From: Reinekea forsetii | GTDB taxonomy: Bacteria; Pseudomonadota; Gammaproteobacteria; Pseudomonadales; Natronospirillaceae | Length of the DNA: 64,000 bases | Reading direction: 5' to 3' | NCBI RefSeq assembly: GCF_002795845.1 | Contig: NZ_CP011797.1 | Coordinates: 1,139,501-1,203,500, forward strand | In this document: in pieces, positions 1 to 64,000 of the stretch | Layout of the letters: each line of letters starts with the position of its first letter | How positions within the stretch are numbered: the first letter of the stretch is position 1 | The notes under the pieces: generated by a model | The model's input: only the letters and a program-made list of their open reading frames with translations | Told to the model about the DNA's origin: nothing | Database searches by the model: none | Made by a program: the position numbers and the translations under genes

Positions 1-1
1 T

Positions 2-904
2 TCGGGTATATCCGGTGGCAGTGCCTTTAGCCTGGCAGAGTCCGATAAGATTAAGGCGTGGACCGGTCAACGACCGGCGATTTACGCTTGCGATTATGCC
101 CGAGGCTGGGATCGTGCCAACCGGGTCGCCGATCTGATTAACTATGACTGCAACGCGACGCTGAAAAATTTATTTAACAATCAAGGCGGATTGGTGCAAA
201 TCAGCAACCACTTGCCGAGCCCGATTCCCACCAATGGCGGTGGGTTAAAGAACCCTATCGCTAATTGGCAGTATGCGAAAATATTTCAACAGGGTCATGA
301 TATTCGTAAGCGATGGTTTCAAATACTGAACAAGGTTGCCGATGGTCTAGAGGACCTGCAGAATTCTGGCGTCACGGTCATCTATCGGCCCTTGCACGAA
401 ATGACGGGTGAATGGTTCTGGTGGGGCGCAAGCGGCTACAACACTAATGATGCTGTGCGTCATGCGCTCTATAAAAGATTATGGATCGAAATGTACCATT
501 ACTTTACCCAGGATAGAGGTTTAAATAACCTCATCTGGGTCTACTCACCCGATGCCAATCGCGACTATAAGATGAGCTTTTATCCGGGGGATGACTATGT
601 CGATGTGGTCGGCCTAGATGCCTATAACCTGAGCATTTGGGATGCCAAGGTGCAACGCGGATATGACGAGCTGTCAGAGGTGAACAAGCCCTTTGTGTTT
701 GCTGAGATCGGGCCGAGCCAGGCTGTTTTTGACGCGCACGGAAAGTATGATTTCGAACAATTTATCAATGCCCTACACAGTAACTTCCCTAAGACATCAT
801 ACTTCATACCCTGGAATGATGCCTGGAGCCCGACGGCCAATGCCAATGCCTGGAGTCTCTACAACGATCCTTGGACGGTCAACCTCGGTGAGTTGGCTTA
901 TTGA
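2..904 (+). CDS. GH26 family endo-glycosidase (beta-mannanase-type), 5' truncated by window edge
   Basis: The reading frame is open from base 2 and ends at TGA 902-904; the N-terminus lies outside the window. The visible 300 residues carry hallmarks of glycoside hydrolase family 26: an early PAIYACDYARGW stretch, VQISNHLPSP, the acid/base Glu (codon 398-400) in RPLHEMTGEWFWWG, and the nucleophile Glu (codon 704-706) in VFAEIGPSQ. GH26 enzymes are retaining hydrolases, mostly endo-beta-1,4-mannanases, with some beta-1,3-xylanases; the substrate cannot be fixed from sequence alone. The enzyme is presumably secreted, but the signal peptide would be upstream. The next gene downstream, also plus strand, is a secreted protein with carbohydrate-binding-like modules, which fits a small polysaccharide-utilisation neighbourhood. 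The fold assignment is firm; the exact substrate is not. Confidence 0.85.
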   Translation, partial: SGISGGSAFSLAESDKIKAWTGQRPAIYACDYARGWDRANRVADLINYDCNATLKNLFNNQGGLVQISNHLPSPIPTNGGGLKNPIANWQYAKIFQQGHDIRKRWFQILNKVADGLEDLQNSGVTVIYRPLHEMTGEWFWWGASGYNTNDAVRHALYKRLWIEMYHYFTQDRGLNNLIWVYSPDANRDYKMSFYPGDDYVDVVGLDAYNLSIWDAKVQRGYDELSEVNKPFVFAEIGPSQAVFDAHGKYDFEQFINALHSNFPKTSYFIPWNDAWSPTANANAWSLYNDPWTVNLGELAY

Positions 905-1012
905 CCAACGCACTCATTAACGCCGGGCGAGTGGACAGACCTCACCCTGTCCTAACCGCGCCATGCCACCAATGAGGTCTCGTTGGTCAGCGCCCTGAAA
1001 TCCAACAGGCTT

Positions 1013-1064
1013 CATATTAGGCTATTTTTGCCCGTTGTGGCCCCTGTGTCGGGCGCCTAATATG
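1013..1064. repeat. long bulged inverted repeat in the 905-1402 intergenic stretch
   Basis: The 498-base gap between the GH26 gene and the next gene contains a perfect 10-bp inverted repeat, CATATTAGGC at 1013-1022 with GCCTAATATG at 1055-1064. Stacked inside it is a second 5-bp stem, GCCCG 1030-1034 with CGGGC 1050-1054. A 7-nt U-rich bulge lies on the 5' side and the loop is 15 nt. There is no T-run after the 3' arm, so it is not a standard intrinsic terminator. It could be a 3'-UTR stabilising hairpin, an operator or a structured RNA. I see no convincing gene, promoter or terminator in the rest of 905-1402. Confidence 0.5.
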
Positions 1065-1402
1065 CTTGCTGACGTCAAACGGTAATGAATCGGGACGGCC
1101 CTGAGTCAGCAGGGTGCCGTCCTAGGTTGTCGAGTTGACGTCTGTGCGCCGAGCTTTAGGCGAACGTGAATAGACGCTAGGCAAAGGATAGGCGGAGTTT
1201 GTGTGTGCCTAACCCTAAGGCCCATGCTCTGAAGTCCGTTCGCCGCAGCTGGGCAACAGCAACATTAACTGGACTAGAGGGCCGTTATGGTTTGTTGATT
1301 GTTAAATAGTAGCCTTGCAAGCTGACGGAAGGTTTGGCAATCCCCGTAGTGATAAATGGTCCCTGACGTGTCACCCATCATTGACGCCTTGGGGGTGTTA
1401 GC

Positions 1403-3133
1403 ATGAAAAATTTTCTTTTAATCTTGGCTTTTTTAACCGGCCTGTTCTCGACATCGATGGCCTGGGCCGACGCCGAAGTGAACTTGGTCAGTGCCATGAG
1501 TCGAGTCTATTCCTATCGTGGTTTAGGTGGTCAGGAAGCGCGCTTTGTTATCAAGGTCGACAACCTCGCACCGAATAAGACCGTTAACCTTTATTATCAG
1601 GCGCACGACGGGCAGTGGCGCGACTTGCTGGCTAACTATCTCGGTGTGGCCGGCGACGGCCGGGAGGTTTGGCAAGCGTCGATGACCCTATGCACCGTAG
1701 TCGACAGTTGGCGCTGCGATGAAATTACCGCAACCGACCTGAACTTTGCCGTGCGGGTAGAGGCCAACGACCAAATATTTTGGGACAATAACCAGCAACA
1801 AAATTTCCACTTGGGGATGAACGATGGCTATATGCTCGCACCCAATTATCAGGTGTTGATTAACGATAAGGGCGAGATTCGTTGCGATACCCAGATGGAT
1901 CGTTGTGATCTGTCCGGCGGTCGTATCCTACTGCAAAATTTGGCACCCCTGAAGACCGTCACCTTGGTTTACTCCCTGGACGACTGGCAAACTACGGCGC
2001 AGGTCTCTGCTGAATTTATCGATACCACTGGGTCTCACCCGTTAAGCCGCTTCACCAATCCAGGTGTCCAGGGCGGTGAATTGTGGCGCTTTTCAATTCT
2101 TGGCTTGCCAGCAAATGCCGACGATCTAAAGTACTTTGTTAAATATGATTTTGGCGGACCGGTGGCGGTAGACAATAATTATGCCCAGAATTATCGTCTG
2201 GGCATACCCGACTTTCCCGCAGTCTATCTTCGCGGCACCCACAACGACTGGAATGTCGAGAGCGGCTATCAGTCCATGCAGAAATTCACCAATTACGCAG
2301 GCGACTCTTACTGGCAAAACACCATTGAATTCAGCGGCCACTCTCCAAGCGAGCGGTTTAAGTTCGATATCGATCCGGTCGATAATCCCTGGCTGTGGAA
2401 CTACGGCGATTCTGATAATGACGGTCGCAACTGGCAGGGCATTGCCGAACCCGACGGTGGCGATATTAAAATCTTGGGCGGACCCGGTTATTATCGGGTG
2501 AGCTTCTATGATGACAGTCATGCCTATCAGGTCGAGAAACTCAGTTTTGGACCCTTTCCCGCCGCGCGAACGTTAGTCTTTATTCAGGCCGAAAATCCCG
2601 ATGATGAGCCGACCTTTTTGCGCGGCGGCATTGACTGGGGCTATTCCCAAACTGTTCGAGGGGTCGACTGTGGCGCCAGTGAGGCAGCCAAGTGGGACTG
2701 CGCCATTCCGATGCGCCATCGACTGGGACGGGACGATCCAGCGCGCAGCAACGATTGGTACCTCGACTGGCACGGCGCTGAGGACCAACAGGGCGAAGTG
2801 ATTGGCAGCCCGATGATCTGGACAACCAACGATGCCGACTTTGGCAAAACGATTATCGACGACGGCTATGGCTATACTCCGCTGAATCTTTGGGGTGATA
2901 ATTACTGGCTGTTGGATGCCGAGGTCTATTGCAACGGTGTTGCAGTGGTCGACGAACTGGGCCAACATTGGTTTGAATTGAAATCCTACAATGGTGATGG
3001 TCTTGGATGGGAAGGTGATATCCAGCAAGCCAACACACCTTACGTGTCGAACAATCACTTTGCCCAGTGTGGTAAGACCAATGTCTTTAAACGCAATCAG
3101 AACGGAGCCCTAATTTATCAACTCTATCCCTGA
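1403..3133 (+). CDS. secreted multidomain protein with carbohydrate-binding-like beta-sandwich modules
   Basis: The product has 576 residues and begins with a clear signal peptide (MKNFLLILAFLTGLFS..AWA, cleavage near residue 23). Residues about 25-135 and 150-260 look like two related beta-sandwich modules: both have the pattern hydrophobic-x-NLAP-x-KTV-x-L-x-Y followed by a D-x-W/Q-W segment, which resembles CBM21/starch-binding-type modules. Residues about 270-385 contain VYLRGTHNDWN and resemble glycan-binding modules of the pullulanase/SusE kind. The last 190 residues have several Cys and aromatic residues but I do not recognise them. A run of Gs (GGGGGTG) precedes the ATG. No catalytic motif was seen, so this may be a secreted glycan-binding protein rather than an enzyme. 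Its position after the GH26 gene supports a role in polysaccharide use. The module family names are tentative. Confidence 0.6.
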   Translation: MKNFLLILAFLTGLFSTSMAWADAEVNLVSAMSRVYSYRGLGGQEARFVIKVDNLAPNKTVNLYYQAHDGQWRDLLANYLGVAGDGREVWQASMTLCTVVDSWRCDEITATDLNFAVRVEANDQIFWDNNQQQNFHLGMNDGYMLAPNYQVLINDKGEIRCDTQMDRCDLSGGRILLQNLAPLKTVTLVYSLDDWQTTAQVSAEFIDTTGSHPLSRFTNPGVQGGELWRFSILGLPANADDLKYFVKYDFGGPVAVDNNYAQNYRLGIPDFPAVYLRGTHNDWNVESGYQSMQKFTNYAGDSYWQNTIEFSGHSPSERFKFDIDPVDNPWLWNYGDSDNDGRNWQGIAEPDGGDIKILGGPGYYRVSFYDDSHAYQVEKLSFGPFPAARTLVFIQAENPDDEPTFLRGGIDWGYSQTVRGVDCGASEAAKWDCAIPMRHRLGRDDPARSNDWYLDWHGAEDQQGEVIGSPMIWTTNDADFGKTIIDDGYGYTPLNLWGDNYWLLDAEVYCNGVAVVDELGQHWFELKSYNGDGLGWEGDIQQANTPYVSNNHFAQCGKTNVFKRNQNGALIYQLYP

Positions 3134-3186
3134 TCCGTCGCACTTTGGGCCTGTTTCACGCAGTAGGGCGTCCTATTAAACCCAAG

Positions 3187-3213
3187 CCACCCGATTCAAT
3201 CGGGTGGTTTGTT
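3187..3213. terminator. intrinsic terminator after the carbohydrate-binding protein gene
   Basis: CCACCCGATT 3187-3196 pairs perfectly with AATCGGGTGG 3198-3207 (10 bp, single-base loop as written, in practice a 3-5 nt loop) and is followed by TTTGTT. It sits between two convergent genes and could serve both strands. Confidence 0.75.
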
Positions 3214-3218
3214 GCCGG

Positions 3219-3701
3219 TTAGGATGAAACGACATTGCCGAAACTGTCATAGTGCTGGACCGATACCAAGGTCATGTTGGGCGCATAGTGGTAATTGGAC
3301 CGCACGACAAAAGCGCCATCAGCGGTAAAGGTCGTTTCGGTAATTCGAAGCCCTTGGGTATCTTCAATGCAAGCGCTTCGCGTCGTTAGCTTACCGGCGG
3401 TATCGAACCGATTGATATCAAATTTATAGCTGTTTTCGGCTATCTTCTGCCTGAGGGTCCGGCATTCACAGGCCACCTGAGGATGAGCCAATAGGTGTTC
3501 GTTGAGCTGCTCTTGTAGGGGTACCAGTAGGTCGATGTAGTCAATCTTCAAGAGAGTCAGGTCGACATAATGCTCTATCCTTTTGGCCCGATCTCGTTGG
3601 TCGAACCAATGTATCGAATAGGTGCCGGCTTCGGCAGCCTGCGCCGCTGCAACGGTACGACTATCAATCCTAATCTCGGGCCGTAAGGCTAAATTTGACA
3701 T
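3219..3701 (-). CDS. uncharacterised 160-residue protein
   Basis: I do not recognise a family. The ATG at 3701 gives a soluble protein without signal peptide or membrane helix. The N-terminal half is mixed helical (residues 1-95, with VACECRTLRQKI containing two close Cys). The C-terminal 60 residues are rich in alternating hydrophobic and polar residues (TETTFTADGAFVVRSNYHY and QHYDSFGNVV), like a small beta-sheet. Codon use is like the neighbours and the frame is intact, so it is probably a real gene. It faces the gene to its left and shares a bidirectional terminator with it; a 350-base gap separates it from the divergent transporter gene. No function can be given. Confidence 0.6.
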   Translation of the reverse strand: MSNLALRPEIRIDSRTVAAAQAAEAGTYSIHWFDQRDRAKRIEHYVDLTLLKIDYIDLLVPLQEQLNEHLLAHPQVACECRTLRQKIAENSYKFDINRFDTAGKLTTRSACIEDTQGLRITETTFTADGAFVVRSNYHYAPNMTLVSVQHYDSFGNVVSS

Positions 3702-4054
3702 AGCTATCCGTTCGATCCTCTTGAGTTATATAGACTTAGCGGCGTGTTCCGGCAGTAGGCGCTGATAGGCTTTTACCTTGAGCCTCTTTTATGGCCTAGG
3801 TGAAGCGTAGGAGGACATTGGATTAAGGTCAATTTGCTGCGAAGAAGTTTTTCAAACCTAGCCTAAGCGCGCGCGAAGGGTCCATTGGTCGAATATAACC
3901 GGCTGGAGGTAACGCCCGGCAGGGCCCAGTCAGCGGGCTGTTTAATGCTTCCGGCATAGGCCTCGACAGCACCCGCCGCGGCCTGTACCGTAGCGTTTCT
4001 TCGTCCCAGAGCTTGCTTGCTGGGGATCTAGCCTATGCAGGAAGCCCGTCCCAG
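3702..4054. other. intergenic stretch without recognisable content
   Basis: This 353-base divergent gap must hold the promoters of the flanking genes, but no clear -35/-10 pair, operator or small gene stands out. The region is not unusually A+T-rich. Confidence 0.4.
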
Positions 4055-4981
4055 ATGAGTTACTTTGTAAATGCATTAATTCCGGTACTGGCCCTTATTG
4101 TTCTCGGCTATGGCCTAAAACGGCTTGAGTTCTTATCCGCTGAGGTTTGGGCGGGTATCGAGAAGATCACCTATTATCTGATGTTTCCGGCGCTCTTGAT
4201 CCACACCCTAGCCAGCCAAGACTTGGCCGGTCAGCCGTGGTCCCGGTTGTTTCTGATCAGCACCCTGGTGTTGTTGATCTCAGCTCTAGCCTTATGGCTC
4301 TATTTCGCACTGACTCATAGGACCTCCGCGGCGACCTTTACCTCCATCTTTCAGGGTGGCGTGCGCTTTAATACCTATATCGCGCTCTCGGTTTCTGGCG
4401 CCTACTTTGGCCAAGAGGGCTTGGCGCTGATCTCGGTGGCCTTGGGTTCGATGATTGTTGTGGCCAACATTCTCTGTATTGGCGTTTTCGTGCTTTACGG
4501 TAAGGCGGAAGCGCGTACGGTTAAGACCTTTGCTAAGCAGTTGGTGCTGAATCCGTTAGTGATCGGTTGTGCGATCGGCTGGGTGCTCAGTTTGTCCGGC
4601 GTCGGTCTGCCTTGGGTCAGTTCGGAGATCTTTGAAATCATCGGACGGGCTGCGCTGCCGCTCGGTTTATTGGCGGTCGGTGCTGCCTTGCGTCCCGGCC
4701 TGATCAGGGGGCATGCACCAGCTATTCTGGAGGCCTCAGTGGCACAGTTCCTGATTAAACCGGCTGTGACGCTCGCGCTGTGTGCCGCCTTCGGTCTGAC
4801 GGGCGTCGCCGCAGGGGCCTTGCTGATTGTGTTTATCACCCCGACGGCGTCATCAGCCTATATTCTGGCCCGGCAATTGGGCGGCGACCTGGAGGCCATG
4901 GCCTCAATTATCACCCTGCAGACGCTCGTCGCCTTTGCAGTGATGCCGATATGGGCTTGGGTCTGGCTCACCGCACTCTAG
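4055..4981 (+). CDS. AEC-family (auxin efflux carrier) transporter
   Basis: The product is a 308-residue integral membrane protein of the AEC/PIN-like family: about ten hydrophobic helices in two halves. The N-terminal part reads FVNALIPVLALIVLGYGLKR and the second half has the typical LPLGLLAVGAALRPG segment and FITPTASSAYILARQLGG near the C-terminus. Bacterial members export or import small carboxylates such as malate or malonate; the substrate here is unknown. The longest frame starts at 4013, but ATG 4055 has AGGAAG (4039-4044) at suitable spacing and begins the first membrane helix, so it is preferred. The gene is monocistronic and ends at a bidirectional terminator shared with sodB. Confidence 0.8.
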   Translation: MSYFVNALIPVLALIVLGYGLKRLEFLSAEVWAGIEKITYYLMFPALLIHTLASQDLAGQPWSRLFLISTLVLLISALALWLYFALTHRTSAATFTSIFQGGVRFNTYIALSVSGAYFGQEGLALISVALGSMIVVANILCIGVFVLYGKAEARTVKTFAKQLVLNPLVIGCAIGWVLSLSGVGLPWVSSEIFEIIGRAALPLGLLAVGAALRPGLIRGHAPAILEASVAQFLIKPAVTLALCAAFGLTGVAAGALLIVFITPTASSAYILARQLGGDLEAMASIITLQTLVAFAVMPIWAWVWLTAL

Positions 4982-5045
4982 GGCCTGTAGTTTGGTGCTG
5001 GGACGCACCGGCGGAACAGCCTGGCCGCTGCCTGATTATAAGGCC

Positions 5046-5077
5046 AAAAAAAAAGACCCCATTGGGGTCTTTTTTTG
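5046..5077. terminator. bidirectional intrinsic terminator between AEC gene and sodB
   Basis: AGACCCC 5054-5060 pairs with GGGGTCT 5064-5070 around a 3-nt ATT loop, with an A-run before it and a T-run after it. This is a textbook terminator on both strands between convergent genes. Confidence 0.9.
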
Positions 5078-5115
5078 TCTGCGCCTAGGGTCTTAGGCGT
5101 GACGCTTAATTGGGT

Positions 5116-5697
5116 CTACTTAGCGAAGTTTGCCGCGCCGAATTCCCAATTAACCAATTGCCAGAAAGCCGCCAAGTAGTTTGGACGAACATTGCGGTAA
5201 TCGATGTAATAGGCGTGTTCCCAGAGGTCAACGGTGATGATCGGAGTTTGATCGCCCGTGATCGGGGTGCCGGCATTGCTGGTATTGACGATATCCAGGG
5301 TGCCGTCAGTGTTTTTAACCAGCCAAGTCCAACTAGAGCCGAAGTTGTTCACGGCCTTATCGTCAAGCGCGGCTTGGAAGGCTTCAAAAGAACCCCATTT
5401 GGCGTTAATGGCATCGGCCAAGGCACCCGTCGGTTGGCCGCCGCCATTCGGGCTTAGGCTGTTCCAATAAAAGCTGTGGTTCCAAATCTGAGCGGCATTG
5501 TTGAACACACCGCCGGATGAGGATTTGATAATGTCTTCTAGACTCTTACCTTCAAACTCGCTCCCCGGAAGCAAGCCATTGAGCTTGGCAACATAGGTTG
5601 CATGATGTTTGCCATGATGAAACTCAAGTGTTTCAGCGGAAATATGGGGCGCTAAGGCATCGATTGCGTAGGGTAAAGTAGGTACTTCAAAAGTCAT
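5116..5697 (-). CDS. sodB: iron superoxide dismutase
   Basis: This 193-residue enzyme converts superoxide to oxygen and hydrogen peroxide in the cytoplasm. The four metal ligands are all present at canonical positions: His27 (in FHHGKHH), His74 (NHSFYW), Asp157 and His161 ([13 protein letters not shown]). Gln70 in NAAQIWNHS is the outer-sphere glutamine placed as in Fe-type rather than Mn-type enzymes, so iron is the expected cofactor. The length matches E. coli SodB (193). GGAGACGACC precedes the ATG on the minus strand, giving a reasonable ribosome binding site. It is monocistronic, convergent with the AEC gene and ends at the shared terminator. No Fur box or small-RNA site was identified by eye. 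Confidence 0.95.
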
Positions 5698-6041
5698 GGT
5701 CGTCTCCGTCGGATTTAGGTTGGTTAATTTAACACTCTATATCATCGGGGCTGATCGGCGCACTTTCAAGTTTTATGTCTTGCAAACCTGTGTTTTAGCA
5801 GATCGATCGACCACCCGTGCCGTAGTTCGACGATCCGCTCGGTCGCTGCAGATCTCTAATTTATGGCCCCCGACATTGATTACTGGGTCACGGGGCGGGG
5901 CCAATTAGGGCCTATCTCATCGGCCTAATGGTGCACGTAGACCAATATTCAGCCTTTTGCCCAAAAGAGGGTTGGATGCCGGTTGCCCTCTGCCGCATAA
6001 CCCCAGATAATGAGGCTCGTAAAAAAAACAAACAGGGTTAC
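5698..6041. other. divergent intergenic stretch upstream of sodB
   Basis: The 344-base gap must contain the sodB promoter on the minus strand (an A+T-rich TATAGAG-like stretch around 5735-5750 is the best -10 candidate, weakly supported) and the promoter of the coiled-coil gene. An in-frame extension of that gene up to 5928 is possible but lacks a ribosome binding site and starts with a non-conserved-looking sequence. Nothing else is recognisable. Confidence 0.35.
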
Positions 6042-7052
6042 ATGATGGCTGAAAAAACTCCAGCGGGTGATTTACCTCGAATGGTGCCCGATCGAGATGA
6101 TATTCGCACCCGGAATGTTCGGGCTAATCCCGAACGCAAGCCCGCAGCGGAAAAAAAGACCAGTGCCGGTCAATCTAAATCTCATACCTCATGGGTCGTG
6201 GCGCTATTTTTAATTGTTGCCGGCGTCGCCATTGGATATCTAGCCCTGCAACAGTATTCCGCCGTACAGCTGTTGAATTCCTATGAAGAACGTTTGATAT
6301 TGGCCGATGAGCGCATTGTCAGACTGGAGCAGTCCTTGACCCAGACCGATGAGTCGGTATCGATGAATGGTACGGCCATCAACGCCCAATTTAAGGCGAT
6401 CAAGGTAGAAACCGATATGCAGATGGATGAGATCCGGAAATTATGGGATGTCGCCAATGTTAGAAATCGCGCCTGGATTGTGGCCAACCAGACCGCCTTG
6501 GCTGAGCAGCTTGAAAGCGTCAGCCTGATCAACACCAGTTTAGCGACTGTGCAGTCCGGTCAGGCTGAGGACGTTAAGAAGCTAGCGAGCCTGAGCGAGC
6601 AATTGAGTGTCGAAAAAACACAGCGCGGCGAGTCTGAACAGAAATTCGAGCAAGCATTAGTGCAAATCGAGCAACAGTTCGAGCAATTTACGGCTGTTGA
6701 ACAGCAGCTTGTGCAAGAGTTAGGCCTTATAACAGTCGATCTTGCCGCGGCGTCCAGCACCCTGGGCAGTATTGTCGATGCCAACTACGGCGAGCAAATT
6801 TTGACTCTAACGCTAACCCAAGAGCTGGCGGCCGCGCAGCGCGATCAAATCAGTGCCGAGCAAGGGAAAATCATCGCCGATCAGGATGAAATCAGTGCTA
6901 AGCAAGAGATCAATACGGCCAACATAACCGAGCTTTTGGGTGCGATTGAGGCCGTCGATGCAGGTCGACTGGCAACCAATAAGCGCTTAACCGCCTTGTC
7001 CGGCCAGCTCGATACCGTTAGTGCTAAGGTGATAGCGCTGACTGGGCAATAG
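6042..7052 (+). CDS. single-pass membrane protein with long periplasmic coiled coil
   Basis: The product has about 336 residues: a charged, basic cytoplasmic tail (residues 1-50), one transmembrane helix (WVVALFLIVAGVAIGYLAL, about 54-72), and a long Gln/Glu/Ala-rich coiled coil to the C-terminus (QLESVSLINTSL, EQKFEQALVQIEQQFEQF, ISAEQGKIIADQDEISAKQ). I do not recognise a named family; it resembles chromosome-partition-like or tetraspore-like coiled-coil proteins only in general composition. The longest frame starts at 5928, but ATG 6042 or the adjacent ATG 6045 follows AGGG at 6034-6037 and begins MAEKTP, so the shorter form is preferred. It is probably an inner-membrane scaffold or envelope protein. 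It has no operon partner. Confidence 0.55.
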   Translation: MMAEKTPAGDLPRMVPDRDDIRTRNVRANPERKPAAEKKTSAGQSKSHTSWVVALFLIVAGVAIGYLALQQYSAVQLLNSYEERLILADERIVRLEQSLTQTDESVSMNGTAINAQFKAIKVETDMQMDEIRKLWDVANVRNRAWIVANQTALAEQLESVSLINTSLATVQSGQAEDVKKLASLSEQLSVEKTQRGESEQKFEQALVQIEQQFEQFTAVEQQLVQELGLITVDLAAASSTLGSIVDANYGEQILTLTLTQELAAAQRDQISAEQGKIIADQDEISAKQEINTANITELLGAIEAVDAGRLATNKRLTALSGQLDTVSAKVIALTGQ

Positions 7053-7221
7053 CCCTGATTGGGCCTGGTCAGCGCCTATCAAGGACCGACGGCGCTGCAC
7101 TGCTAGGGTACGTTGGATGCAAAAGGGTTGCTGTGGTCGGTTAGGCCGGGGGCAGCACTGGATATGCTTTTCGGGCATTGACAGGCCAAAGGCCGCAATG
7201 TTCATTTTGGGGTTGAACCGC

Positions 7222-7260
7222 AGTGACCGATAACAGTGACCGATAATAGTGACCGATAAA
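7222..7260 (+). repeat. three tandem 13-bp repeats carrying three GTG start codons
   Basis: AGTGACCGATAAN is repeated three times without gap (7222-7234, 7235-7247, 7248-7260). Each copy contains a GTG followed by ACC GAT. The third GTG (7249) opens the DeoR regulator. The first two open frames that read GTG ACC GAT AAC/AAT AGT GAC CGA TAA, i.e. stop after seven codons. A G-rich TTGGGGT at about 7207-7213 lies upstream of the first copy. Confidence 0.8.
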
Positions 7261-8025
7261 AACAAGTCCCTGAATGCGCGCCATAAGGCCATTCTGAAAT
7301 GGCTGGAATCGGACGGTTTAGTCCGGGTCGAGCATATGGTGCGGCGCTATCAGGTCACCGAACAAACCATTCGACGCGATCTGACCTGGCTGGCGCAGCA
7401 GCGCCTGATTACCCGCCTGCACGGCGCCGCCAAGCCCTTGAATTCGACCGAAAATATTGCCTACAGCGATCGGCAAATACTGCATCACCGGGCGAAACAG
7501 AAAATCGCTGCCGCCATTGCCGCCCTAATCCCCGACAATGCCAGCCTGTTTATCAATATCGGCACCACGACCGAAACCATCGCCCATGCGCTCATGAACC
7601 ATCGCGGGCTGCAGATAATCACCAACAATTTGCATGTCGCAGCCCTAATGAGCCAGAAGACCGATTTCCGCGTCATCGTTACCAGTGGCGAGGTGAGGGC
7701 GACAGATGGTGGCATTATGGGCGAAGCCACCCTCGATTTTATTCAACAATTCAAACTGGATTACGGCCTTATTGGCATCAGTGCCATCGACAATGAAGGC
7801 ACCCTGTTGGATTTTGACTACCGTGAAGTGAAGGTGGCACAAGCGATTATCGAGCACAGTCGGCAGGTTTTTTTGGCCGCCGATCACAGCAAGTTTGGCC
7901 GCAAAGCGATGGTGCGCTTGGGTAACTTAGCCCAAGCGGATCGACTCTTTACTGACCAAGCCCCGCCTACTGATATCCTCGGTTTGATGAACGACAGTGA
8001 TGTTGCCCTGCATATCTGTCGGTAG
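7249..8025 (+). CDS. DeoR-family transcriptional regulator
   Basis: The product has 258 residues with the DeoR/GlpR architecture. A winged helix-turn-helix at residues about 6-58 contains RHKAILKWL and the signature VTEQTIRRDLTWLAQQ. A C-terminal DeoR sensor domain related to sugar-phosphate isomerases carries NIGTTTETIAHAL, TNNLHVAALM, GEVRATDGGIMG and the final FLAADHSKFGR. Such proteins usually repress sugar-catabolic operons and respond to a phosphorylated sugar. No target catabolic operon is adjacent, so the ligand is unknown. The start is GTG at 7249, the only start that keeps the conserved N-terminal helix; upstream the frame is closed by a stop at 7237. That GTG is the third of three tandem repeat copies, an odd arrangement that may affect translation. 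Confidence 0.85.
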   Translation: MTDKNKSLNARHKAILKWLESDGLVRVEHMVRRYQVTEQTIRRDLTWLAQQRLITRLHGAAKPLNSTENIAYSDRQILHHRAKQKIAAAIAALIPDNASLFINIGTTTETIAHALMNHRGLQIITNNLHVAALMSQKTDFRVIVTSGEVRATDGGIMGEATLDFIQQFKLDYGLIGISAIDNEGTLLDFDYREVKVAQAIIEHSRQVFLAADHSKFGRKAMVRLGNLAQADRLFTDQAPPTDILGLMNDSDVALHICR

Positions 8026-8192
8026 CTATTAGTTCTTTTTTGGCGACTTATGTGTCAAATTTTGTGCTTTTTGATACTCTAGCGCACAAATGTACCCTAT
8101 CCAGGGGTTGCTCGACTAACAGGCTTGTCAGCAACGCTCAGGTTCAATCAGTGAAAAGTGATGCGAAAGCGTCTTGTTTAGGAGGTTCGGCG

Positions 8193-8912
8193 GTGTTTTT
8201 GGATGAATTTCATACGGTAATTGACGGCCGCATTGTGGTGTCCGCGGCACAGGCGAGTCGTTTTGCCAAAGAGGTGGCGGGCGACTTCAACCCAATCCAC
8301 GATCCCGAGGCCAAACGTTTTGTGGTGCCAGGTGATCTGCTGTTCGCACTGGCTATGTCGAAATACGGCCTAGGCCAACGCATGTCGGTGTCCTTTTCCG
8401 GTATGGTCGGCAAAGACAAGCCGCTCAACCTACCCGACAATCATCAGGGTGTTATTGAGATAACCGATGATGCTGGCAAGGTTTATACCCATGTTGAACA
8501 CCATGGTGAGGTATCGCACGACCGCGCACTTATCGAAGCCGTTATTCGCAGCTACGTCGCCTTTTCCGGTCAGAATTTCCCCTATATATTAGTGCCCCTG
8601 CTGGAAAAGCATCAGGTCATGTTTAATCCAAGGCGCCCTCTGGTAATCTATGAGAGCATGTCGTTTGAGCTCGACCGAGTCGCCATTGCTCAACCTGAAT
8701 TGGCTCTCGTCAACTCGACACTGGATGTCAACGGTAAGCGCGGCGATGCGCATTTCATCTTTGAAATTCGAGATGGTGATGAAGTGATTGGTAAGGGCGA
8801 TAAAAAACTCATCGTCAGTGGATTACAGCCTTATGACGCAGAACTGATGGGCAGGGTGGTAGACGACTTCGAACTGTTAAAATCGGCCTATCGACCTTCC
8901 GCACCGGCCTGA
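8193..8912 (+). CDS. DUF3581-family protein with MaoC/hot-dog-like dehydratase motif
   Basis: The product has 239 residues. The conserved block ASRFAKEVAGDFNPIHD (residues about 19-35) and VPGDLLFALAMSKYGL are characteristic of the gammaproteobacterial DUF3581 family as I know it. The F-A-x-x-x-G-D-F-N-P-I-H pattern is the same as in MaoC-type (R)-enoyl-CoA hydratases, so a hot-dog fold acting on an acyl thioester is a reasonable inference, though no activity has been assigned. The longest frame starts at 8040, but GTG 8193 follows a perfect AGGAGG at 8180-8185 with 7-nt spacing and starts at the family's usual N-terminus. It is an isolated gene without signal peptide or membrane helix. Confidence 0.75.
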   Translation: MFLDEFHTVIDGRIVVSAAQASRFAKEVAGDFNPIHDPEAKRFVVPGDLLFALAMSKYGLGQRMSVSFSGMVGKDKPLNLPDNHQGVIEITDDAGKVYTHVEHHGEVSHDRALIEAVIRSYVAFSGQNFPYILVPLLEKHQVMFNPRRPLVIYESMSFELDRVAIAQPELALVNSTLDVNGKRGDAHFIFEIRDGDEVIGKGDKKLIVSGLQPYDAELMGRVVDDFELLKSAYRPSAPA

Positions 8913-9109
8913 TGGCCACATCGGGTGCAAGTAAAGCGCCCGACCCGGCATGGTCGTCTCCAGACGGCCAGCGCGCATTCAGCTTAAAAATAACCCAGTC
9001 GTTAATTTCGTTACAAAAAATTACACTCATAACTTGTTGATTTGCAAAGAGGCCTAAAAATCAGTGCAAAAAAGCTGGTATTTACGGGTGCATTTTAGAT
9101 CGGTTTGCT

Positions 9110-9115
9110 TATAAT
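9110..9115 (+). promoter_or_regulatory. candidate -10 element (TATAAT) for the DUF2185 gene
   Basis: A perfect TATAAT lies 44 bases before the start codon of the next gene, in an otherwise A+T-rich gap. No good -35 was found at 16-18 bp; TTTACG at 9081-9086 is too far. Confidence 0.5.
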
Positions 9116-9159
9116 CCGCCGCCCTTTGATGCCGGGTTATACCCGAGGTTACCGACTGT

Positions 9160-9492
9160 ATGAGAAATGAGCTTTACACCGCAACTGAACTGGGCCACCT
9201 GTGTCTTGCCTCTAGTCTGATTTTAAATGAGCGTCCGTTGCCAATTCGTTTTTTTTACAAGGAAGATCCCCAGCACGCAAATGATACCGGCTTTCGTTTT
9301 TACAGCGGTCAGGAGACCGACGAATTCTTACTCGAGGAAAATGCCGCGTGTGTCGCGCCATTGGACTGCCTCGAGCGTTTAGACCCAAGCATCACCGAAT
9401 TGGTGCGCCGGTCGCAAGTCGGTAGCGTTTGGGAACGCTTGCCCAACACCAACGATTGGGTACCGGTGCACGATTACGACATCCCCGCCTAG
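9160..9492 (+). CDS. DUF2185 (Imm33-like) small protein
   Basis: This 110-residue protein matches the DUF2185/Imm33 pattern: CLASSLIL near the N-terminus, then RFFYKEDPQHANDTGFRFYSGQETDEF (residues about 29-56 in separate blocks), and a short acidic C-terminal part. In polymorphic-toxin systems members act as immunity proteins, and the related domain also occurs as free-standing housekeeping copies of unknown role. No toxin gene is next to it, so an immunity function is not supported here. The start ATG has a weak GAGG at 9145-9148. A TATAAT lies 44 bases upstream, and a perfect 14-bp palindrome follows the stop codon. Confidence 0.65.
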   Translation: MRNELYTATELGHLCLASSLILNERPLPIRFFYKEDPQHANDTGFRFYSGQETDEFLLEENAACVAPLDCLERLDPSITELVRRSQVGSVWERLPNTNDWVPVHDYDIPA

Positions 9493-9506
9493 CCTGATAG
9501 GCCAAG

Positions 9507-9520
9507 GACCGCGCGCGGTC
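9507..9520. repeat. perfect 14-bp GC palindrome after the DUF2185 gene
   Basis: GACCGCGCGCGGTC is a perfect palindrome 14 bases after the stop codon. It has no loop and no T-run, so an intrinsic terminator is unlikely unless the stem opens centrally; a protein-binding site is equally possible. Confidence 0.4.
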
Positions 9521-9581
9521 ACGCTCTGCGGGCACTTCTGCTGAGTTTTTATTCTGTACCTCTAAGGTGCCCCTTGCGGCG

Positions 9582-10610
9582 CTATTGCGTCCCGTCGGAT
9601 ACCAACCACGGCTTGGAAAACCAATAATAAAACGCTCCCGAGGCGCTGCGTGCGGTGCAGTTGAAGCGATGCCGGCCGAGTGTTAAGGGTGCCGGGCTAC
9701 TTAGCCGAAAGGAGCTGGCCGTGGGACGGCTAGCCGGCAGCGGATCACCATCGAGAAAACAATTCAGGGGCAGCGTTGGCACGAGGTTATCGGTGAAATC
9801 GACGGTGACGCTCGGGCTTCGATCGGTCGTGAGCATGTTGGGTAGGTTGGCCTCATCGATCGGCATCGGATGGGAGCCAATCTTGGTCGCCAAGGTGGCC
9901 GTATTGGCATATATGCCGGCCGCGGCAAAGCGAGGGATGGCTTGGGCATGGGTGCCCGCCCAGACGCCGCCAGAATGTTGACCGAAACCGAGGTAGCCCA
10001 TGTCCTTCAGTAAGTCCTGCAGCTGTGTGCTGAACTCGCCATAGGGGTACGCCAGCCAACGCGGCACAGCGTCGCCGAGCTCGTCTACCAGACGCTGCTG
10101 TGCCTGTTCGATATTTGCTCTGAGACCGGCCCGCCCCAGCGCGCCGCCGGCCTGTTGGCGCACCAGATAGGCGTGATCGGTGCTGTGGTTGGCAATGGTC
10201 ACGCCGCGCTGCGCCAGGGTGCGCAATTGCGCCCAACTGAGCATATCGCCATAGCCCTTGTCGATCGGGTCGGTGGCGACAAAGATGGTGAAGGGATAGC
10301 CAAACTCCTCAAGCAGTGGCAAGGCATTGTCATAGATATCGCGATAGCCATCGTCAAAGGTGATCGCGATGGTCTTGTCCGGTAAGGGCGAGCCATTTGT
10401 AACGGCCGCAAGGGCTTCCGCAAGCGGCATGACATGGATCTGCTGATCTTGAAAAAACTGCAGATGTTCGCGGAAAACTTGTGGCGTGACAGAGGTGCTC
10501 GCCGGACTGTCTGTCGAGACGTGGTGATAGACCAGGATATTAAAATGATCGGCTGCAGCGGCCAAGTCGAGCCATCCGGCCAGCACGCAGACCCAGAGCA
10601 GTCTTTTCAC
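9582..10610 (-). CDS. secreted polysaccharide deacetylase (CE4/NodB family)
   Basis: The product has 342 residues. A signal peptide covers residues 1-20 (KRLLWVCVLAGWLDLAAA). The NodB homology domain contains ILVYHHVS, the catalytic/metal Asp pair in IAITFDDGYRD, and the metal-binding NHSTDHAYL (HSxxH). These enzymes remove N- or O-acetyl groups from polysaccharides such as chitooligosaccharides, peptidoglycan or exopolysaccharide; which one cannot be told. The C-terminal 90 residues form an extra beta-rich domain (PSVTVDFTDNLVPTLPLNCFLDGD). The start is GTG 10610, which overlaps the sseA stop as GTGA, so translation is coupled; longer starts would run into sseA and add residues before the signal peptide. 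Confidence 0.85.
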   Translation of the reverse strand: MKRLLWVCVLAGWLDLAAAADHFNILVYHHVSTDSPASTSVTPQVFREHLQFFQDQQIHVMPLAEALAAVTNGSPLPDKTIAITFDDGYRDIYDNALPLLEEFGYPFTIFVATDPIDKGYGDMLSWAQLRTLAQRGVTIANHSTDHAYLVRQQAGGALGRAGLRANIEQAQQRLVDELGDAVPRWLAYPYGEFSTQLQDLLKDMGYLGFGQHSGGVWAGTHAQAIPRFAAAGIYANTATLATKIGSHPMPIDEANLPNMLTTDRSPSVTVDFTDNLVPTLPLNCFLDGDPLPASRPTASSFRLSSPAPLTLGRHRFNCTARSASGAFYYWFSKPWLVSDGTQ

Positions 10611-11449
10611 CAGACCGGACCTTCTGTGCCCAGGCCAATTGCCCGCTGCGGATCGGTGATCCATTCACTCCAGCTGCCCGGGTACAGCGTCGGCATGAGT
10701 CGGCCGCTTTCACATAAGGCCAATAGATTATGGCAGGCGGTGACCCCAGAACCGCAGTAGCAGACCAGCGCAGCATTGGGCAAACCGGCAAAGCGCTGCG
10801 CCAATTCAGCCGAGCTTAAAAAGCGGCCATCGGCGGCCAGGTTTTTACTGAAATCGGCATTCATCGCCCCCGGAATATGGCCGGCCTGGGTATCGAGTGG
10901 TTCAATATCTCCCCGGTAGCGCGCCAAGGCTCGGGCATCTAAGACCAAGGTCGAGGCATCTCGGTCGGCCAGTTCTTGGGCGCTGATGGTCCAGTCGGCA
11001 CGGGGCGTGATCTGAATCTCGGATGGCTGCGGCACCGGCACTAAGCGGGTGCAATCGCCGCCCAACTGTTGCCAGCGTGCCAGACCGCCATCCAATAGCT
11101 GGACCTTGTCGATCCCGGCCCATTTCAACAGCCACCAGGCCCGTGCGGCAAACATGCCGTTGCCTTGATCGTACACCACCACCTGGGACTGGGGTTCGAT
11201 GCCCCATTGACGCAAGGTCGCCTGCCACTGCTCGACACTCGGCAGGGGGTGACGACCGGTTTGGCCGGGCACGCACGGGCCCGATAACTGCTCTGCCAGA
11301 TCGGCGTATAGCGCGCCGGGTATATGGCCCTCACGGTATTGCTCGAGGCCCTTGTTGGGCGCCTGTAAATCGAAACGGCAGTCGAGAATAACCTGCCCAG
11401 GAAGATCGGTCCGGGTAAAAAGCTGTTCAACTTGGATCAGTTCAGACAT
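10607..11449 (-). CDS. sseA: 3-mercaptopyruvate/thiosulfate sulfurtransferase
   Basis: This 280-residue protein has two rhodanese domains. The N-terminal, inactive domain has ILDCRFDL and HIPGALYADL; the C-terminal domain has VLDARALARYRG and the active loop CYCGSGVTACHNL. The CGSGVTA loop around the catalytic Cys is the form found in 3-mercaptopyruvate sulfurtransferases, which transfer sulfur from mercaptopyruvate to cyanide or thiol acceptors. It is cytoplasmic. The start is ATG 11449 (MSELIQVEQLF); an in-frame ATG at 11467 is possible, and neither has a strong ribosome binding site. The gene overlaps the polysaccharide deacetylase by four bases, which makes them an operon, although no functional link is obvious. 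Confidence 0.85.
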   Translation of the reverse strand: MSELIQVEQLFTRTDLPGQVILDCRFDLQAPNKGLEQYREGHIPGALYADLAEQLSGPCVPGQTGRHPLPSVEQWQATLRQWGIEPQSQVVVYDQGNGMFAARAWWLLKWAGIDKVQLLDGGLARWQQLGGDCTRLVPVPQPSEIQITPRADWTISAQELADRDASTLVLDARALARYRGDIEPLDTQAGHIPGAMNADFSKNLAADGRFLSSAELAQRFAGLPNAALVCYCGSGVTACHNLLALCESGRLMPTLYPGSWSEWITDPQRAIGLGTEGPVW

Positions 11450-11493
11450 GACAAAGTAGCCATTCATTCGATGAAAAGTACGCCCATGGTACC

Positions 11494-13374
11494 CTATTCA
11501 ATCAAGCTTTCAACCGAACCATCCGGGGTCATTTGAGCCACCAATAGCTCCACCAGGGCCGCCTTGCTAATCGGTTTGGCCCAGTAAAAGCCTTGTGCCG
11601 TTTTACACTGCCAGCTCTTCAGTAGGTCCAAGGTTTGCCGATCTTCGACCCCCTCGGCGACCGCCGTTAAGTCGAGGCCCTTACATATTTGCAAGATCGC
11701 CCGGACAATCGTTTGATTGTATTCGCTCTGGGTCAGGTCTTGGATAAAGGAGCGATCGATTTTCAGCGTCTGGACATCAAAGTGCTTGAGGTAGCCCAAA
11801 TTACTGTAGCCGGTGCCAAAGTCGTCGATCGACAGGCTCACGCCCAGTCGGCGTAAACCGGCTAAATTATTGCGGATATCGCTGACCTGGTCGGCCAATA
11901 TGGACTCGGTGATTTCAATATCCATCACGGCGGGCTTGAGCCGGTAAAAATCCAGGATTTCAGCGATTTCAGACGCCAAGTCGGTGTTCTTAAATTGTGC
12001 CACCGAGACATTCACACTGATATGAAAGCTCGGCAGCGTTTTGATAAAGGTTTGGGTGTCTCGACAGGCGGTGTCCAGGACCCAACGGCCAATCTCTGCG
12101 ATGAGTCCGTTTTGTTCGGCCATGGGAATAAAATGATCCGGGCCGATGGCCCCGAAGCGACTGTTTTGCCAACGCAAGAGCGCTTCGGCGCCGACAATTT
12201 TTTCGCTACACAGGTCGATTTTGGGCTGGTACAGCAAGGTCAGTTCGTTATTTTGGATGGCCATACGCATTTGTGCGGTCAGGTCGAGTCGATACTGTAC
12301 TTTCTGCTGTTGTTCGTTATTGAAAAAGCAAAAGGTATTGCGGCCCAAGTCTTTGGCCTGATACATGGCCAGATCGGCATTCTTCAAAATGCCTTCAAAG
12401 TTGTCTGCATCATTCGGGGCCAGTGCGATGCCGATTGATGCCGAGCAGTGCACCAGCGAGCTGGCCAATTGGTATTCTTTTGCCAATGCGATCATCACGG
12501 TGGTAGCTAGGTTTGAAATGGATGCGATATCGGCAAGGCCTTCGGCCAGAATGAGAAACTCATCGCCGCCAAGGCGACAGATGGTGTCGGATTTTCGTAC
12601 GGTCTGACGCAAACGCTCGGCAACCTGAATCAGCAGATTATCGCCCAGCAGATGACCGAGTGAATCGTTAATCGATTTAAAGTCGTCCAAGTCCAAATAC
12701 AACACGGCCAGTTGCCGATTGTCGCGCCGGCTTTTGAGTAGGGCGTGCTCGAACCGGTCTTTGGCCAGCAAGCGATTGGGCAGGTTAGTGAGCGCGTCAT
12801 GTTGCGCGATATAAACTATGTGTTTTTGCGAGGCTTTGAAGCGCTCGTTTTCCGCCATAATAACCTGGCCCGCATCGACTAGGTCCTTGTGCAGTACCTG
12901 AATGGCATAGGCGGTAACCGCGAAGATCATCGCAGAGGAAAAGCCGGTTTCAAATGAGGCCACCATTGGCGGTACAGACAGGTAGTCTAGGCTGTAGGCC
13001 AGACCCAAGGCCAGGCAGATGAAGATGATCAGCGCGACCACTGTGTAGGTTAGGTGTGCGCGGCCGATCATGGTTGAAAAGATAATCAGCCCCGGCAGAC
13101 CAAAAAGCGACAGGTCTCGTAGGCCGGCTCCGGTGAGCATCAAAATCAGGATAGTGACAAAGAGCACGCCGACCAGGACGTTGGCCGCCCCGTCTAGGCG
13201 ATCGCGCCGAGTCAATTGGTCGACCCCGACCATCGCCAATAGGGCACAAGCCAGCATGATCGCTTCAAGCCAAAAGCCATAGATGACCTGCATGATTGCG
13301 ATCAGCGTTAGGGTAATGGCGACGCCGAAGGTCAGCTGTTTAAGGCGTTTTTTACGCACAAGGCTAAATTTCAA
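11494..13374 (-). CDS. membrane-bound GGDEF-EAL c-di-GMP signalling protein
   Basis: The 626-residue product has an N-terminal membrane region of about five helices (residues 15-165, ITLTLIAIMQVIYGF, LVGVLFVTILILML), a GGDEF domain (about 190-345) with intact GGDEF in RLGGDEFLILAEG, and an EAL domain (about 365-610) with GAEALLRW, DDFGTGYSNLGYLKH and LKIDRSFI. Both catalytic motifs look complete, so it may make and break cyclic di-GMP; which activity dominates is not predictable. The membrane domain is not one of the named sensor types I recognise. The start appears to be TTG 13374, with GTG 13359 as an alternative; neither has a good Shine-Dalgarno. It lies downstream of the tRNA operon on the same strand. 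Confidence 0.85.
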   Translation of the reverse strand: MKFSLVRKKRLKQLTFGVAITLTLIAIMQVIYGFWLEAIMLACALLAMVGVDQLTRRDRLDGAANVLVGVLFVTILILMLTGAGLRDLSLFGLPGLIIFSTMIGRAHLTYTVVALIIFICLALGLAYSLDYLSVPPMVASFETGFSSAMIFAVTAYAIQVLHKDLVDAGQVIMAENERFKASQKHIVYIAQHDALTNLPNRLLAKDRFEHALLKSRRDNRQLAVLYLDLDDFKSINDSLGHLLGDNLLIQVAERLRQTVRKSDTICRLGGDEFLILAEGLADIASISNLATTVMIALAKEYQLASSLVHCSASIGIALAPNDADNFEGILKNADLAMYQAKDLGRNTFCFFNNEQQQKVQYRLDLTAQMRMAIQNNELTLLYQPKIDLCSEKIVGAEALLRWQNSRFGAIGPDHFIPMAEQNGLIAEIGRWVLDTACRDTQTFIKTLPSFHISVNVSVAQFKNTDLASEIAEILDFYRLKPAVMDIEITESILADQVSDIRNNLAGLRRLGVSLSIDDFGTGYSNLGYLKHFDVQTLKIDRSFIQDLTQSEYNQTIVRAILQICKGLDLTAVAEGVEDRQTLDLLKSWQCKTAQGFYWAKPISKAALVELLVAQMTPDGSVESLIE

Positions 13375-13459
13375 ACCAGAGATCCGATAGCGTGAGCAGG
13401 TATCTTAAGTATAGGGGGCTTTGGGGATTTGCTTGGGAAAGTTGTGCGGGGCGAAAAGC

Positions 13460-13534
13460 TGGCTGGTCCGGCTGGATTCGAACCAGCGCATGACAGGATC
13501 AAAACCTGTTGCCTTACCGCTTGGCGACGGACCA
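13460..13534 (-). tRNA. tRNA-Gln (TTG), copy 2 in transcript order
   Basis: The 75-base cloverleaf includes an encoded CCA (TGG at 13460-13462 on the plus strand). The anticodon loop reads GGTTTTGATCC, giving anticodon TTG for Gln. Acceptor stem TGGTCCG pairs with CGGACCA. The sequence is identical to the neighbouring copy at 13580-13654, 45 bases away. Confidence 0.95.
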
Positions 13535-13579
13535 GTATAAATGTGTGCTAAAACTGCTAAACGAGCGTTACAGAAGAAC

Positions 13580-13654
13580 TGGCTGGTCCGGCTGGATTCG
13601 AACCAGCGCATGACAGGATCAAAACCTGTTGCCTTACCGCTTGGCGACGGACCA
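13580..13654 (-). tRNA. tRNA-Gln (TTG), copy 1 in transcript order
   Basis: This is a 75-base gene identical to the copy at 13460-13534, with encoded CCA and anticodon TTG. It is 4 bases from the 3' end of the tRNA-Met gene, so the three are one transcript. Confidence 0.95.
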
Positions 13655-13658
13655 GTAA

Positions 13659-13735
13659 TGGTGGCTATAGCTAGACTTGAACTAGCGACCCCAGCATTAT
13701 GAATGCTGTGCTCTAACCAACTGAGCTATATAGCC
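13659..13735 (-). tRNA. tRNA-Met (CAT), elongator type
   Basis: This 77-base gene has an encoded CCA (13659-13661). Anticodon CAT is at 13701-13699 on the minus strand. Acceptor GGCTATA pairs with TATAGCC, and the D-loop AGCTCAGTTGGTTAGAGC is standard. The fully paired 1-72 (G-C) pair and the lack of initiator-type GGG/CCC anticodon-stem pairs indicate an elongator rather than initiator tRNA. It is the first gene of the tRNA operon. Confidence 0.9.
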
Positions 13736-13751
13736 TCTATAACGGGGCCGT

Positions 13752-13779
13752 ATTATCCCTTTATTTGTTTCTCTGTCAA
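13752..13779 (-). promoter_or_regulatory. promoter of the tRNA-Met/Gln/Gln operon
   Basis: On the minus strand a perfect -35 TTGACA (13779-13774) is followed after 16 bp by -10 GATAAT (13757-13752). A GC-rich stretch (ACGGCCCCG) follows the -10, the kind of discriminator seen at stringently controlled stable-RNA promoters. The first tRNA base is 17 bases downstream. Confidence 0.85.
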
Positions 13780-14141
13780 CCGTCTCTAATCTTTTTTTTT
13801 AAATAGTTTCAAAGAGTTAGCGAATTATCCGGGCCACAGTGCGGATCCACCTTAGGAATGTCGGCCGTCCGCTAAAGCAAATTCAAGCCAAGTCTTTGAA
13901 AAACAGCCATATATGCCTTAAAAACCATCCTTTGGACCTGTTTAATAGCCAAAACGATTCATAAACGGCCGATCTTCGAACGCCGTTATGCCGAGGTGCA
14001 AACATTGCCGACCGGCAAGCCGCGGGCAACGGCGCGCTCATGCCCATCGGTTGAGAAGCCGATCGAGTGGCCAAAAATCAGGCGAATTTAAAATCTATTG
14101 ATACACTTTAAGGACTGTTTTCATTTCTTAGGGAGCTCGAT
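13780..14141. other. intergenic stretch between tRNA operon and lemA
   Basis: This holds the upstream region of the tRNA promoter at its left edge and the lemA ribosome binding site (AGGGAG, about 14129-14134) at its right edge. No gene, terminator or clear lemA promoter was recognised between them. Confidence 0.4.
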
Positions 14142-14738
14142 ATGGATTTTTCATTCAGTACTATCATCACCTGGGGCGTGCCACTGGTCTTGGTTATATT
14201 TCTGGTTACCCTTTACAACAGGCTAGTGGCGTATCGAAATCGCTTTAAAAACGCCTTTGCCCAAATCGATGTGCAATTGCAACGCCGTCACGATCTGATC
14301 CCCAACTTGGTTGAAACCGCCAAAACCTACTTAAAGCATGAGCAGGACACCTTGGAAAGCGTAACCGCAGCGCGCAATCAGGCGGTGTCGGCACAGCGGT
14401 CGGCGGCGGCAAACCCTGCGGACGGAGCCCTGGTCGGCAAGCTGTCACAAGCTGAAGGTATGCTTTCAGGCGCGCTCGGGCGGCTGTTTGCCGTCTCCGA
14501 AGACTATCCCGATTTGAAAGCCGACGGCACCATGCGCGACCTGATGGAAAGCCTGGACAGTACCGAAAACAAGGTCTCCTTTGCCCGCCAAGCCTATAAC
14601 GATAGCGTGATGCATTACCAAACGCTCAAGGAATCCTTCCCGACCAACCTGGTGGCGAATATGGCCGGCTTTAAGGACGCCGCCCTGTTCGAAGTCGATC
14701 GCCCTGAGGTCAAGCGCGCACCGACGGTCGCGTTCTAA
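14142..14738 (+). CDS. lemA: LemA family protein
   Basis: The product has 198 residues. One N-terminal transmembrane helix (TWGVPLVLVIFLVTLYN, about 10-27) is followed by the helical LemA domain: FAQIDVQLQRRHDLIPNLVE, then RLFAVSEDYPDLKAD and ENKVSFARQAYNDSV. LemA proteins are membrane-anchored helical bundles with the bulk of the domain outside the cytoplasm or facing it, depending on the species; their role is unsettled. The AGGGAG at about 14129-14134 supports the start. It is immediately followed by an M48 metalloprotease gene, a common pairing in which LemA and the HtpX-like protease are thought to act together in membrane protein quality control. Confidence 0.9.
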   Translation: MDFSFSTIITWGVPLVLVIFLVTLYNRLVAYRNRFKNAFAQIDVQLQRRHDLIPNLVETAKTYLKHEQDTLESVTAARNQAVSAQRSAAANPADGALVGKLSQAEGMLSGALGRLFAVSEDYPDLKADGTMRDLMESLDSTENKVSFARQAYNDSVMHYQTLKESFPTNLVANMAGFKDAALFEVDRPEVKRAPTVAF

Positions 14739-14754
14739 GCGGTGTTTAGGTGCT

Positions 14755-14783
14755 TAGGTGCAAAGGGGCCTAGGTGCAAAGGG
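14755..14783 (+). repeat. two 13-bp direct repeats between lemA and the M48 gene
   Basis: TAGGTGCAAAGGG occurs at 14755-14767 and 14771-14783, with a partial TTAGGTGC copy just before. This is a small slippage-type array in the 98-base lemA/M48 spacer. Confidence 0.6.
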
Positions 14784-14836
14784 CAGTCGAGCTGGGATGG
14801 CGCTCAGTACTGCCGTGAGGTTGGCAAGGGGTGGGC

Positions 14837-16840
14837 ATGGACTTTTTTGAACAACAAGATCGGGCACGGCAAAAAACCGGGCAATTGGTGCTGTTATTTT
14901 TTCTCGGCCTGCTGGCCACCCTGGTTGCCATCAACCTGGTATGTTTTCTCGCTTATTGGTTTTTTTACAGTCCGGTCGAGCTGGACGGCAGCCCCCCTGT
15001 ATCAGCCTTGCCCGGTCTACTCGGCGAGTGGTTTCAAGTCTCGCCGGGCGCATCAGGCGAGCCGAGTGCCACTCTGGCCCTGGCCTGGTCCGGCTGGTGG
15101 CACTCCAATCTAAATTGGCAAATAAGCCTCGGTGTGATTGGTGCAGTGATTATTGGCACGCTGTTCCGCTTTCTCGAACTGGCTGGAGGAGGGCGCAAGG
15201 TGGCCGATTGGGCCGGTGCGAAGCCCATTCAAATGGGCACCAGCTATCCGGCCATCAAGCAACTGATCAATATCTGCGAGGAGATGGCCATTGCCGCCGG
15301 TATGCCGGTGCCAGAGCTTTACTTGATGGAACACGAACCGGGTATCAATGCCTTTGTAGCCGGTTACTCGCCCCAGGATGCGGTGCTGGTGGTGACCCAG
15401 GGCGCTTTGGATCAGCTCAGTCGCGACCAATTACAGGGTGTGGTCGGGCATGAGTATTCACATATCCTCAATGGGGATATGCGGCTCAATATTCGTTTGA
15501 TGGCTTGCTTGGCTGGGCTGGTAATGATTGGTCAAATCGGTCGATTTTTGCTGGAGGCCAATTTCTGGCACGGCTCAAGACGCAGCCATCGCAATGACGG
15601 TCGAAGTGCCTTGCTGATGATTGGCCTGGGCCTGGTATTTGTCTTGGTCGGCTATATCGGTGTTCTGGTCGGGCGCATAATTAAGGCCGCTGTGTCACGC
15701 CAGCGGGAGTTCCTGGCCGATGCCAGCGCGGTGCAATTTACCCGCTTGCCGGATGGTTTGGCCGGCGCACTGTACGCTATCAAAGGACATGCTGGCGGCT
15801 CTCAGTTGACCCATCGCCATGCCGAGGACATGTCGCACTTCTGCTTTGGCGAGTCGGTCGCCCTATCGGATCGCCTGGCCACCCATCCGCCGATTGTCGA
15901 GCGCATCCGAGCCATTGCACCGCACTTTGTCGCGCAAGAGCGCAGTCGACGGCGACGCACTGAGTCGGCGGACGACAGCGTGAGTCGATCCCAGCCTCAG
16001 GCCTTTGACAGCGCCCTTACCCTGGTGGGCATTAGCGCCCTAGTCGGCCAGGTCACGCCGGATCAGTTGAACTATGCGCGCGACCTGTATCGCCATATAC
16101 CGGAGCAGGTTAAAACCTGGCTGCATCAATCAGATGGCGCCAAGGCCTACCTGTACTGCCAGATACTGCTCGGTAGCGCGTCGGCTCGGCAAGCCGTGCT
16201 CGACCTGATCAAGCAGGAAGACAGCACCCTGATCGACCTGCTGCAAAAGATCTGGCCCTATTGTCAGAAAATGGACGAACAGTTACGCCTGCCGATAGTG
16301 GACTTACTGATTCCGACGCTCAAGAAACTATCCGAAGCTGAGCGGCTGGTCTTCCTCGATCGGCTCGAGCGTTTGGTCGCCCTCGACGGCCGTGTCGACT
16401 TTATTGAGTGGGTCACCCTGACCCTGATTCAGCTGCGCCTGCGACCCACGCTCGCAGCAGCCAAGCGAAAGCTCGATGGCAACATCCGGCACTATCAGCG
16501 CGCCCTGAGCACCATCTTCAATATCTTAGTGGAGCTGAGCCGCGACAAGGTGGCGGCGGAAAAGGCCCATCAAGCCATTTGCCGCCAAATGGACATAGCC
16601 TATCGGCCTAGCCAGACGCTGCAGTCCATCGGTTACCAGGGGCTGGGTTCAGCCCTAATGGCATTGCAGCAGGTAAATTTTGTTTGGCGCAAAACCTTGT
16701 TGCAAGCCTTTGCCGATATTATTCAAGCCGATGGCCGAGTTGAATTCCGTGAATATGAAATACTCCGCATAATGGCTCAGTGCCTAGCGTGCCCTATGCC
16801 ACCCCTTCGGCCCATCCCAGTAAATACCAGTATTCGTTAA
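14837..16840 (+). CDS. M48-family integral membrane zinc metalloprotease with TerB-like C-terminal region
   Basis: The product has 667 residues. Two membrane segments lie near residues 14-37 and 95-120, and two more flank the catalytic domain (ACLAGLVMIGQIGRF, LLMIGLGLVFVLVGYIGVLVG). The zinc motif is HEYSH in QGVVGHEYSHILNGD, and the third ligand Glu is in SRQREFLADASAVQFTR; both are complete, as in HtpX/M48. The C-terminal ~280 residues are cytoplasmic-looking and helical, with two TerB-like acidic turns (ALDGRVDFIEW and ADGRVEFREYEILR). ATG 14837 follows AAGGGG and is preferred to GTG 14831. It is paired with lemA. The expected role is proteolysis of damaged membrane proteins; the TerB-like extension makes it about twice the length of HtpX. 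Confidence 0.85.
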   Translation: MDFFEQQDRARQKTGQLVLLFFLGLLATLVAINLVCFLAYWFFYSPVELDGSPPVSALPGLLGEWFQVSPGASGEPSATLALAWSGWWHSNLNWQISLGVIGAVIIGTLFRFLELAGGGRKVADWAGAKPIQMGTSYPAIKQLINICEEMAIAAGMPVPELYLMEHEPGINAFVAGYSPQDAVLVVTQGALDQLSRDQLQGVVGHEYSHILNGDMRLNIRLMACLAGLVMIGQIGRFLLEANFWHGSRRSHRNDGRSALLMIGLGLVFVLVGYIGVLVGRIIKAAVSRQREFLADASAVQFTRLPDGLAGALYAIKGHAGGSQLTHRHAEDMSHFCFGESVALSDRLATHPPIVERIRAIAPHFVAQERSRRRRTESADDSVSRSQPQAFDSALTLVGISALVGQVTPDQLNYARDLYRHIPEQVKTWLHQSDGAKAYLYCQILLGSASARQAVLDLIKQEDSTLIDLLQKIWPYCQKMDEQLRLPIVDLLIPTLKKLSEAERLVFLDRLERLVALDGRVDFIEWVTLTLIQLRLRPTLAAAKRKLDGNIRHYQRALSTIFNILVELSRDKVAAEKAHQAICRQMDIAYRPSQTLQSIGYQGLGSALMALQQVNFVWRKTLLQAFADIIQADGRVEFREYEILRIMAQCLACPMPPLRPIPVNTSIR

Positions 16841-17172
16841 ATCGCCTGCCCAGCTCGCCAATCGTTGTGACCGATTTAACAGAACCATCCGCCGATCGGT
16901 GGCTCACTGGCGGGTAGCGATCGACGCAGGTTGATTAGCTGCTACAAGCAAATTTGACAACCATCAATAACCTGCTTCCTAGCGTTCATGCGCGCTGGGC
17001 ATGCTAAGCGGTGAGGACTCTTATTAGCAGCAATTGAGACTTGATGGGGTTCCGGTAGCTGAATAATAACAATCTAGGGCCGTTCGGCGTTTTTTTCGAG
17101 GTAGTGGTCGCCCGAGCCAATAAGGGGCGTTTCCGAGTGGAATGATTGTCCTGCAGCCCCCGTCGCACCTAG
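16841..17172. other. intergenic stretch before the CheB-CheR fusion gene
   Basis: In this 332-base gap a short GC hairpin followed by seven Ts (CCGTTCGGCGTTTTTTT, about 17080-17096) is a weak terminator candidate for the M48 gene. No clear promoter or gene was seen. Confidence 0.3.
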
Positions 17173-20100
17173 GTGAACGAGGTATTAACTATCAACGCGG
17201 TACAGCAAAAAACAGGCACTAACGACAAGCCAGTCGCCCCTTCGACTGGCAATCAGCGACCGTCGGTTCCGGTCGTCGGGCTGGGCGCGTCCGCCGGCGG
17301 CTTGGACGCTTATAAGCGGTTTTTCAGCGCGATGCCGAGCAACAGTGGTTTGGCCTTTGTATTGGTGCAGCATCTCGACCCGAAGCACAGCAGCATGACT
17401 GCCCAACTGCTCGGCAAGCACACGTTGATGACGGTGGAGCAGGTTGAACACGCCACCGCCGTGCAAGCCAATCATGTTTATGTGATACCGCCGAACAAGG
17501 ATCTGCTCCTAGTCAATGGCTGCCTGCTGCTCAATGCCTTGCCGCCGCGTCAGGGCCCGCATTTGCCAGTCGATCTATTTTTACGGTCACTGGCCCAAGA
17601 CCAGGGCGAGCAGGCCCAGGCCATTATTCTATCTGGCTCGGGCTCGGACGGTACGCTGGGCGTTGCCGCGATCAAGGCCGGCGGCGGCTTGGTGCTGGTG
17701 CAAACGCCGGAAACCGCCCAGTTCGATGGCATGCCGCGCAGTGCCATTCAGACCGACTTGGTCGATTGCGTGGCCGATGTCGAGGCGCTACCTGAGCTGT
17801 TAATTCACTACCAGGCCCAGCTGCAGGGCTTGGCGATGTCCGATGCGCATAAGACGGTGCCCGACGATCAACTCGACCTGCTTATTAATGCGGTTCGAAT
17901 GCGTACCAAATACGACTTCAGGTTCTATAAGAAGGGCACCCTATTACGGCGCATTCATCGACGCATGGGCTTGAACCATCTGTCTGATATAAAGGAATAT
18001 GTGCACCTGGTGCAGACGGACGAGGGTGAAGCCAAGCGCCTCTTCAAGGACCTCCTCATTAGTGTGACCGGTTTTTTTCGCGATCTGGAAGCTTACCAGG
18101 AACTCCAGTTAGAGGTGATCGAAACGCTGGTGGCCGAGGCGGCGCCTGATCAGCCAATCCGAGTTTGGGTGGCCGGTTGCGCTACCGGTGAAGAAGCCTA
18201 CTCCATCGCCATGGTGATCCTCGAACAATTGGCAGTGGCGAACAAATGCTGTCCGGTGCAGATTTTTGCCTCCGATATCGATGAGCAGGCCCTGTCTATC
18301 GCCCGGTTGGGCCGATACCCTCTCAATATTGCCACCGATGTATCGGCCCCTCGGCTGCAGAAATTTTTCATCCAGCAGGATCAGTCTTATCAGGTAACAA
18401 AAACCCTGCGCGAAGCGATCATCTTTGCAGAGCACAATCTGATCAGCGATCCGCCCTTTTCCCGCCTTGACCTAATCAGCTGTCGCAACTTGATGATCTA
18501 CATGGAGCCGGAACTGCAGCGCAAGATCGTGCCCCTTTTCCATCTAATACTGAAGGCAGGGCGTTATCTTTTTTTGGGCAGTTCTGAAACCATCGGCAGC
18601 CAAACCACGCTCTTTCAACCCATTAGCAAAAAGGCGCGACTGTTTCAGCGGGTCGGCGCAGCGCAGCGCGATGGCCTGCAGATGTCTTATGTTAGCGGCT
18701 TGGAACGCTTTAGCAGTGCCCGTGTGGATGTCCCAGAGACCTGTCTGGAACCGCTTAATTTTGCCAAACTAACCCAATATCTGTTACTTGAACGGTTTGC
18801 GCCTTTTGCCGTGCTGGTCGATCCCCAATACCAGGTATTGTATCTGGCGGGGCCGTCGGGCTTATATTTAGAAATGACCACAGGCGTGCCCAGCAAGGAC
18901 CTCATCACCATGGTCCGAGAAGGCTTGCGCAGCAAGGTGCGCATGGCCTTAGAAAAGGCCGGCCAAACGGATGAGGAGTTTTCGGTACCTGGGCGGGTTA
19001 AGCGCGAGGGTCACTACCACCACGTGACCGTGACCGCCATTCCGGTCAGCGCCTATCGCGCTAATGCGAAGCTGCTCTTGCTCACTTTTGCCGAAGCGAA
19101 ACAGATCGTTGTTGCCCCGGCCAGCACTGAAGTCGGCGAGCTGGATACTCACGCAGAGTGGCAACTCAAGACCTTGGAAGCGGAATTGCGCGAAGCCAGA
19201 GAGGATTCGCGCCATCACCTAACGGCGATGGCAGAAGCTAATGAGAAGCTACGGACGTCCAACGAAGAGGTTTTGTCGATCAATGAAGAGCTGCAGTCGA
19301 CCAACGAAGAGCTGGAAACCTCAAAAGAAGAGCTGCAGTCGCTCAATGAGGAGTTGTCGACGGTTAATAACCAGCTGCAGGACAAGGTGCAAGAACTGGC
19401 CGGGGCCAATGATGACTTGGCCAATCTGTTGGCCAACACCGATATAGCGGCGCTGTTTCTCGATCGTAACTTTGTCATCAGGCGTTTTACTCCAGCGACA
19501 CGCAAGGTATTCAATCTGATTGCATCCGATATCGGTCGTCCGATAGGAGATATCTCCCACCGAATCAGGGATTTAACCCTGCTCGAGGATGCCCAGATGG
19601 TAATGCAAAACTTGACCACCATTGAGCGTGAGGTTGCCACCAATAACGATCAGTTCTTTATCCAGATTATCAAACCTTTTCGCACCGAAGCCAACGTGAT
19701 CGATGGCATCGTGGCAACCTATGTCGACATTAGCCATTTAAAAAAATCACAGGAAAACCTGGTGAACGCCAAGCGCAGGGTCGAGCTGCTGCTGCAATCG
19801 ACCGGAGAGGCGATCTACGGTGTCGATAGACAGGGACGCTGTATCTTTGCCAATAATCGCCTAGCGCAGCAATTGGGCTTCAACTCGGACGAGCTGCTCG
19901 GCAGCGATATCCATGCGCTGATTCACCATACCCACGAAGATGGCTCAGTCTTCCATTGGAAGGAATCCTTTGTGTATAAGTGTCTGACCAACAAAAAGGG
20001 CCACCAGGGCGGGCATAATATTGCCTGGCGCGAGGATGGTACCTCCTTTCCAATTCTCTACACGGTAGAACCGATCAAAGAAAATGGCGAGTTGACCGGT

Positions 20101-21468
20101 GCCATGGTGACCTTTCGCGATCGCACCGAGGAGCGCGCCGCCTCCAACAAGCTCGATCACCTCGCCCGACACGACACCCTTACGGGCTTGGTCAATCGGC
20201 GTGAATTTGAGGATCGCCTGACTCGAGTGCTCGACAGTGCCCGGCAGGAAAAGACCGAACACGTTCTCTGCTATCTCGATTTAGACCAGTTCAAGGTGGT
20301 CAACGACACCTGTGGGCACTTGGCCGGCGATGAGCTGTTGCGCCAAATTGCCGGGCTGCTCGAAAGCCATATTCGTAAGCGCGATACCCTGGCCCGTTTG
20401 GGTGGGGATGAATTTGGCCTGTTGATGGAGCATTGTGATCTCTACGAGGGACGCCGGGTCGGTAATAATTTGCGCGATGCCGTCGCCGAATACCGATTTG
20501 TCTGGGAGGGTAAGGCGCACACAGTTGGGGTGAGTATCGGAGTGGTATCGATCGTCGATGATGTTGGCGATATCACCGATGTCCTAAAGGCGGCTGACGC
20601 GGCCTGCTACGTCGCTAAAGAAGGCGGGCGTAATCGAATTCACGTCTACCACCCCAATGATGCCGAACTGTCCAACCGCCAAGGGGAGATGCAATGGGTT
20701 GAGCACATCAACAGTGCGCTCTTAGCAGGCCGTTTTCAATTGGCCGTGCAACCGATTATGGCCTTGGCTGACAACAGCGCCGACGCCCAGTCCTATGAAG
20801 TGCTATTGCGCATGGAGGGCTTGGATGGCGAGCTCATTATGCCAGAAACCTTTTTGGGCGCGGCCGAACGCTACAATCTGGTCACCAAACTGGATACCTG
20901 GGTGGTGCACAGCATCGTGGCCTGGATCGATAGCCATCCAAGCGAATTTGCCAAGGTGAGTCTTTTAAATATCAATTTATCGGGCAGGACCCTGGGCGAC
21001 AACGACTTTTTGGCCACCCTGATGACGCTATTCGAAGACCACAAGATTCCCGGCAACAAGATTTGTTTTGAAATTACCGAAACGGCCGTGATTAGCAATC
21101 TGTTTAGCGCCAATCGATTTATGCACTCGTTAAAACAACTTGGTTGCGTCTTTGCGCTCGACGATTTCGGGACTGGCTTGTCCTCTTTTCAATATCTGAA
21201 GACCCTGCCGGTGGAATACCTCAAGATCGACGGTATGTTTATCCGTGACATACTCGATGACCCGATTGACTTGGCGATGGTTAAGTCGATCAGTGAAATT
21301 GGTCAAGTGATGGGCAAGCAAATCATTGCAGAATACGTGGAAAGTGAGTTGGTATTGGAAAAGCTCAAGGAAATGGGCCTGAACTACGCCCAGGGTTTTT
21401 ATCTGGGCGCGCCTGTGGCACTGCAGGATATGAACTTTGATACCGGTTCGGTGCAGCCTGCGAGCTAA
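17173..21468 (+). CDS. CheB-CheR-coiled coil-PAS-PAS-GGDEF-EAL fusion protein
   Basis: This is a 1431-residue cytoplasmic-looking protein without membrane helices. The CheB methylesterase domain (about 30-215) has the full triad: Ser40 in GASAGG, His67 in VQHLD and Asp159 in GSGSDGT. The CheR methyltransferase domain (about 230-500) has SVTGFFRD, the SAM-binding VAGCATGEEAYS, and SCRNLMIYM. A Glu-rich coiled coil (about 660-745) with repeated NEEL units follows. A PAS domain (about 750-860) is followed by a second PAS (about 875-985). The GGDEF domain (intact GGDEF 1077-1081) leads to an EAL domain with EVL (1209-1211), a variant known in active phosphodiesterases, plus DDFGTGLSSFQYL. CheB-CheR-PAS hybrids are known; the addition of both c-di-GMP domains joins methylation-type and c-di-GMP signalling in one chain. 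The start is GTG 17173 without a clear ribosome binding site, so it is uncertain. Confidence 0.88.
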   Translation: MNEVLTINAVQQKTGTNDKPVAPSTGNQRPSVPVVGLGASAGGLDAYKRFFSAMPSNSGLAFVLVQHLDPKHSSMTAQLLGKHTLMTVEQVEHATAVQANHVYVIPPNKDLLLVNGCLLLNALPPRQGPHLPVDLFLRSLAQDQGEQAQAIILSGSGSDGTLGVAAIKAGGGLVLVQTPETAQFDGMPRSAIQTDLVDCVADVEALPELLIHYQAQLQGLAMSDAHKTVPDDQLDLLINAVRMRTKYDFRFYKKGTLLRRIHRRMGLNHLSDIKEYVHLVQTDEGEAKRLFKDLLISVTGFFRDLEAYQELQLEVIETLVAEAAPDQPIRVWVAGCATGEEAYSIAMVILEQLAVANKCCPVQIFASDIDEQALSIARLGRYPLNIATDVSAPRLQKFFIQQDQSYQVTKTLREAIIFAEHNLISDPPFSRLDLISCRNLMIYMEPELQRKIVPLFHLILKAGRYLFLGSSETIGSQTTLFQPISKKARLFQRVGAAQRDGLQMSYVSGLERFSSARVDVPETCLEPLNFAKLTQYLLLERFAPFAVLVDPQYQVLYLAGPSGLYLEMTTGVPSKDLITMVREGLRSKVRMALEKAGQTDEEFSVPGRVKREGHYHHVTVTAIPVSAYRANAKLLLLTFAEAKQIVVAPASTEVGELDTHAEWQLKTLEAELREAREDSRHHLTAMAEANEKLRTSNEEVLSINEELQSTNEELETSKEELQSLNEELSTVNNQLQDKVQELAGANDDLANLLANTDIAALFLDRNFVIRRFTPATRKVFNLIASDIGRPIGDISHRIRDLTLLEDAQMVMQNLTTIEREVATNNDQFFIQIIKPFRTEANVIDGIVATYVDISHLKKSQENLVNAKRRVELLLQSTGEAIYGVDRQGRCIFANNRLAQQLGFNSDELLGSDIHALIHHTHEDGSVFHWKESFVYKCLTNKKGHQGGHNIAWREDGTSFPILYTVEPIKENGELTGAMVTFRDRTEERAASNKLDHLARHDTLTGLVNRREFEDRLTRVLDSARQEKTEHVLCYLDLDQFKVVNDTCGHLAGDELLRQIAGLLESHIRKRDTLARLGGDEFGLLMEHCDLYEGRRVGNNLRDAVAEYRFVWEGKAHTVGVSIGVVSIVDDVGDITDVLKAADAACYVAKEGGRNRIHVYHPNDAELSNRQGEMQWVEHINSALLAGRFQLAVQPIMALADNSADAQSYEVLLRMEGLDGELIMPETFLGAAERYNLVTKLDTWVVHSIVAWIDSHPSEFAKVSLLNINLSGRTLGDNDFLATLMTLFEDHKIPGNKICFEITETAVISNLFSANRFMHSLKQLGCVFALDDFGTGLSSFQYLKTLPVEYLKIDGMFIRDILDDPIDLAMVKSISEIGQVMGKQIIAEYVESELVLEKLKEMGLNYAQGFYLGAPVALQDMNFDTGSVQPAS

Positions 21469-21589
21469 ATTGGTCTGCCAGAGCGACCGGTTTGTCCCAA
21501 TGCCAGCCCTTGCAACCTGGGCTTTGCACCGCCTTGGCCGAGTGACTGGCGAAATTACCGCTTTATTAACGCAACGGCCCTCATATCCC

Positions 21590-21618
21590 TTGATTCCGCC
21601 TGCTGCATTGCGTAAACT
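21590..21618 (+). promoter_or_regulatory. candidate promoter and leader of the rpsF operon
   Basis: TTGATT 21590-21595 and TAAACT 21613-21618 are separated by 17 bp and lie about 110 bases upstream of rpsF. The resulting leader is long enough for the S6:S18 autoregulatory RNA known in front of many rpsF genes. The CCCGG just before the AAGGAG ribosome binding site would be a place to look for its conserved CCG, but I could not fold it convincingly. Confidence 0.4.
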
Positions 21619-21735
21619 GCCGCCCCTCTGCTCGAACCGAGTAGAGACAGTTGTGCTTTGCCCTTGGGGTAAAGTACTTAACTCCTTACCTTACTGTGAG
21701 TGTTACAGGAGGTTGTTAACCCGGAAGGAGCATTT

Positions 21736-22161
21736 ATGCGCCATTACGAAATCGTTCTACTGGTCCATCCTGACCAGTCTGAACAAGTGCCTGCCATGGT
21801 AGAGCGTTACACGTCTGTTGTAACCGAAGCCGGCGGTGCTATCCACCGTTACGAAGATTGGGGCCGTCGTCAATTAGGTTTCCCAATTCAGGATCTCCAT
21901 AAGGCTCACTACGTGTTGTTAAACATCGAAGTGACGGATGCCTCTATAGAAGACTTGAAAACCACTTTCCGTTTTAACGATGCGATTTTACGCAGCATTG
22001 TTCTGCGTCGTAAAGATGCAGTCATCGAGGCCTCGCCTATGATGAAATCTGTTGAAGCCAAGAAAGCGAAAGATGAAGCCCAGGCCGCTGCACGTACTCC
22101 GCGCTCTGAAGACGAAGCCACCACTGACGATGCTGATGACGATTCAGCATCTGAAGAATAA
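21736..22161 (+). CDS. rpsF: 30S ribosomal protein S6
   Basis: This 141-residue protein has the S6 sequence [18 protein letters not shown], the [18 protein letters not shown] core and [14 protein letters not shown]. It binds 16S rRNA together with S18 in the platform of the 30S subunit. The C-terminal 35 residues are an Asp/Glu/Ala-rich tail, as in gammaproteobacterial S6 proteins that receive extra glutamates from RimK. ATG 21736 has AAGGAG at 21725-21730; a longer frame from 21700 would add an unconserved stretch covering that site. It is the first gene of the operon with rpsR and rplI, 14 bases before rpsR. Confidence 0.97.
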
Positions 22162-22175
22162 TAGGAGCATACACT

Positions 22176-22403
22176 ATGGCACGTTTCTTTCGCCGTCGTA
22201 AGTTCTGCCGCTTCACTGCAGAAGGCATTGTTGAGATAGATTACAAAGATGTTGACCTATTAAAGGGCTACATTACCGAAACAGGCAAGATTGTACCGAG
22301 TCGTATCACCGGTACCAGTGCGAGATATCAGCGTCAATTGGCGACTGCCATCAAACGCGCACGGTATTTGGCTCTGTTGTCCTACACCGACTCACACAAG
22401 TAA
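22176..22403 (+). CDS. rpsR: 30S ribosomal protein S18
   Basis: This is a 75-residue basic protein of normal S18 length: N-terminal [16 protein letters not shown], then [22 protein letters not shown] and the C-terminal [20 protein letters not shown]. It pairs with S6 on the small-subunit platform. It lies between rpsF and rplI in the usual order. An AGGAG ribosome binding site lies 8 bases before the ATG, and rplI begins 18 bases after its stop. Confidence 0.97.
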
Positions 22404-22421
22404 GTTATTGAGGTAAGCGAG

Positions 22422-22871
22422 ATGGAAGTTATCCTGCTTGAAAAAGTTGGTAAGATGGGCGTTTTGGGCGACACCGTAAATGTAAAAAGCGGTTATGCGC
22501 GCAATTTCCTGGTACCAACAGGCAAGGCAGTCCCTGCGACTGCAGAAAATTTAAAGCATTTCGAAGTTCGTCGTGGCGAACTGGTTAAGGCTGAAGCCGC
22601 TAAATTGGCTTCTGCCCAAGCACGTGCCGATCAACTGGCTGAGCTTGAGTTAACCGTTACGGCGCACGCCGGCGAAGAAGGCAAGTTGTTCGGTTCTATC
22701 GGTCCTCGTGACGTGGCTGACCTTGTGTCTGCAACAGGCGTTGAGATTGAGAAATCCGAAGTGAAGATGCCTTTAGGTCCGATTCGTACCGTTGGTGAAT
22801 ACGACATTGCTGTCCAGTTACACAGCGATGTCAAGGGTACTGTGCATTTGATCGTTGTTGCAGAAGCCTAA
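22422..22871 (+). CDS. rplI: 50S ribosomal protein L9
   Basis: This 149-residue protein has the two-domain L9 layout. The N-terminal domain is [33 protein letters not shown], a long connecting helix spans about residues 42-75, and the C-terminal domain ([16 protein letters not shown]...[21 protein letters not shown]) follows. It stabilises the L1-stalk base on the 50S subunit. Its length equals the E. coli protein (149). It is the last gene of the ribosomal operon and is followed by two hairpins, the second a clear terminator, before dnaB. Confidence 0.97.
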
Positions 22872-22917
22872 GGTCAATTCAGGTCTGTAGCGCCTAGGCG
22901 ATGCAGACTCGATTGAC

Positions 22918-22942
22918 AGCGGTTGCCGGAATGGCAACCGCT
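22918..22942 (+). repeat. 10-bp perfect hairpin downstream of rplI
   Basis: AGCGGTTGCC 22918-22927 pairs with GGCAACCGCT 22933-22942 around a 5-nt loop. There is no T-run directly after it. It probably protects the mRNA 3' end or acts together with the terminator ten bases downstream. Confidence 0.65.
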
Positions 22943-22951
22943 ATCTAAGAA

Positions 22952-22975
22952 GCGCACCTCGGTGCGTTTTTTTTT
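22952..22975 (+). terminator. intrinsic terminator of the rpsF-rpsR-rplI operon
   Basis: GCGCACC and GGTGCG form a short GC stem (CGCAC 22953-22957 with GTGCG 22962-22966, tetraloop CTCG) directly followed by nine Ts. Confidence 0.85.
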
Positions 22976-23127
22976 GTTCGGCTTTTATCAACAGCCGGTC
23001 AACGCCGATTTCACCCTGGCTTTTGCTGTCTTGGGCGCGACACCGCTCGAGCTAGGTCAAATACCCCGTGCCTCTGGCACTGTATCTCGGTAAACTGCTC
23101 CTCTATTTAGGTTGTGGAAGTTTCTGG

Positions 23128-24528
23128 ATGTCCGATAATTACGATGACGATTTGCTCTCCTCGAGCGACCCTGAGATCCGTCAAATTAAGACCCCACCCC
23201 ATTCTTTGGAAGCCGAACAGTCGGTTCTGGGTGCCTTGATGGTCGATAACTCGCAATGGGACAATGTCTCCGAAATTCTGATGCCGGACGATTTCTTTCG
23301 CAATGAACACCGTCAAATCTTCCGTATGATGATGAAGTTGGCCTCGGCCAATTCGCCGATGGATGTTATTACCCTGGGCGAGACCCTGGAAAAGGAGCGC
23401 TTACTGGAGTCGACCGGCGGCATGACCTATCTGACCGAATTGGCCGAAAACACGCCATCGATCAGCAATGTCGTGGCCTATGCCAAGATCGTCCACGAGC
23501 GCAGCGTCTTGCGGCAGTTAATCAGTGTCGCCGGCGATATCGCCGGTAAGGCTTACGACCCGCGCGGTCTGGATGCCCAAACCATTCTCGATGAGGCCGA
23601 ACGAGCGGTCTATAAGATTGCCGAGGATCGACCCAATCAGGGTGGCCTTATTCACGTCAATCCCCTGGCCGATCGGGCCTTGGCGCGGATTGATGAGTTG
23701 TCCAAACAAGATTCCGATATAGTCGGGATATCGTCCGGTTTCAGCGACCTCGATAAGACCACCAAGGGTTTTAAGGGCGGCGAATTGATTATTGTCGCGG
23801 CGCGACCGGCTATGGGCAAAACCACTTTCGCCATGAACCTGGTCGAGGAGGCCATCCTCAATCAGGATAAGGTCGTCGTGGTGTTCAGCTTGGAAATGCC
23901 CGCCGATCAGTTGCTCAATCGTGCCTTTGCCTCGCTCGGGCGGATCGAGTTGGGCCGGGTGATTACCGGCAAGTTGGCCGATGACGATTACCCCAAGCTG
24001 GTCAAGGCGGTCAATCTGCTCAAGGATAAGAAACTCTATATAGACGATACTGCCGGCCTGTCACCGTCGGAGATGCGCTCGCGGATCCGCCGACTGATCC
24101 GCGAACACGGCAGCATCGGCATGATCATGATCGATTATCTGCAATTGATGAGCATCAAGGGTTTCACCGAAGGCCGTACCAACGAGATCTCGGAAATATC
24201 GCGCACCCTGAAAGCCATCGCCAAAGAATTCGACTGCCCGGTAATTGCCCTATCGCAGCTTAACCGTTCACTCGAGCAGCGCCCCAATAAGCGGCCTATT
24301 GCCTCGGATTTGCGTGAATCGGGCGCGATCGAGCAGGATGCCGATCTGATTATGTTTATCTACCGCGATGAAATCTACAATCCCGATTCACCCGAGAAGG
24401 GCACCGGTGAAATTATTATCGGCAAGAATCGAAACGGTCCAACCAATACGGTCCGGCTCTCCTTTCAGGGCCAATACTCGAAGTTTTCCGATTTGGCACC
24501 GGACTATATGGGTGAGTACAACAGCTGA
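23128..24528 (+). CDS. dnaB: replicative DNA helicase DnaB
   Basis: This 466-residue protein is the hexameric helicase that unwinds DNA ahead of the replisome. The N-terminal primase-interacting domain (HSLEAEQSVLGALMVDN, about 24-130) and the linker are followed by the RecA-like motor with Walker A ARPAMGKTT (about 225-233), VFSLEMPADQL, Walker B-type MIMIDYLQLM, and ALSQLNRSLEQRP near the C-terminus. The length is close to E. coli DnaB (471). ATG 23128 (MSDNYDDD) is chosen over the frame start at 23068 because the added residues are hydrophobic and unlike any DnaB; GGAAG precedes it. Its position after rplI and before alr is the common gammaproteobacterial order. Its stop overlaps the alr start. 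Confidence 0.97.
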   Translation: MSDNYDDDLLSSSDPEIRQIKTPPHSLEAEQSVLGALMVDNSQWDNVSEILMPDDFFRNEHRQIFRMMMKLASANSPMDVITLGETLEKERLLESTGGMTYLTELAENTPSISNVVAYAKIVHERSVLRQLISVAGDIAGKAYDPRGLDAQTILDEAERAVYKIAEDRPNQGGLIHVNPLADRALARIDELSKQDSDIVGISSGFSDLDKTTKGFKGGELIIVAARPAMGKTTFAMNLVEEAILNQDKVVVVFSLEMPADQLLNRAFASLGRIELGRVITGKLADDDYPKLVKAVNLLKDKKLYIDDTAGLSPSEMRSRIRRLIREHGSIGMIMIDYLQLMSIKGFTEGRTNEISEISRTLKAIAKEFDCPVIALSQLNRSLEQRPNKRPIASDLRESGAIEQDADLIMFIYRDEIYNPDSPEKGTGEIIIGKNRNGPTNTVRLSFQGQYSKFSDLAPDYMGEYNS

Positions 24529-25607
24529 TGAATCGAGGCACCCAGGCACAGATCGATCCGACCGCGTGGCAGCATAATGTGCAGTGCGTCCGCGAGTGGG
24601 CGCCCCAGGCGCGGGTCTGGGCCGTGGTCAAGGCCAATGCCTACGGTCACGGGGTTGAGCGGGCAGCGCAGGCCTTGAGTTCGGCCGATGGCTATGCCGT
24701 GGCCACGCTCGGTGAGGCGATCGAATTACGTCGGTTACAGCCGCACCATCCGATCCTATTGCTCGAAGGTGTTAATCGGGCAGAGCAACTGGCCGATGTA
24801 GTGGCCTGCCAGTTACAGACCGTGGTGCACTGCCAGACCCAGCTCGATCAGATACGCCAAAGCACGGCGCAGCGGCTTGACACCCAGCCCTTGGTGGTCT
24901 GGCTCAAGGTCGATACCGGGATGCATCGATTGGGTTTTGCGCCGTCAGACCTGGCGTCGGCCCGTTCGCTCTTAGCGAATTGCCCGGGTGTGCAGCTCGA
25001 GGGCGTGATGACCCATCTGGCCTGTGCCGATGCTCTAGACCAACCGGAACCAACCCTCCAGCAACTGGCTCTATTCGACGCCTGTGTGCGACCCGGCGAT
25101 CGCTTAAGCATTGCTAACTCCGCCGCCGTAATCGGATGGCCGCAAACCCATAATGACTGGGTCCGGCCTGGCATTATGCTCTACGGTTCCTCGCCCTTTG
25201 CCGAGCGCAACGGCGTAGATCTGGGGTTGCGCCCGGTGATGACTCTGACCGCGCCGGTGCTGGCTGTGCGTACGGTCCTGGCGGGCGAGGCCATAGGCTA
25301 TGGCCATGTTTGGCGAGCCGAACGGGATTCGCGTATCGCCACCGTGGCGATCGGTTATGGCGATGGCTATCCGCGTCAGGCACCCAATGGCACGCCGATC
25401 TGGCTTAACGGTCAAACGGTGCCCTTGGCGGGCCGGGTATCGATGGACATGCTGATGATCGATGTCACCGATCTGGATCGGGTGTCGGTCGGCGATATGA
25501 CCGAACTGTGGGGCAAGCGTTTAAGCGTTGATGAGGTCGCGCGCGCCATCGGCACCATCGGCTATGAGTTGCTCACTCGGGTGACCGCGCGGGTCGAGCG
25601 CGTCTAA
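24528..25607 (+). CDS. alr: alanine racemase
   Basis: This 359-residue PLP enzyme interconverts L- and D-alanine for peptidoglycan synthesis. The PLP-binding Lys35 is in VWAVVKANAYGHG. Other family blocks are LKVDTGMHRLGF, MTHLACAD, PGIMLYGSSPF, and the catalytic Tyr in AIGYGDGYPR (about residue 277). GRVSMDMLMIDVT and YELLTRVTARVERV close the C-terminal domain. The length matches E. coli Alr (359). The ATG overlaps the dnaB stop by one base (TGATG), so it is translationally coupled to dnaB. The gene ends just before a GC-rich 8-bp repeat array. Confidence 0.97.
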   Translation: MNRGTQAQIDPTAWQHNVQCVREWAPQARVWAVVKANAYGHGVERAAQALSSADGYAVATLGEAIELRRLQPHHPILLLEGVNRAEQLADVVACQLQTVVHCQTQLDQIRQSTAQRLDTQPLVVWLKVDTGMHRLGFAPSDLASARSLLANCPGVQLEGVMTHLACADALDQPEPTLQQLALFDACVRPGDRLSIANSAAVIGWPQTHNDWVRPGIMLYGSSPFAERNGVDLGLRPVMTLTAPVLAVRTVLAGEAIGYGHVWRAERDSRIATVAIGYGDGYPRQAPNGTPIWLNGQTVPLAGRVSMDMLMIDVTDLDRVSVGDMTELWGKRLSVDEVARAIGTIGYELLTRVTARVERV

Positions 25608-25630
25608 TTCGGTTCTTCGTGCCATCGCAG

Positions 25631-25710
25631 CCCTCGCGCCCTCGCGCCCTCGCGCCCTCGCGCCCTCGCGCCCTCGCGCCCTCGCGCCCTCGCGCCCTCG
25701 CGCCCTCGCG
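25631..25710. repeat. VNTR: ten perfect tandem copies of an 8-bp unit (CCCTCGCG)
   Basis: Ten uninterrupted identical copies occupy exactly 80 bases in the alr-mqo gap. The array is followed at once by a hairpin, CCGTCG 25711-25716 with CGACGG 25723-25728. The rest of the 314-base gap holds the mqo ribosome binding site (GGGAAG) and an A+T-rich stretch near 25808-25835 that may contain the mqo promoter. Perfect copy identity suggests active slippage. The minus-strand reading frames through it (Arg-Glu-Gly-Ala repeats) are artefacts. Confidence 0.95.
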
Positions 25711-25921
25711 CCGTCGTCCCGGCGACGGCTCCGTATAGCCTCCTCTCAGGCCGTCTAGCCCCGCCCCATACACCAAATGGATGATGGGTATCTGCCCCGC
25801 GGGTCAAGACATTTACTATTCAATCCGTATAATCGGCCACCTCACTGGTACCAATCCGTTTTGAACGGCATGGCGTAGAGTGTCCGTTAGGATCATTAAA
25901 CATAACAGAGGGAAGAACTGT

Positions 25922-27409
25922 ATGGCGGTGAAATCAGTCGATGTATTGCTGGTTGGTGGTGGCGTGATGAGCGCAACGCTGGGAGTCCTGCTGAAGCAGC
26001 TCGAACCTTCGATCAATATTCTGATGATCGAACGCAATGAAAAGGTGGCGCTGGAAAGTTCCGATGGCTGGAACAATGCCGGCACTGGCCACGCTGCCTA
26101 TTGCGAGCTGAACTACACGCCCGAACGGTCCGATGGCAGTATTGATATTGATAAGGCCGTGTCGATTAACAGCGCCTTCGAAATATCACTGCAATTCTGG
26201 TCCTACTTAGTCAATAAGGGCTTCTTTCCCGATCCTCAGCACTTTATCAATCGCGCTCCCCACCAGAGCTTCGTCTGGGGCGAGAAAAACGTCGATTTTT
26301 TACGTAAGCGCTTTGCCGCCATGAGTCAACACCCTCTCTTTGCCGGTATGGAATACAGCGAAGATCCCGCGGTGTTGGCCAACTGGATGCCATTGATCAT
26401 GGATGGTCGGGACCCGACCGACAAGGTCGCCGGCACGCGTGTGTTGCACGGTGCCGATGTCGACTTTGGTTCGATTACCCGCGACCTAATTTATAATCTG
26501 GCGAAACAGCCCGGTTTTGAACTGTTAGTCAGTCACGAAGTGAAAAGCTTCAAACGACTCGCTGATCAGACTTGGTCAGTCTCTATGCGTGAATGTATTC
26601 AAGGTAAGGTTGAGCAGATCCACAGCAAGTTCATCTTTTTGGGCGCTGGCGGGGGCTCGTTGCCCTTGCTCCAGGCCGCCGGTATTGAGGAGGGCGCTGG
26701 ATACGGTGGCTTCCCGGTCAGCGGCCAATGGCTGGTTTGTAAGAAGCCGGAAGTGGTGGCTCGCCACAGTGCCAAGGTCTACGGTAAGGCGCCGCTCGGC
26801 GCGCCACCGATGTCCGTGCCGCATCTGGATACGCGCGTGATCGATGGCGAGAAAGCCTTGCTGTTTGGGCCCTTTGCCGGCTTTACCACCAAGTTCCTTA
26901 AGCAGGGCTCGTTCCTCGATCTGTTCAAGTCGATTCGGCCGAACAACCTAGTGCCTATGATGCGGGTTGGCCTGCGCCATACCGACCTGACCCGTTATCT
27001 GATCAGTGAGGTCATGCTGTCTACCGAAGACCGCCTCGAGTCGTTGCGTGGCTATTACCCGCAGGCCAAACTCGAAGACTGGCAATTGGCCATCGCCGGG
27101 CAGAGGGTGCAGATCATTAAGAAAGACAAGAAGTTGGGCGGTAAGTTGGAATTCGGCACCGAGGTGATCAGTTCGGCCGATGGTAGCCTGGTCGCGCTGC
27201 TTGGTGCCTCGCCCGGCGCCTCTACGGCAGTGGACACGATGATCGGTATTCTCGAGACGAGTTTTCCGACACAGATGGCCAGTGAGGCTTGGCTGGAAAA
27301 GTTACACGCCATGGTGCCCTCATACGGTCAGGTGTTAGTAGACGATATAGAGCTGCTGAAGCGAGTCCGCGAGTACACCCTAACGACGCTGAAATTAACC
27401 CCTCCCTAA
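25922..27409 (+). CDS. mqo: malate:quinone oxidoreductase
   Basis: This 495-residue FAD-dependent peripheral membrane enzyme oxidises malate to oxaloacetate and passes electrons to quinone, an alternative to soluble malate dehydrogenase in the TCA cycle. The N-terminal FAD-binding fold is VDVLLVGGGVMSATLG (about 5-20), then SSDGWNNAGTGHAAYCELNYTP, a strong Mqo signature. Later blocks are FLGAGGGSLPLLQAAGI, GGFPVSGQWLVC, LLFGPFAGFTTKFLK and the C-terminal GASPGASTAVDTMIGIL. ATG 25922 is preferred over 25880 because AGGGAAG lies just upstream and the Rossmann strand begins at the expected distance. It is monocistronic and is followed by a strong hairpin. Confidence 0.96.
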   Translation: MAVKSVDVLLVGGGVMSATLGVLLKQLEPSINILMIERNEKVALESSDGWNNAGTGHAAYCELNYTPERSDGSIDIDKAVSINSAFEISLQFWSYLVNKGFFPDPQHFINRAPHQSFVWGEKNVDFLRKRFAAMSQHPLFAGMEYSEDPAVLANWMPLIMDGRDPTDKVAGTRVLHGADVDFGSITRDLIYNLAKQPGFELLVSHEVKSFKRLADQTWSVSMRECIQGKVEQIHSKFIFLGAGGGSLPLLQAAGIEEGAGYGGFPVSGQWLVCKKPEVVARHSAKVYGKAPLGAPPMSVPHLDTRVIDGEKALLFGPFAGFTTKFLKQGSFLDLFKSIRPNNLVPMMRVGLRHTDLTRYLISEVMLSTEDRLESLRGYYPQAKLEDWQLAIAGQRVQIIKKDKKLGGKLEFGTEVISSADGSLVALLGASPGASTAVDTMIGILETSFPTQMASEAWLEKLHAMVPSYGQVLVDDIELLKRVREYTLTTLKLTPP

Positions 27410-27421
27410 TTGGCAGGATTG

Positions 27422-27447
27422 TCACCGGAGTCGCTCGACGCCGGTGA
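27422..27447. terminator. strong hairpin after mqo (terminator-like, no T-run)
   Basis: TCACCGG 27422-27428 and GTCG 27430-27433 pair with CGAC 27436-27439 and CCGGTGA 27441-27447, an 11-bp stem with one A/G mismatch. It starts 13 bases after the mqo stop. No poly-T follows on the plus strand, so Rho-dependent ending or mRNA protection is possible. Confidence 0.5.
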
Positions 27448-27574
27448 TCAGGTCCACCACCGGCGCCAGGAGCACGGCCCAGGCATTCCACGGTTGCACA
27501 CCGACGCTCGGACACTGCTCAAGATCGGGTTCACCCTGGTAGCACTTATCGGCGCCGCGTTTTTCTAGTAGCAT
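27422..27574 (-). CDS. possible small protein of 50 residues
   Basis: On the minus strand an ATG at 27574 opens a 50-codon frame ending in TGA at 27424-27422. The product starts MLLEKRGADKCYQGEPDLEQ and continues with CPSVGVQPWNAWAVLL and a VVDLITGVERLR end. Its composition looks protein-like: two Cys, two Trp, and an amphipathic C-terminal segment. It fills an otherwise empty 330-base gap between mqo and ung. The ribosome binding site is weak (AGAG) and the frame runs into the mqo 3' hairpin, so it could be a remnant or chance. I do not recognise a family. Confidence 0.3.
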   Translation of the reverse strand: MLLEKRGADKCYQGEPDLEQCPSVGVQPWNAWAVLLAPVVDLITGVERLR

Positions 27575-27739
27575 AGTTGGCGATCTCTAGATTCGATCTT
27601 AGGGTGGACCCTTACCGCTGCCATGGAGTTAGTCAATGCCTCGCGTTATCGCCTTCAGGCTTAAGAGCCGTGCCATGTGCCCTAGCGCAGATAGGACTCT
27701 GGCGGTCAATGCCACCAACAACCCCTTTGGGCAAGCCTG

Positions 27740-28444
27740 ATGGCACTGCTCGATCTGCTCCAGTCCGCCGCCTGGCGACAGTTGATTGAGGCGCGTGTCG
27801 ACGATGCCCAATTGAACGATCTGGCCACCTTTCTGCTTGAGCAGGAACGCGCCGGCCAGATCCTCTATCCGGCCAAGTCGAATTGGTTTCGTGCGCTCGA
27901 CAGCGTTGCACCGCAACAGGTACGGGTGGTGATTCTGGGCCAGGATCCCTACCACGGCCCTAACCAGGCTCAGGGCTTAAGTTTTTCCGTGCCCCCGGGC
28001 GCAAAACTCCCGCCGAGCTTGCGCAATATCTTTAAGGAGCAGCAGGCGGATTTGGGCATCCACAACGAGTCGGGTGATCTATCGAGGTGGACCGGGCAGG
28101 GCGTGCTGTTGCTCAATGCGGTCTTAACCGTTAGTGCGGGCCAGGCCGGCAGTCACGCCAAGCAGGGCTGGGAGGCGCTAACCGATGCGGTTATCCGGGC
28201 CCTAAGCGATGGCCCCACGCCCACAGTCTTTATGCTCTGGGGCGCCTACGCAGAAAAAAAACAACAGCTCATCGATGCCTCGAAACACCTAATTCTCAGT
28301 GCGCCGCACCCCTCGCCTTTGTCGGCCTATCGGGGTTGGTTTGGGTGTCGGCATTTTTCCCAAGCCAACCTCTATCTGCAACAACAGGGCTATGCCGCGA
28401 TCGATTGGCATACCGAAGCCTCGCCCCAACAGTCTCTTTGGTAG
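27740..28444 (+). CDS. ung: uracil-DNA glycosylase (family 1)
   Basis: This 234-residue enzyme removes uracil from DNA by cleaving the N-glycosidic bond, the first step of base-excision repair. The water-activating loop GQDPYHG (about 71-77) contains the catalytic Asp. Other blocks are GLSFSVPPG, LLLNAVLTV, the minor-groove loop HPSPLSAYRG and FSQANLYLQQQG; all diagnostic residues are present. The length is typical (E. coli Ung 229). The ATG has no strong Shine-Dalgarno; the sequence upstream gives no better in-frame alternative. It stands alone between mqo and the prkA operon. Confidence 0.96.
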   Translation: MALLDLLQSAAWRQLIEARVDDAQLNDLATFLLEQERAGQILYPAKSNWFRALDSVAPQQVRVVILGQDPYHGPNQAQGLSFSVPPGAKLPPSLRNIFKEQQADLGIHNESGDLSRWTGQGVLLLNAVLTVSAGQAGSHAKQGWEALTDAVIRALSDGPTPTVFMLWGAYAEKKQQLIDASKHLILSAPHPSPLSAYRGWFGCRHFSQANLYLQQQGYAAIDWHTEASPQQSLW

Positions 28445-28697
28445 GTCGCCACGACCCGAGCGCAACCCAGATAAAATAATGTAAATACTCTGCAGCTGTG
28501 CCGTGCCTGAACTAAGATTGAAAAACAGCAGGTAAATATCAACCGATGATTAAGGATCCGGCCGCTCGGTCGTGAACGCTCATAATGGCAAAGCATTAAC
28601 GGCATTCTGATCGCCTAATTTTTTCGGATTTGAGCACCGGATGACCCGTCGGTTCATCAGTACACAAAAGCTTGAGAATATTCTTATTTAGGATTCG

Positions 28698-28713
28698 TGG
28701 CACCAAGGGAGCG
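28698..28713 (+). promoter_or_regulatory. candidate sigma-54 promoter upstream of prkA
   Basis: TGGCACCAAGGGAGCG has the sigma-54 GG (28699-28700), ten-base interval and GC (28711-28712), with a perfect TGGCAC -24 half but GAGC instead of TTGC at -12. It lies about 50 bases before the prkA start. In E. coli yeaGH is known to be transcribed by sigma-54 RNA polymerase under NtrC, which makes the match more credible. The remainder of the 318-base gap 28445-28762 shows nothing clear. Confidence 0.4.
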
Positions 28714-28762
28714 TTTTTATAGCGTCGAGCGGGTGTCACTTATGCACGGTCAGGAGAGTCAC

Positions 28763-30685
28763 ATGGATCTATTTAAGCATTACCAGCAGCGTTACGAAAC
28801 CAAGCGGCACGAAGAATTCTCACTCGAAGAATATCTTAATCTGTGTAAAGCCGACCCAATGACTTACGCCACCGCGCCGCAGCGTATGCTGGCGGCGATT
28901 GGCGAGCCGGAGGTGGTCGACACCGCGCGCGATAGCCAACTGAGTCGAATTTTTTCCAATAAGGTCATTCGCCGCTATCCGGCCTTTGCTGAATTTTACG
29001 GCATGGAAGAGCCGATCGAACAGATTGTGGCCTATTTCCGGCACGCGGCTCAATCGCTCGAAGAGCGTAAACAAATTCTCTATCTGCTAGGGCCGGTGGG
29101 CGGTGGTAAGTCATCCTTGGCCGAGCGACTCAAGGTCTTGATTCAGCAAATTCCGTTCTATGCGATTAAAGGTTCCCCGGTGTTTGAATCGCCCCTGGGG
29201 CTGTTCGACCCAGCCGAAGATGCCGAGGTGTTACAAGAAAAGTATGCGATTCCAAATCGCTACCTAGGCCATATCATGTCGCCTTGGGCGGTTAAGCGTT
29301 TGCACGAGTTCGGTGGGGATATTAGCCAGTTTCGAGTGGTTAAACTCTATCCCTCGATTACCGATCAGATCGCCGTTGCGAAGACCGAGCCGGGGGATGA
29401 AAACAATCAGGATATTTCGGCCTTGGTTGGTAAAGTCGATATCCGAGCGCTCGAAGACTTCCCGCAAAACGATCCCGACGCCTATTCCTTCTCAGGTGCT
29501 TTGTGCAAAGCCAATCAGGGCCTGATGGAGTTTGTGGAAATGTTCAAAGCACCGATCAAGGTGCTGCACCCCTTGCTGACCGCGACTCAGGAAGGCAACT
29601 ACAATGCCACCGAAGGCATGAGTGCTATACCCTTCAGTGGTACTATTTTGGCGCACTCGAATGAATCCGAGTGGCAAAAATTCCGCAATAATCGCAATAA
29701 TGAGGCCTTTCTTGATCGGGTCTATATTGTCAAAGTGCCTTATTGCTTAAGGGTACAAGAAGAAATAAATATATATAAAAAGCTGCTTGAACACAGCTCG
29801 CTGCGCCAATCGCCCTGTGCTCCGGATACCTTGAAGATGTTGGCACAGTTTGTCGTCCTGTCGCGGGTCGCTGTGCCAGAGAATTCCAATCTCTACTCTA
29901 AGATGCGCGTCTACGATGGCGACAATCTCAAAGACACCGATCCGAAAGCCAAGACTATTCAGGAGTACAAGGATGCCGCCGGTGTCAACGAGGGCATGGA
30001 CGGACTGTCGACCCGCTTCGCCTTTAAGATTTTGTCCAAAGTTTTTAACTTCGATCCGATCGAAGTAGCCGCCAATCCGGTTCATCTGCTTTACGTGCTA
30101 GAAGAGCAGATCGAGCAGCAGCAGTTTCCGCAGGAGATTCACGATCGTTATCTGGCTCATTTGAAAGAATTTTTGGCGCCACGCTACGTCGATTTTATCG
30201 GTAAGGAAATACAGACGGCATACCTAGAATCCTATTCCGAATACGGCCAAAATATTTTTGATCGCTATGTGACCTATGCCGATTTCTGGATTCAGGACCA
30301 GGAGTATCGTGATCCGGAGACCGGAGAGATACTCAACAGAGGCTCGCTTAATGACGAGTTAGAGAAGATTGAGAAACCGGCTGGTATCTCCAATCCCAAG
30401 GATTTCCGTAACGAGATTGTCAACTTTGTCTTGCGTGCCCGTGCCAATCACGAGGGCCGCAATCCGAGCTGGCAAAGTTATGAAAAGTTACGCGCGGTAA
30501 TAGAGAAAAAAATGTTTTCCAACACCGAGGATCTACTGCCGGTGATTTCCTATACCGCCAAGTCGTCCAAAGGCGATGAGAAAAAGCACGCCGATTTCGT
30601 ACGCCGTATGGTCGAGCGGGGCTATACCGAGAAACAGGTTCGACTGTTGAGTGAATGGTATTTGCGGGTTCGTAAATCATCTTGA
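28763..30685 (+). CDS. yeaG: PrkA/YeaG-type AAA+ serine protein kinase
   Basis: This 640-residue protein aligns end to end with E. coli YeaG (644). The N-terminal block is [24 protein letters not shown]+ ATPase module follows with Walker [12 protein letters not shown] (about 109-118), and the C-terminal PrkA domain contains [16 protein letters not shown] and [20 protein letters not shown]. Family members phosphorylate proteins and, in enterobacteria, act in nitrogen- and carbon-starvation and stationary-phase stress. ATG 28763 follows AGGAG at 28752-28756; the longer frame from GTG 28697 overlaps a candidate sigma-54 promoter. It is the first gene of a three-gene operon with YeaH and SpoVR/YcgB, a widely conserved set. 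Confidence 0.94.
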
Positions 30686-30698
30686 ATCGGGAGGGTCT

Positions 30699-31979
30699 AT
30701 GGTCAACTCCTATGTTGTCGATCGTCGCTTAAATGGTAAGAACAAGAGTGCGGTAAACCGAAAGCGGTTTTTGGAACGCTATAAAAAGCATATCAAGCGC
30801 GCGGTTAATGAGGCGGTCAACAGCCGCTCTATCACCGATATGGAGCATGGCGAGTCTATCTCCATTCCGGGTCAGGATATTCATGAGCCGGTATTCGGTC
30901 ATGGCCCGGGTGGCCAGCGGTCGATTGTGAATCCGGGTAACAAGGAGTTTGTCTCCGGTGACCGCATTGCCAAACCACGTGGCGGGGCAGGGCAGGGGGG
31001 CACTGGGCAGGCATCCGATAGTGGCGAGGGGCTCGACGAGTTCACCTTTAATATTACCCAGGAGGAATTTCTCGAATTTCTCTTCGAGGATCTGGAGTTA
31101 CCCAACCTGGTTCGTAAAGAACTTAAATCGTTGGACGACTTTGTTTACCGTCACGCCGGTTTTACTAATACTGGGGTGCCGGCCAAGATCAATGTGGTGC
31201 GCTCGCTCAAAAATGCCCATGCCCGCCGGATCGCGCTTAGTGGTAAGTCGCGCCGACTGCTCAAAGAGACGCTCAGGCTGATTGACCTCGAAGAACAACA
31301 AGAGACCGCGCTGAAGAACCCCAAACGAATAGCCGAACTGATCTTGGAGAAAGAGCGCCTGCAAGCCAAGATAGGGCGTTTGCCCTTTATCGATGATTTT
31401 GATCTGCGCTATAACCTGAGCGCCAAGGAGGCGATGCCGAGCAGTGCGGCGGTGATGTTTTGTCTGATGGACGTGTCCGGGTCGATGACCCAGGCCACCA
31501 AAGATATCGCGAAAAAGTTCTATCTGTTGCTTTATATGTTTTTGCGCCGAAACTACGAAAAAATTGAGGTCGTCTTTATCCGACATCACACCAATGCCAA
31601 GGAGGTAGACGAAGAAGAATTCTTCTACAGTCGAGAAACCGGTGGCACCATCGTATCCTCTGCCTTGCGCCTAATGCAGCAGATTATTGCCGAGCGTTAC
31701 CCAGCCAATGCCTGGAATATCTACGCCGCTCAAGCCTCAGATGGTGATAACTGGAACGACGACTCACCCACCTGTCAGCGCATACTGGAGAAAGAATTGA
31801 TCGCCAAGGTGCAGTATTTTTCCTATATCGAAATCACCCCGCGCGATCACCAGGCCCTGTGGCACGCCTACGCCCAAGTTAAGGCCGCTAATCCGAATAG
31901 CTTTGCGATGGAGCAGATCGTGGATCAGAGCGATATCTATCCGGTGTTTCGCCACCTGTTTCAAAGGAAGGTGCTATGA
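30699..31979 (+). CDS. yeaH: YeaH/YhbH (DUF444) family protein
   Basis: This 426-residue protein has the DUF444 layout: basic N-terminus ([31 protein letters not shown] in pieces), a Gly-rich linker (about residues 85-125), and a C-terminal von Willebrand A-like domain with the metal-site motif [13 protein letters not shown] and later [11 protein letters not shown] and AQASDGDNW. The DxSxS motif is complete. In E. coli YeaH works with the kinase YeaG in starvation responses. ATG 30699 has a strong GGGAGGG just upstream and is chosen over the frame start at 30651, which overlaps yeaG. The gene is 13 bases after yeaG and overlaps the SpoVR gene by four bases (ATGA). Confidence 0.93.
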
Positions 31980-33544
31980 CCAAACCCTCGCCCCCGGCGC
32001 ATGAATCGCGCCATGAACCCATTACCAGCTCCAGTGAGTGGACCTTTGAATTGGTGCGTGAGTTCGACGCTATCATTGGCCAGGTGGCCCGGGAATATCG
32101 GCTCGATACCTACCCCAATCAGATTGAGATTATCAGTTCTGAGCAGATGATGGACGCCTATTCATCGGTGGGCATGCCGGTCGGCTACCATCATTGGTCC
32201 TATGGTAAGCAGTTCCTCCAGACTCAGAACCACTACAATAGGGGTTTTATGGGCCTGGCTTATGAGATTGTCATCAACTCCAGCCCCTGTATTGCCTATC
32301 TGATGGAAGAGAACACCATGGCGATGCAGGCCCTGGTGATTGCCCATGCCTGCTACGGCCATAATTCCTTTTTTAAGAACAACTACCTGTTTAAAACCTG
32401 GACCGATGCCACGGCCATTATCGATTATTTGGTGTTTGCCAAGGAGTACGTCGCTCAGTGCGAAAACCGGTATGGCGTCGGCACGGTCGAGGCGATACTC
32501 GACTCCTGTCATGCCTTGCAGAACTATGGCGTCGATCGCTACAAGCGACCCTCGCAAATTTCGGCCGCGGCAGAGGCGTCACGGCAAACCGAGCGCGAGG
32601 CCCATATGCAGCAGCAGGTGAATCTGCTGTGGCGGACCATCCCGGTGCATCGAGACGAGGATGAAACTGGCCAAACGAGTCACTTCCCGGCCGAACCGCA
32701 AGAGAATCTACTTTATTTCATCGAAAAAAATGCCCCCTTGCTGGAGCCTTGGCAGCGTGAGCTGATCCGCATCGTACGCAAAATTGCCCAGTATTTTTAC
32801 CCACAACGGCAAACTCAGGTGATGAACGAGGGCTGGGCCAGTTTTTGGCATTACACCCTGATGAACACTCTATACGACCGGGGCTATGTTAACGAAGGCT
32901 TTATGTTCGAGTTTCTCAGCAGTCATGCCGCCGTGGTCTACCAGCCACCCTATGACTCCAAATATTACTCTGGCATCAACCCCTATACGCTGGGCATCAA
33001 TATCTTTAACGACTTGCGGCGGATGTGCGAGGCACCGACGGCGGAGGACTATGAATGGTTTCCCGATATCGCCGGGAAAGACTGGCTTCAGACACTGCAC
33101 TTTGCGATGGAGAACTTTAAGGACGAAAGCTTCATCCAGCAGTATTTGTCGCCCAAGGTAATGCGCGATATGCGGCTGTTTTGCGTATTCGACGACGAGG
33201 ACCAGGCGGAATACGAGATTCGTGCCATTCACGACGATCCCGGTTATCGCACCGTGCGCGCCGCGTTGGCCGAGCAATACAATTTGAGTTCGCGCGAGCC
33301 CGATATTCAGGTTGTGGCGGTTGACCTGCGCGGTGATCGCTCACTGACGTTAAAGCACACCCGGCATAATAACATCCCCTTGAACAAGGACTGCGAAGAG
33401 GTGCTCAAACATGTCCATCGTCTCTGGGGCTTTGATGTGCATCTTAACTCCTACGCCGGGGCGCAGCTTAAAGCCAGCTTGCATGTGCCGGCCAAACCGG
33501 TTGATGACGCAGGCGTTAACCAGGAAAACCTCAAATATGTCTAA
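31976..33544 (+). CDS. ycgB: SpoVR family protein (YcgB-like)
   Basis: This 522-residue cytoplasmic protein is a clear SpoVR homologue: [26 protein letters not shown], then [30 protein letters not shown] and [28 protein letters not shown] (each given in part), and [17 protein letters not shown]. Conserved His and Glu residues in these blocks suggest a metal site, although no activity is established. In Bacillus SpoVR affects spore cortex formation; in Gram-negatives it is co-regulated with PrkA and YeaH under starvation. Its start codon overlaps the yeaH stop (ATGA), confirming the operon. It is followed by a short weak terminator hairpin. Confidence 0.93.
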
Positions 33545-33560
33545 ACTCGCCTAATACGCC

Positions 33561-33590
33561 TGCCAAGAGTCCTCCCCGAGAGGGGGCTTT
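33561..33590 (+). terminator. weak terminator after the SpoVR gene
   Basis: CCCC-GAGA-GGGG (stem around 33573-33584) flanked by AAG and CTT and followed by CTTTAC. The stem is short and the T-run poor. Confidence 0.35.
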
Positions 33591-33738
33591 ACTGGCCAGC
33601 AAGACCGGCAATGGGTATGATGAGGCTCAAGTCCTTTGCCGCTTAGGGGTGCCTAACTTAAGCCGTTGACGACGCACTTAACTGCATTTACACCGAGTGA
33701 CCCTGTACTACGTTCGGTTGGCCCCGCCAATCTTATAT

Positions 33739-33812
33739 GTCACGGCCACCTCGCATAGAGCGACAGGGTTCGAGCTGGAAACGGCAGGGCCTCCCGACTT
33801 TGGAAAGGTGAA
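33739..33812 (+). promoter_or_regulatory. molybdenum cofactor (Moco) riboswitch upstream of moaA
   Basis: The leader carries features I associate with the Moco RNA motif: TCAC 33740-33743 pairing with GTGA 33808-33811 to close the element, GGCCACCTCGCAT on the 5' side, GGAAACGG in the middle and GGGCCTCCCGAC on the 3' side. GGCC 33744-33747 can pair with GGCC 33788-33791. The moaA Shine-Dalgarno (AAAGGTG, 33804-33810) lies inside the closing helix and is also complementary to ACCT at 33748-33751, so ligand binding would hide the ribosome binding site and shut off synthesis when cofactor is sufficient. The call comes from recalled consensus and hand pairing, not a covariance search. Confidence 0.7.
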
Positions 33813-33814
33813 CA

Positions 33815-34783
33815 ATGTTACAAGATACGTTTGGGCGTCGATTTTATTATCTGCGCCTGTCGGTGACCGATGTCTGCAACTTCAGTTGCGACTACTGCTT
33901 GCCCGACGGCTATCAGGGCCGGCCGGACGAGGCGTTTTTGTCACCCAATGAGCTCACCCAGGTGGCCCGTGGTTTTGCCGCCATGGGCACGCAAAAGATC
34001 CGCCTTACCGGCGGTGAGCCCAGCCTGCGCAATGACTTGCCGGAGATTATTGAGCGTATTCATACAATTGAAGGCATCCAAACGGTGGCCTTGACCACCA
34101 ATGGCTATAAGTTGCCTCAGCGGATTAAGACCTGGGCCGATGCGGGTTTGACCCAGCTCAATGTGTCGATCGACTCACTCGATCCGAACGAATTTCAACG
34201 TATTACCGGTCATGACCGACTGCCGGAAATACTCGCCGGTATCACCGAAGCCAAGGCCTTGGGTTTGGCGGTCAAGGTGAATTCGGTGTTGATGAAAGAC
34301 ATCAATGACGACATGAGTGCGGTGCTGCATTGGTTGCGCACCAACCCGGTCACCTTACGCTTTATTGAAGTGATGGAAACCGCTGACCAGCAAGTTTTTT
34401 TCCGCCAACACCATATCAGCGGCGCGACCATTAAAGAACGGCTATTGGTCGATGGTTGGCAGCCGGTGGCCCGTAAGTTGGCAGACGGACCCGCTCAAGA
34501 GTTTTGGCATCCGGCCTTTGTCGGTCGTATTGGTCTGATCATGCCGTACAGCAAAGATTTCTGCGCCACCTGTAACAGGTTGCGTGTCTCCAGTCTGGGT
34601 AAACTGCATCTGTGTCTGTTTTCGGAGCAGGGCATCGATCTGCGGCCCCTATTGCAGCCGGGCGTTCCGCTCTCAGGGCTGGTCGAGGCGGTGACTCACC
34701 ATTTGGGCGATAAAAGTGCCGGCCACTCGCTGATCGACCATAATAGCGGGGCCATGGCCAACCTGAGTCAGATAGGCGGTTAG
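33815..34783 (+). CDS. moaA: GTP 3',8-cyclase (molybdenum cofactor biosynthesis protein A)
   Basis: This 322-residue radical-SAM enzyme starts molybdopterin synthesis, converting GTP to 3',8-cyclo-7,8-dihydro-GTP. The N-terminal [4Fe-4S] Cys triad is C21-x3-C25-x2-C28 (CNFSCDYC). The C-terminal second cluster is formed by CATCNRLRVSS...LHLC, and LTGGEPSLR is the SAM-binding segment. The C-terminal Gly-Gly tail (QIGG) needed for activity is present. The length is typical (E. coli 329). The start lies three bases after the riboswitch. It is the first of nine overlapping genes and is joined to mobA with no gap. Confidence 0.96.
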   Translation: MLQDTFGRRFYYLRLSVTDVCNFSCDYCLPDGYQGRPDEAFLSPNELTQVARGFAAMGTQKIRLTGGEPSLRNDLPEIIERIHTIEGIQTVALTTNGYKLPQRIKTWADAGLTQLNVSIDSLDPNEFQRITGHDRLPEILAGITEAKALGLAVKVNSVLMKDINDDMSAVLHWLRTNPVTLRFIEVMETADQQVFFRQHHISGATIKERLLVDGWQPVARKLADGPAQEFWHPAFVGRIGLIMPYSKDFCATCNRLRVSSLGKLHLCLFSEQGIDLRPLLQPGVPLSGLVEAVTHHLGDKSAGHSLIDHNSGAMANLSQIGG

Positions 34784-35323
34784 ATGAGCGCGGCGATCCT
34801 ATTACTCAGCGGTGGCCGCAGCACCCGGATGGGACAGGATAAGGCGACCCTGGCTTGGGCCGGCCAAAGCTTGCTCAGCTGGCAGCGCCATCGGTTCGAA
34901 CGGGCCGGCTCTCGAGTGCTGTGCGGTCTGAGCGATCGTTTTGCCGATTACCCGGGCCCGTTGGCCGGGATCGATTCGGCCTGTGCCGCGTGTCCGGACC
35001 TTGAGGGCTTTGTGGTGGTGCCGGTTGATATGCCGTCTTTAAGTAGCGCAGCAGTGCAGTATTTGGCGCGCCAGGGCGCTGAAAAACAGCGGCTTAGCGC
35101 CTTTGTCGGGCATCCGATGCCGCTCTATGTGCCCAACTCGCCGGCTATCGCCCAGCTGCTGGCGCGCTGGCTGGCAGATCCGGAGGGGCCGCGTTCGGTT
35201 ACCGCCCTGATCGAGCATCAGGACGGTCAATGGCTTGCACCGGAGCCCTATCAAAACGAACTAACCAACATCAATACGCCCGATCAATGGCGCCATTTTC
35301 TGGCAGGAGAGTTACACCCATGA
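34784..35323 (+). CDS. mobA: molybdenum cofactor guanylyltransferase
   Basis: This 179-residue nucleotidyltransferase attaches GMP to Mo-molybdopterin to make the guanine dinucleotide form. The nucleotide-binding N-terminus is LLSGGRSTRMGQDKA, and VVPVDMPSL supplies the metal-binding Asp. NELTNINTPDQW is the typical C-terminal block. It is slightly shorter than E. coli MobA (194). The ATG directly follows the moaA stop. Its place as the second gene, between moaA and moaB, is less common than a separate mobAB locus. It implies that MGD-type oxidoreductases such as nitrate or DMSO reductase family members exist elsewhere in the genome. Confidence 0.92.
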   Translation: MSAAILLLSGGRSTRMGQDKATLAWAGQSLLSWQRHRFERAGSRVLCGLSDRFADYPGPLAGIDSACAACPDLEGFVVVPVDMPSLSSAAVQYLARQGAEKQRLSAFVGHPMPLYVPNSPAIAQLLARWLADPEGPRSVTALIEHQDGQWLAPEPYQNELTNINTPDQWRHFLAGELHP

Positions 35324-35862
35324 GTCATGCAGCCAAGTCCTTCGAACCCCTGTCTATTGCCGTCCTTACGGTGTCCGATACTCGTGACGCGAGCAATGAC
35401 ACCTCCGGTGCTCTTCTGGTTGAACGCGCCCTGGCGGCCGGCCATAAGCTGAGCGAACAGCGCATCGAAAAGGATGATATTTTTCAGATTCGCTATCAGG
35501 TTTCCAAGTGGATCGCATCGCGCGACACCCAGGTGGTAATCATCACCGGCGGGACCGGTTTTACCGGTCGCGATTCAACCCCGGAGGCGGTGTCCGTGTT
35601 GTTGGAAAAGCAGGTTGATGGGTTTGGCGAGTTGTTTCGTCAACTGTCTTATCAAGATATCGGCACCTCGACCGTTCAGAGTCGGGCCTTAGCCGGGTTG
35701 GCCAATGGCACCCTGGTGGTCTGTCTGCCCGGTTCGACCGGCGCCTGCCGCACCGGCTGGGATGGCATCTTGGCCAGTCAACTCGATGCCAGCCACAAAC
35801 CCTGTAACTTTGTCATGCATTTAAAGCAGACCGACAGCGACCTATGTGAGACGCGAGCATGA
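35320..35862 (+). CDS. moaB: molybdopterin adenylyltransferase-like protein MoaB
   Basis: This 180-residue protein is of the MogA/MoaB fold: [20 protein letters not shown] at the N-terminus, [18 protein letters not shown] as the molybdopterin-binding loop, and [22 protein letters not shown]. Family members adenylylate molybdopterin to activate it for metal insertion; in E. coli MogA does this and MoaB is less clear. Here no mogA is in the operon, so MoaB may take that role. ATG 35320 overlaps the mobA stop (ATGA) and has CAGGAGAG upstream; the longer frame from 35230 lies inside mobA. Confidence 0.93.
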
Positions 35863-36332
35863 CTGAGTTCAGTCACATCAATGCCGCTGGTGAAGCCAAT
35901 ATGGTCGATGTCTCCAGCAAAAGCAGCAACCTGCGTGAGGCCCGAGCCGAGGTCTATGTGCTGCTCAACAGCCAAGCCATAGGCCTGATTCAGCGCGGCG
36001 ATCATCATAAGGGCGATATTTTCGGGGTGTCTCGAGTGGCCGGTATTATGGCCGCCAAACGCACCAGCGATCTGATCCCGCTCTGTCATCCACTGATGTT
36101 GACCAAGGTCACCGTCGATCTGGAGTTGCAGGCCGATCAACAGCGCGTACGGATCACCAGCCTGTGCAAGCTCGACGGCAAGACCGGTGTTGAGATGGAG
36201 GCCCTGACAGCGGCATCCGTGGCAGCGCTGACCCTGTTCGATATGTGCAAGGCGGTCGACCCGGCGATGCGCATCGACGGTTTGCGGGTACTGGAAAAAA
36301 CCGGCGGAAAATCGGGGCGATGGCTCGCATAG
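35859..36332 (+). CDS. moaC: cyclic pyranopterin monophosphate synthase
   Basis: This 157-residue enzyme converts 3',8-cyclo-7,8-dihydro-GTP to cyclic pyranopterin monophosphate, the step after MoaA. Diagnostic blocks are [37 protein letters not shown] and [27 protein letters not shown], with GGKSG near the C-terminus. The conserved catalytic Lys and His residues in these blocks are present and the length equals the usual 158-161. The start overlaps moaB by four bases (ATGA). Confidence 0.96.
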
Positions 36333-36342
36333 GAATCCTAAG

Positions 36343-36591
36343 ATGACCTTTACAGTGAAATTTTTTGCCCGTCTGCGGGAAGAATTGGCCACCGCCGAGG
36401 TGCAGGTTGCGCTCGCCGATGTCACGACCCTGGCCCAACTCAAGCCCTTTCTCATTGGCCAATATCCGCATTGGCAGACGGCTTTGGAACGCAACCTGTT
36501 GCTTGCGGTCAATCAGAACCTGGTCAATGGCGACCTGACCTTGCAGGTCGGTGATGAGGTGGCGCTGTTTCCACCGGTGACCGGCGGATGA
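36343..36591 (+). CDS. moaD: molybdopterin synthase small subunit (sulfur carrier)
   Basis: This 82-residue ubiquitin-like sulfur carrier provides the dithiolene sulfurs of molybdopterin through its C-terminal thiocarboxylate. VKFFARLREEL is the first beta-hairpin, NLLLAVNQNLV the middle, and DEVALFPPVTGG the end, with the essential terminal Gly-Gly. The length matches MoaD (81). The gene follows moaC after 10 bases and overlaps moaE by four bases (ATGA), as expected for partners of one complex. It needs activation by MoeB, whose gene is not in this window. Confidence 0.95.
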   Translation: MTFTVKFFARLREELATAEVQVALADVTTLAQLKPFLIGQYPHWQTALERNLLLAVNQNLVNGDLTLQVGDEVALFPPVTGG

Positions 36592-37037
36592 TTCATATCG
36601 CCGTGCAGACGGCCGATTTTTCGGTGCAAGATGAATACGACCGTATCTGTGCGCACAACAGCGCCGACGGTGGCGTGGTGTTTTTTGTCGGCCGGGTGCG
36701 CGATCTCAACGAGGGTGAGGCGGTCTATGCCATGACCCTGGAACACTATCCCGGGATGACCGAACAGAGCCTGATGGCTATTGTCAGCGAGGCGCAAACG
36801 CGCTGGCCGCTTAGCCGGGTGCGGGTGATTCATCGGGTCGGGCAACTGACTCCGGGCGAGCAGATCGTCTTTGTCGCCACGGCCAGTCCTCATCGGGACG
36901 CCGCTTTTGCCGGTGCACAATTTATTATGGATTGGCTCAAGACCCGAGCGCCGATCTGGAAGAAAGAGAACACCGAACGGGGCGAACATTGGCTCGAGGC
37001 CAAGCTCAGCGACGCCGACAAGGCCGACCAATGGTAG
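36588..37037 (+). CDS. moaE: molybdopterin synthase catalytic subunit
   Basis: This 149-residue subunit forms a heterotetramer with MoaD and converts cyclic pyranopterin monophosphate to molybdopterin. GGVVFFVGRVRDLNEG, MTLEHYPGMTEQSL, VIHRVGQLTPGEQIVFVATAS and the active-site segment MDWLKTRAPIWKKE with its two functional lysines are all present. The length equals E. coli MoaE (150). The start overlaps moaD and the end overlaps modA by seven bases. Confidence 0.96.
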   Translation: MIHIAVQTADFSVQDEYDRICAHNSADGGVVFFVGRVRDLNEGEAVYAMTLEHYPGMTEQSLMAIVSEAQTRWPLSRVRVIHRVGQLTPGEQIVFVATASPHRDAAFAGAQFIMDWLKTRAPIWKKENTERGEHWLEAKLSDADKADQW

Positions 37038-37756
37038 TGCGCCTGCTATTTTGTGGCTGGCTGTTGAGTGCTGGGGTCTGGGCCGAGGCGCCCCTGACCG
37101 TGGCGGTGACCGCGAGTTTTAAGCCGGTATTGTCGGCTCTGAGTGAGCCCTTTAGTACCGCTACGGGCCAGTCGATGCGACTGGTTTCGGCCTCAACCGG
37201 AGTGCTGTCTCAGCAGATCTTGGCGGGCGCGCCCTTTGATGTTTTCTTTGCCGCGGATCGAGCCCATCCACAACACTTGCGCGATGCACTGGGCCTGCCT
37301 GCGGACCGTGTCACAACCTATGCCCTGGGTGCTCTGGTGCTGGTCACCCAGGACCCTGCGGTCCAGACATTAGACGATCTGCATGACTACGCCGGCCGAG
37401 TGATTATCGCCAATCCGCTGCAAGCGCCCTATGGTGCCGCCGCCGATCAGCTATTGGATCGGTTGGGCTTTAGCGGTACCCGGGTACGGGCCAATAATGT
37501 TAGCCAAGCCCGCCAATATCTCAGTCTTAATTTAGCCACGGTGGGTCTAACCGCGGCCTCAGTGGCCCAAGATCTGCCCGGGGCGCAGGCCATCGATCCA
37601 ACGCTCTATCCGGTATTGGAACAACAGGTCATAGTGCTGCGCGCCTCCGAGCAAACTCGGCGGCTCCTCGCCTTTTTACAAAGCACCGAAGCGATCCAGA
37701 TGCTGCGCGACATGGGTTATCGTGAACCGGGCAATGGGGAGCCAGTTGAGCCATGA
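37031..37756 (+). CDS. modA: molybdate ABC transporter, periplasmic binding protein
   Basis: This 241-residue protein has a signal peptide (MVVRLLFCGWLLSAGVWA) and then the ModA binding-protein fold: LTVAVTASFKPVLSAL, ASTGVLSQQILAGAPFDVFFAAD, ALGALVLVTQD, and the C-terminal FLQSTEAIQMLRDMGY. It captures molybdate (or tungstate) in the periplasm for the ModBC permease. ATG 37031 lies within the last codons of moaE; the longer frame from 36932 would only add basic residues from inside moaE and spoil the signal peptide. Coupling of molybdate uptake genes to the cofactor genes in one transcript puts both under the upstream riboswitch. Confidence 0.92.
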   Translation: MVVRLLFCGWLLSAGVWAEAPLTVAVTASFKPVLSALSEPFSTATGQSMRLVSASTGVLSQQILAGAPFDVFFAADRAHPQHLRDALGLPADRVTTYALGALVLVTQDPAVQTLDDLHDYAGRVIIANPLQAPYGAAADQLLDRLGFSGTRVRANNVSQARQYLSLNLATVGLTAASVAQDLPGAQAIDPTLYPVLEQQVIVLRASEQTRRLLAFLQSTEAIQMLRDMGYREPGNGEPVEP

Positions 37757-38424
37757 TTCTGGATGCGATCGGACTCACCCTGCGCCTGGCCGGCACCACA
37801 ACCCTGTTGTTGCTCCTTATTTGTCTGCCGCTGGCGGCTTGGCTGGCCTCAACGCGCTCGCGCGCTAAACCCTGGATAGAATCCTTAGTGGCCTTGCCAT
37901 TGGTGTTACCGCCGACGGTGTTGGGGTTTTATCTGCTGCTGATTATGTCGCCCAACAGTCGCATCGGGGCCGCTTGGGTTGAGTTATTTGGTCAGAGTCT
38001 GGCCTTTAGTTTCTGGGGGCTGGTAATCGGTTCGATGGCCTATTCCTTGCCGTTCGTGGTCCAGCCGCTGCAACGGACCTTTGAAGGCCAGGGGCCGCTT
38101 ATCGCCGAGGCGGCGCACACCCTGGGCGCTCATCCTTGGCAAACCTTCTGGGCTATTCGCCTGCCGCTGGCGATGCCGGGCCTCATCGCCGCCTCGGTGT
38201 TGGGTTTTACCCATACGGTGGGCGAATTCGGTGTGGTGCTGATGATCGGTGGCAATATACCGGGTCAGACCCAGGTGCTGTCTATTTTGCTGTTCGATCA
38301 GGTTGAAAGCCTGAACTATGCGCTGGCCCATCAGTTGGCCGCTGGTCTGGTACTGAGCTCGTTGCTGGTATTGTTCTGCCTCTATCGCTGGAATCATCAG
38401 AGTGTCGTGAGGATTGGCGGATGA
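37753..38424 (+). CDS. modB: molybdate ABC transporter, permease
   Basis: This 223-residue integral membrane protein has five to six helices. LTLRLAGTTTLLLLLICLPLAAWLAS is the first helix and LVALPLVLPPTVLGFYLLL is typical of ModB. The ABC permease EAA loop reads AEAAHTLGAHPWQTFWAIRLPLAMPG and contacts ModC. It forms the inner-membrane channel for molybdate. The start overlaps modA by four bases (ATGA) and the end overlaps modC in the same way. Length and order match E. coli modABC. Confidence 0.95.
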   Translation: MILDAIGLTLRLAGTTTLLLLLICLPLAAWLASTRSRAKPWIESLVALPLVLPPTVLGFYLLLIMSPNSRIGAAWVELFGQSLAFSFWGLVIGSMAYSLPFVVQPLQRTFEGQGPLIAEAAHTLGAHPWQTFWAIRLPLAMPGLIAASVLGFTHTVGEFGVVLMIGGNIPGQTQVLSILLFDQVESLNYALAHQLAAGLVLSSLLVLFCLYRWNHQSVVRIGG

Positions 38425-39455
38425 AGTTTTCCATTCAGGGCCATTGGCGTGGCCAACAACTCGACCTCCAAGGCCAATTTGCACCCGGTGAACGGGTTGC
38501 CTTGCTCGGTGCCAGTGGCGCCGGCAAGACCACATTGTTGCGTCTGCTAGCGGGCCTAGATCACATGCCCGAAGCGCAGATCGATATCGCCGGAAAAACG
38601 CTCGGCCGAGCCTGGCAGTCGCCCTGCAGCCTGGTGCATCAGCAGCAGGTGATGTTTGCCCACCATCGGGTCGAGCAGACGGTGCACTTCGGCGCTCGGT
38701 TTCGACCCAATAGCCAAGCCTTACCGATGCGGGAATGGGCCGAGGCCTTGGATCTGACCGATCTGTGGCAACAATCCTGTGCTGCGCTGTCCGGCGGTCA
38801 ACAGCAGCGGGTTGCGCTCTTGCGCACCCTGATGAGTCAACCGGCTTGGCTCTTATTGGACGAATCCTTTGCCGCGCTCGATGCCCTGAGCAGAGTAAGA
38901 GCCTGTGACGTGGTTGCCGACTACTGTCGACGCACCGGTGCGGGCCTGCTACTCGCCAGCCATCATGACAGCCCGCAACGGATCTTGTGCGACAGTGCCT
39001 ACTCAGTGGATCAGCTAACCGGCAGTTATCAGCCGAATCTATTCGATCAACTCAATCGGGTTAGCAGCGAGGGCGGCATGACCACCCTGTCGGGCACAGC
39101 AGAGCAGCTTACTAAGGGTTTTCTGGCCGTTCTGGTCGATAGGCAATCGCTGTATTTGGCCGTGCCCGAGTGCTGGCAGCCGGGCAATGCCCGTATCAGT
39201 CTTGAGGCATCTGAAATCAGTATCGCCTTAGGCGATCAACATCAGACCTCAATGGTCAATCGGCTCAAGGCAACGGTGGACAGTCTGGTGTCAATCGACG
39301 GTGAGCGCGTTGTGGTTGGCTTGCGGCTGGACCAACAGCGCTTTAGCGCGACCATCTCACTCTGGTCCCGGCAGCGCCTGGAATTGGTTGTGGGGCAGAC
39401 GGTGTTTGCCGAATTTAAAGCGGCCGCCGTGCAGTGGCACGGCCAGGCACACTGA
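38421..39455 (+). CDS. modC: molybdate ABC transporter, ATP-binding protein
   Basis: This 344-residue ATPase powers molybdate import. It has Walker A LLGASGAGKTTLL, the signature LSGGQQQRVALLRTL, Walker B LLLDESFAALD and the H-loop LLASHHD. A C-terminal TOBE domain (about 280-340, RLKATVDSLVSIDGERV) probably binds molybdate for feedback, as in known ModC proteins. The central helical part is somewhat divergent (HQQQVMFAHHRVEQTVHFG). It overlaps modB by four bases and closes the nine-gene operon. It is convergent with the TauE/SafE gene, with only a 62-base gap and no obvious terminator. Confidence 0.94.
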   Translation: MKFSIQGHWRGQQLDLQGQFAPGERVALLGASGAGKTTLLRLLAGLDHMPEAQIDIAGKTLGRAWQSPCSLVHQQQVMFAHHRVEQTVHFGARFRPNSQALPMREWAEALDLTDLWQQSCAALSGGQQQRVALLRTLMSQPAWLLLDESFAALDALSRVRACDVVADYCRRTGAGLLLASHHDSPQRILCDSAYSVDQLTGSYQPNLFDQLNRVSSEGGMTTLSGTAEQLTKGFLAVLVDRQSLYLAVPECWQPGNARISLEASEISIALGDQHQTSMVNRLKATVDSLVSIDGERVVVGLRLDQQRFSATISLWSRQRLELVVGQTVFAEFKAAAVQWHGQAH

Positions 39456-39517
39456 TCAGTCGCTGCTCTTCGATTGATATCGATGCCCTGCATGTACCCC
39501 CGGCTGTGCCTCTACCC

Positions 39518-40234
39518 TCAGTGAAACACCGCGCCATAGAACGCGATCAACGCCGAAAATGAGCATATCATTAGTAGCATTGGCCGGTAATGACGATCGA
39601 CCCAAGGCCGGGCCGACTTACCCAACAGATAACCCAGTCCGGCAGCGGGTATAAAAGACAGGCCCGTGAGCCACAGATTGGCTGTCATCAGGCCCAGCAT
39701 TTGGTAACTGACCAACGATGTAATGCAGCTGTAGGCGAAGTAGATCGACAAGTTGGCCCGGGTGTTATGGCCCTTGCCGTGTTGCATCACCAATGCGATC
39801 GGCGGGCCGCCGATCGAGGTGGTGGTGCCGGTAATGCCGGAAATAAAGCCGGCAATGGAGAGGTTGCTCATGGTGGCCGGGAACGGCTTGGCAAAGGCGG
39901 TCACAAATATCGCTACAAAGACCATGCCGGCAACTAAAATTTGCAGCAATTGCACTGGTAGTAGGGTCAGGATCCAGGCACCAGCAAAAGTACCTGGGAG
40001 CCGACCGATCATCGCGGGGCTAATAAAGCGCCATTCGATGCCGCTGCGTTGGTTCCAAGCATTCTGCAGGCTCAGGACCAAGGCGACGATGGTGAGAATG
40101 ATCGGCACCCACTCGGGGCGATAAAGCACAATAATGGGCGCCGCGACCACCGCCATGCCAAAGCCTAGTGCCGTTTGAACCACGCAGCCTAAAAATAACG
40201 CAGCAGCGGTTAGCCACCAGAGGGTATCGAACAT
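39518..40234 (-). CDS. TauE/SafE family membrane transporter (sulfite exporter family)
   Basis: This 238-residue membrane protein has about seven to eight hydrophobic helices and two related halves. The first half begins LFLGCVVQTALGFGMAVVAAPII, the second LSIAGFISGITGTTTSIGGPPIALVM; both GFG and GGPP blocks are typical of TauE/SafE transporters. The family exports sulfite, sulfoacetate and similar organosulfonates, or imports small anions; the substrate is not predictable here. ATG 40234 is preferred; an in-frame GTG at 40243 is possible, with AGG close to it. It is monocistronic and diverges from the acyltransferase gene. Confidence 0.85.
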   Translation of the reverse strand: MFDTLWWLTAAALFLGCVVQTALGFGMAVVAAPIIVLYRPEWVPIILTIVALVLSLQNAWNQRSGIEWRFISPAMIGRLPGTFAGAWILTLLPVQLLQILVAGMVFVAIFVTAFAKPFPATMSNLSIAGFISGITGTTTSIGGPPIALVMQHGKGHNTRANLSIYFAYSCITSLVSYQMLGLMTANLWLTGLSFIPAAGLGYLLGKSARPWVDRHYRPMLLMICSFSALIAFYGAVFH

Positions 40235-40375
40235 CGGGATCACTGCCTGAAAAAAAAGCTAGGGTAGCCTCGATCCCGAACTGGTACAACGGTTGTTCAT
40301 CCCTGCAAACGATAAAGTGGTTGCATCTTGCTAAACAAATCGTTAAAACCTTCCCCCACAAAGGGGAGTGTGCGC

Positions 40376-41275
40376 GTGAAAGCAGTGTTTAATAATTTTA
40401 TGGGTGTGATTGCCATGCTGTTGCTGGTGGTTCATACCTTGATTATCGGTATTTTTGTCTTTACCTGTGTCTTCTGGCGCCTGGTGTTGTCAGAACGTTT
40501 GCGAGTTAAGCTGGTTAACCCGGCCATTATCGGTGTTGCTAATGTCTGGCTGGGGGTGATCCTCTGGTGGATGCGAAACGTCCAGCGGATTGAATGGGAC
40601 ATTGAGAATGAAGTGGAGCTGTCACTCGACCAGTGGTACATGGTGGTTTCAAATCATCAGAGTTGGGTCGATATCTTTGCGCTGTTCCATGTCACCCAGG
40701 GTAAAATTCCCCTGTTAAAGTTTTTTATCAAAAAAGAGTTGGCCAAGGTGCCGATCGTCGGCCAAGCCTGGTGGGCGATGGACTATCCTTTTATGCAGCG
40801 CCACTCGCGCGCTTTTCTAGCCAAACATCCAGAAAAGGCCAATGATGACCTGATCGCGACCCGCAAAGCCTGTGAGAAGTTCTCCCACACCCCAACCAGC
40901 ATCGTTAACTTTCTCGAAGGGACTCGTTTTAGCCCGGACAAACAGGCGCGTCAGAAGTCCCCCTACAAGCATTTGCTGCGGCCCAAGGCCGGTGGTATCG
41001 CCTTTGCGATCCAAGCTCTGGGTGCGCGATTTTCATCGATGATCGACACCACCATCGTGTACCAAAACCAGCCGCCCAGCTTTTGGGATCTGGCTTGCGG
41101 TCGAGTCGGTAGGGTGTCGATCCGTATGCGGCACGTGGAGATACCGGCTGCCTTTATCAGCATGGATTATCTTGATAACCGCGATGACAAAAAAGCGTTC
41201 CAGCTTTGGTTACACCAGCTTTGGTTGGCCAAGGACGCGCAAATAGCCGAACTCAAAAGCCGCCCGAGCGCCTAG
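40376..41275 (+). CDS. 1-acylglycerol-3-phosphate acyltransferase-like (PlsC family, YihG-like)
   Basis: This is a 299-residue membrane acyltransferase. One or two N-terminal hydrophobic helices (FMGVIAMLLLVVHTLIIGIFVFTCVFW in part) precede the acyltransferase domain. Motif I is VSNHQSWVD (His-x4-Asp), and motif III is FLEGTRFSP. Length and layout resemble E. coli YihG, a second lysophosphatidate acyltransferase, rather than PlsC itself. It would act on lysophosphatidic acid or a related lysophospholipid at the inner membrane. The start is GTG 40376 with AGGGGAG at 40362-40368 and 7-base spacing; an upstream in-frame ATG at 40328 lacks such a site. It is convergent with the rhomboid gene, overlapping its end by four bases. 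Confidence 0.85.
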   Translation: MKAVFNNFMGVIAMLLLVVHTLIIGIFVFTCVFWRLVLSERLRVKLVNPAIIGVANVWLGVILWWMRNVQRIEWDIENEVELSLDQWYMVVSNHQSWVDIFALFHVTQGKIPLLKFFIKKELAKVPIVGQAWWAMDYPFMQRHSRAFLAKHPEKANDDLIATRKACEKFSHTPTSIVNFLEGTRFSPDKQARQKSPYKHLLRPKAGGIAFAIQALGARFSSMIDTTIVYQNQPPSFWDLACGRVGRVSIRMRHVEIPAAFISMDYLDNRDDKKAFQLWLHQLWLAKDAQIAELKSRPSA

Positions 41276-41901
41276 CGTAGAGTTAAATCGTTATTGAGCA
41301 GTCTGCGCAGGCGGCTGCGCATCCACGGCAACAGCAGCAGACCCATTAGAACACCGCAGGCCAGGCCACCCAGGTGGGCCGAGTTATCGATGGGCAGAAA
41401 TAGGCCTAGGCCCAAGTTGATCGCCAACACCGCGCCAATACTCTTCAGCCATTCCTTGCGCAGGTCCGGACGCACTATATTGCTCAGCAGCACCGCGACA
41501 AAAATACCAAATAGACCGAAGATGGCGCCAGAGGCACCGGCACTGATCACGCCTGGATTAAACAGATAGCTCGCGAAACTGCCCGCCAAACCGCATGCCA
41601 GATACACCAGCAGAAAAAGCGCTGACCCGAGGAGGGGCTCAATAAACCGGCCCAAGACAAACAGGGAGGCGCTGTTGAAGACCAAATGCATCAGGCCGAG
41701 ATGCAAAAATATGCTGCTGAAAAATCGCCACCACTCGCCCTGTACGACAAAATTGGAATAGTTAGCGCCCAGTGCCAGCAAGCTCTGCGCGGAAAACTGT
41801 GAAAAGTTGCCATTGAGCACCACCACTGCTAAAAACATTAGCAGGTTGAGGCTTAACAATACCGGGGTAACACGAAAACCTGTTCGAAACTTCAAAATCA
41901 T
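41272..41901 (-). CDS. rhomboid family intramembrane serine protease
   Basis: The product has 209 residues with six predicted helices. The catalytic Ser124 is in SAGASGAIFGLFG and the catalytic His176 in NSAHLGGLACG. The oxyanion-side H72-x3-N76 is in GLMHLVFNSAS, so the protease looks active. Rhomboids cleave single-pass membrane proteins within or near the membrane. The longest frame would start at 42129 but would overlap a divergent gene; ATG 41901 starts directly before the first helix and is preferred. The sequence resembles general bacterial rhomboids more than the rhombosortase subgroup. It is divergent from the small basic protein gene. Confidence 0.88.
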   Translation of the reverse strand: MILKFRTGFRVTPVLLSLNLLMFLAVVVLNGNFSQFSAQSLLALGANYSNFVVQGEWWRFFSSIFLHLGLMHLVFNSASLFVLGRFIEPLLGSALFLLVYLACGLAGSFASYLFNPGVISAGASGAIFGLFGIFVAVLLSNIVRPDLRKEWLKSIGAVLAINLGLGLFLPIDNSAHLGGLACGVLMGLLLLPWMRSRLRRLLNNDLTLR

Positions 41902-42109
41902 AAGGGGTCCATAGAGGCATATAGGGCCATAGGGCCGAGTTAGCGCAAAAATCAGTTGATAATCTACCCTGTTCGAGTCGCAAAACCTACCCTGCTTTAT
42001 GCGGTCTTTGGGCAGGGGCGGTAAATCTCTCAGTTTGTGTCCTGCTAGTCGAAATTGGTCCCCATTAGTGTTACAGTATTGCTTCGTTTGATGGCAAAAT
42101 TGACCCGAT

Positions 42110-42439
42110 ATGAAGAGCACACGCAGCAAACACGATATTCAATCCGACTTGGCCGACGAAGTCGCAGCCTTCTTGACCCATGGTGGAAATATTAGCCAGG
42201 TGGAACGCGGGAAGAGTGGACTTTCTCCGGATAAGCCTTGGATCAACCCGTTCAAAACGTCCGAAGGTGAAAAAGCCTTGTCTCGCACACCCTTACCCGA
42301 TGTCGTGGCGGCGATTGATGCGCGGAAACAGTCAAAAAAAAAACCCTTAGTTAAGCATCGCAAACCAAAGAAAACCTGGATTTTCGACGATTTCGGCGAA
42401 CCTGTGCGCTGGGTTTGGTCGGAAGAGTCGACCAGCTGA
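42110..42439 (+). CDS. small basic protein with SutA-like 'FLxxGGxIxxV' motif
   Basis: This 109-residue, highly charged, soluble protein reads MKSTRSKHDIQSDLADEVAAF, then LTHGGNISQVERGKSG, a Pro-rich middle, PLPDVVAAIDARKQSKKK and a C-terminal WIFDDFGEPVRWVW. The FLxxGGxIxxV/I segment recalls small RNA polymerase-associated proteins of the SutA type, a motif-level similarity only. The ending rich in Trp and Phe is distinctive. It is divergent from the rhomboid gene; their starts are 209 bases apart. The family is probably conserved among marine gammaproteobacteria, but I cannot name it with confidence. Confidence 0.55.
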   Translation: MKSTRSKHDIQSDLADEVAAFLTHGGNISQVERGKSGLSPDKPWINPFKTSEGEKALSRTPLPDVVAAIDARKQSKKKPLVKHRKPKKTWIFDDFGEPVRWVWSEESTS

Positions 42440-42624
42440 CGGTTTAGCAGCTCCAGTCAGTAACGACTCGACCCACTCCTTCTTTACAGTAACGGGCCCT
42501 TGAGTCGACGCCCTGTAAACCCCGCATAACGCCCGATAATTCCTTATAGACCTTGTCCTTTCGTGTCATCTTTGTGTAAACCGGCGTATGCTGCCTCCCC
42601 CCGATCTTTTTGGATAGAACCACG

Positions 42625-43845
42625 ATGAATCTCAGTAAAACCGAATACCGCCGAGTGCTCTTGGCCGCCTGTTTATTACTGATGCTGTCAATTGGTTATC
42701 GCTCCGGCTTTGGACTGTTTTTACAACCGTTGAGCAGTGCCCGAGGCTGGGGGCGAGATGTGCTATCACTCGCCCTTGCCACGCAAAACCTCGCCTGGGG
42801 CGTGGTCGCCGTTTTTGCCGGAGCACTGGCCGACCGCTTTGGTAACCTAAAGGTTATTGTCGCGGGCGTGGTGCTCTATGCCGCGGGCATGTGGGGCATG
42901 TCGGTGGCTGAGACCGAATGGCAGATCATCCTGACGGCTGGGTTTCTGGTGGGTGCCGGAATTGCCGGGACCTCCTTTGGTATCGTGTTACCGGCCATTG
43001 TGCGCGCCGTTCCAGAAGACAAGCGTAGCTGGGCCCTGGGGGTTGGTACTGCCGCGGGCAGTTTTGGCCAATTTTTGATTGTGCCCTTGATGCAGGGTCT
43101 GATCGAAGCCTTCGGCATGTATCCGTCATTAAAAATTCTCGCCGCTTCAGCCTTTGTGATGGCGCTTTTAGCCATTCCCCTGGCGCCGTTCAGTGGCAGT
43201 CGGGAAGTCAAGCCATCCGCGGGCGGGCCTTCGGTTGCTGAGCCATCACTCTGGTCGACCCTGATCAGTGCCTTGAAGGTTCGATCTTACACCCTGTTGG
43301 TGTTCGGTTTTTTTGTCTGCGGTTTTCACATCGCCTTTATTACCGTCCATATGCCCAGCTATCTCCTCGATCTAGGCTTTGAAGCTAAGGTGGGCGCCTG
43401 GAGTATCAGCCTTATTGGCCTGTTCAACGTTTTTGGCGCCTATATTGCCGGCGTGCAAAGTGGTAAGCGACCCAAACATCTGATCTTGGCGGGTATCTAC
43501 CTGGCACGGGTGGTTGCCATATCGGCCTTTGTCTTAATCCCGGTGTCCTTGACTAGTATTCTTATGTTTAGTGCTGCTATGGGCTTCCTATGGCTGGCTA
43601 CCGTCCCCCCCACCTCGGGTCTGGTCGTTACCTTCTTCGGAACCCGCTATATGGCTTTTCTGTATGGTTTCGTCTTCCTCAGCCATCAACTCGGCAGTTT
43701 TAGCGGCGTCTGGCTGGGAGGCTACCTCTACGAACACTACGGTAACTATGATGGCATCTGGTACTTAGGTATTGTATTGGGTCTGGTCGCCGCGGCCCTG
43801 CATTGGCCCATCCAAGAACGGCCGGCGAAGCTCGCCCTGGCCTAG
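42625..43845 (+). CDS. MFS transporter (oxalate/formate antiporter-like or monocarboxylate-type)
   Basis: This 406-residue protein has 12 predicted membrane helices and MFS signatures: GALADRFGNLKVIVAGVVLYAAG after helix 2 and a helix 5 Gly-rich stretch (GAGIAGTSFGIVLPAI). The N-terminal LLLMLSIGYRSGFGLFLQPLS and the overall layout resemble the MFS monocarboxylate/oxalate branch (OFA/MCT-like); the substrate is unknown. ATG 42625 is chosen rather than the TTG at 42610. It has no operon partner and ends close to a GC hairpin that may terminate it. Confidence 0.8.
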   Translation: MNLSKTEYRRVLLAACLLLMLSIGYRSGFGLFLQPLSSARGWGRDVLSLALATQNLAWGVVAVFAGALADRFGNLKVIVAGVVLYAAGMWGMSVAETEWQIILTAGFLVGAGIAGTSFGIVLPAIVRAVPEDKRSWALGVGTAAGSFGQFLIVPLMQGLIEAFGMYPSLKILAASAFVMALLAIPLAPFSGSREVKPSAGGPSVAEPSLWSTLISALKVRSYTLLVFGFFVCGFHIAFITVHMPSYLLDLGFEAKVGAWSISLIGLFNVFGAYIAGVQSGKRPKHLILAGIYLARVVAISAFVLIPVSLTSILMFSAAMGFLWLATVPPTSGLVVTFFGTRYMAFLYGFVFLSHQLGSFSGVWLGGYLYEHYGNYDGIWYLGIVLGLVAAALHWPIQERPAKLALA

Positions 43846-43860
43846 TCCCGCGAATGTCCT

Positions 43861-43895
43861 GAACGCTGGCAAAGCGCAGCGTTCATCATTTCTTC
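43861..43895 (+). terminator. candidate terminator after the MFS gene
   Basis: GAACGCTG 43861-43868 pairs perfectly with CAGCGTTC 43877-43884 around an 8-nt loop that can itself form GC-AAA-GC, followed by ATCATTTCTTC. It begins 15 bases after the stop codon. Confidence 0.6.
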
Positions 43896-44046
43896 ACAAA
43901 TTTTCGGTAAAATACCCTTCTGGCTTGACATGAATCTATGCTTGGCTCAAGTTAAGCAATCTGAACAAACGGTCAGCTAAATAGTTGGTCGGGCCTCTTC
44001 CCTGTGTGCGGCGGACAATAACCGTTGTAAACGGAGTTTTTGCGCC

Positions 44047-44076
44047 GCCGTTCAGCCCAATCCAATGCTGAACGGC
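44047..44076. repeat. perfect 10-bp inverted repeat upstream of the ushA-like gene
   Basis: GCCGTTCAGC 44047-44056 and GCTGAACGGC 44067-44076 flank a 10-nt spacer CCAATCCAAT (itself a 5-bp direct repeat). It is 145 bases before the start codon and has no T-run, so a regulator-binding site or leader hairpin is more likely than a terminator. The rest of the 376-base gap 43846-44221 holds TTGACA at about 43924-43929 without a good -10. Confidence 0.5.
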
Positions 44077-44221
44077 AGCGTGATGCGGGGTTGGAATTCA
44101 TGAGTACTTTTTGATTGAGCCGTAGCGCGAGATAATTTTTTTGAATGACCCGTGACCTATTCGGCCTTGTTAGGTTGGATGGCGCGACCATATCACTAAA
44201 TTCCTTACCTGGAGATTCAGC

Positions 44222-45817
44222 ATGAAAAGATGGACTGTAGCCCCCCTGAGCCTGTTAGCCTCTTCCTTGATATTAGTTGGCTGTGCCAGCACCGGGACCC
44301 AATATGTCACCGATCAGGAATACCGCTTAACCCTATTACACACCAATGACAATCACGGTCGCTTTTGGCAAAACAGCCGCGGCGAGTATGGCATGTCGGC
44401 ACGAATGACCTTAGTCGAACGCATCCGCATGGAGGTTGAAGCGCAAGGCGGGTCCGTACTGATGTTATCCGGCGGTGATATTAATACCGGTGTACCGGAG
44501 TCGGACCTGCTCGATGCCGAGCCCGACTTTAAGGGTATGACGATGCTCGGCTATGACGCCATGGCCATTGGTAATCACGAATTTGATAACTCACGTGAAG
44601 TCTTGATGAAGCAGGCCGAATGGGCAGACTTCCCGTTTTTGTCGGCCAATATCTACTTAAAAGGCACTAATAAGACTCTATTCCCCGCCTATCAGATGTT
44701 TGAAGTGCAGGGTAACCGCATTGCCGTGGTCGGTTTCACGACCGAAGACACGCAAAAGATCGGTAATCCGGAGTTTATCTCTGACCTTGAATTTAAAACG
44801 CCCATAGAAGTGGCCGAAAAACTGATTCCCGCTTTGAATAAGAAAGCCGATTTGGTGATCGCCGTGACCCATATGGGCCACTACGACGACGCCAGTTTCG
44901 GTGGCAATGCACCGGGCGATGTCTCGCTCGCGCGGGCCGTCTCGGGCATTGATGTAATAGTCGGCGGGCACAGTCAAGTACCGCTGTTCAAGCCAGATGT
45001 GCAAAACAATACCCTGATACTGCAAGCCCATGAATGGGGCAAGTATGTTGGTCGACTCGATTTGGTTATTAAGAATGGCGATATTACCGGTTACGATTAC
45101 AAACTGATCCCGGTCAATCTAAAAGATAGGGTCAAGGACGATGCCGGCAACAGCAGCTATGTGCTGCAAGAAGCCGAAATTGCGCAAGATTTGGGCATGT
45201 TGGCCATGTTGTCCTCCTATCAGAAGCAGGGCAGTGCGGCACTGGGTACTGTGATTGGCCAATCCGACGGACTCTTTGTCGGTGACCGCAATATCGTGCG
45301 CAACAGTGCCACCAATCTCGGCGTGTTGATTGCCAAGGCACAGATGGTCAAGACCAAGGCCGATGTGGGTATTATGAACTCCGGTGGCATTCGCGCCGAC
45401 ATGGAAGCGGGTGAAATTACCTATAAGGACGTCTTAACGGTTCAACCTTTTGCGAATATCCTGACCTATGTGGATTTTTCCGGTCAAGAACTAACCGAGT
45501 ACCTGACCGCCGCAGTGAATATGGCCGCGGGTAGCGGCGCGTTTGCGCAGATTTCAGGGGCCGAGATCCGTACCGTTGCAGGCAAAATCACCCGCATGAC
45601 CGTGGCCGGTAAGGCCATCGACATGAACCAATCTTATCGCATCGCGGTCAATTCCTTTATGGCCTCCGGCGGTGACGGTTATCCGAAAATTAGCGACCAC
45701 GCTAACTTTGTTAACACGGGGTTTGTGGATGCCGATATGTTGGTTGAATACATTCAAAATAACAGCCCGCTGTCGGTGTCCGATTTCGAACCCGATGGCA
45801 GCCTGGAGCGGATGTAA
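44222..45817 (+). CDS. UshA-like 5'-nucleotidase / UDP-sugar hydrolase, predicted lipoprotein
   Basis: This is a 531-residue exported metallophosphoesterase. The N-terminal signal ends in a lipobox (LILVGC), so the mature protein is probably anchored by a lipidated Cys. The N-terminal catalytic domain carries the dimetal motifs LLHTNDNHGRF, SGGDINTG, AIGNHEFDN and VGGHSQVPLF. The C-terminal 5'-nucleotidase domain (about 350-515) has MNSGGIRADMEAGEITYKDVLTVQPFAN in part and the substrate-stacking NSFMASGGDGYP. It releases phosphate and nucleosides from extracellular nucleotides in the periplasm or at the outer membrane. It is followed by a strong terminator. UshA itself is periplasmic and soluble, so the lipobox is a difference from E. 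coli. Confidence 0.88.
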   Translation: MKRWTVAPLSLLASSLILVGCASTGTQYVTDQEYRLTLLHTNDNHGRFWQNSRGEYGMSARMTLVERIRMEVEAQGGSVLMLSGGDINTGVPESDLLDAEPDFKGMTMLGYDAMAIGNHEFDNSREVLMKQAEWADFPFLSANIYLKGTNKTLFPAYQMFEVQGNRIAVVGFTTEDTQKIGNPEFISDLEFKTPIEVAEKLIPALNKKADLVIAVTHMGHYDDASFGGNAPGDVSLARAVSGIDVIVGGHSQVPLFKPDVQNNTLILQAHEWGKYVGRLDLVIKNGDITGYDYKLIPVNLKDRVKDDAGNSSYVLQEAEIAQDLGMLAMLSSYQKQGSAALGTVIGQSDGLFVGDRNIVRNSATNLGVLIAKAQMVKTKADVGIMNSGGIRADMEAGEITYKDVLTVQPFANILTYVDFSGQELTEYLTAAVNMAAGSGAFAQISGAEIRTVAGKITRMTVAGKAIDMNQSYRIAVNSFMASGGDGYPKISDHANFVNTGFVDADMLVEYIQNNSPLSVSDFEPDGSLERM

Positions 45818-45862
45818 TTTAGACTGGACGATTGTACAAAGTACTCTAAATGCTAAACTGAT

Positions 45863-45885
45863 CCGGGCTTAGGCCCGGTTTTTTT
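45863..45885 (+). terminator. intrinsic terminator after the UshA-like gene
   Basis: CCGGGC 45863-45868 and GCCCGG 45873-45878 form a perfect 6-bp stem with a 4-nt loop, followed by seven Ts. Confidence 0.9.
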
Positions 45886-45945
45886 ATATGCCTCATTTTA
45901 GGGCGAAAGGCCCATCCCTAACTATTGAATCGATTGGAAGCTAAT

Positions 45946-46296
45946 ATGACCATTCAACGCATCAACCCCAGCGCACGTTGGTCTGACATTACGGTGTTTA
46001 ACGGCGTAGCCTATTTTGTCGACGTTGCCGATGATGCCAATGCAGATATGACCGGCCAGATGCAACAGTTATTGGCCCAGGCCGAACAAACATTGGCCAA
46101 GGTGGGTAGCGATAAGTCCCAGCTCATCTCAGTGACGATCTATATTACTGACTTTGCCAATGTTGGTGCCCTCAATGACGTCTGGTCGGCCTGGTTGCCG
46201 GCAGACTCAGCACCCAGTCGGGCTTGCCTGAAAGTCGAATTGGCCAATCCGGCCTATCTGGTCGAGATGGCCTTTGTGGCAGCGGTAGCAGATTAA
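45946..46296 (+). CDS. RidA/YjgF-YER057c-UK114 family protein
   Basis: The product is a 116-residue trimeric-type small protein. INPSARWSDITVFNGVAYFVD, the QMQQLLAQAEQTLAKVGSDKSQLISVTIYITD helix-strand (in pieces) and the C-terminal RACLKVELANPAYLVEMAFVA are family blocks. The conserved Arg that binds the carboxylate of the imine substrate in RidA proper (RxCxxV) is present in SRACLKV. Members hydrolyse reactive enamine/imine intermediates. ATG 45946 with TGGAAG upstream is preferred to 45925. It probably begins an operon with the CBS-domain gene, 24 bases downstream. Confidence 0.88.
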   Translation: MTIQRINPSARWSDITVFNGVAYFVDVADDANADMTGQMQQLLAQAEQTLAKVGSDKSQLISVTIYITDFANVGALNDVWSAWLPADSAPSRACLKVELANPAYLVEMAFVAAVAD

Positions 46297-46320
46297 TCGA
46301 CCCCCTCACCGGAGATGTGT

Positions 46321-46752
46321 ATGAAAGTTAATAGTTTTATGACCAAACATATCGTCACCGTAACCATGGATGACAAAGTTAGTCATGTAAAATACCTGTT
46401 CGATGAACACGAATTTCATCATTTGTTGGTGGTGGATCGAGGTAATTTATCCGGCGTACTGTCAGACCGTGATCTGTTAAGAGTACTCAGCCCAGACGTT
46501 GACAGCCTTGATGCGACGTCCAGAGATCTAGCCTGCTTAAAAAAAATGGTGCACCAGATTATGACCCGCAATCCGATCACCTTGCACCAAGACGCTAGCA
46601 TTCGCGACGCTATCGATGTCTTGAACCAGCATCCTATATCCTGCCTGCCAATTGTTAACGATGCGGGTAAGGCAGTTGGTATCGTGACATGGCGCGATCT
46701 AATACGCATGTTGGCGAGACCGGCGGAGCCTAAGGTTGAGTCCGCCGAGTGA
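46321..46752 (+). CDS. tandem CBS-domain protein
   Basis: This 143-residue cytoplasmic protein is composed of two CBS motifs forming one Bateman module. The first is KVNSFMTKHIVTVTMDDKVSHVKYLFDEH...HLLVVDRGNLSGVLSDRDLLRV (residues about 1-60, quoted in part). The second is IMTRNPITLHQDASIRDAIDVL...CLPIVNDAGKAVGIVTWRDLIRM (about 80-140). Such free-standing pairs bind adenosine nucleotides or SAM-like ligands and act as regulatory sensors; the partner here is unknown. ATG 46321 follows CGGAG at about 46309-46313; the frame start at 46315 is less likely. Confidence 0.9.
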   Translation: MKVNSFMTKHIVTVTMDDKVSHVKYLFDEHEFHHLLVVDRGNLSGVLSDRDLLRVLSPDVDSLDATSRDLACLKKMVHQIMTRNPITLHQDASIRDAIDVLNQHPISCLPIVNDAGKAVGIVTWRDLIRMLARPAEPKVESAE

Positions 46753-46946
46753 TCGGCGCAGTGACTTGCTCGTAATCAAGCCAGAACATTCGCCTGCTAA
46801 GCCTAGACTGAGGCCAAGGTGTTTGATGAAAATTATATGGCGAACCATTCGGCCTAGCCATTGGCCCATTGTTTGGCGGCAATCTATTTGCTCAACGTTT
46901 ACTTCGCATGCAGGGGTTATAATTGAAAGCTGGAACTCAGAATACG

Positions 46947-47618
46947 ATGGCACAGGATACCTTGATTCACGGCGACTTCAGTCAGCCGGCCATTGTTCGG
47001 CCTGAAGACTACCGCTGGCAAGCGTCACCGCTGCCGGGTGTTGATCGAATGATGCTGGATCGCGTCGGTGGCGAAATCGCGCGCGCCACGACGGTGGTGC
47101 GTTACGCACCAAATAGTCAATTTTCGGCGCATGTCCATGGCGGCGGTGAGGAGTTCTTCGTGCTCAACGGTGTTTTTGCCGATGAGTATGGCGAATACCC
47201 GGCCGGATCCTATGTGCGCAATCCCGTCGGCACCTCCCACACGCCGATCATCGGCGCAGCCGGCGCGACCATCTTGGTAAAGCTCAATCAATTTGACGCG
47301 CGTGACACCGAGCAAAAGCATATTGATACCCATGCAGTGCCATGGCGGCAAGGTCTGGTTGAGGGTCTGACCGTAATGGCGCTGCACGACTTTGAAGGTG
47401 AGCATGTGGCGCTGGTTAAGTGGGCACCCAATACCCTATTTCAAACCCACCGACACTGGGGCGGGGAAGAGATATTTGTCTTGTCGGGAGTGTTCCATGA
47501 CGAACACGGACGGTATCCGGCCGGCTCTTGGATACGGTCACCACACCTAAGTCAACATACGCCTTTTACCCAGGATGAAGGCGCGCTGATTTTTGTTAAG
47601 GTGGGGCATTTGCTGTAG
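46947..47618 (+). CDS. double-cupin protein, ChrR-like anti-sigma-type cupin fold
   Basis: The product has 223 residues made of two tandem cupin repeats. The first has VVRYAPNSQFSAHVHGGGEEFFVLNG with metal-binding HxH...E, and the second VKWAPNTLFQTHRHWGGEEIFVLSGVF with HxH...E and a late His (HLSQHTPF). Both repeats also share the EYPAGSYVRNP / RYPAGSWIRSP block. The sequence resembles the cupin domain of ChrR, but there is no N-terminal zinc-binding anti-sigma domain and no adjacent ECF sigma factor, so a regulatory role is not supported. ATG 46947 is chosen by alignment; a TTG at 46923 has an AGGGG in front of it and is possible. A dioxygenase or isomerase role is conceivable. Confidence 0.78.
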   Translation: MAQDTLIHGDFSQPAIVRPEDYRWQASPLPGVDRMMLDRVGGEIARATTVVRYAPNSQFSAHVHGGGEEFFVLNGVFADEYGEYPAGSYVRNPVGTSHTPIIGAAGATILVKLNQFDARDTEQKHIDTHAVPWRQGLVEGLTVMALHDFEGEHVALVKWAPNTLFQTHRHWGGEEIFVLSGVFHDEHGRYPAGSWIRSPHLSQHTPFTQDEGALIFVKVGHLL

Positions 47619-48030
47619 CAATTTCAGAGTAAACAAAAATTGTTTCTGAGTGAAACATTTCAAGGCGCTGGTGGCAAAAAAATATTGGCAGCCTTGGCCT
47701 ATCAGGTCTTGATGTTTGTAGTTTTTTTACGACCAACTGCTTCGGAAGAAGTTGGGCATCAACGCGACGCAAAATTATTCACCCTATTTTGCACCTATAC
47801 TGTCGCGTTTTAAGTTGATTCTGTTTTAAGGAAAAGGATAAACCATATTAGGTTGGAGCAGGGGTGTCCAAAGAATAATAAATATTTAGATATACTTCAC
47901 GTTTTTTCACAACCCTTGGTATTAGAATTATTTCACAATTATAAAAAACACAAAGACCAGCAAAAAAGTATCTGATTTTAGTGATAGATATTCTTATTGA
48001 ACTGATTATGGAAAATCAAGGACAAAAAGG
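47619..48030. other. A+T-rich intergenic stretch at the edge of the secreted-protein cluster
   Basis: The 412-base gap is clearly A+T-richer than the sequence to its left. It contains the bulged hairpin listed at 47761-47809, a second nested stem near 47625-47658 (AAACAA/TTGTTT within TTTCA/TGAAA), and the hairpin CCAA-CTTC-GGAA-GAAG-TTGG near 47732-47754. No convincing -35/-10 pair was picked out for the next gene, although TATA-like stretches are abundant near 47888-47950. Confidence 0.5.
47761..47809. repeat. 15-bp bulged hairpin before the metallopeptidase genes
   Basis: AACGCGAC 47761-47768 and GCAAAAT 47769-47775 pair with ATTTTGC 47786-47792 and GTCGCGTT 47802-47809, with a 9-nt bulge on the 3' side and a 10-nt loop. 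TTAAG and later T-rich sequence follow. It could terminate upstream transcription or be a regulatory RNA element of the next gene. Confidence 0.55.
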
Positions 48031-51000
48031 ATGGAACCTATTGCTGGCAAAAACTGTCTTCTATCTATCGATGTTATTGACTTAAGGCCCTGGATATTTC
48101 TCTTTGTCCTTTATTTCGTATTCGTATCAATAACGGTCGGGTCCAACCTTAATCCGATCCATCAGACTGGCCCATACCAAAACCATCCGGAAGCTATTTA
48201 CCCATCGGACCGAGACGTTCTAGGAGAAATAACTCTCCATCAAGAAGTACGCCACATTCTTGGGGTAGATTCAAACGTACAGTTTCGCAACATAACCCCC
48301 TCCTATACTTCACCAGATATTGTCCATTTGCAGCAGGTATTCGCCGGAGTGGACGTTTCCGCTGCAATCCTTGCTGTGCGCTTATCAGATGACGGTAAGG
48401 TGAGTCAGGTCTACGGCGAGGTTCTAGACGGGGTTGGCCAGGCACTAAAACGTCAAGCCAATCGACGCGACAGGTCCGCTGCCAAAGCCATATCACCCGC
48501 CAATAAATTAGCCTGGGTTGCTGATGCACAATGGCTTGCCAACCATGTTCTGCTCCCTCAAACCGATCAGGGCCAATGGACCATCAGCCAGCTCGTGCAA
48601 AGCCCTGCATTTGTGTCCATTGCAGGGCAGGTTAGGCGTGTTGAACGAGTTGAATTCTATGCTGAAAATATCAGTCAACAACGTTTTGTTCGACCGGCCC
48701 TTGATGTCGATCCGGATAGTCACATTATCCTGCAGCAACTGAATCGCCTGAACTATTCTGTGCAGGCCGGCAGCGGCCCAGGCGGTAACCTGATGACCGG
48801 GCCGCAGCAATACCCCTGGGTCGGTCAGGCCATCGATGCCCTCAGCGCCGGCACCTTTCTGGTCACCCGCAGCGGCACCGATTGCACCCTGGGTGTTGCG
48901 CCCGAAGACGGCTCCTGGCAAAACAACGTCCAGGTGCTGAACGGCACAGACGCCAGTGCCGCCTATCGCTACCCGTGCAACGAAAAAGGGCTCCATGAAG
49001 AGGATCTCTCGATCCCAACAGGCGCCTACTCACCGCTCAACGATGCCAGTTACAGCGCCCAAGTCGCCTTCAATCTGTACGCCAACTTTGCCATCACCCG
49101 AGCCAAGGGGCCGCTCAATGAGATCGGTCGACCTTTAATCGTCAAGGCTCGCTATGGCTATGTCGATAACGCTTTTTGGAATGGCGAGTTTATCGCGCTG
49201 GGCGACGGCGCACGCTATTTCTACCCCAAGGTTGCACCCGATACACTCGGCCATGAGCTGGCCCACGCGGTACTGGAACACTACAGCCTGCTGAGCCAGG
49301 GGGGCGGCACATCGATGGGCATCGCCGAGTCCTTTGCCGACATCGCTGGCGAAGCAACGGAATACGCCATAGCGCAGCAAAGCTTTCAGCAAAATGATTG
49401 GCGATATGCCGCCGCCACCTTCAAGCCCACCTTGGCAGACGCTGCGCGCTATTTTGAGCAACCGTCGCTCGATGGTAAGTCGATCGATACGCCCAAGGAT
49501 CGGCATTACCAGGTCACTGGCCATCATCTGGCAGGTCCCTTTAATCGCGCGTTTTTCCATCTGGTGACCGACAACGCAGCGCGTGGCTGGACGCCCTTGA
49601 TCGGCTTTGACCTCTGGCTGACCGCCGCCGCCAACTGTTGGGTGCCAATTATGCAGTACGAGAGTGCGGCCCAATGCATCGTGGACTCGGCGGCTACCTT
49701 TCGCGCCCACAACAGCGCATTACCGAGCGACTGGAACGCCGAGGCGATTCGTTACGCGGTGATCCGAGCCTTTGCAAGGGTCGATATTATGACCACCAGC
49801 GACACCGAGTTGGTAGCCCTGTTTGACTATAAGCGCGTGTTCGATGGATTGCTGTTGCGCAATACCAGTTCCGTCGGTACAAGCACCAGCCCGGTCTATG
49901 ACTGGGATCTGGGCGATGATGGCAGCATCGATCAGGTAACCCAGCGGCTAGTGGACACGGTCGATATCCTGCCCGCTGCGGGTGCTGACCGCCTCGTCGT
50001 TCGGCTTCGAGCTCAAGCGCCCAACCAGCAAGATGACTATCTGAGAGAAATTGATCTAGCACCAGACTACTGCATCCCAAGCGGGTCTGGCGATGGAGCC
50101 GATTACATTCGCCAAGTTAGCCTCAATGGTACGGCCATGGCGGTGTCGGAGACCGAGCCGGGCGGTTATGCCGACTATACCGCAGAGCCTCCCTTGACGC
50201 TGAACCTGGCAGGCGAAAACAGCATTATCCTTACCCCAAACGATGATCTCTATTTCCGCCGTTGGATGGTGTTTGCCGATCTAAACGGCGATCACGACTT
50301 CAGCGATCCGGGCGAGACACTACTCGAGACCCGAAGTCAGGGCGCGATTACGGGCGCCATCGATCTGACCGGTGGGAGCCCCGCCAATAAGGGCCAGACC
50401 ACCCGATTGCGCGTGCTGATGGATTGGGCCAGTGCTTCCCGGCCCTGCGGTCGAGCAAGCATGGGCGAGTATGAGGACTATCGTGTGACGCTGGTGACCC
50501 AGCCGGACCCTATGCCCGAGCCAATGGTCGCCTTTAGTTATGGCGTGGTAGCGGATAGCACCGTGGTGCAGTTTGAGAACCGCAGTGAGTCGGTACCGGC
50601 AGGGGCAACCTGGTCCTGGCAATATCGGCACCTGGATCAGGCCCGCTATACCGAATTTGCAGCGACCCACGGGGCTCGGTTCGATTTCGGCCAGGCCGGT
50701 GACTACAGCGTGTTACTGATGCTCACTTTAGCGGATGGCCGGGAAGTTCAAGCAGAACAGGCCATCAATGTACCGGAACCCCAACCCGATCCGGAACCCC
50801 AACCCGATCCGGAGCCCCAACCCGATCCGAAACCCCAACCCGATCCGGAGCCCCAACCCGATCCGAAACCCAAACCCCAACCCCAACCCGATCCGAAACC
50901 CCAACCCAATCCGGAACTGGAGTTTGATATAGAGGTAAGTCCTGGGTCGGCTGATGTGACCTTGATAAATCATTCCAATCACTATCTGGACAGCGCTCAG

Positions 51001-51279
51001 TGGGCATGGAACTACGGCGATGGCCAAATCAGTGAGATGAGCAGTTTTCAAGCGAGCCATCGTCATACTTATAATGTCGCCAGGTTGCCCAAAGATACAC
51101 AAGAAATAATCGTTACACTGTCTATTAGTCAGAACGGAACTCTCTACCAACAACAAAAAATACTCGATCGTAATCGGTTACCGAAAGTCGGCGCTGTAAT
51201 TTTCGCACTGCCGTTATGCCTCTGGCTGCTATTGCTGCGCATCGACTGGCATGTGCGCGGTTCGGAACGGCAGAGTTAG
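48031..51279 (+). CDS. secreted M4-type metallopeptidase with GEVED and PKD modules and C-terminal membrane anchor
   Basis: The product has 1082 residues. A signal-anchor-like segment (about 19-37) precedes a thermolysin-type FTP/PepSY propeptide (about 55-245). The M4 catalytic domain (about 250-590) has zinc motif H408-E409-LA-H412 in DTLGHELAHAVLEH and third ligand Glu433 in GIAESFADIAGE; VTGHHLAGPFNRAFFHL gives the late active-site His. Then come a PKD-like module (about 610-660), a GEVED domain ending GEYEDYRVTLV (about 680-825), a PKD (about 830-905), a Pro/Gln/Asp/Glu repeat linker, a second PKD-like module and a C-terminal hydrophobic helix followed by basic residues (VGAVIFALPLCLWLLLLRI). 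The core from base 48766 to 50711 is nearly identical to that of the next gene. It is probably cell-surface bound or released after processing. Confidence 0.85.
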   Translation: MEPIAGKNCLLSIDVIDLRPWIFLFVLYFVFVSITVGSNLNPIHQTGPYQNHPEAIYPSDRDVLGEITLHQEVRHILGVDSNVQFRNITPSYTSPDIVHLQQVFAGVDVSAAILAVRLSDDGKVSQVYGEVLDGVGQALKRQANRRDRSAAKAISPANKLAWVADAQWLANHVLLPQTDQGQWTISQLVQSPAFVSIAGQVRRVERVEFYAENISQQRFVRPALDVDPDSHIILQQLNRLNYSVQAGSGPGGNLMTGPQQYPWVGQAIDALSAGTFLVTRSGTDCTLGVAPEDGSWQNNVQVLNGTDASAAYRYPCNEKGLHEEDLSIPTGAYSPLNDASYSAQVAFNLYANFAITRAKGPLNEIGRPLIVKARYGYVDNAFWNGEFIALGDGARYFYPKVAPDTLGHELAHAVLEHYSLLSQGGGTSMGIAESFADIAGEATEYAIAQQSFQQNDWRYAAATFKPTLADAARYFEQPSLDGKSIDTPKDRHYQVTGHHLAGPFNRAFFHLVTDNAARGWTPLIGFDLWLTAAANCWVPIMQYESAAQCIVDSAATFRAHNSALPSDWNAEAIRYAVIRAFARVDIMTTSDTELVALFDYKRVFDGLLLRNTSSVGTSTSPVYDWDLGDDGSIDQVTQRLVDTVDILPAAGADRLVVRLRAQAPNQQDDYLREIDLAPDYCIPSGSGDGADYIRQVSLNGTAMAVSETEPGGYADYTAEPPLTLNLAGENSIILTPNDDLYFRRWMVFADLNGDHDFSDPGETLLETRSQGAITGAIDLTGGSPANKGQTTRLRVLMDWASASRPCGRASMGEYEDYRVTLVTQPDPMPEPMVAFSYGVVADSTVVQFENRSESVPAGATWSWQYRHLDQARYTEFAATHGARFDFGQAGDYSVLLMLTLADGREVQAEQAINVPEPQPDPEPQPDPEPQPDPKPQPDPEPQPDPKPKPQPQPDPKPQPNPELEFDIEVSPGSADVTLINHSNHYLDSAQWAWNYGDGQISEMSSFQASHRHTYNVARLPKDTQEIIVTLSISQNGTLYQQQKILDRNRLPKVGAVIFALPLCLWLLLLRIDWHVRGSERQS
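48766..50711 (+). repeat. duplicated ~1.95-kb metallopeptidase core, copy A
   Basis: This block and 52230-54178 are almost identical at the base level; the offset is 3464 at the left end and 3467 at the right end because of one extra codon in copy B. Differences are a divergent patch of about 15 codons (48960-49025) and scattered single substitutions, about ten of them amino acid changes. Similarity stops abruptly at both ends. Confidence 0.95.
50773..50920 (+). repeat. Pro-Glu/Lys-Pro-Gln-Pro-Asp coding repeat (18-bp unit)
   Basis: An 18-bp unit (CCGGAACCCCAACCCGAT and variants with AAA for GAA) is repeated about eight times with one irregular stretch, encoding a P-E/K-P-Q-P-D linker of about 50 residues between the last two PKD-like modules. 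It is absent from the sister gene. Such extended Pro-rich linkers typically span the cell-surface layer. Confidence 0.9.
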
Positions 51280-51536
51280 AATCATTGCTCGCCTGAATCG
51301 TAACCGTCCAGAGGATTCGGACAACCGAGTTAGTTCACCCGACAGCATGCAAGGATAGATAATGCGCCACCTAAGCCGTTACACCTGAACTGAAGTTTCG
51401 TATCGTTGTGATCGGTTAATGCCCTGGCCAATCGAGGTGGTTTGGCCATGGTTTAACGATCGATACAGGATTATTTGTGCGAATTTATATAAAAGTATTT
51501 AACTCATTCTGTATTACACATTGGATTGAGGTGCCC

Positions 51537-54500
51537 ATGTTATTACTTAAAAAAAATATTAAAAACACATACAAGTTTTGCAAACTCATCCCTTTAATGG
51601 GTCTGGTGTTAACCTCTGCGGCCACTTTTTCTGCGACCCCTCTCTCGAGGTTGTCACCAGTGGTCTCTGGCGAACAGGCCGGTAAAGAAACCTATGGAGA
51701 CGTATCATGGTCGGCCAGCAGCCTAGCCCAGCGGGTATCTGATTACCTCGGTGCAAGAGCCATGGTAAGTTTCCGTGATGTGACATCAGACGTTGTCGCG
51801 CCTGATTTTCGGCAGTTGCAACAGACCTATCAGGGTGTCGATGTGGCGGACTCGGTTGTTGCCGTTTATCTCGATAAGACCGGCAAAATTATTCGCCTGT
51901 ACGGGACCGTGTATGACGACTTGGATGCTGATTTGGCACTGCACAATCAGCATGCAGCCCAATGGGCTGAGGTGTCCGTGCCGTTTGAGCCGCACGACAT
52001 CGTAGAAAACTATTTGCAGAATTTAGCGGCAGAAGGCGACTGGGCGATTAGCCAATGGGCGCAACAATCGTTAATCAGCATTATTGCCGGCCAGGCGCGA
52101 CAGGTTTTCCGCCTATCCTTCTATGCAGAGCATCAGGACACAGGTAAATACCTAAGACCTCAGCTGCTGATCGATGCCTTCAGTGGCGAAATTTTAGCCG
52201 TGCAGGATAGCCTACATTATGGGTCCCAAGCCGGCAGCGGCCCAGGCGGTAACCTGATGACCGGGCCGCAGCAATACCCCTGGGTCGGTCAGGCCATCGA
52301 TGCCCTCAGCGCCGGCACCTTTCTGGTCACCCGCAGCGGCACCGATTGCACCCTGGGTATTGCGCCCGAAGACGGCTCCTGGCAGAACAACGTCCAGGTG
52401 CTGAACGGCACAGACGCCAGCACCGCCTTTCGGTATCCGTGCCCGGATGAACAGGCTCGACACGAGCAAGATCTCTCGAACCAGACTGGCGCCTACTCAC
52501 CGCTGAACGATGCCAGTTACAGCGCCCAAGTCGCCTTCAATCTGTACGCCAACTTTGCCATCACCCGAGCCAAGGGGCCGCTCAATGAGATCGGTCGACC
52601 TTTAATCGTCAAGGCTCGCTATGGCTATGTCGATAACGCTTTTTGGAATGGCGAGTTTATCGCGCTGGGCGACGGCGCACGCTATTTCTACCCCAAGGTT
52701 GCACCCGATACACTCGGCCATGAGCTGGCCCACGCGGTACTGGAACACTACAGCCTGCTGAGCCAGGGGGGCGGCACATCGATGGGCATCGCCGAGTCCT
52801 TTGCCGACATCGCTGGCGAAGCAACGGAATACGCCATAGCGCAGCAAAGCTTTCAGCAAAATGATTGGCGATATGCCGCCGCCACCTTCAAGCCCACCTT
52901 GGCAGACGCTGCGCGCTATTTTGAGCAACCGTCGCTCGATGGTAAGTCGATCGATACGCCCAAGGATCGGCATTACCAGGTCACTGGCCATCATCTGGCA
53001 GGTCCCTTTAATCGCGCGTTTTTCCATCTGGTGACCGACAACGCAGCGCGTGGCTGGACGCCCTTGATCGGCTTTGACCTCTGGCTGACCGCCGCTGCCA
53101 ACTGTTGGGTGCCAATTATGCAGTACGAGAGTGCGGCCCAATGCATCGTGGACTCGGCGGCTACCTTTCGCGCCCACAACAGCGCATTACCGAGCGACTG
53201 GAACGCCGAGGCGATTCGTTACGCGGTGATCCGAGCCTTTGCAAAGGTCGATATTATGACCACCAGCGACACCGAGTTGGTAGCCCTGTTTGACTATAAG
53301 CGTGTGTTCGATGGATTGCAGTTGCGCAATACCAGTTCCGTCGGTACAAGCACCAGCCCGGTCTATGACTGGGATCTGGGCGATGATGGCAGCATCGATC
53401 AGGTAACCCAGCGGCTAGCGGACACGGTCGATATCCTGCCCGCTGCGGGTGCTGACCGCCTCGTCGTTCGGCTTCGAGCCCAAGCGCCCAGCCAGCAAGA
53501 TGACTTTCTGAGAGAAATTGATCTAGCATCGGACTACTGCATCCCAAGCGGATCTGGCGATGGAGCCGATTACATTCGCCAAGTTAGCCTCAATGGTATG
53601 GCCATGGCGGCGTCGGAGACCGAGCCGGGCGGTTATGCCGACTATACCGCAGAGCCTCCCTTGACGCTGAACCTGGCAGGCGAAAACAGCATTATCCTTA
53701 CCCCAAACGATGATCTCTATTTCCGCCGTTGGATGGTGTTTGCCGATCTAAACGGCGATCACGACTTCAGCGATCCGGGCGAGACACTACTCGAGACCCG
53801 AAGTCAGGGCGCGATTACGGGCGCCATCGATCTGACCGGTGGGAGCCCCGCCAATAAGGGCCAGACCACCCGATTGCGCGTGCTGATGGATTGGGCCAGT
53901 GCTTCCCGGCCCTGCGGTCGAGCAAGCATGGGCGAGTATGAGGATTATCGTGTGACGCTGGTGACCCAGCCGGACCCTATGCCCGAGCCAATGGTCGCCT
54001 TTAGTTATGGCGTGGTAGCGGATAGCACCGTGGTGCAGTTTGAGAACCGCAGTGAGTCGGTACCGGCAGGGGCAACCTGGTCCTGGCAATATCGGCACCT
54101 GGATCAGGCCCGCTATACCGAATTTGCAGCGACCCACGGGGCTCGGTTCGATTTCGGCCAGGCCGGTGACTACAGCGTTCAACTTATATTGACCACGCCA
54201 TTAGGTTCAGAGTATCCGGTGCAAGAAAGAATCTCCCTTACAGCCGACGGTCCAGCAGACCACGACTACTGCGCTGCAGGCAGCGTCGTTGATGGTCTCT
54301 ATATCCGAAAAGTAGGTATTCATCATAAGGGTTTGTGGAACATATTGATCAATTCAAGCGCTGTCGGAGCCGAGCAAGGCTACACCCTTTACGGTAGTGA
54401 ACTGCTCAAGCAAGCCCTACCTCGAGGGGAAACGATATGGATCAGCGTTACCGCTGTAGGTTCCGCGACCAGCAGTAAAAAGATTGGTGCCTGGCTGGAC

Positions 54501-54725
54501 CTAAACCAAAACCATAGATTTGATATTGATGAAAATATCTATCTGACCGGCGGTAATAATCCTGCAACGACTTGGATTGAAGTTGCCCTGCCGGTCGATG
54601 CGCCGACCGGTCCGACGCGATTGCGGCTGATTGTCAAATCAGACGCCGTACCAGATGCCTGTGAATTGATAAGCCTCGATCAAGGCTCTGGCGAAGTTGA
54701 GGATTACATTGTGATCATCGAGTAA
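51537..54725 (+). CDS. secreted M4-type metallopeptidase with PKD and two GEVED modules (paralogue)
   Basis: The product has 1062 residues from ATG 51537, which begins a classic signal peptide (MLLLKKN..LIPLMGLVLTSAATFSA) and follows GAGGTG; a GTG at 51477 with AGGA upstream would add 20 residues before it. The propeptide (about 40-230) is FTP/PepSY-like but clearly different from the first gene. The M4 domain has H395-E-LA-H, the same Glu and late His motifs, and is nearly identical in sequence to the upstream paralogue, as are the PKD, GEVED and second PKD that follow. The C-terminus then diverges: instead of the Pro-rich linker and membrane helix it carries a second GEVED domain (AAGSVVDGLYIRKVG ... 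GSGEVEDYIVIIE). Without a membrane anchor it should be fully secreted. The gap between the two genes is 257 bases without clear terminator. Confidence 0.85.
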   Translation: MLLLKKNIKNTYKFCKLIPLMGLVLTSAATFSATPLSRLSPVVSGEQAGKETYGDVSWSASSLAQRVSDYLGARAMVSFRDVTSDVVAPDFRQLQQTYQGVDVADSVVAVYLDKTGKIIRLYGTVYDDLDADLALHNQHAAQWAEVSVPFEPHDIVENYLQNLAAEGDWAISQWAQQSLISIIAGQARQVFRLSFYAEHQDTGKYLRPQLLIDAFSGEILAVQDSLHYGSQAGSGPGGNLMTGPQQYPWVGQAIDALSAGTFLVTRSGTDCTLGIAPEDGSWQNNVQVLNGTDASTAFRYPCPDEQARHEQDLSNQTGAYSPLNDASYSAQVAFNLYANFAITRAKGPLNEIGRPLIVKARYGYVDNAFWNGEFIALGDGARYFYPKVAPDTLGHELAHAVLEHYSLLSQGGGTSMGIAESFADIAGEATEYAIAQQSFQQNDWRYAAATFKPTLADAARYFEQPSLDGKSIDTPKDRHYQVTGHHLAGPFNRAFFHLVTDNAARGWTPLIGFDLWLTAAANCWVPIMQYESAAQCIVDSAATFRAHNSALPSDWNAEAIRYAVIRAFAKVDIMTTSDTELVALFDYKRVFDGLQLRNTSSVGTSTSPVYDWDLGDDGSIDQVTQRLADTVDILPAAGADRLVVRLRAQAPSQQDDFLREIDLASDYCIPSGSGDGADYIRQVSLNGMAMAASETEPGGYADYTAEPPLTLNLAGENSIILTPNDDLYFRRWMVFADLNGDHDFSDPGETLLETRSQGAITGAIDLTGGSPANKGQTTRLRVLMDWASASRPCGRASMGEYEDYRVTLVTQPDPMPEPMVAFSYGVVADSTVVQFENRSESVPAGATWSWQYRHLDQARYTEFAATHGARFDFGQAGDYSVQLILTTPLGSEYPVQERISLTADGPADHDYCAAGSVVDGLYIRKVGIHHKGLWNILINSSAVGAEQGYTLYGSELLKQALPRGETIWISVTAVGSATSSKKIGAWLDLNQNHRFDIDENIYLTGGNNPATTWIEVALPVDAPTGPTRLRLIVKSDAVPDACELISLDQGSGEVEDYIVIIE
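52230..54178 (+). repeat. duplicated ~1.95-kb metallopeptidase core, copy B
   Basis: This is the partner of 48766-50711. It covers the catalytic domain, PKD, GEVED and second PKD. The divergent patch corresponds to PDEQARHEQDLSNQ here against NEKGLHEEDLSIP in copy A. The near-perfect match also at third codon positions points to recent duplication or gene conversion. Confidence 0.95.
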
Positions 54726-54809
54726 GAGGCAATCCACCCATCTAGGGGCTCAGGCTCATCGCCATGCACTGAGTCATAGATTTATCTGACTAACATGTGA
54801 GGAACAAAA

Positions 54810-56735
54810 ATGAACAGGAAACTCATAGCTGTAGCCATAATCACTAGCCTAGCAAGCTTGAGCTTGGTGAGCGCTGACATGAAGAACAGCAGGTCTTCGG
54901 CAGTGGTGGTATCGAAGAGCGCTGATAGCCGCGCCGATAAGCCGGAATACCCATCCAGCTCAGGCCAACACGGCTACCTGAACCCGGCCGACAGTGCAGA
55001 CTTTGCCACTATCATGGAACACCTAGGCTATGCACAGACCACGGCGGAGGCCTCACCGATGTTTTATCGGATGGTTGAACAGGCTCGAGCCGAAGCCCTG
55101 ATGCAACCTAGCCTCTATGTGTTGCAGGCCGGCCTGGCGCCAGAAGAGGAAGCCATGCACCATTCTGTTTTGATGCCGAAACGCTTCTTCAGTAGCATCA
55201 CCAATGAGGTTCGGCTGCTTAACAGTGCGACAGTAAATGTAACCGGCAATATTGCCTTCGCCTATACCACGGTGGTGCTCAAAGACCCGGCCGGACGACA
55301 GATCGGCGTGCCCGGATCACGGCGCGTTTATGCCGGCGAAGCCAATCGCTCTGTGGCGTTAGGGGATGTTGATTCAGCCTTTATACGCGATAACTACCAA
55401 CCCAGTGATCAGTTCAGTATAGAATCCTTTGCGATGACACAGGACAACAGCGGCAAGCGCCTGTTCCATAAGATGACCAACAGACTCTATGCGCGAGCAC
55501 TGATGAATGGCGACGGCCTTAGCAGCTATAATGGATTGCTCAAGATAGAAGCACCTGACCAAACACCAGAACATAAGGCCAGTCAGGCTCCCAATATCAA
55601 GGTCTGCCTCAACCGAGATCATGGCGATTGCGATATTCCTCAACTTTACGACGCCCAAACGCCTAATGCGCAACTGAAGATTAAGATACCCCTGAAAGGC
55701 GAAATTGAAACCTTTCATGAAATTACTCAAGTCTATGCACCGGGTGAGGGTGATGCCGCCATAACGGGCAATGAAACCGGAGCTTGGATAATGGCGGGTA
55801 ATGCCGGTGCCAATGGTGAATGGGCGAGCATGCGCAACCCACGTGATGCACGTAGTTTTTTTGACTACATTGAGATTCGTCACTTTGTCGATGTCGAGGG
55901 CTTCGTTGGTACTAGGTTGACCTGGGATATACCGATGGAAGATGCGGTCTTCGGTGTAGGTGCGGCAACGGCGGGCACCATGTTCAAACGTTTTGAGAAT
56001 GTGCAGTGGGAAATACGGATTAAGGTGAAGTCCCAAGACACCATTGACATGGATGGTGATATAGCCACAACGGACGATCGTTTCAGCCCCTTTACCGATG
56101 AATATGGTAACCCCGAGACGATTGAAACCGTATTCGTTGCCGAAAATGCTGACCTCGCCAGCAATCACACCGATTGGGTCTTAGCGGAGAAGCTGCCCTA
56201 TCTCTATTTCGAATACAGTTGTGTTGCTAAGGGCACTCTGATCACCCTGCCAGCCGGTGCGGTCAAACCCATTGAAGAGCTCATCATAGGAGACTTGGTC
56301 GCTGGCAAGGGTGGCCTTATGAGAGTTATGGATACCTCTATTGGATATGAAGCCCTGCCCATGATCGAGATCCGAGATGATCAAGGTCATAGGCTGCTAT
56401 TAACCGAGACACACCCAGTGGTGACCACGAATCGCGGTGTTGTGTGGGCGCAGGAAGTGCAACCCGGCGATCGCTTGTCTACTGACTTAGGTACCACCAC
56501 CGTGCTGTCGGTTGGCAAGGAGTTGTTCAACGATACGGTTCATAACCTAGAACTTGAGCCAATACTGGGTGAGGATGACGCCCATGAAGTCATGTTTGCC
56601 AATGGCATCGCTATCGGTGATCTGGGCTACCAGTCGGCCCTTAGCTTTAAAGATAAGGCGCCTACAACGGTAGAAGGCGTTCTGCTCTCGCTGCCGATAG
56701 AGTGGCATGAAGATTACCTAAACTCTTTAAAATAG
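54810..56735 (+). CDS. secreted protein with C-terminal Hint (hedgehog/intein-type) autoprocessing domain
   Basis: The product has 641 residues. The signal peptide is KLIAVAIITSLASLSLVSA (about 1-22). Residues about 60-465 are a unique secreted region I do not recognise, with a VDVEGFVGTRLTWDIPM core and a Cys pair (CLNRDHGDC). From Cys471 (EYSCVAKGTLITLPAG) starts a Hint domain: KPIEELIIGDLVAG, block-B TxxH as T532-E-T-H535 (TETHPVVTT), WAQEVQPGDRLS, and FANGIAIGD at 596-604. Inteins and pretoxin-Hint domains end in His-Asn at this last position; here Gly-Asp replaces it, so C-terminal Asn cyclisation should not occur. N-S acyl shift at Cys471 followed by hydrolysis or transfer to a nucleophile, as in hedgehog, would cut off or attach the N-terminal part. 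About 37 residues follow the domain. AGGA precedes the start. Confidence 0.75.
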   Translation: MNRKLIAVAIITSLASLSLVSADMKNSRSSAVVVSKSADSRADKPEYPSSSGQHGYLNPADSADFATIMEHLGYAQTTAEASPMFYRMVEQARAEALMQPSLYVLQAGLAPEEEAMHHSVLMPKRFFSSITNEVRLLNSATVNVTGNIAFAYTTVVLKDPAGRQIGVPGSRRVYAGEANRSVALGDVDSAFIRDNYQPSDQFSIESFAMTQDNSGKRLFHKMTNRLYARALMNGDGLSSYNGLLKIEAPDQTPEHKASQAPNIKVCLNRDHGDCDIPQLYDAQTPNAQLKIKIPLKGEIETFHEITQVYAPGEGDAAITGNETGAWIMAGNAGANGEWASMRNPRDARSFFDYIEIRHFVDVEGFVGTRLTWDIPMEDAVFGVGAATAGTMFKRFENVQWEIRIKVKSQDTIDMDGDIATTDDRFSPFTDEYGNPETIETVFVAENADLASNHTDWVLAEKLPYLYFEYSCVAKGTLITLPAGAVKPIEELIIGDLVAGKGGLMRVMDTSIGYEALPMIEIRDDQGHRLLLTETHPVVTTNRGVVWAQEVQPGDRLSTDLGTTTVLSVGKELFNDTVHNLELEPILGEDDAHEVMFANGIAIGDLGYQSALSFKDKAPTTVEGVLLSLPIEWHEDYLNSLK

Positions 56736-56877
56736 CCGTTGTGGGTCGGCAGTTGTTTCTGCTGGCCCTAATTCGCCGCCTTTCCTAACATTTAGCGAAG
56801 CAGTCAGCCCGCTGTTTGGGCTATCGATGTGTTAACGGTTATTGAAAAATTTTGGCGGCTTCATACAGGAAGCTCCC

Positions 56878-58137
56878 ATGATCAAAATACTAAATAACGT
56901 CATTGTTATAACAAGAAACATGATCTATTGCCTCTATCCGATATTGGCTGCAGGTTTTCTCTCGACACCTCTGTGGGCAACTGAAATTCTCGGCATTGAA
57001 AATGATAATATTCAGATGGGTACTGCATACCATAGTGACAAACTGGGTTTTTATGGTTTTCAAGCGGTCAACGGCATGATCGACGATAGTTACGGCAATA
57101 CCGAAAGTGAAATATCTTACTCGGTTGATTTGGGTTACCAGCAGTTACTGAACATGGTCAGTGGCAGTCTCGATGCATCCGTTCAGTTATCTGCTGTCAG
57201 TGTAGATGCCGGCGGCCTTTACGCGTCGAACAATGCCGCCGACAAGTACACCGGAACTTACACCATCTATATTAATTTGAAACCGAAAAAGAGGCGGTTG
57301 ATTCCAAATACCGAGCACGGCTTTGCACCTACTCTTGCCGCAGTGCAGTTAGCCAATGCCTATCCCGGTAGCCGGGGTGAAGAGCTGGGCGATGAGTTTG
57401 TAACGGCTATCGAGTATGGTTCTTACCTTATCGTAAATATGAAAGTAGAGTATCGCAATGCCGAGGATAAACGAATAATTGGTGGCTACCTATCGGTAGA
57501 TGTCAATGGCCTGGTGAGTGTCAGAGGTGATCTGTCGCTAATCGATGAGGAGGTTAAGCGATCGGTGAAAATCTCCATTTCGGCCATGCAGGTTGGTGGT
57601 AATCCAATGGAGTTGGCCGATATCATTCCAGAGGGCCTGATGCAGTGTAGCCTAAACAATCCGACACCGTGCTTCAGTCTTTTTTCCGAAACAGTGCGCT
57701 ATCTAAAGTCGGCCTATATCCATCAATTTCAAACGCTCGATAACTATAATCCGGTCAAGTTGTTTACTGCCCGCTATGATCAATCAGGCCCAAACCTGTC
57801 TATTCTCACCCCGCCGACGGGCTATGATGATGTCAGCTATCTAACGAAATTAACGGTTAATCGTCTTAGTAACGATTGGATGACTGCCATGTTGGATAAG
57901 CGCAGGGCAGAAAATATAGTTAATTATTATGGCGCATATCTCACCAGCGAAGAAAAAAATGAAATTAATGAGTTGGCCTCACAGGCCCGGTCGAATGCAT
58001 ATCTCTTTGCGGAATCCGTTGAGTACTGCAATAGAAATCCTCTTGGTAACTTTTGTCGACAGCGAAATCAAGATATTCGCCAGGGAGGCTACCTCTATGT
58101 TTACGATGCCAGCCTGCTCGATCTCGAATCATTATAA
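56878..58137 (+). CDS. secreted MACPF/CDC-like protein, paralogue 1
   Basis: The product has 419 residues. A long signal sequence ends near STPLWA (residue 34). The mature part shows a pattern like the membrane-attack-complex/perforin and cholesterol-dependent cytolysin superfamily: GTAYHSDKLGFYGFQAVNG at the start, ELGDEFVTAIEYGSYLIVNMKVEY in the middle, then SVKISISAMQVGGNPMELADII. It is clearly homologous to the product at 59021 and more distantly to that at 60600. The three share a C-x7-C (CSLNNPTPC) and a C-terminal C-x8-C (CNRNPLGNFC), probably disulfides. ATG 56878 follows AGGAAG (56867-56872); the TTG at 56842 is rejected. A pore-forming role is inferred from fold-like motifs only. 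It is close to, and co-oriented with, the GEVED gene 23 bases downstream. Confidence 0.55.
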   Translation: MIKILNNVIVITRNMIYCLYPILAAGFLSTPLWATEILGIENDNIQMGTAYHSDKLGFYGFQAVNGMIDDSYGNTESEISYSVDLGYQQLLNMVSGSLDASVQLSAVSVDAGGLYASNNAADKYTGTYTIYINLKPKKRRLIPNTEHGFAPTLAAVQLANAYPGSRGEELGDEFVTAIEYGSYLIVNMKVEYRNAEDKRIIGGYLSVDVNGLVSVRGDLSLIDEEVKRSVKISISAMQVGGNPMELADIIPEGLMQCSLNNPTPCFSLFSETVRYLKSAYIHQFQTLDNYNPVKLFTARYDQSGPNLSILTPPTGYDDVSYLTKLTVNRLSNDWMTAMLDKRRAENIVNYYGAYLTSEEKNEINELASQARSNAYLFAESVEYCNRNPLGNFCRQRNQDIRQGGYLYVYDASLLDLESL

Positions 58138-58160
58138 ATAGCTAATAAGGAAATGGATTA

Positions 58161-59006
58161 ATGATTAAAAAAATAATTTCATTGATAGTCAGCTGCCTGG
58201 TGCTGGTGCTCGGCAACGCAGCCTATGGGTCTGAATACCCAAACTACGGAATTTGGAATGATCAACTAACGCCCACAGAGGCATTAGGTCGTTTTCAGTG
58301 GCTTGAAAAATGTTATAACGGTTTGCTCATCGAGACATGGGAGCGAATGTATGGTGCAACGATCCCGCGCAGTCAAGCAGAGAAGATATCCGACCTAAAA
58401 AACCATTGGTTGTACACACAAAATGGTTTACGAGCTGATGCCCAGTACCCAACATTTGGTGACTTTAAGCATGAAAACCCAAGTCAGTGGCAGGCTGGTC
58501 TGTCATCGCAGCAAGGATGTAAGACTATACCCCAAGGCTACAGCATGATTGGCTTGTTAACCTCTATTGACATCAGAACCTATTGTCCAATCAGTTCAAA
58601 TGGTTCTCGCAATCTATCGATAAAAAGTGTCCGCTTGGGGGGGTATACCAATTCCAGTGGTGCAACCAATTATTCGAAGTTTTCCGGACATATAATGCCG
58701 GTTAATCGGGGTGATACGTTACGCCTAGTCTTAACCGAGGCGCAGTTTCATCCGCGTCTAAAAGGTACATGGCATGCATTTGTCGACTGGAATCGTAACG
58801 GTATTTTAAACGATTCGGATGAAATGGTAATCAGTAATATTGTTGCCGAGGCCGATGAGGTTTCGATTAATCTTGTCATTCCGCAGGATGCCGACACCGG
58901 CTATACCCGACTGCGGGTGACCGACGATTATGCCGGAGGCAGCGACAATCCGTGTGTAAATATTCGATATGGTGAAGTTGAAGACCATACCTTAAAAATT
59001 AATTAG
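58161..59006 (+). CDS. small secreted GEVED-domain protein
   Basis: This 281-residue protein has a signal peptide (KKIISLIVSCLVLVLGNAAYG). Residues about 24-130 are unrecognised, Trp/Tyr-rich and helical looking. Residues about 137-280 form a GEVED domain: TYCPISSNGSRNLSIKSVRLGG at the start, HAFVDWNRNGILNDSDEM in the middle, TGYTRLRVTDDYAGG, and RYGEVEDHTLKIN at the end with the family's name motif. GEVED domains are beta-sandwich modules in secreted bacterial proteases and adhesins and may bind calcium and substrate. The same module occurs in both metallopeptidases and in the large minus-strand protein. AAGGAAA precedes the ATG. The gene is nested between two MACPF-like paralogues, 14 bases before the second. 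Confidence 0.8.
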   Translation: MIKKIISLIVSCLVLVLGNAAYGSEYPNYGIWNDQLTPTEALGRFQWLEKCYNGLLIETWERMYGATIPRSQAEKISDLKNHWLYTQNGLRADAQYPTFGDFKHENPSQWQAGLSSQQGCKTIPQGYSMIGLLTSIDIRTYCPISSNGSRNLSIKSVRLGGYTNSSGATNYSKFSGHIMPVNRGDTLRLVLTEAQFHPRLKGTWHAFVDWNRNGILNDSDEMVISNIVAEADEVSINLVIPQDADTGYTRLRVTDDYAGGSDNPCVNIRYGEVEDHTLKIN

Positions 59007-59020
59007 TCGGGGTGACCAAG

Positions 59021-60502
59021 ATGAATAGAAAAATCGGATCCCGTTTTATGCTAATAGGTTTTGCTACAGTCTTCAGTCTGACCGCTGCGGCTGTGAACCA
59101 GGATAAGACGCCCTCAGCACTGCAATCCCAATCCCTTGATAACTTTAGTTCGACCATTCCCGGTCTGGTAAATGACCACGTACTCATTGGTACCGCCTAT
59201 AATAGTTCAACACACGAGTTCCTTAACCATCAGCCGGTAAAGGGCCTTGTGAGTGAGCAATATGGCGGTGTGCAATTTGACTTTCGTTATGATACCGATA
59301 CCAGCTACGATGAGATACTCAGTGCCCTAAACGGGAGTGTGGATCTATCGGTTAATATCAGTGCTGTGCAGGTAAACGCTGGCGCTCATATTGCGAAGGA
59401 GTCTGCGGAGTCGGAGTATGCCAGTTCATACACCTTTACTGCTGGGGCCACCCCTAAGAAGAAGGTGTTTCTGCCCATCGACGCGAACTTGGGGTTTAGC
59501 TTGAGCCCTGTGGGTGAAATCATTGCCAATGACTATCAAGGGCGGTTGATGGAGTTAGCCGGTGATGAGTTTGTCACCTCAATCGAGTATGGCGCGCAGC
59601 TCTTTGTGAATATGCACGTAGAATATTTAAATAGCCAAGACAAGCGTGAAATCGGTGGCTACCTTGGCGTTGATATAGCCGGTGGGATAGTGAATGTCCA
59701 AGGAGAGTTAGATTTTCTCGATGATCAAAGCAAGGAGTCGGTGAAAATAACCGTCAGGGCGATTCAAAAGGGGGGAGAGCCTACCCGTTTACTTACTATT
59801 ATTCCGAATAATATAGTGACCTGCTCCTTAAGCTACCCACAACCCTGTTTTGATCTGTTCAGTCAAGCGATTCAATATGCGAAAAATGATTTTCGTTATC
59901 AATTCAATCAGTTATCTGACTATAACGTGGTTAGCTACAAAACGACTCGCTACGATCGATCTACCGCCGATGTAAAACGCTTAGCCCCAGCGTACCAAAC
60001 TATTAGCTTCGCAAGGAATCAACTCCTATTCGAACTGACGGATAGGTATAAGAAAGCCTTGATGGACGAGCAGCGTGCCGCCGACATTCTCTCAACCTAT
60101 TACAGTTGGATTCCAGAAAGCGAGCGTTCAGACGTGGTGCAACTCCGGACGGTTGCTTACAATAACGCCTGGCTATTCTTTGATGCGGCGGAATACTGCC
60201 AAACGCATCCCTATGGGAATTTATGTGTTGACTATTGGAATAATATCGACTCGATTTGTAGGTCGACCGGAGAGGGCTGCGTGATTTCCTATGATCGCTC
60301 AATGTTGGATATTCCGACCACTGCACGCAAGGTTGAGCAGTGCGAACGGGCTCGGCAACAAGCTACCAATGCTGGGTTTGTTACCGAACCCTTGTCCTTG
60401 GCTTATCGGAAACTGCGCTGGGCTCCTGTCTTCATGACGGATCTGTCAGATGGAATCTTCGAGTGGACCCCTTGCGAATTTGCCTTAACCACCTATGAAT
60501 AG
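59021..60502 (+). CDS. secreted MACPF/CDC-like protein, paralogue 2
   Basis: This 493-residue protein is homologous along most of its length to the product at 56878: IGTAYNSSTHEFLNHQPVKGL, ISAVQVNAGAHI, AGDEFVTSIEYGAQLFVNMHVEYLN, SVKITVRAIQKGGEPTRLL, C-x7-C (CSLSYPQPC) and C-x8-C (CQTHPYGNLC). The C-terminal ~75 residues after the last pair are an extension not present in paralogue 1, with three more Cys and an aromatic end (LRWAPVFMTDL). ATG 59021 with GGGGTG upstream gives a good signal peptide (FMLIGFATVFSLTAAAV); GTG 59012 is an alternative. The gene ends before a terminator-like hairpin at 60545-60576. The GDEF inside the protein is not a diguanylate cyclase motif. Fold assignment to MACPF/CDC is tentative. 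Confidence 0.55.
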   Translation: MNRKIGSRFMLIGFATVFSLTAAAVNQDKTPSALQSQSLDNFSSTIPGLVNDHVLIGTAYNSSTHEFLNHQPVKGLVSEQYGGVQFDFRYDTDTSYDEILSALNGSVDLSVNISAVQVNAGAHIAKESAESEYASSYTFTAGATPKKKVFLPIDANLGFSLSPVGEIIANDYQGRLMELAGDEFVTSIEYGAQLFVNMHVEYLNSQDKREIGGYLGVDIAGGIVNVQGELDFLDDQSKESVKITVRAIQKGGEPTRLLTIIPNNIVTCSLSYPQPCFDLFSQAIQYAKNDFRYQFNQLSDYNVVSYKTTRYDRSTADVKRLAPAYQTISFARNQLLFELTDRYKKALMDEQRAADILSTYYSWIPESERSDVVQLRTVAYNNAWLFFDAAEYCQTHPYGNLCVDYWNNIDSICRSTGEGCVISYDRSMLDIPTTARKVEQCERARQQATNAGFVTEPLSLAYRKLRWAPVFMTDLSDGIFEWTPCEFALTTYE

Positions 60503-60544
60503 CGCGTAGGATGCTCATCGAACTATTGGCTAACTTTAAACAAT

Positions 60545-60576
60545 AAAAAAGACCATCGCGACTGGTGAGTCTTTTT
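60545..60576 (+). terminator. terminator after MACPF-like paralogue 2
   Basis: AAAAAGACCA (60546-60555) pairs with TGGT and GTCTTTTT (60563-60576, two-base GA bulge) and ends in five Ts. It separates paralogue 3 from the 56878-60502 gene set. Confidence 0.7.
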
Positions 60577-60599
60577 ATATCGGCCTAATGAGAGATACT

Positions 60600-61757
60600 A
60601 TGATCATTCAACGATTTACACTCTTATTTATGTTGGCATTTGCATGCCTAAGCCATTCAATGGTGCAGGCCGGTCTTTACTCGGGTGTTAACCTCAATGC
60701 AAATCAACTTGGACGGGGTTTTGACAGTCAGCTGTCTGCCCTGCGCAATCATTGTGTAATGGGGGAAATCGTAACTTGGAATAATACCGAGGCCGATATC
60801 AGTTATGCCGGCCTGAAGTCCCACGAGCGGTATCTTGAGGAAACCTATGGGCGAGTAAAGGGCGGTGTAAATCTTGTTCTGTTCGCTGGATCGGTTAGTG
60901 CATCATTGAGCACAAGGGTCACTGAAAATTCAAGGACCTCTGCGTCAAGCATCAAACTGCTCTACCATGCCACGGATCGGTCGATCGAAAACAGAAAGCT
61001 GTCTCCCTATGGTGCCGCAGTATTGACTCAAGATGAGATCGCAATTGATGAGCTCTGTGGGAGTGAATTCATTCACCATCTTAAGTTAGGGTTGGAAATT
61101 TCAGTTACCACCAAACTCCATTTTCGTTCTATTGAAGATTATCAAAGATGGGTGACCAAGGTTAAGGTAAGATTTTTATTTTATTCAAAGACAAAAACCA
61201 AAACCAAGGAGTGGCTCGAGCTAACGGAAAACGCCGTATACAGTATTGAAATCAATGCCAAAGGGGGGATGACTGATCGACTGCAGGCCATTTTGGATGA
61301 AAATACAATCTTCTGCGTCACGAGCAATATAGATGCCTGTATCGATACGACCTCACGGTTGTTTGAGTATCTTTTCAGCGAAATGGGCTATATCGTCGAT
61401 ATTAGGGATGCACCGAAGCAAGTGATTTCGTTTAGTACAACGCCCTATTTGATCTCCGGCCACCTCGAATTGGCGCTGCCGCCTAATGCTGAAGTTAATC
61501 AATATCGATTCCAGGATGAGCGCATTAGGACTCGATTGTACGCCAACCAACAAATGAAAGAGGCGCTCTATGCATTTGCTCAGGTTGAGGCCGACGAGGC
61601 CATACGAGTTGAGTTATTAGCAAGAGTTTCATTAATCGAAGAGAATATAGAACTGCTTGATCAGGCCGCGGCCCTGTGCCGTACCTCAACAGACTGGTTG
61701 ATTTGCGAGCGAGCAGTAGATGAGGCCTTATATGGGCAAACTAAAATTGAGTATTGA
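60600..61757 (+). CDS. secreted MACPF/CDC-like protein, divergent paralogue 3
   Basis: This 385-residue protein has a signal peptide (FTLLFMLAFACLSHSMVQA). It starts its mature part with YSGVNLNANQLGRGFDSQLS, where LGRGFD resembles the first conserved strand of MACPF-like proteins. Then come LCGSEFIHHLKLGLEISVTTKLHF at the position of GDEFV in the other two, and a C-x7-C (CVTSNIDAC) and C-x8-C (CRTSTDWLIC) at matching places. Overall similarity to the paralogues is low but these landmarks occur in the same order. A basic stretch TKTKTKEW near residue 200 may mark a membrane-inserting hairpin. The start may be ATG 60588 or 60600; the second has GAGAG before it and starts the signal peptide. 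It is transcribed separately, after a terminator. Confidence 0.5.
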   Translation: MIIQRFTLLFMLAFACLSHSMVQAGLYSGVNLNANQLGRGFDSQLSALRNHCVMGEIVTWNNTEADISYAGLKSHERYLEETYGRVKGGVNLVLFAGSVSASLSTRVTENSRTSASSIKLLYHATDRSIENRKLSPYGAAVLTQDEIAIDELCGSEFIHHLKLGLEISVTTKLHFRSIEDYQRWVTKVKVRFLFYSKTKTKTKEWLELTENAVYSIEINAKGGMTDRLQAILDENTIFCVTSNIDACIDTTSRLFEYLFSEMGYIVDIRDAPKQVISFSTTPYLISGHLELALPPNAEVNQYRFQDERIRTRLYANQQMKEALYAFAQVEADEAIRVELLARVSLIEENIELLDQAAALCRTSTDWLICERAVDEALYGQTKIEY

Positions 61758-61840
61758 TTGATTGATCTATCGTTAAACAGCCCTCTGGTATCCATGTTGA
61801 TTCCAGAGGATCCATTGTTAGTGGTTTGACGACTGTAAAA

Positions 61841-61901
61841 GCGCCGCTATTAGGTCACGCAAAATTTTTGCAGCCTATTAAGTCACCTGATAATAGCGCC
61901 G
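61841..61901. repeat. imperfect inverted repeat around the 3' end of the GlyGly-CTERM gene
   Basis: GCGCCGCTATTAGGTCAC (61841-61858) and the plus-strand GTCACCTGATAATAGCGCCG (61882-61901) are imperfect inverted copies. The right arm lies inside the last codons of the minus-strand gene, its TAA lies just inside the loop, and a GCAAAATTTTTGC mini-palindrome sits at 61859-61871. A second stem, CCTCTGG 61782-61788 with CCAGAGG 61803-61809, follows the convergent gene. They probably act as transcription ends of the two convergent genes. Confidence 0.5.
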
Positions 61902-64000
61902 ACATCCCAGCAGGGCTAGCAACCAGAGCATTCGCAGCGGATTAAACGAACCACCCTTTCTGCTAGTCGGTTTGGAAATACTAACGTCCCGGCTAAGGCT
62001 TTTGCCGCCTGGGAGTAAAGCGTTACTAATCGTCAGGCTGACCCTGAAGCTGCCGGCATCACCATAGGTGTGCTCGACGAGCAGTTCGTTGGCGGTGCTG
62101 GAGTTGTCGTCGCCAAAGTCCCAGTCAAAGGTTGAGCCTGCCGGATACTGGCTGGGGTTGCCGTCGACCCGAATGGTTTTGCCAGACAAGGTATAGTCAA
62201 ATCTGACTACCGTCGGTTCCGGAATAACAACCCACTGCTGCCAGTTACCCAGGCGGTAGCCTTCGCTGCTGAAGACGTCGAGTGCGATCTGGTAGCGGCC
62301 GGGCACACTGTACTGGTGCACCGGATTCGATTCGTTCGAACTTTGGCCATCGCCAAATTGCCATTGCCATGTTGCGATCTCGCTGTGCTCGATTGGCAGG
62401 GGCGTGAAGGCGATTTCATTGCCCTGTTGTTCCACTGCCACGCTTAGGTTGTATGGTTTTACCAAGTCCACCAGATAGTCTTCGATTTCGCCATAACTGC
62501 CAAAATACTGATAATCGGAGCATGGGTCGAGTTGTTCAAGGTCACCGCCGTTGGCGTACAACTGCAGAATACGCATGCGGGTTCGGGTTACCGCTTGGTC
62601 CAGTTTATGGGCCGGTAGGCTGATAGTGCCCGCCACGTAGCCCTGGCCATAATGCAGGCCATCCTCGGTGTAGCTGAAATCCCAGTGTGTGGCTAAACGT
62701 TCGCTCTTATCCTGAAACCAATAGCCATCACCAAACAACTTATCCTGATTGAGATCCATCCAGAGGTGATAGTGTTCTGCGTATTTGACTCCGTCGGGGT
62801 TGAGATAGCCGGCCGTCAGGACAAAGTTATGTTGCTCAGAACTGTACAAGACAATGGGGTTGCCGGGATTGACTAGGCCACCTTCTTGGCCGTTGGTGAA
62901 ACGTTGGTTATGAATGGAAAATTCCTCAATATACTCTTCGGTCACATTACTAACCGGTAGGCAGTAGTCATCTACTGGGTCTGGGAAAAGGTGTAGGGTT
63001 TGTTGCACACTTTGTTCAACCCAGGACCAACCGCTTGCATTGGATTGTCGAAACCCTATGGTCAGCGTTGCCGGGTACTCGCCAGGGCTTAAGAACGTCT
63101 TGCTGGTGGTCTGGTTTAAGCCCGTCCCGTCTGAACGTATCCTGCCTTGCTCGGCAAAGTTCCAGGTGACAGACCAGAGTCCAAAACTCTTGTTTTTGGG
63201 ATCGACGGTAGTATTGGTAAAATTCACCGTTACTGAGCCGTCTGGCCGGAACTCTTTCTGGTAGCTGAATGCAGGCTTGATCTTGGCTAAGCCAGTGGTG
63301 CCTACACTTACTTGCTGAATAACCGTTAAACCGCCGGGATAATCGGCGTTGGTTAGGGTCAGGCTGATATCATATTGCCCACTCGCGGCATAAGAATGGA
63401 CCGCCGATTCTGCGTTGGCCGTGGCGCCATCATCAAAATGCCAGAGCAGTTGTGTGCCGATGGGGTAGCGCAGCATGCTGGCCGAGACGGTAACCGTTAA
63501 AGCGCTAATGTCATCAATTACGATAGTCGCTTGGGTATGGTTGCGGACCGGCACCGTCGAATCCCAGCGGGCCACTTCTGCGTCGTCGACGTCATAGGCG
63601 GTTAGGGACACGGAGTAGTCTCCACTCCGGGCATAGGGATGGTAAGGGGATGGCTCGCTCGACTGCGTGCCATCGCCAAATTCCCAGTGCCAACGAGTTA
63701 CCCTGCTATCGTGGGTGTCATTGCGGAATTCTACGGCGTTTTCCTGAACCAGTGTTGTGATAACAAAGTTAAGCTCCGAATCGCTCCAGCGGATGCTGTA
63801 GTCCTCAATTTCGGCGGAGTTGTAGGTACCACAGGGCAATTTGTCGGAGTTGAGGCTAGACACGAGTAGACGCACTCGGTAGGTTTTGTTGAGCTCACCG
63901 ATGTATTGGATCACACCGCTCACCTTGCCGTCTGTGCTGTAATGAGACATAAGCCTTTCAGTGTACTGAAACTCGCCATCGTCGTTTATATCGAGCCACA
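61878..64000 (-). CDS. large secreted PKD/GEVED-domain protein with GlyGly-CTERM-like tail, N-terminus outside window
   Basis: The frame is open to the window edge; the ATG at 63950 is internal, because upstream codons read WLDINDDGEFQYTERL, part of a GEVED domain. About 707 residues are visible. In order they are a GEVED remnant ending AEIEDYSIRW, two PKD domains (WHWEFGDGTQSSEPSP, LLWHFDDGATANAES), a PKD-like module (SVTWNFAEQGRI), a second GEVED (DYCLPVSNVTEEYIEEF ... YGEIEDYLVDLV), and two more PKD domains (WQWQFGDGQSSNES, FDWDFGDDNSSTANE). The C-terminus has the GlyGly-CTERM shape: SRKGGSFNP, a hydrophobic helix (LRMLWLLALLGC) and RR. Rhombosortase-type sorting would process this tail. 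The catalytic part, if any, lies upstream; the domain style suggests a secreted peptidase like the two M4 enzymes. It is convergent with the third MACPF-like gene. Confidence 0.8.
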   Translation of the reverse strand, partial: WLDINDDGEFQYTERLMSHYSTDGKVSGVIQYIGELNKTYRVRLLVSSLNSDKLPCGTYNSAEIEDYSIRWSDSELNFVITTLVQENAVEFRNDTHDSRVTRWHWEFGDGTQSSEPSPYHPYARSGDYSVSLTAYDVDDAEVARWDSTVPVRNHTQATIVIDDISALTVTVSASMLRYPIGTQLLWHFDDGATANAESAVHSYAASGQYDISLTLTNADYPGGLTVIQQVSVGTTGLAKIKPAFSYQKEFRPDGSVTVNFTNTTVDPKNKSFGLWSVTWNFAEQGRIRSDGTGLNQTTSKTFLSPGEYPATLTIGFRQSNASGWSWVEQSVQQTLHLFPDPVDDYCLPVSNVTEEYIEEFSIHNQRFTNGQEGGLVNPGNPIVLYSSEQHNFVLTAGYLNPDGVKYAEHYHLWMDLNQDKLFGDGYWFQDKSERLATHWDFSYTEDGLHYGQGYVAGTISLPAHKLDQAVTRTRMRILQLYANGGDLEQLDPCSDYQYFGSYGEIEDYLVDLVKPYNLSVAVEQQGNEIAFTPLPIEHSEIATWQWQFGDGQSSNESNPVHQYSVPGRYQIALDVFSSEGYRLGNWQQWVVIPEPTVVRFDYTLSGKTIRVDGNPSQYPAGSTFDWDFGDDNSSTANELLVEHTYGDAGSFRVSLTISNALLPGGKSLSRDVSISKPTSRKGGSFNPLRMLWLLALLGCRRYYQVT

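Follow-up and report, generated by a model that had tools for sequence, protein, structure and literature searches.

A conserved six-gene set of marine Gammaproteobacteria, encoding a thermolysin-like protease, a Hint protein and three MACPF/CDC-like paralogues, is probably an undescribed secreted weapon

What joins exported zinc proteases, a Hint protein and three candidate pore-forming paralogues in a single run of Reinekea forsetii genes, and what might these proteins do together? The window (the whole stretch of DNA analysed, 64,000 nucleotides, G000:C1:1139501-1203500) lies within a 3.66-Mb single-contig genome. From position 48,031, the ORF list gives seven plus-strand ORFs followed by one convergent ORF that leaves the window, confirming the positions given in an earlier note on this DNA; M4 protease, Hint, A, G, B, and C genes are arranged head to tail (Table 1). 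Export was called from N-terminal hydrophobic stretches judged by eye. The earlier note treated all eight genes as one unit joined by shared GEVED and PKD modules; however, Pfam finds these modules in four of the eight proteins only, and the unit conserved in other genera comprises six genes (protease, Hint, A, G, B, and C). The A+T-richer border that it placed at 47.6 kb is partial: GC content does dip to 0.446–0.477 across 57–62 kb, yet large parts of the protease genes are at about 0.58.

Table 1. Features of the locus, in window coordinates
Feature	Position	Strand	Basis
M4a, thermolysin-like protease with GEVED, PKD, proline-rich linker, and hydrophobic C-terminal tail	48031..51279	+	Pfam, motifs
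M4b, the conserved-module protease, with FTP and M4 domains, sub-threshold PKD, and a pair of GEVED domains (one C-terminal)	51477..54725	+	Pfam, motifs
Hint protein	54810..56735	+	Fold prediction, conserved residues
A, MACPF/CDC-like paralogue, 431 aa	56842..58137	+	Fold only via homology to B
G, small exported protein; module-specific N-terminal half, C-terminal GEVED	58161..59006	+	Pfam, profile
B, MACPF/CDC-like paralogue, 496 aa	59012..60502	+	Predicted structure
C, divergent MACPF/CDC-like paralogue, 389 aa	60588..61757	+	Fold only via homology to B
P, C-terminal 706 aa of a 1,425-aa M4/GEVED/PKD protease; outside the conserved six	61878..64000	-	Pfam

A scan of genome contigs with the A/B profile recovered 17 loci from six marine genera plus an uncultured Saccharospirillaceae (L037), and homologues of the protease, Hint, A, G, B, and C are found together in all 17 of these A/B-fetched loci. 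The named relatives nearest to B come from Reinekea sp. G2M2-21 (76%) and R. blandensis MED297 (74%). Gene order is identical in P. xiamenensis, where the annotation splits B into two neighbouring CDSs; the protease and Hint positions are swapped in L037. Beyond the six genes, C is followed by a PKD-like ORF in four Shewanella loci and L037, and by an M4-like gene in two Pseudoalteromonas loci. Among genes common to the flanks across genera, none could be recognised save LysR-type regulators, and no immunity gene was recognised at the loci. A homologue of B is also present in a record of Pseudoalteromonas piscicida, a species described in the accessible part of one source as a predator of vibrios (PMC11858312).

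As the 17 loci had been selected by A/B, four profiles (A/B, Hint, C, and G) were run over 145 relatives. Matches over 750 bits to Hint, matches over 390 bits to G, and A/B pairs with at least 590 bits per gene are confined to G000, G001, G005, and G090, while C exceeds 500 bits in the same four genomes and in G054; the two surveys overlap, G001 and G005 seemingly being R. blandensis and Reinekea sp. G2M2-21. The exceptions are G054, where the neighbour of C is an ORF of 176 aa carrying a protease propeptide domain; G118, with a solitary, partial Hint protein (269 bits); and G019, with three tandem MACPF-like genes without Hint or protease. Weaker traces comprise distant MACPF-like relatives in G008, G027, G074, and at a second site in G090; Hint domain-only matches in G008, G054, G120, and at second sites in G090 and G118; and 14 genomes matching only the GEVED end of the G profile. 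A class-wide draw of 369 genomes yields A/B matches in seven and Hint matches in seven, the own genome counted in both, and the only full-length ones are from the own genome. The Hint, MACPF-like, and GEVED genes, whose co-occurrence the earlier note had proposed to check, are strongly linked with few exceptions in both surveys. Its suggestion of an accessory block also fits, as three of seven genomes of the genus carry the set and the flanks vary among genera.

For every pair among Hint, A, G, B, and C, protein distances show correlations of 0.96–0.99 (window plus 17 loci), and the five trees agree; high correlations of this kind are also produced by vertical descent alone. L037 is nearest to Shewanella for all five proteins. 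Since it is labelled Saccharospirillaceae, the family of which Reinekea is a member, and still groups with Shewanella, transfer of the gene set is the simplest reading, although L037 could instead be a mislabelled contig. From these trees, the genes of the set seem to travel together.

The relationship of the three paralogues proposed earlier is confirmed: A shares 37% identity with B, A/B and C are aligned by hhalign with a probability of 98.8, and, by sequence comparison, A, B, and C are of common ancestry. Pfam assigns no family at E ≤ 1 to A, B, or C, and neither PF01823 (MACPF) nor PF01289 (thiol-cytolysin) matches any of the 34 A/B or 17 C sequences at E ≤ 1, such a match being an aid to, not the definition of, membership for divergent proteins. 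One distant relative reaches PF01823 below the cut-off (E 0.0026). Comparison of the B model with known structures in Foldseek gives 23 matches at E ≤ 0.001 among those listed, the best listed one being a CDCL short component (E 2.4e-6); the best 50 we take to be MACPF, CDC, CDCL, perforin, complement, and allied pore proteins. The predicted structure of B matches MACPF/CDC over the core, and A and C are assigned to the fold by homology only; the earlier note, which had made its proposal depend on the paralogues being related to MACPF/CDC, is thus borne out by prediction for B.

The B model contains strands 79–95, 137–154, 186–205, and 244–253, with inserts at 97–136 and 206–243. This order fits the arrangement β1–insert–β2–β3–insert–β4–GG, strand roles being assigned from the order, so that the bent central sheet with two membrane-insertion segments, characteristic of MACPF/CDC, is present in B by prediction. 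A long helical C-terminal part is predicted as well. The GG pair after β4 is found in 34/34 A/B sequences; YG[AS] is seen in 28/34, and YGR in 0/34. In C, YGR occurs at the aligned position in five of 17 sequences (four Shewanella and L037), four of which have YF upstream; the first G of GG is found in all 17, and both in 12. C also contains a lysine/threonine-rich segment. Amphipathic segments are found in the insert regions and outside them, and since the signal is not limited to the inserts, the pore-forming reading was weighed slightly lower.

The Hint protein consists of an export signal (by eye), a conserved beta-rich N-terminal part, the Hint domain at approximately 469–609, and a conserved helical tail. 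The domain scores under the Pfam and NCBIfam cut-offs, yet its identity, already proposed in the earlier note, is clear from the predicted fold. Together with this fold, the residues of self-cleaving Hint domains (Cys471, and Thr532 and His535 of TxxH) are present in 17/17 proteins; cleavage itself is predicted. Splicing inteins end in His-Asn followed by Cys, Ser, or Thr. Here, with the domain end taken from fold-match ranges, G603 is seen in 17/17 and position 604 is D in 15/17 and G in 2/17; HN[CST] occurs anywhere in the sequence in two of the 17 proteins. The end characteristic of splicing inteins is absent at this position.

The M4 identity of the proteases likewise holds: in M4a and M4b, M4 and GEVED score over the Pfam cut-off, and HExxH is accompanied by the downstream glutamate motif (HELAH408/ESFAD433 in M4a; HELAH415/ESFAD440 in M4b). 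PKD is over the cut-off in M4a only, where the FTP propeptide is marginally below it. M4a and M4b show 98% DNA identity over a 1,952-column alignment, a near-identity that, as read from the sequences, is due to recent duplication or conversion; among the loci compared, an adjoining second copy is present elsewhere only in one Reinekea locus, L021, and it is the homologue of M4b that adjoins Hint in related loci. HExxH is present in the Hint-adjoining protease of 16/17 loci, the L024 contig ending inside the protease gene. The pattern of the second M4 motif is unmatched in the proteases of five loci (L027, L031, L035, L036, and L037); M4 is over the Pfam cut-off in all five locus proteases examined (L004, L022, L023, L027, and L037). 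The complete P gene codes for another M4 protease, the third at this locus, in which Pfam also finds GEVED and PKD and whose tail is, by eye, GlyGly-CTERM-like. The genome also contains the type II secretin GspD (over the cut-off) and a rhombosortase at the cut-off (84.1 vs. 84 bits). GEVED, found by Pfam in G too, is defined, in the available part of its description, beside ligand-binding domains of fibrillar adhesins (PMC10952558); hence, by analogy, G and the protease may be surface binders.

We favour, with a probability of roughly 0.6, a secreted multi-component, protease-activated pore-forming system resembling the CDC-like (CDCL) toxins of Bacteroidota, supplemented with Hint and GEVED proteins. 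A, B, and C would leave the cell through Sec and then probably type II secretion, undergo activation at the target surface or by the co-encoded thermolysin-like protease, and assemble as a mixed beta-barrel pore. Self-cleavage of the Hint protein between Ser470 and Cys471 would proceed via a thioester and release or attach its N-terminal domain. G and the GEVED-ended protease would serve as accessory surface-binding parts. The target might be either bacterial or eukaryotic.

It is also possible, though rather doubtful, that the MACPF-like proteins have lost the ability to form pores and contribute, alongside the Hint, GEVED, and PKD proteins, to an adhesive or extracellular structure matured by proteolysis. 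The place of GEVED in fibrillar adhesins, in what is accessible of its description (PMC10952558), the nearby PKD repeats and GlyGly-CTERM-like tails (by eye), and the lack of a recognised immunity gene all point this way; on the other hand, the invariant GG in A/B and YGR in some C proteins fit retained pore mechanics, and the insert regions contain amphipathic segments, though these are not exclusive to them. A pore system restricted to A, B, and C, with Hint having no chemical role and the protease being nutritional, would explain the tandem trio of G019, lacking Hint and protease, and the missing splicing end. We consider it unlikely, as Cys, Thr, and His of Hint are invariant in 17/17, Hint and protease adjoin the trio in 17/17 loci, and the Hint tree agrees with that of the trio.

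Hardly credible is the view that exported degradative genes came to lie side by side by chance, without a shared function: the stretch does hold several secreted proteases, but the identical six genes recur in six genera and one uncultured lineage between differing flanks, and their trees agree. The most far-reaching extension of the pore-forming reading is a bacterial complement-like cascade. In complement, C3b and C4b attach covalently to target surfaces; here, the Hint thioester would tag a surface covalently, M4 would act as convertase, A, B, and C would form a mixed membrane-attack-type pore, G would dock, and the whole set would be mobile among marine Gammaproteobacteria. This we regard as a long shot. 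The favoured protease-activated pore system would add to the MACPF/CDC superfamily a profile-invisible branch that is genetically tied to a protease and a self-processing Hint protein. If killing is indeed its purpose, it would be a multi-protein weapon common to marine bacteria, and it would allow tests of whether a pore can be armed or positioned through Hint chemistry.

Among the closest known systems, M4 proteases with GEVED/PKD modules have the same M4, GEVED, and PKD domains and HExxH, whereas here the protease is genetically fixed beside Hint and MACPF-like genes. Compared with Hedgehog/BIL-type Hint proteins, the N-domain is different, and Gly-Asp or Gly-Gly stands in place of the His-Asn end. 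Bacteroidales secreted antimicrobial proteins (BSAPs), like other bacterial MACPF proteins, have the MACPF fold. BSAPs are known as single proteins, whereas this set comprises three divergent proteins, none matching MACPF in Pfam, B having a long helical C-terminal part. BSAPs are described, in the part of the source that is available, as exported pore-forming proteins of Gram-negative producers (PMC12853789). At the level of titles and abstracts, in a literature whose open coverage is partial, the combination of Hint, protease, and MACPF-like proteins is not described.

A further close comparison is with CDCLs, which are, in the accessible text of the respective papers, two- and three-component toxins of Bacteroidota (PMC11169675, PMC7527733, PMC11952106) with the motif F/Y-F/Y-Xn-YGR and a downstream GG pair (PMC7527733). 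In the available portion of one of these, their genes are found in pairs or triplets, both pairs examined required proteolysis, and Bacteroides CDCLs kill related bacteria (PMC11169675). The present set differs in having no PF01289 match, no YGR in A/B, no lipoprotein signals obvious by eye, and no recognised immunity gene, in co-encoding Hint, GEVED, and M4 genes, and in its gammaproteobacterial hosts. It resembles CDCLs in its adjoining paralogous MACPF/CDC-fold genes, in the GG pair and, in 5/17 C proteins, YGR, and in the best listed Foldseek match of B being a CDCL short component; CDCLs are proteolytically activated, and here a protease is co-encoded. By analogy, the module plausibly works like a CDCL.

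The protease genes M4a and M4b, the latter belonging to the six-gene module and the former lying upstream of it, show 98% DNA identity over 1,952 alignment columns (48763-50711 against 52227-54178) and are unlike each other at their ends; this likeness reflects recent duplication or gene conversion. By eye, a hydrophobic tail with basic residues is seen at the C-terminus of M4a (51180-51279), and a GlyGly-CTERM-like tail at that of P, the convergent M4/GEVED/PKD protease (61878-61990, minus strand); neither tail has a GlyGly-CTERM match in NCBIfam. The window also contains a match to the rhombosortase model (41407-41748, minus strand), under the cut-off (50 of 84 bits), whose product is probably another rhomboid-type protease.

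In the Shewanella loci and in L037, from an uncultured Saccharospirillaceae, the MACPF/CDC-like gene C is followed by a PKD-like ORF of 187-227 aa, a possible additional part in this branch. In P. xiamenensis, the annotation divides the paralogue B into a pair of adjoining CDSs (L004, 12004-13508), due to a frameshift, a sequencing error, or a real split.

Coordinates of additional features (window positions for the tRNAs)
Feature	Locus	Position	Strand	Remark
PKD-like ORF after C	L027	12905-13555
PKD-like ORF after C	L031	12843-13403		truncated by contig end
PKD-like ORF after C	L035	12438-13070
PKD-like ORF after C	L036	12928-13611
PKD-like ORF after C	L037	12874-13551
Distant A/B relative with repeats	L006	5929-7824
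Distant A/B relative with repeats	L048	1276-3132
Distant A/B relative with repeats	L047	487-3879
tRNA cluster Gln-Gln-Met	window	13460-13735	-	distant from module

MACPF-like genes are also seen apart from the module. A genome of the same family carries a tandem of three without Hint, GEVED, or protease genes (L041, 7480-11740), flanked on both sides by an exonuclease/endonuclease/phosphatase-family gene; this is possibly a minimal MACPF-like trio. Distant relatives of A and B with LRR, TPR, or Ig-like (ASH) repeats come from an Acidobacteriota plasmid and from genomes belonging to the same class as Reinekea; the fold seems to be reused with varied binding parts. A further distant A/B relative (L050, 1144-2781) matches a thioester domain (TED_2) under the cut-off (E 0.003).
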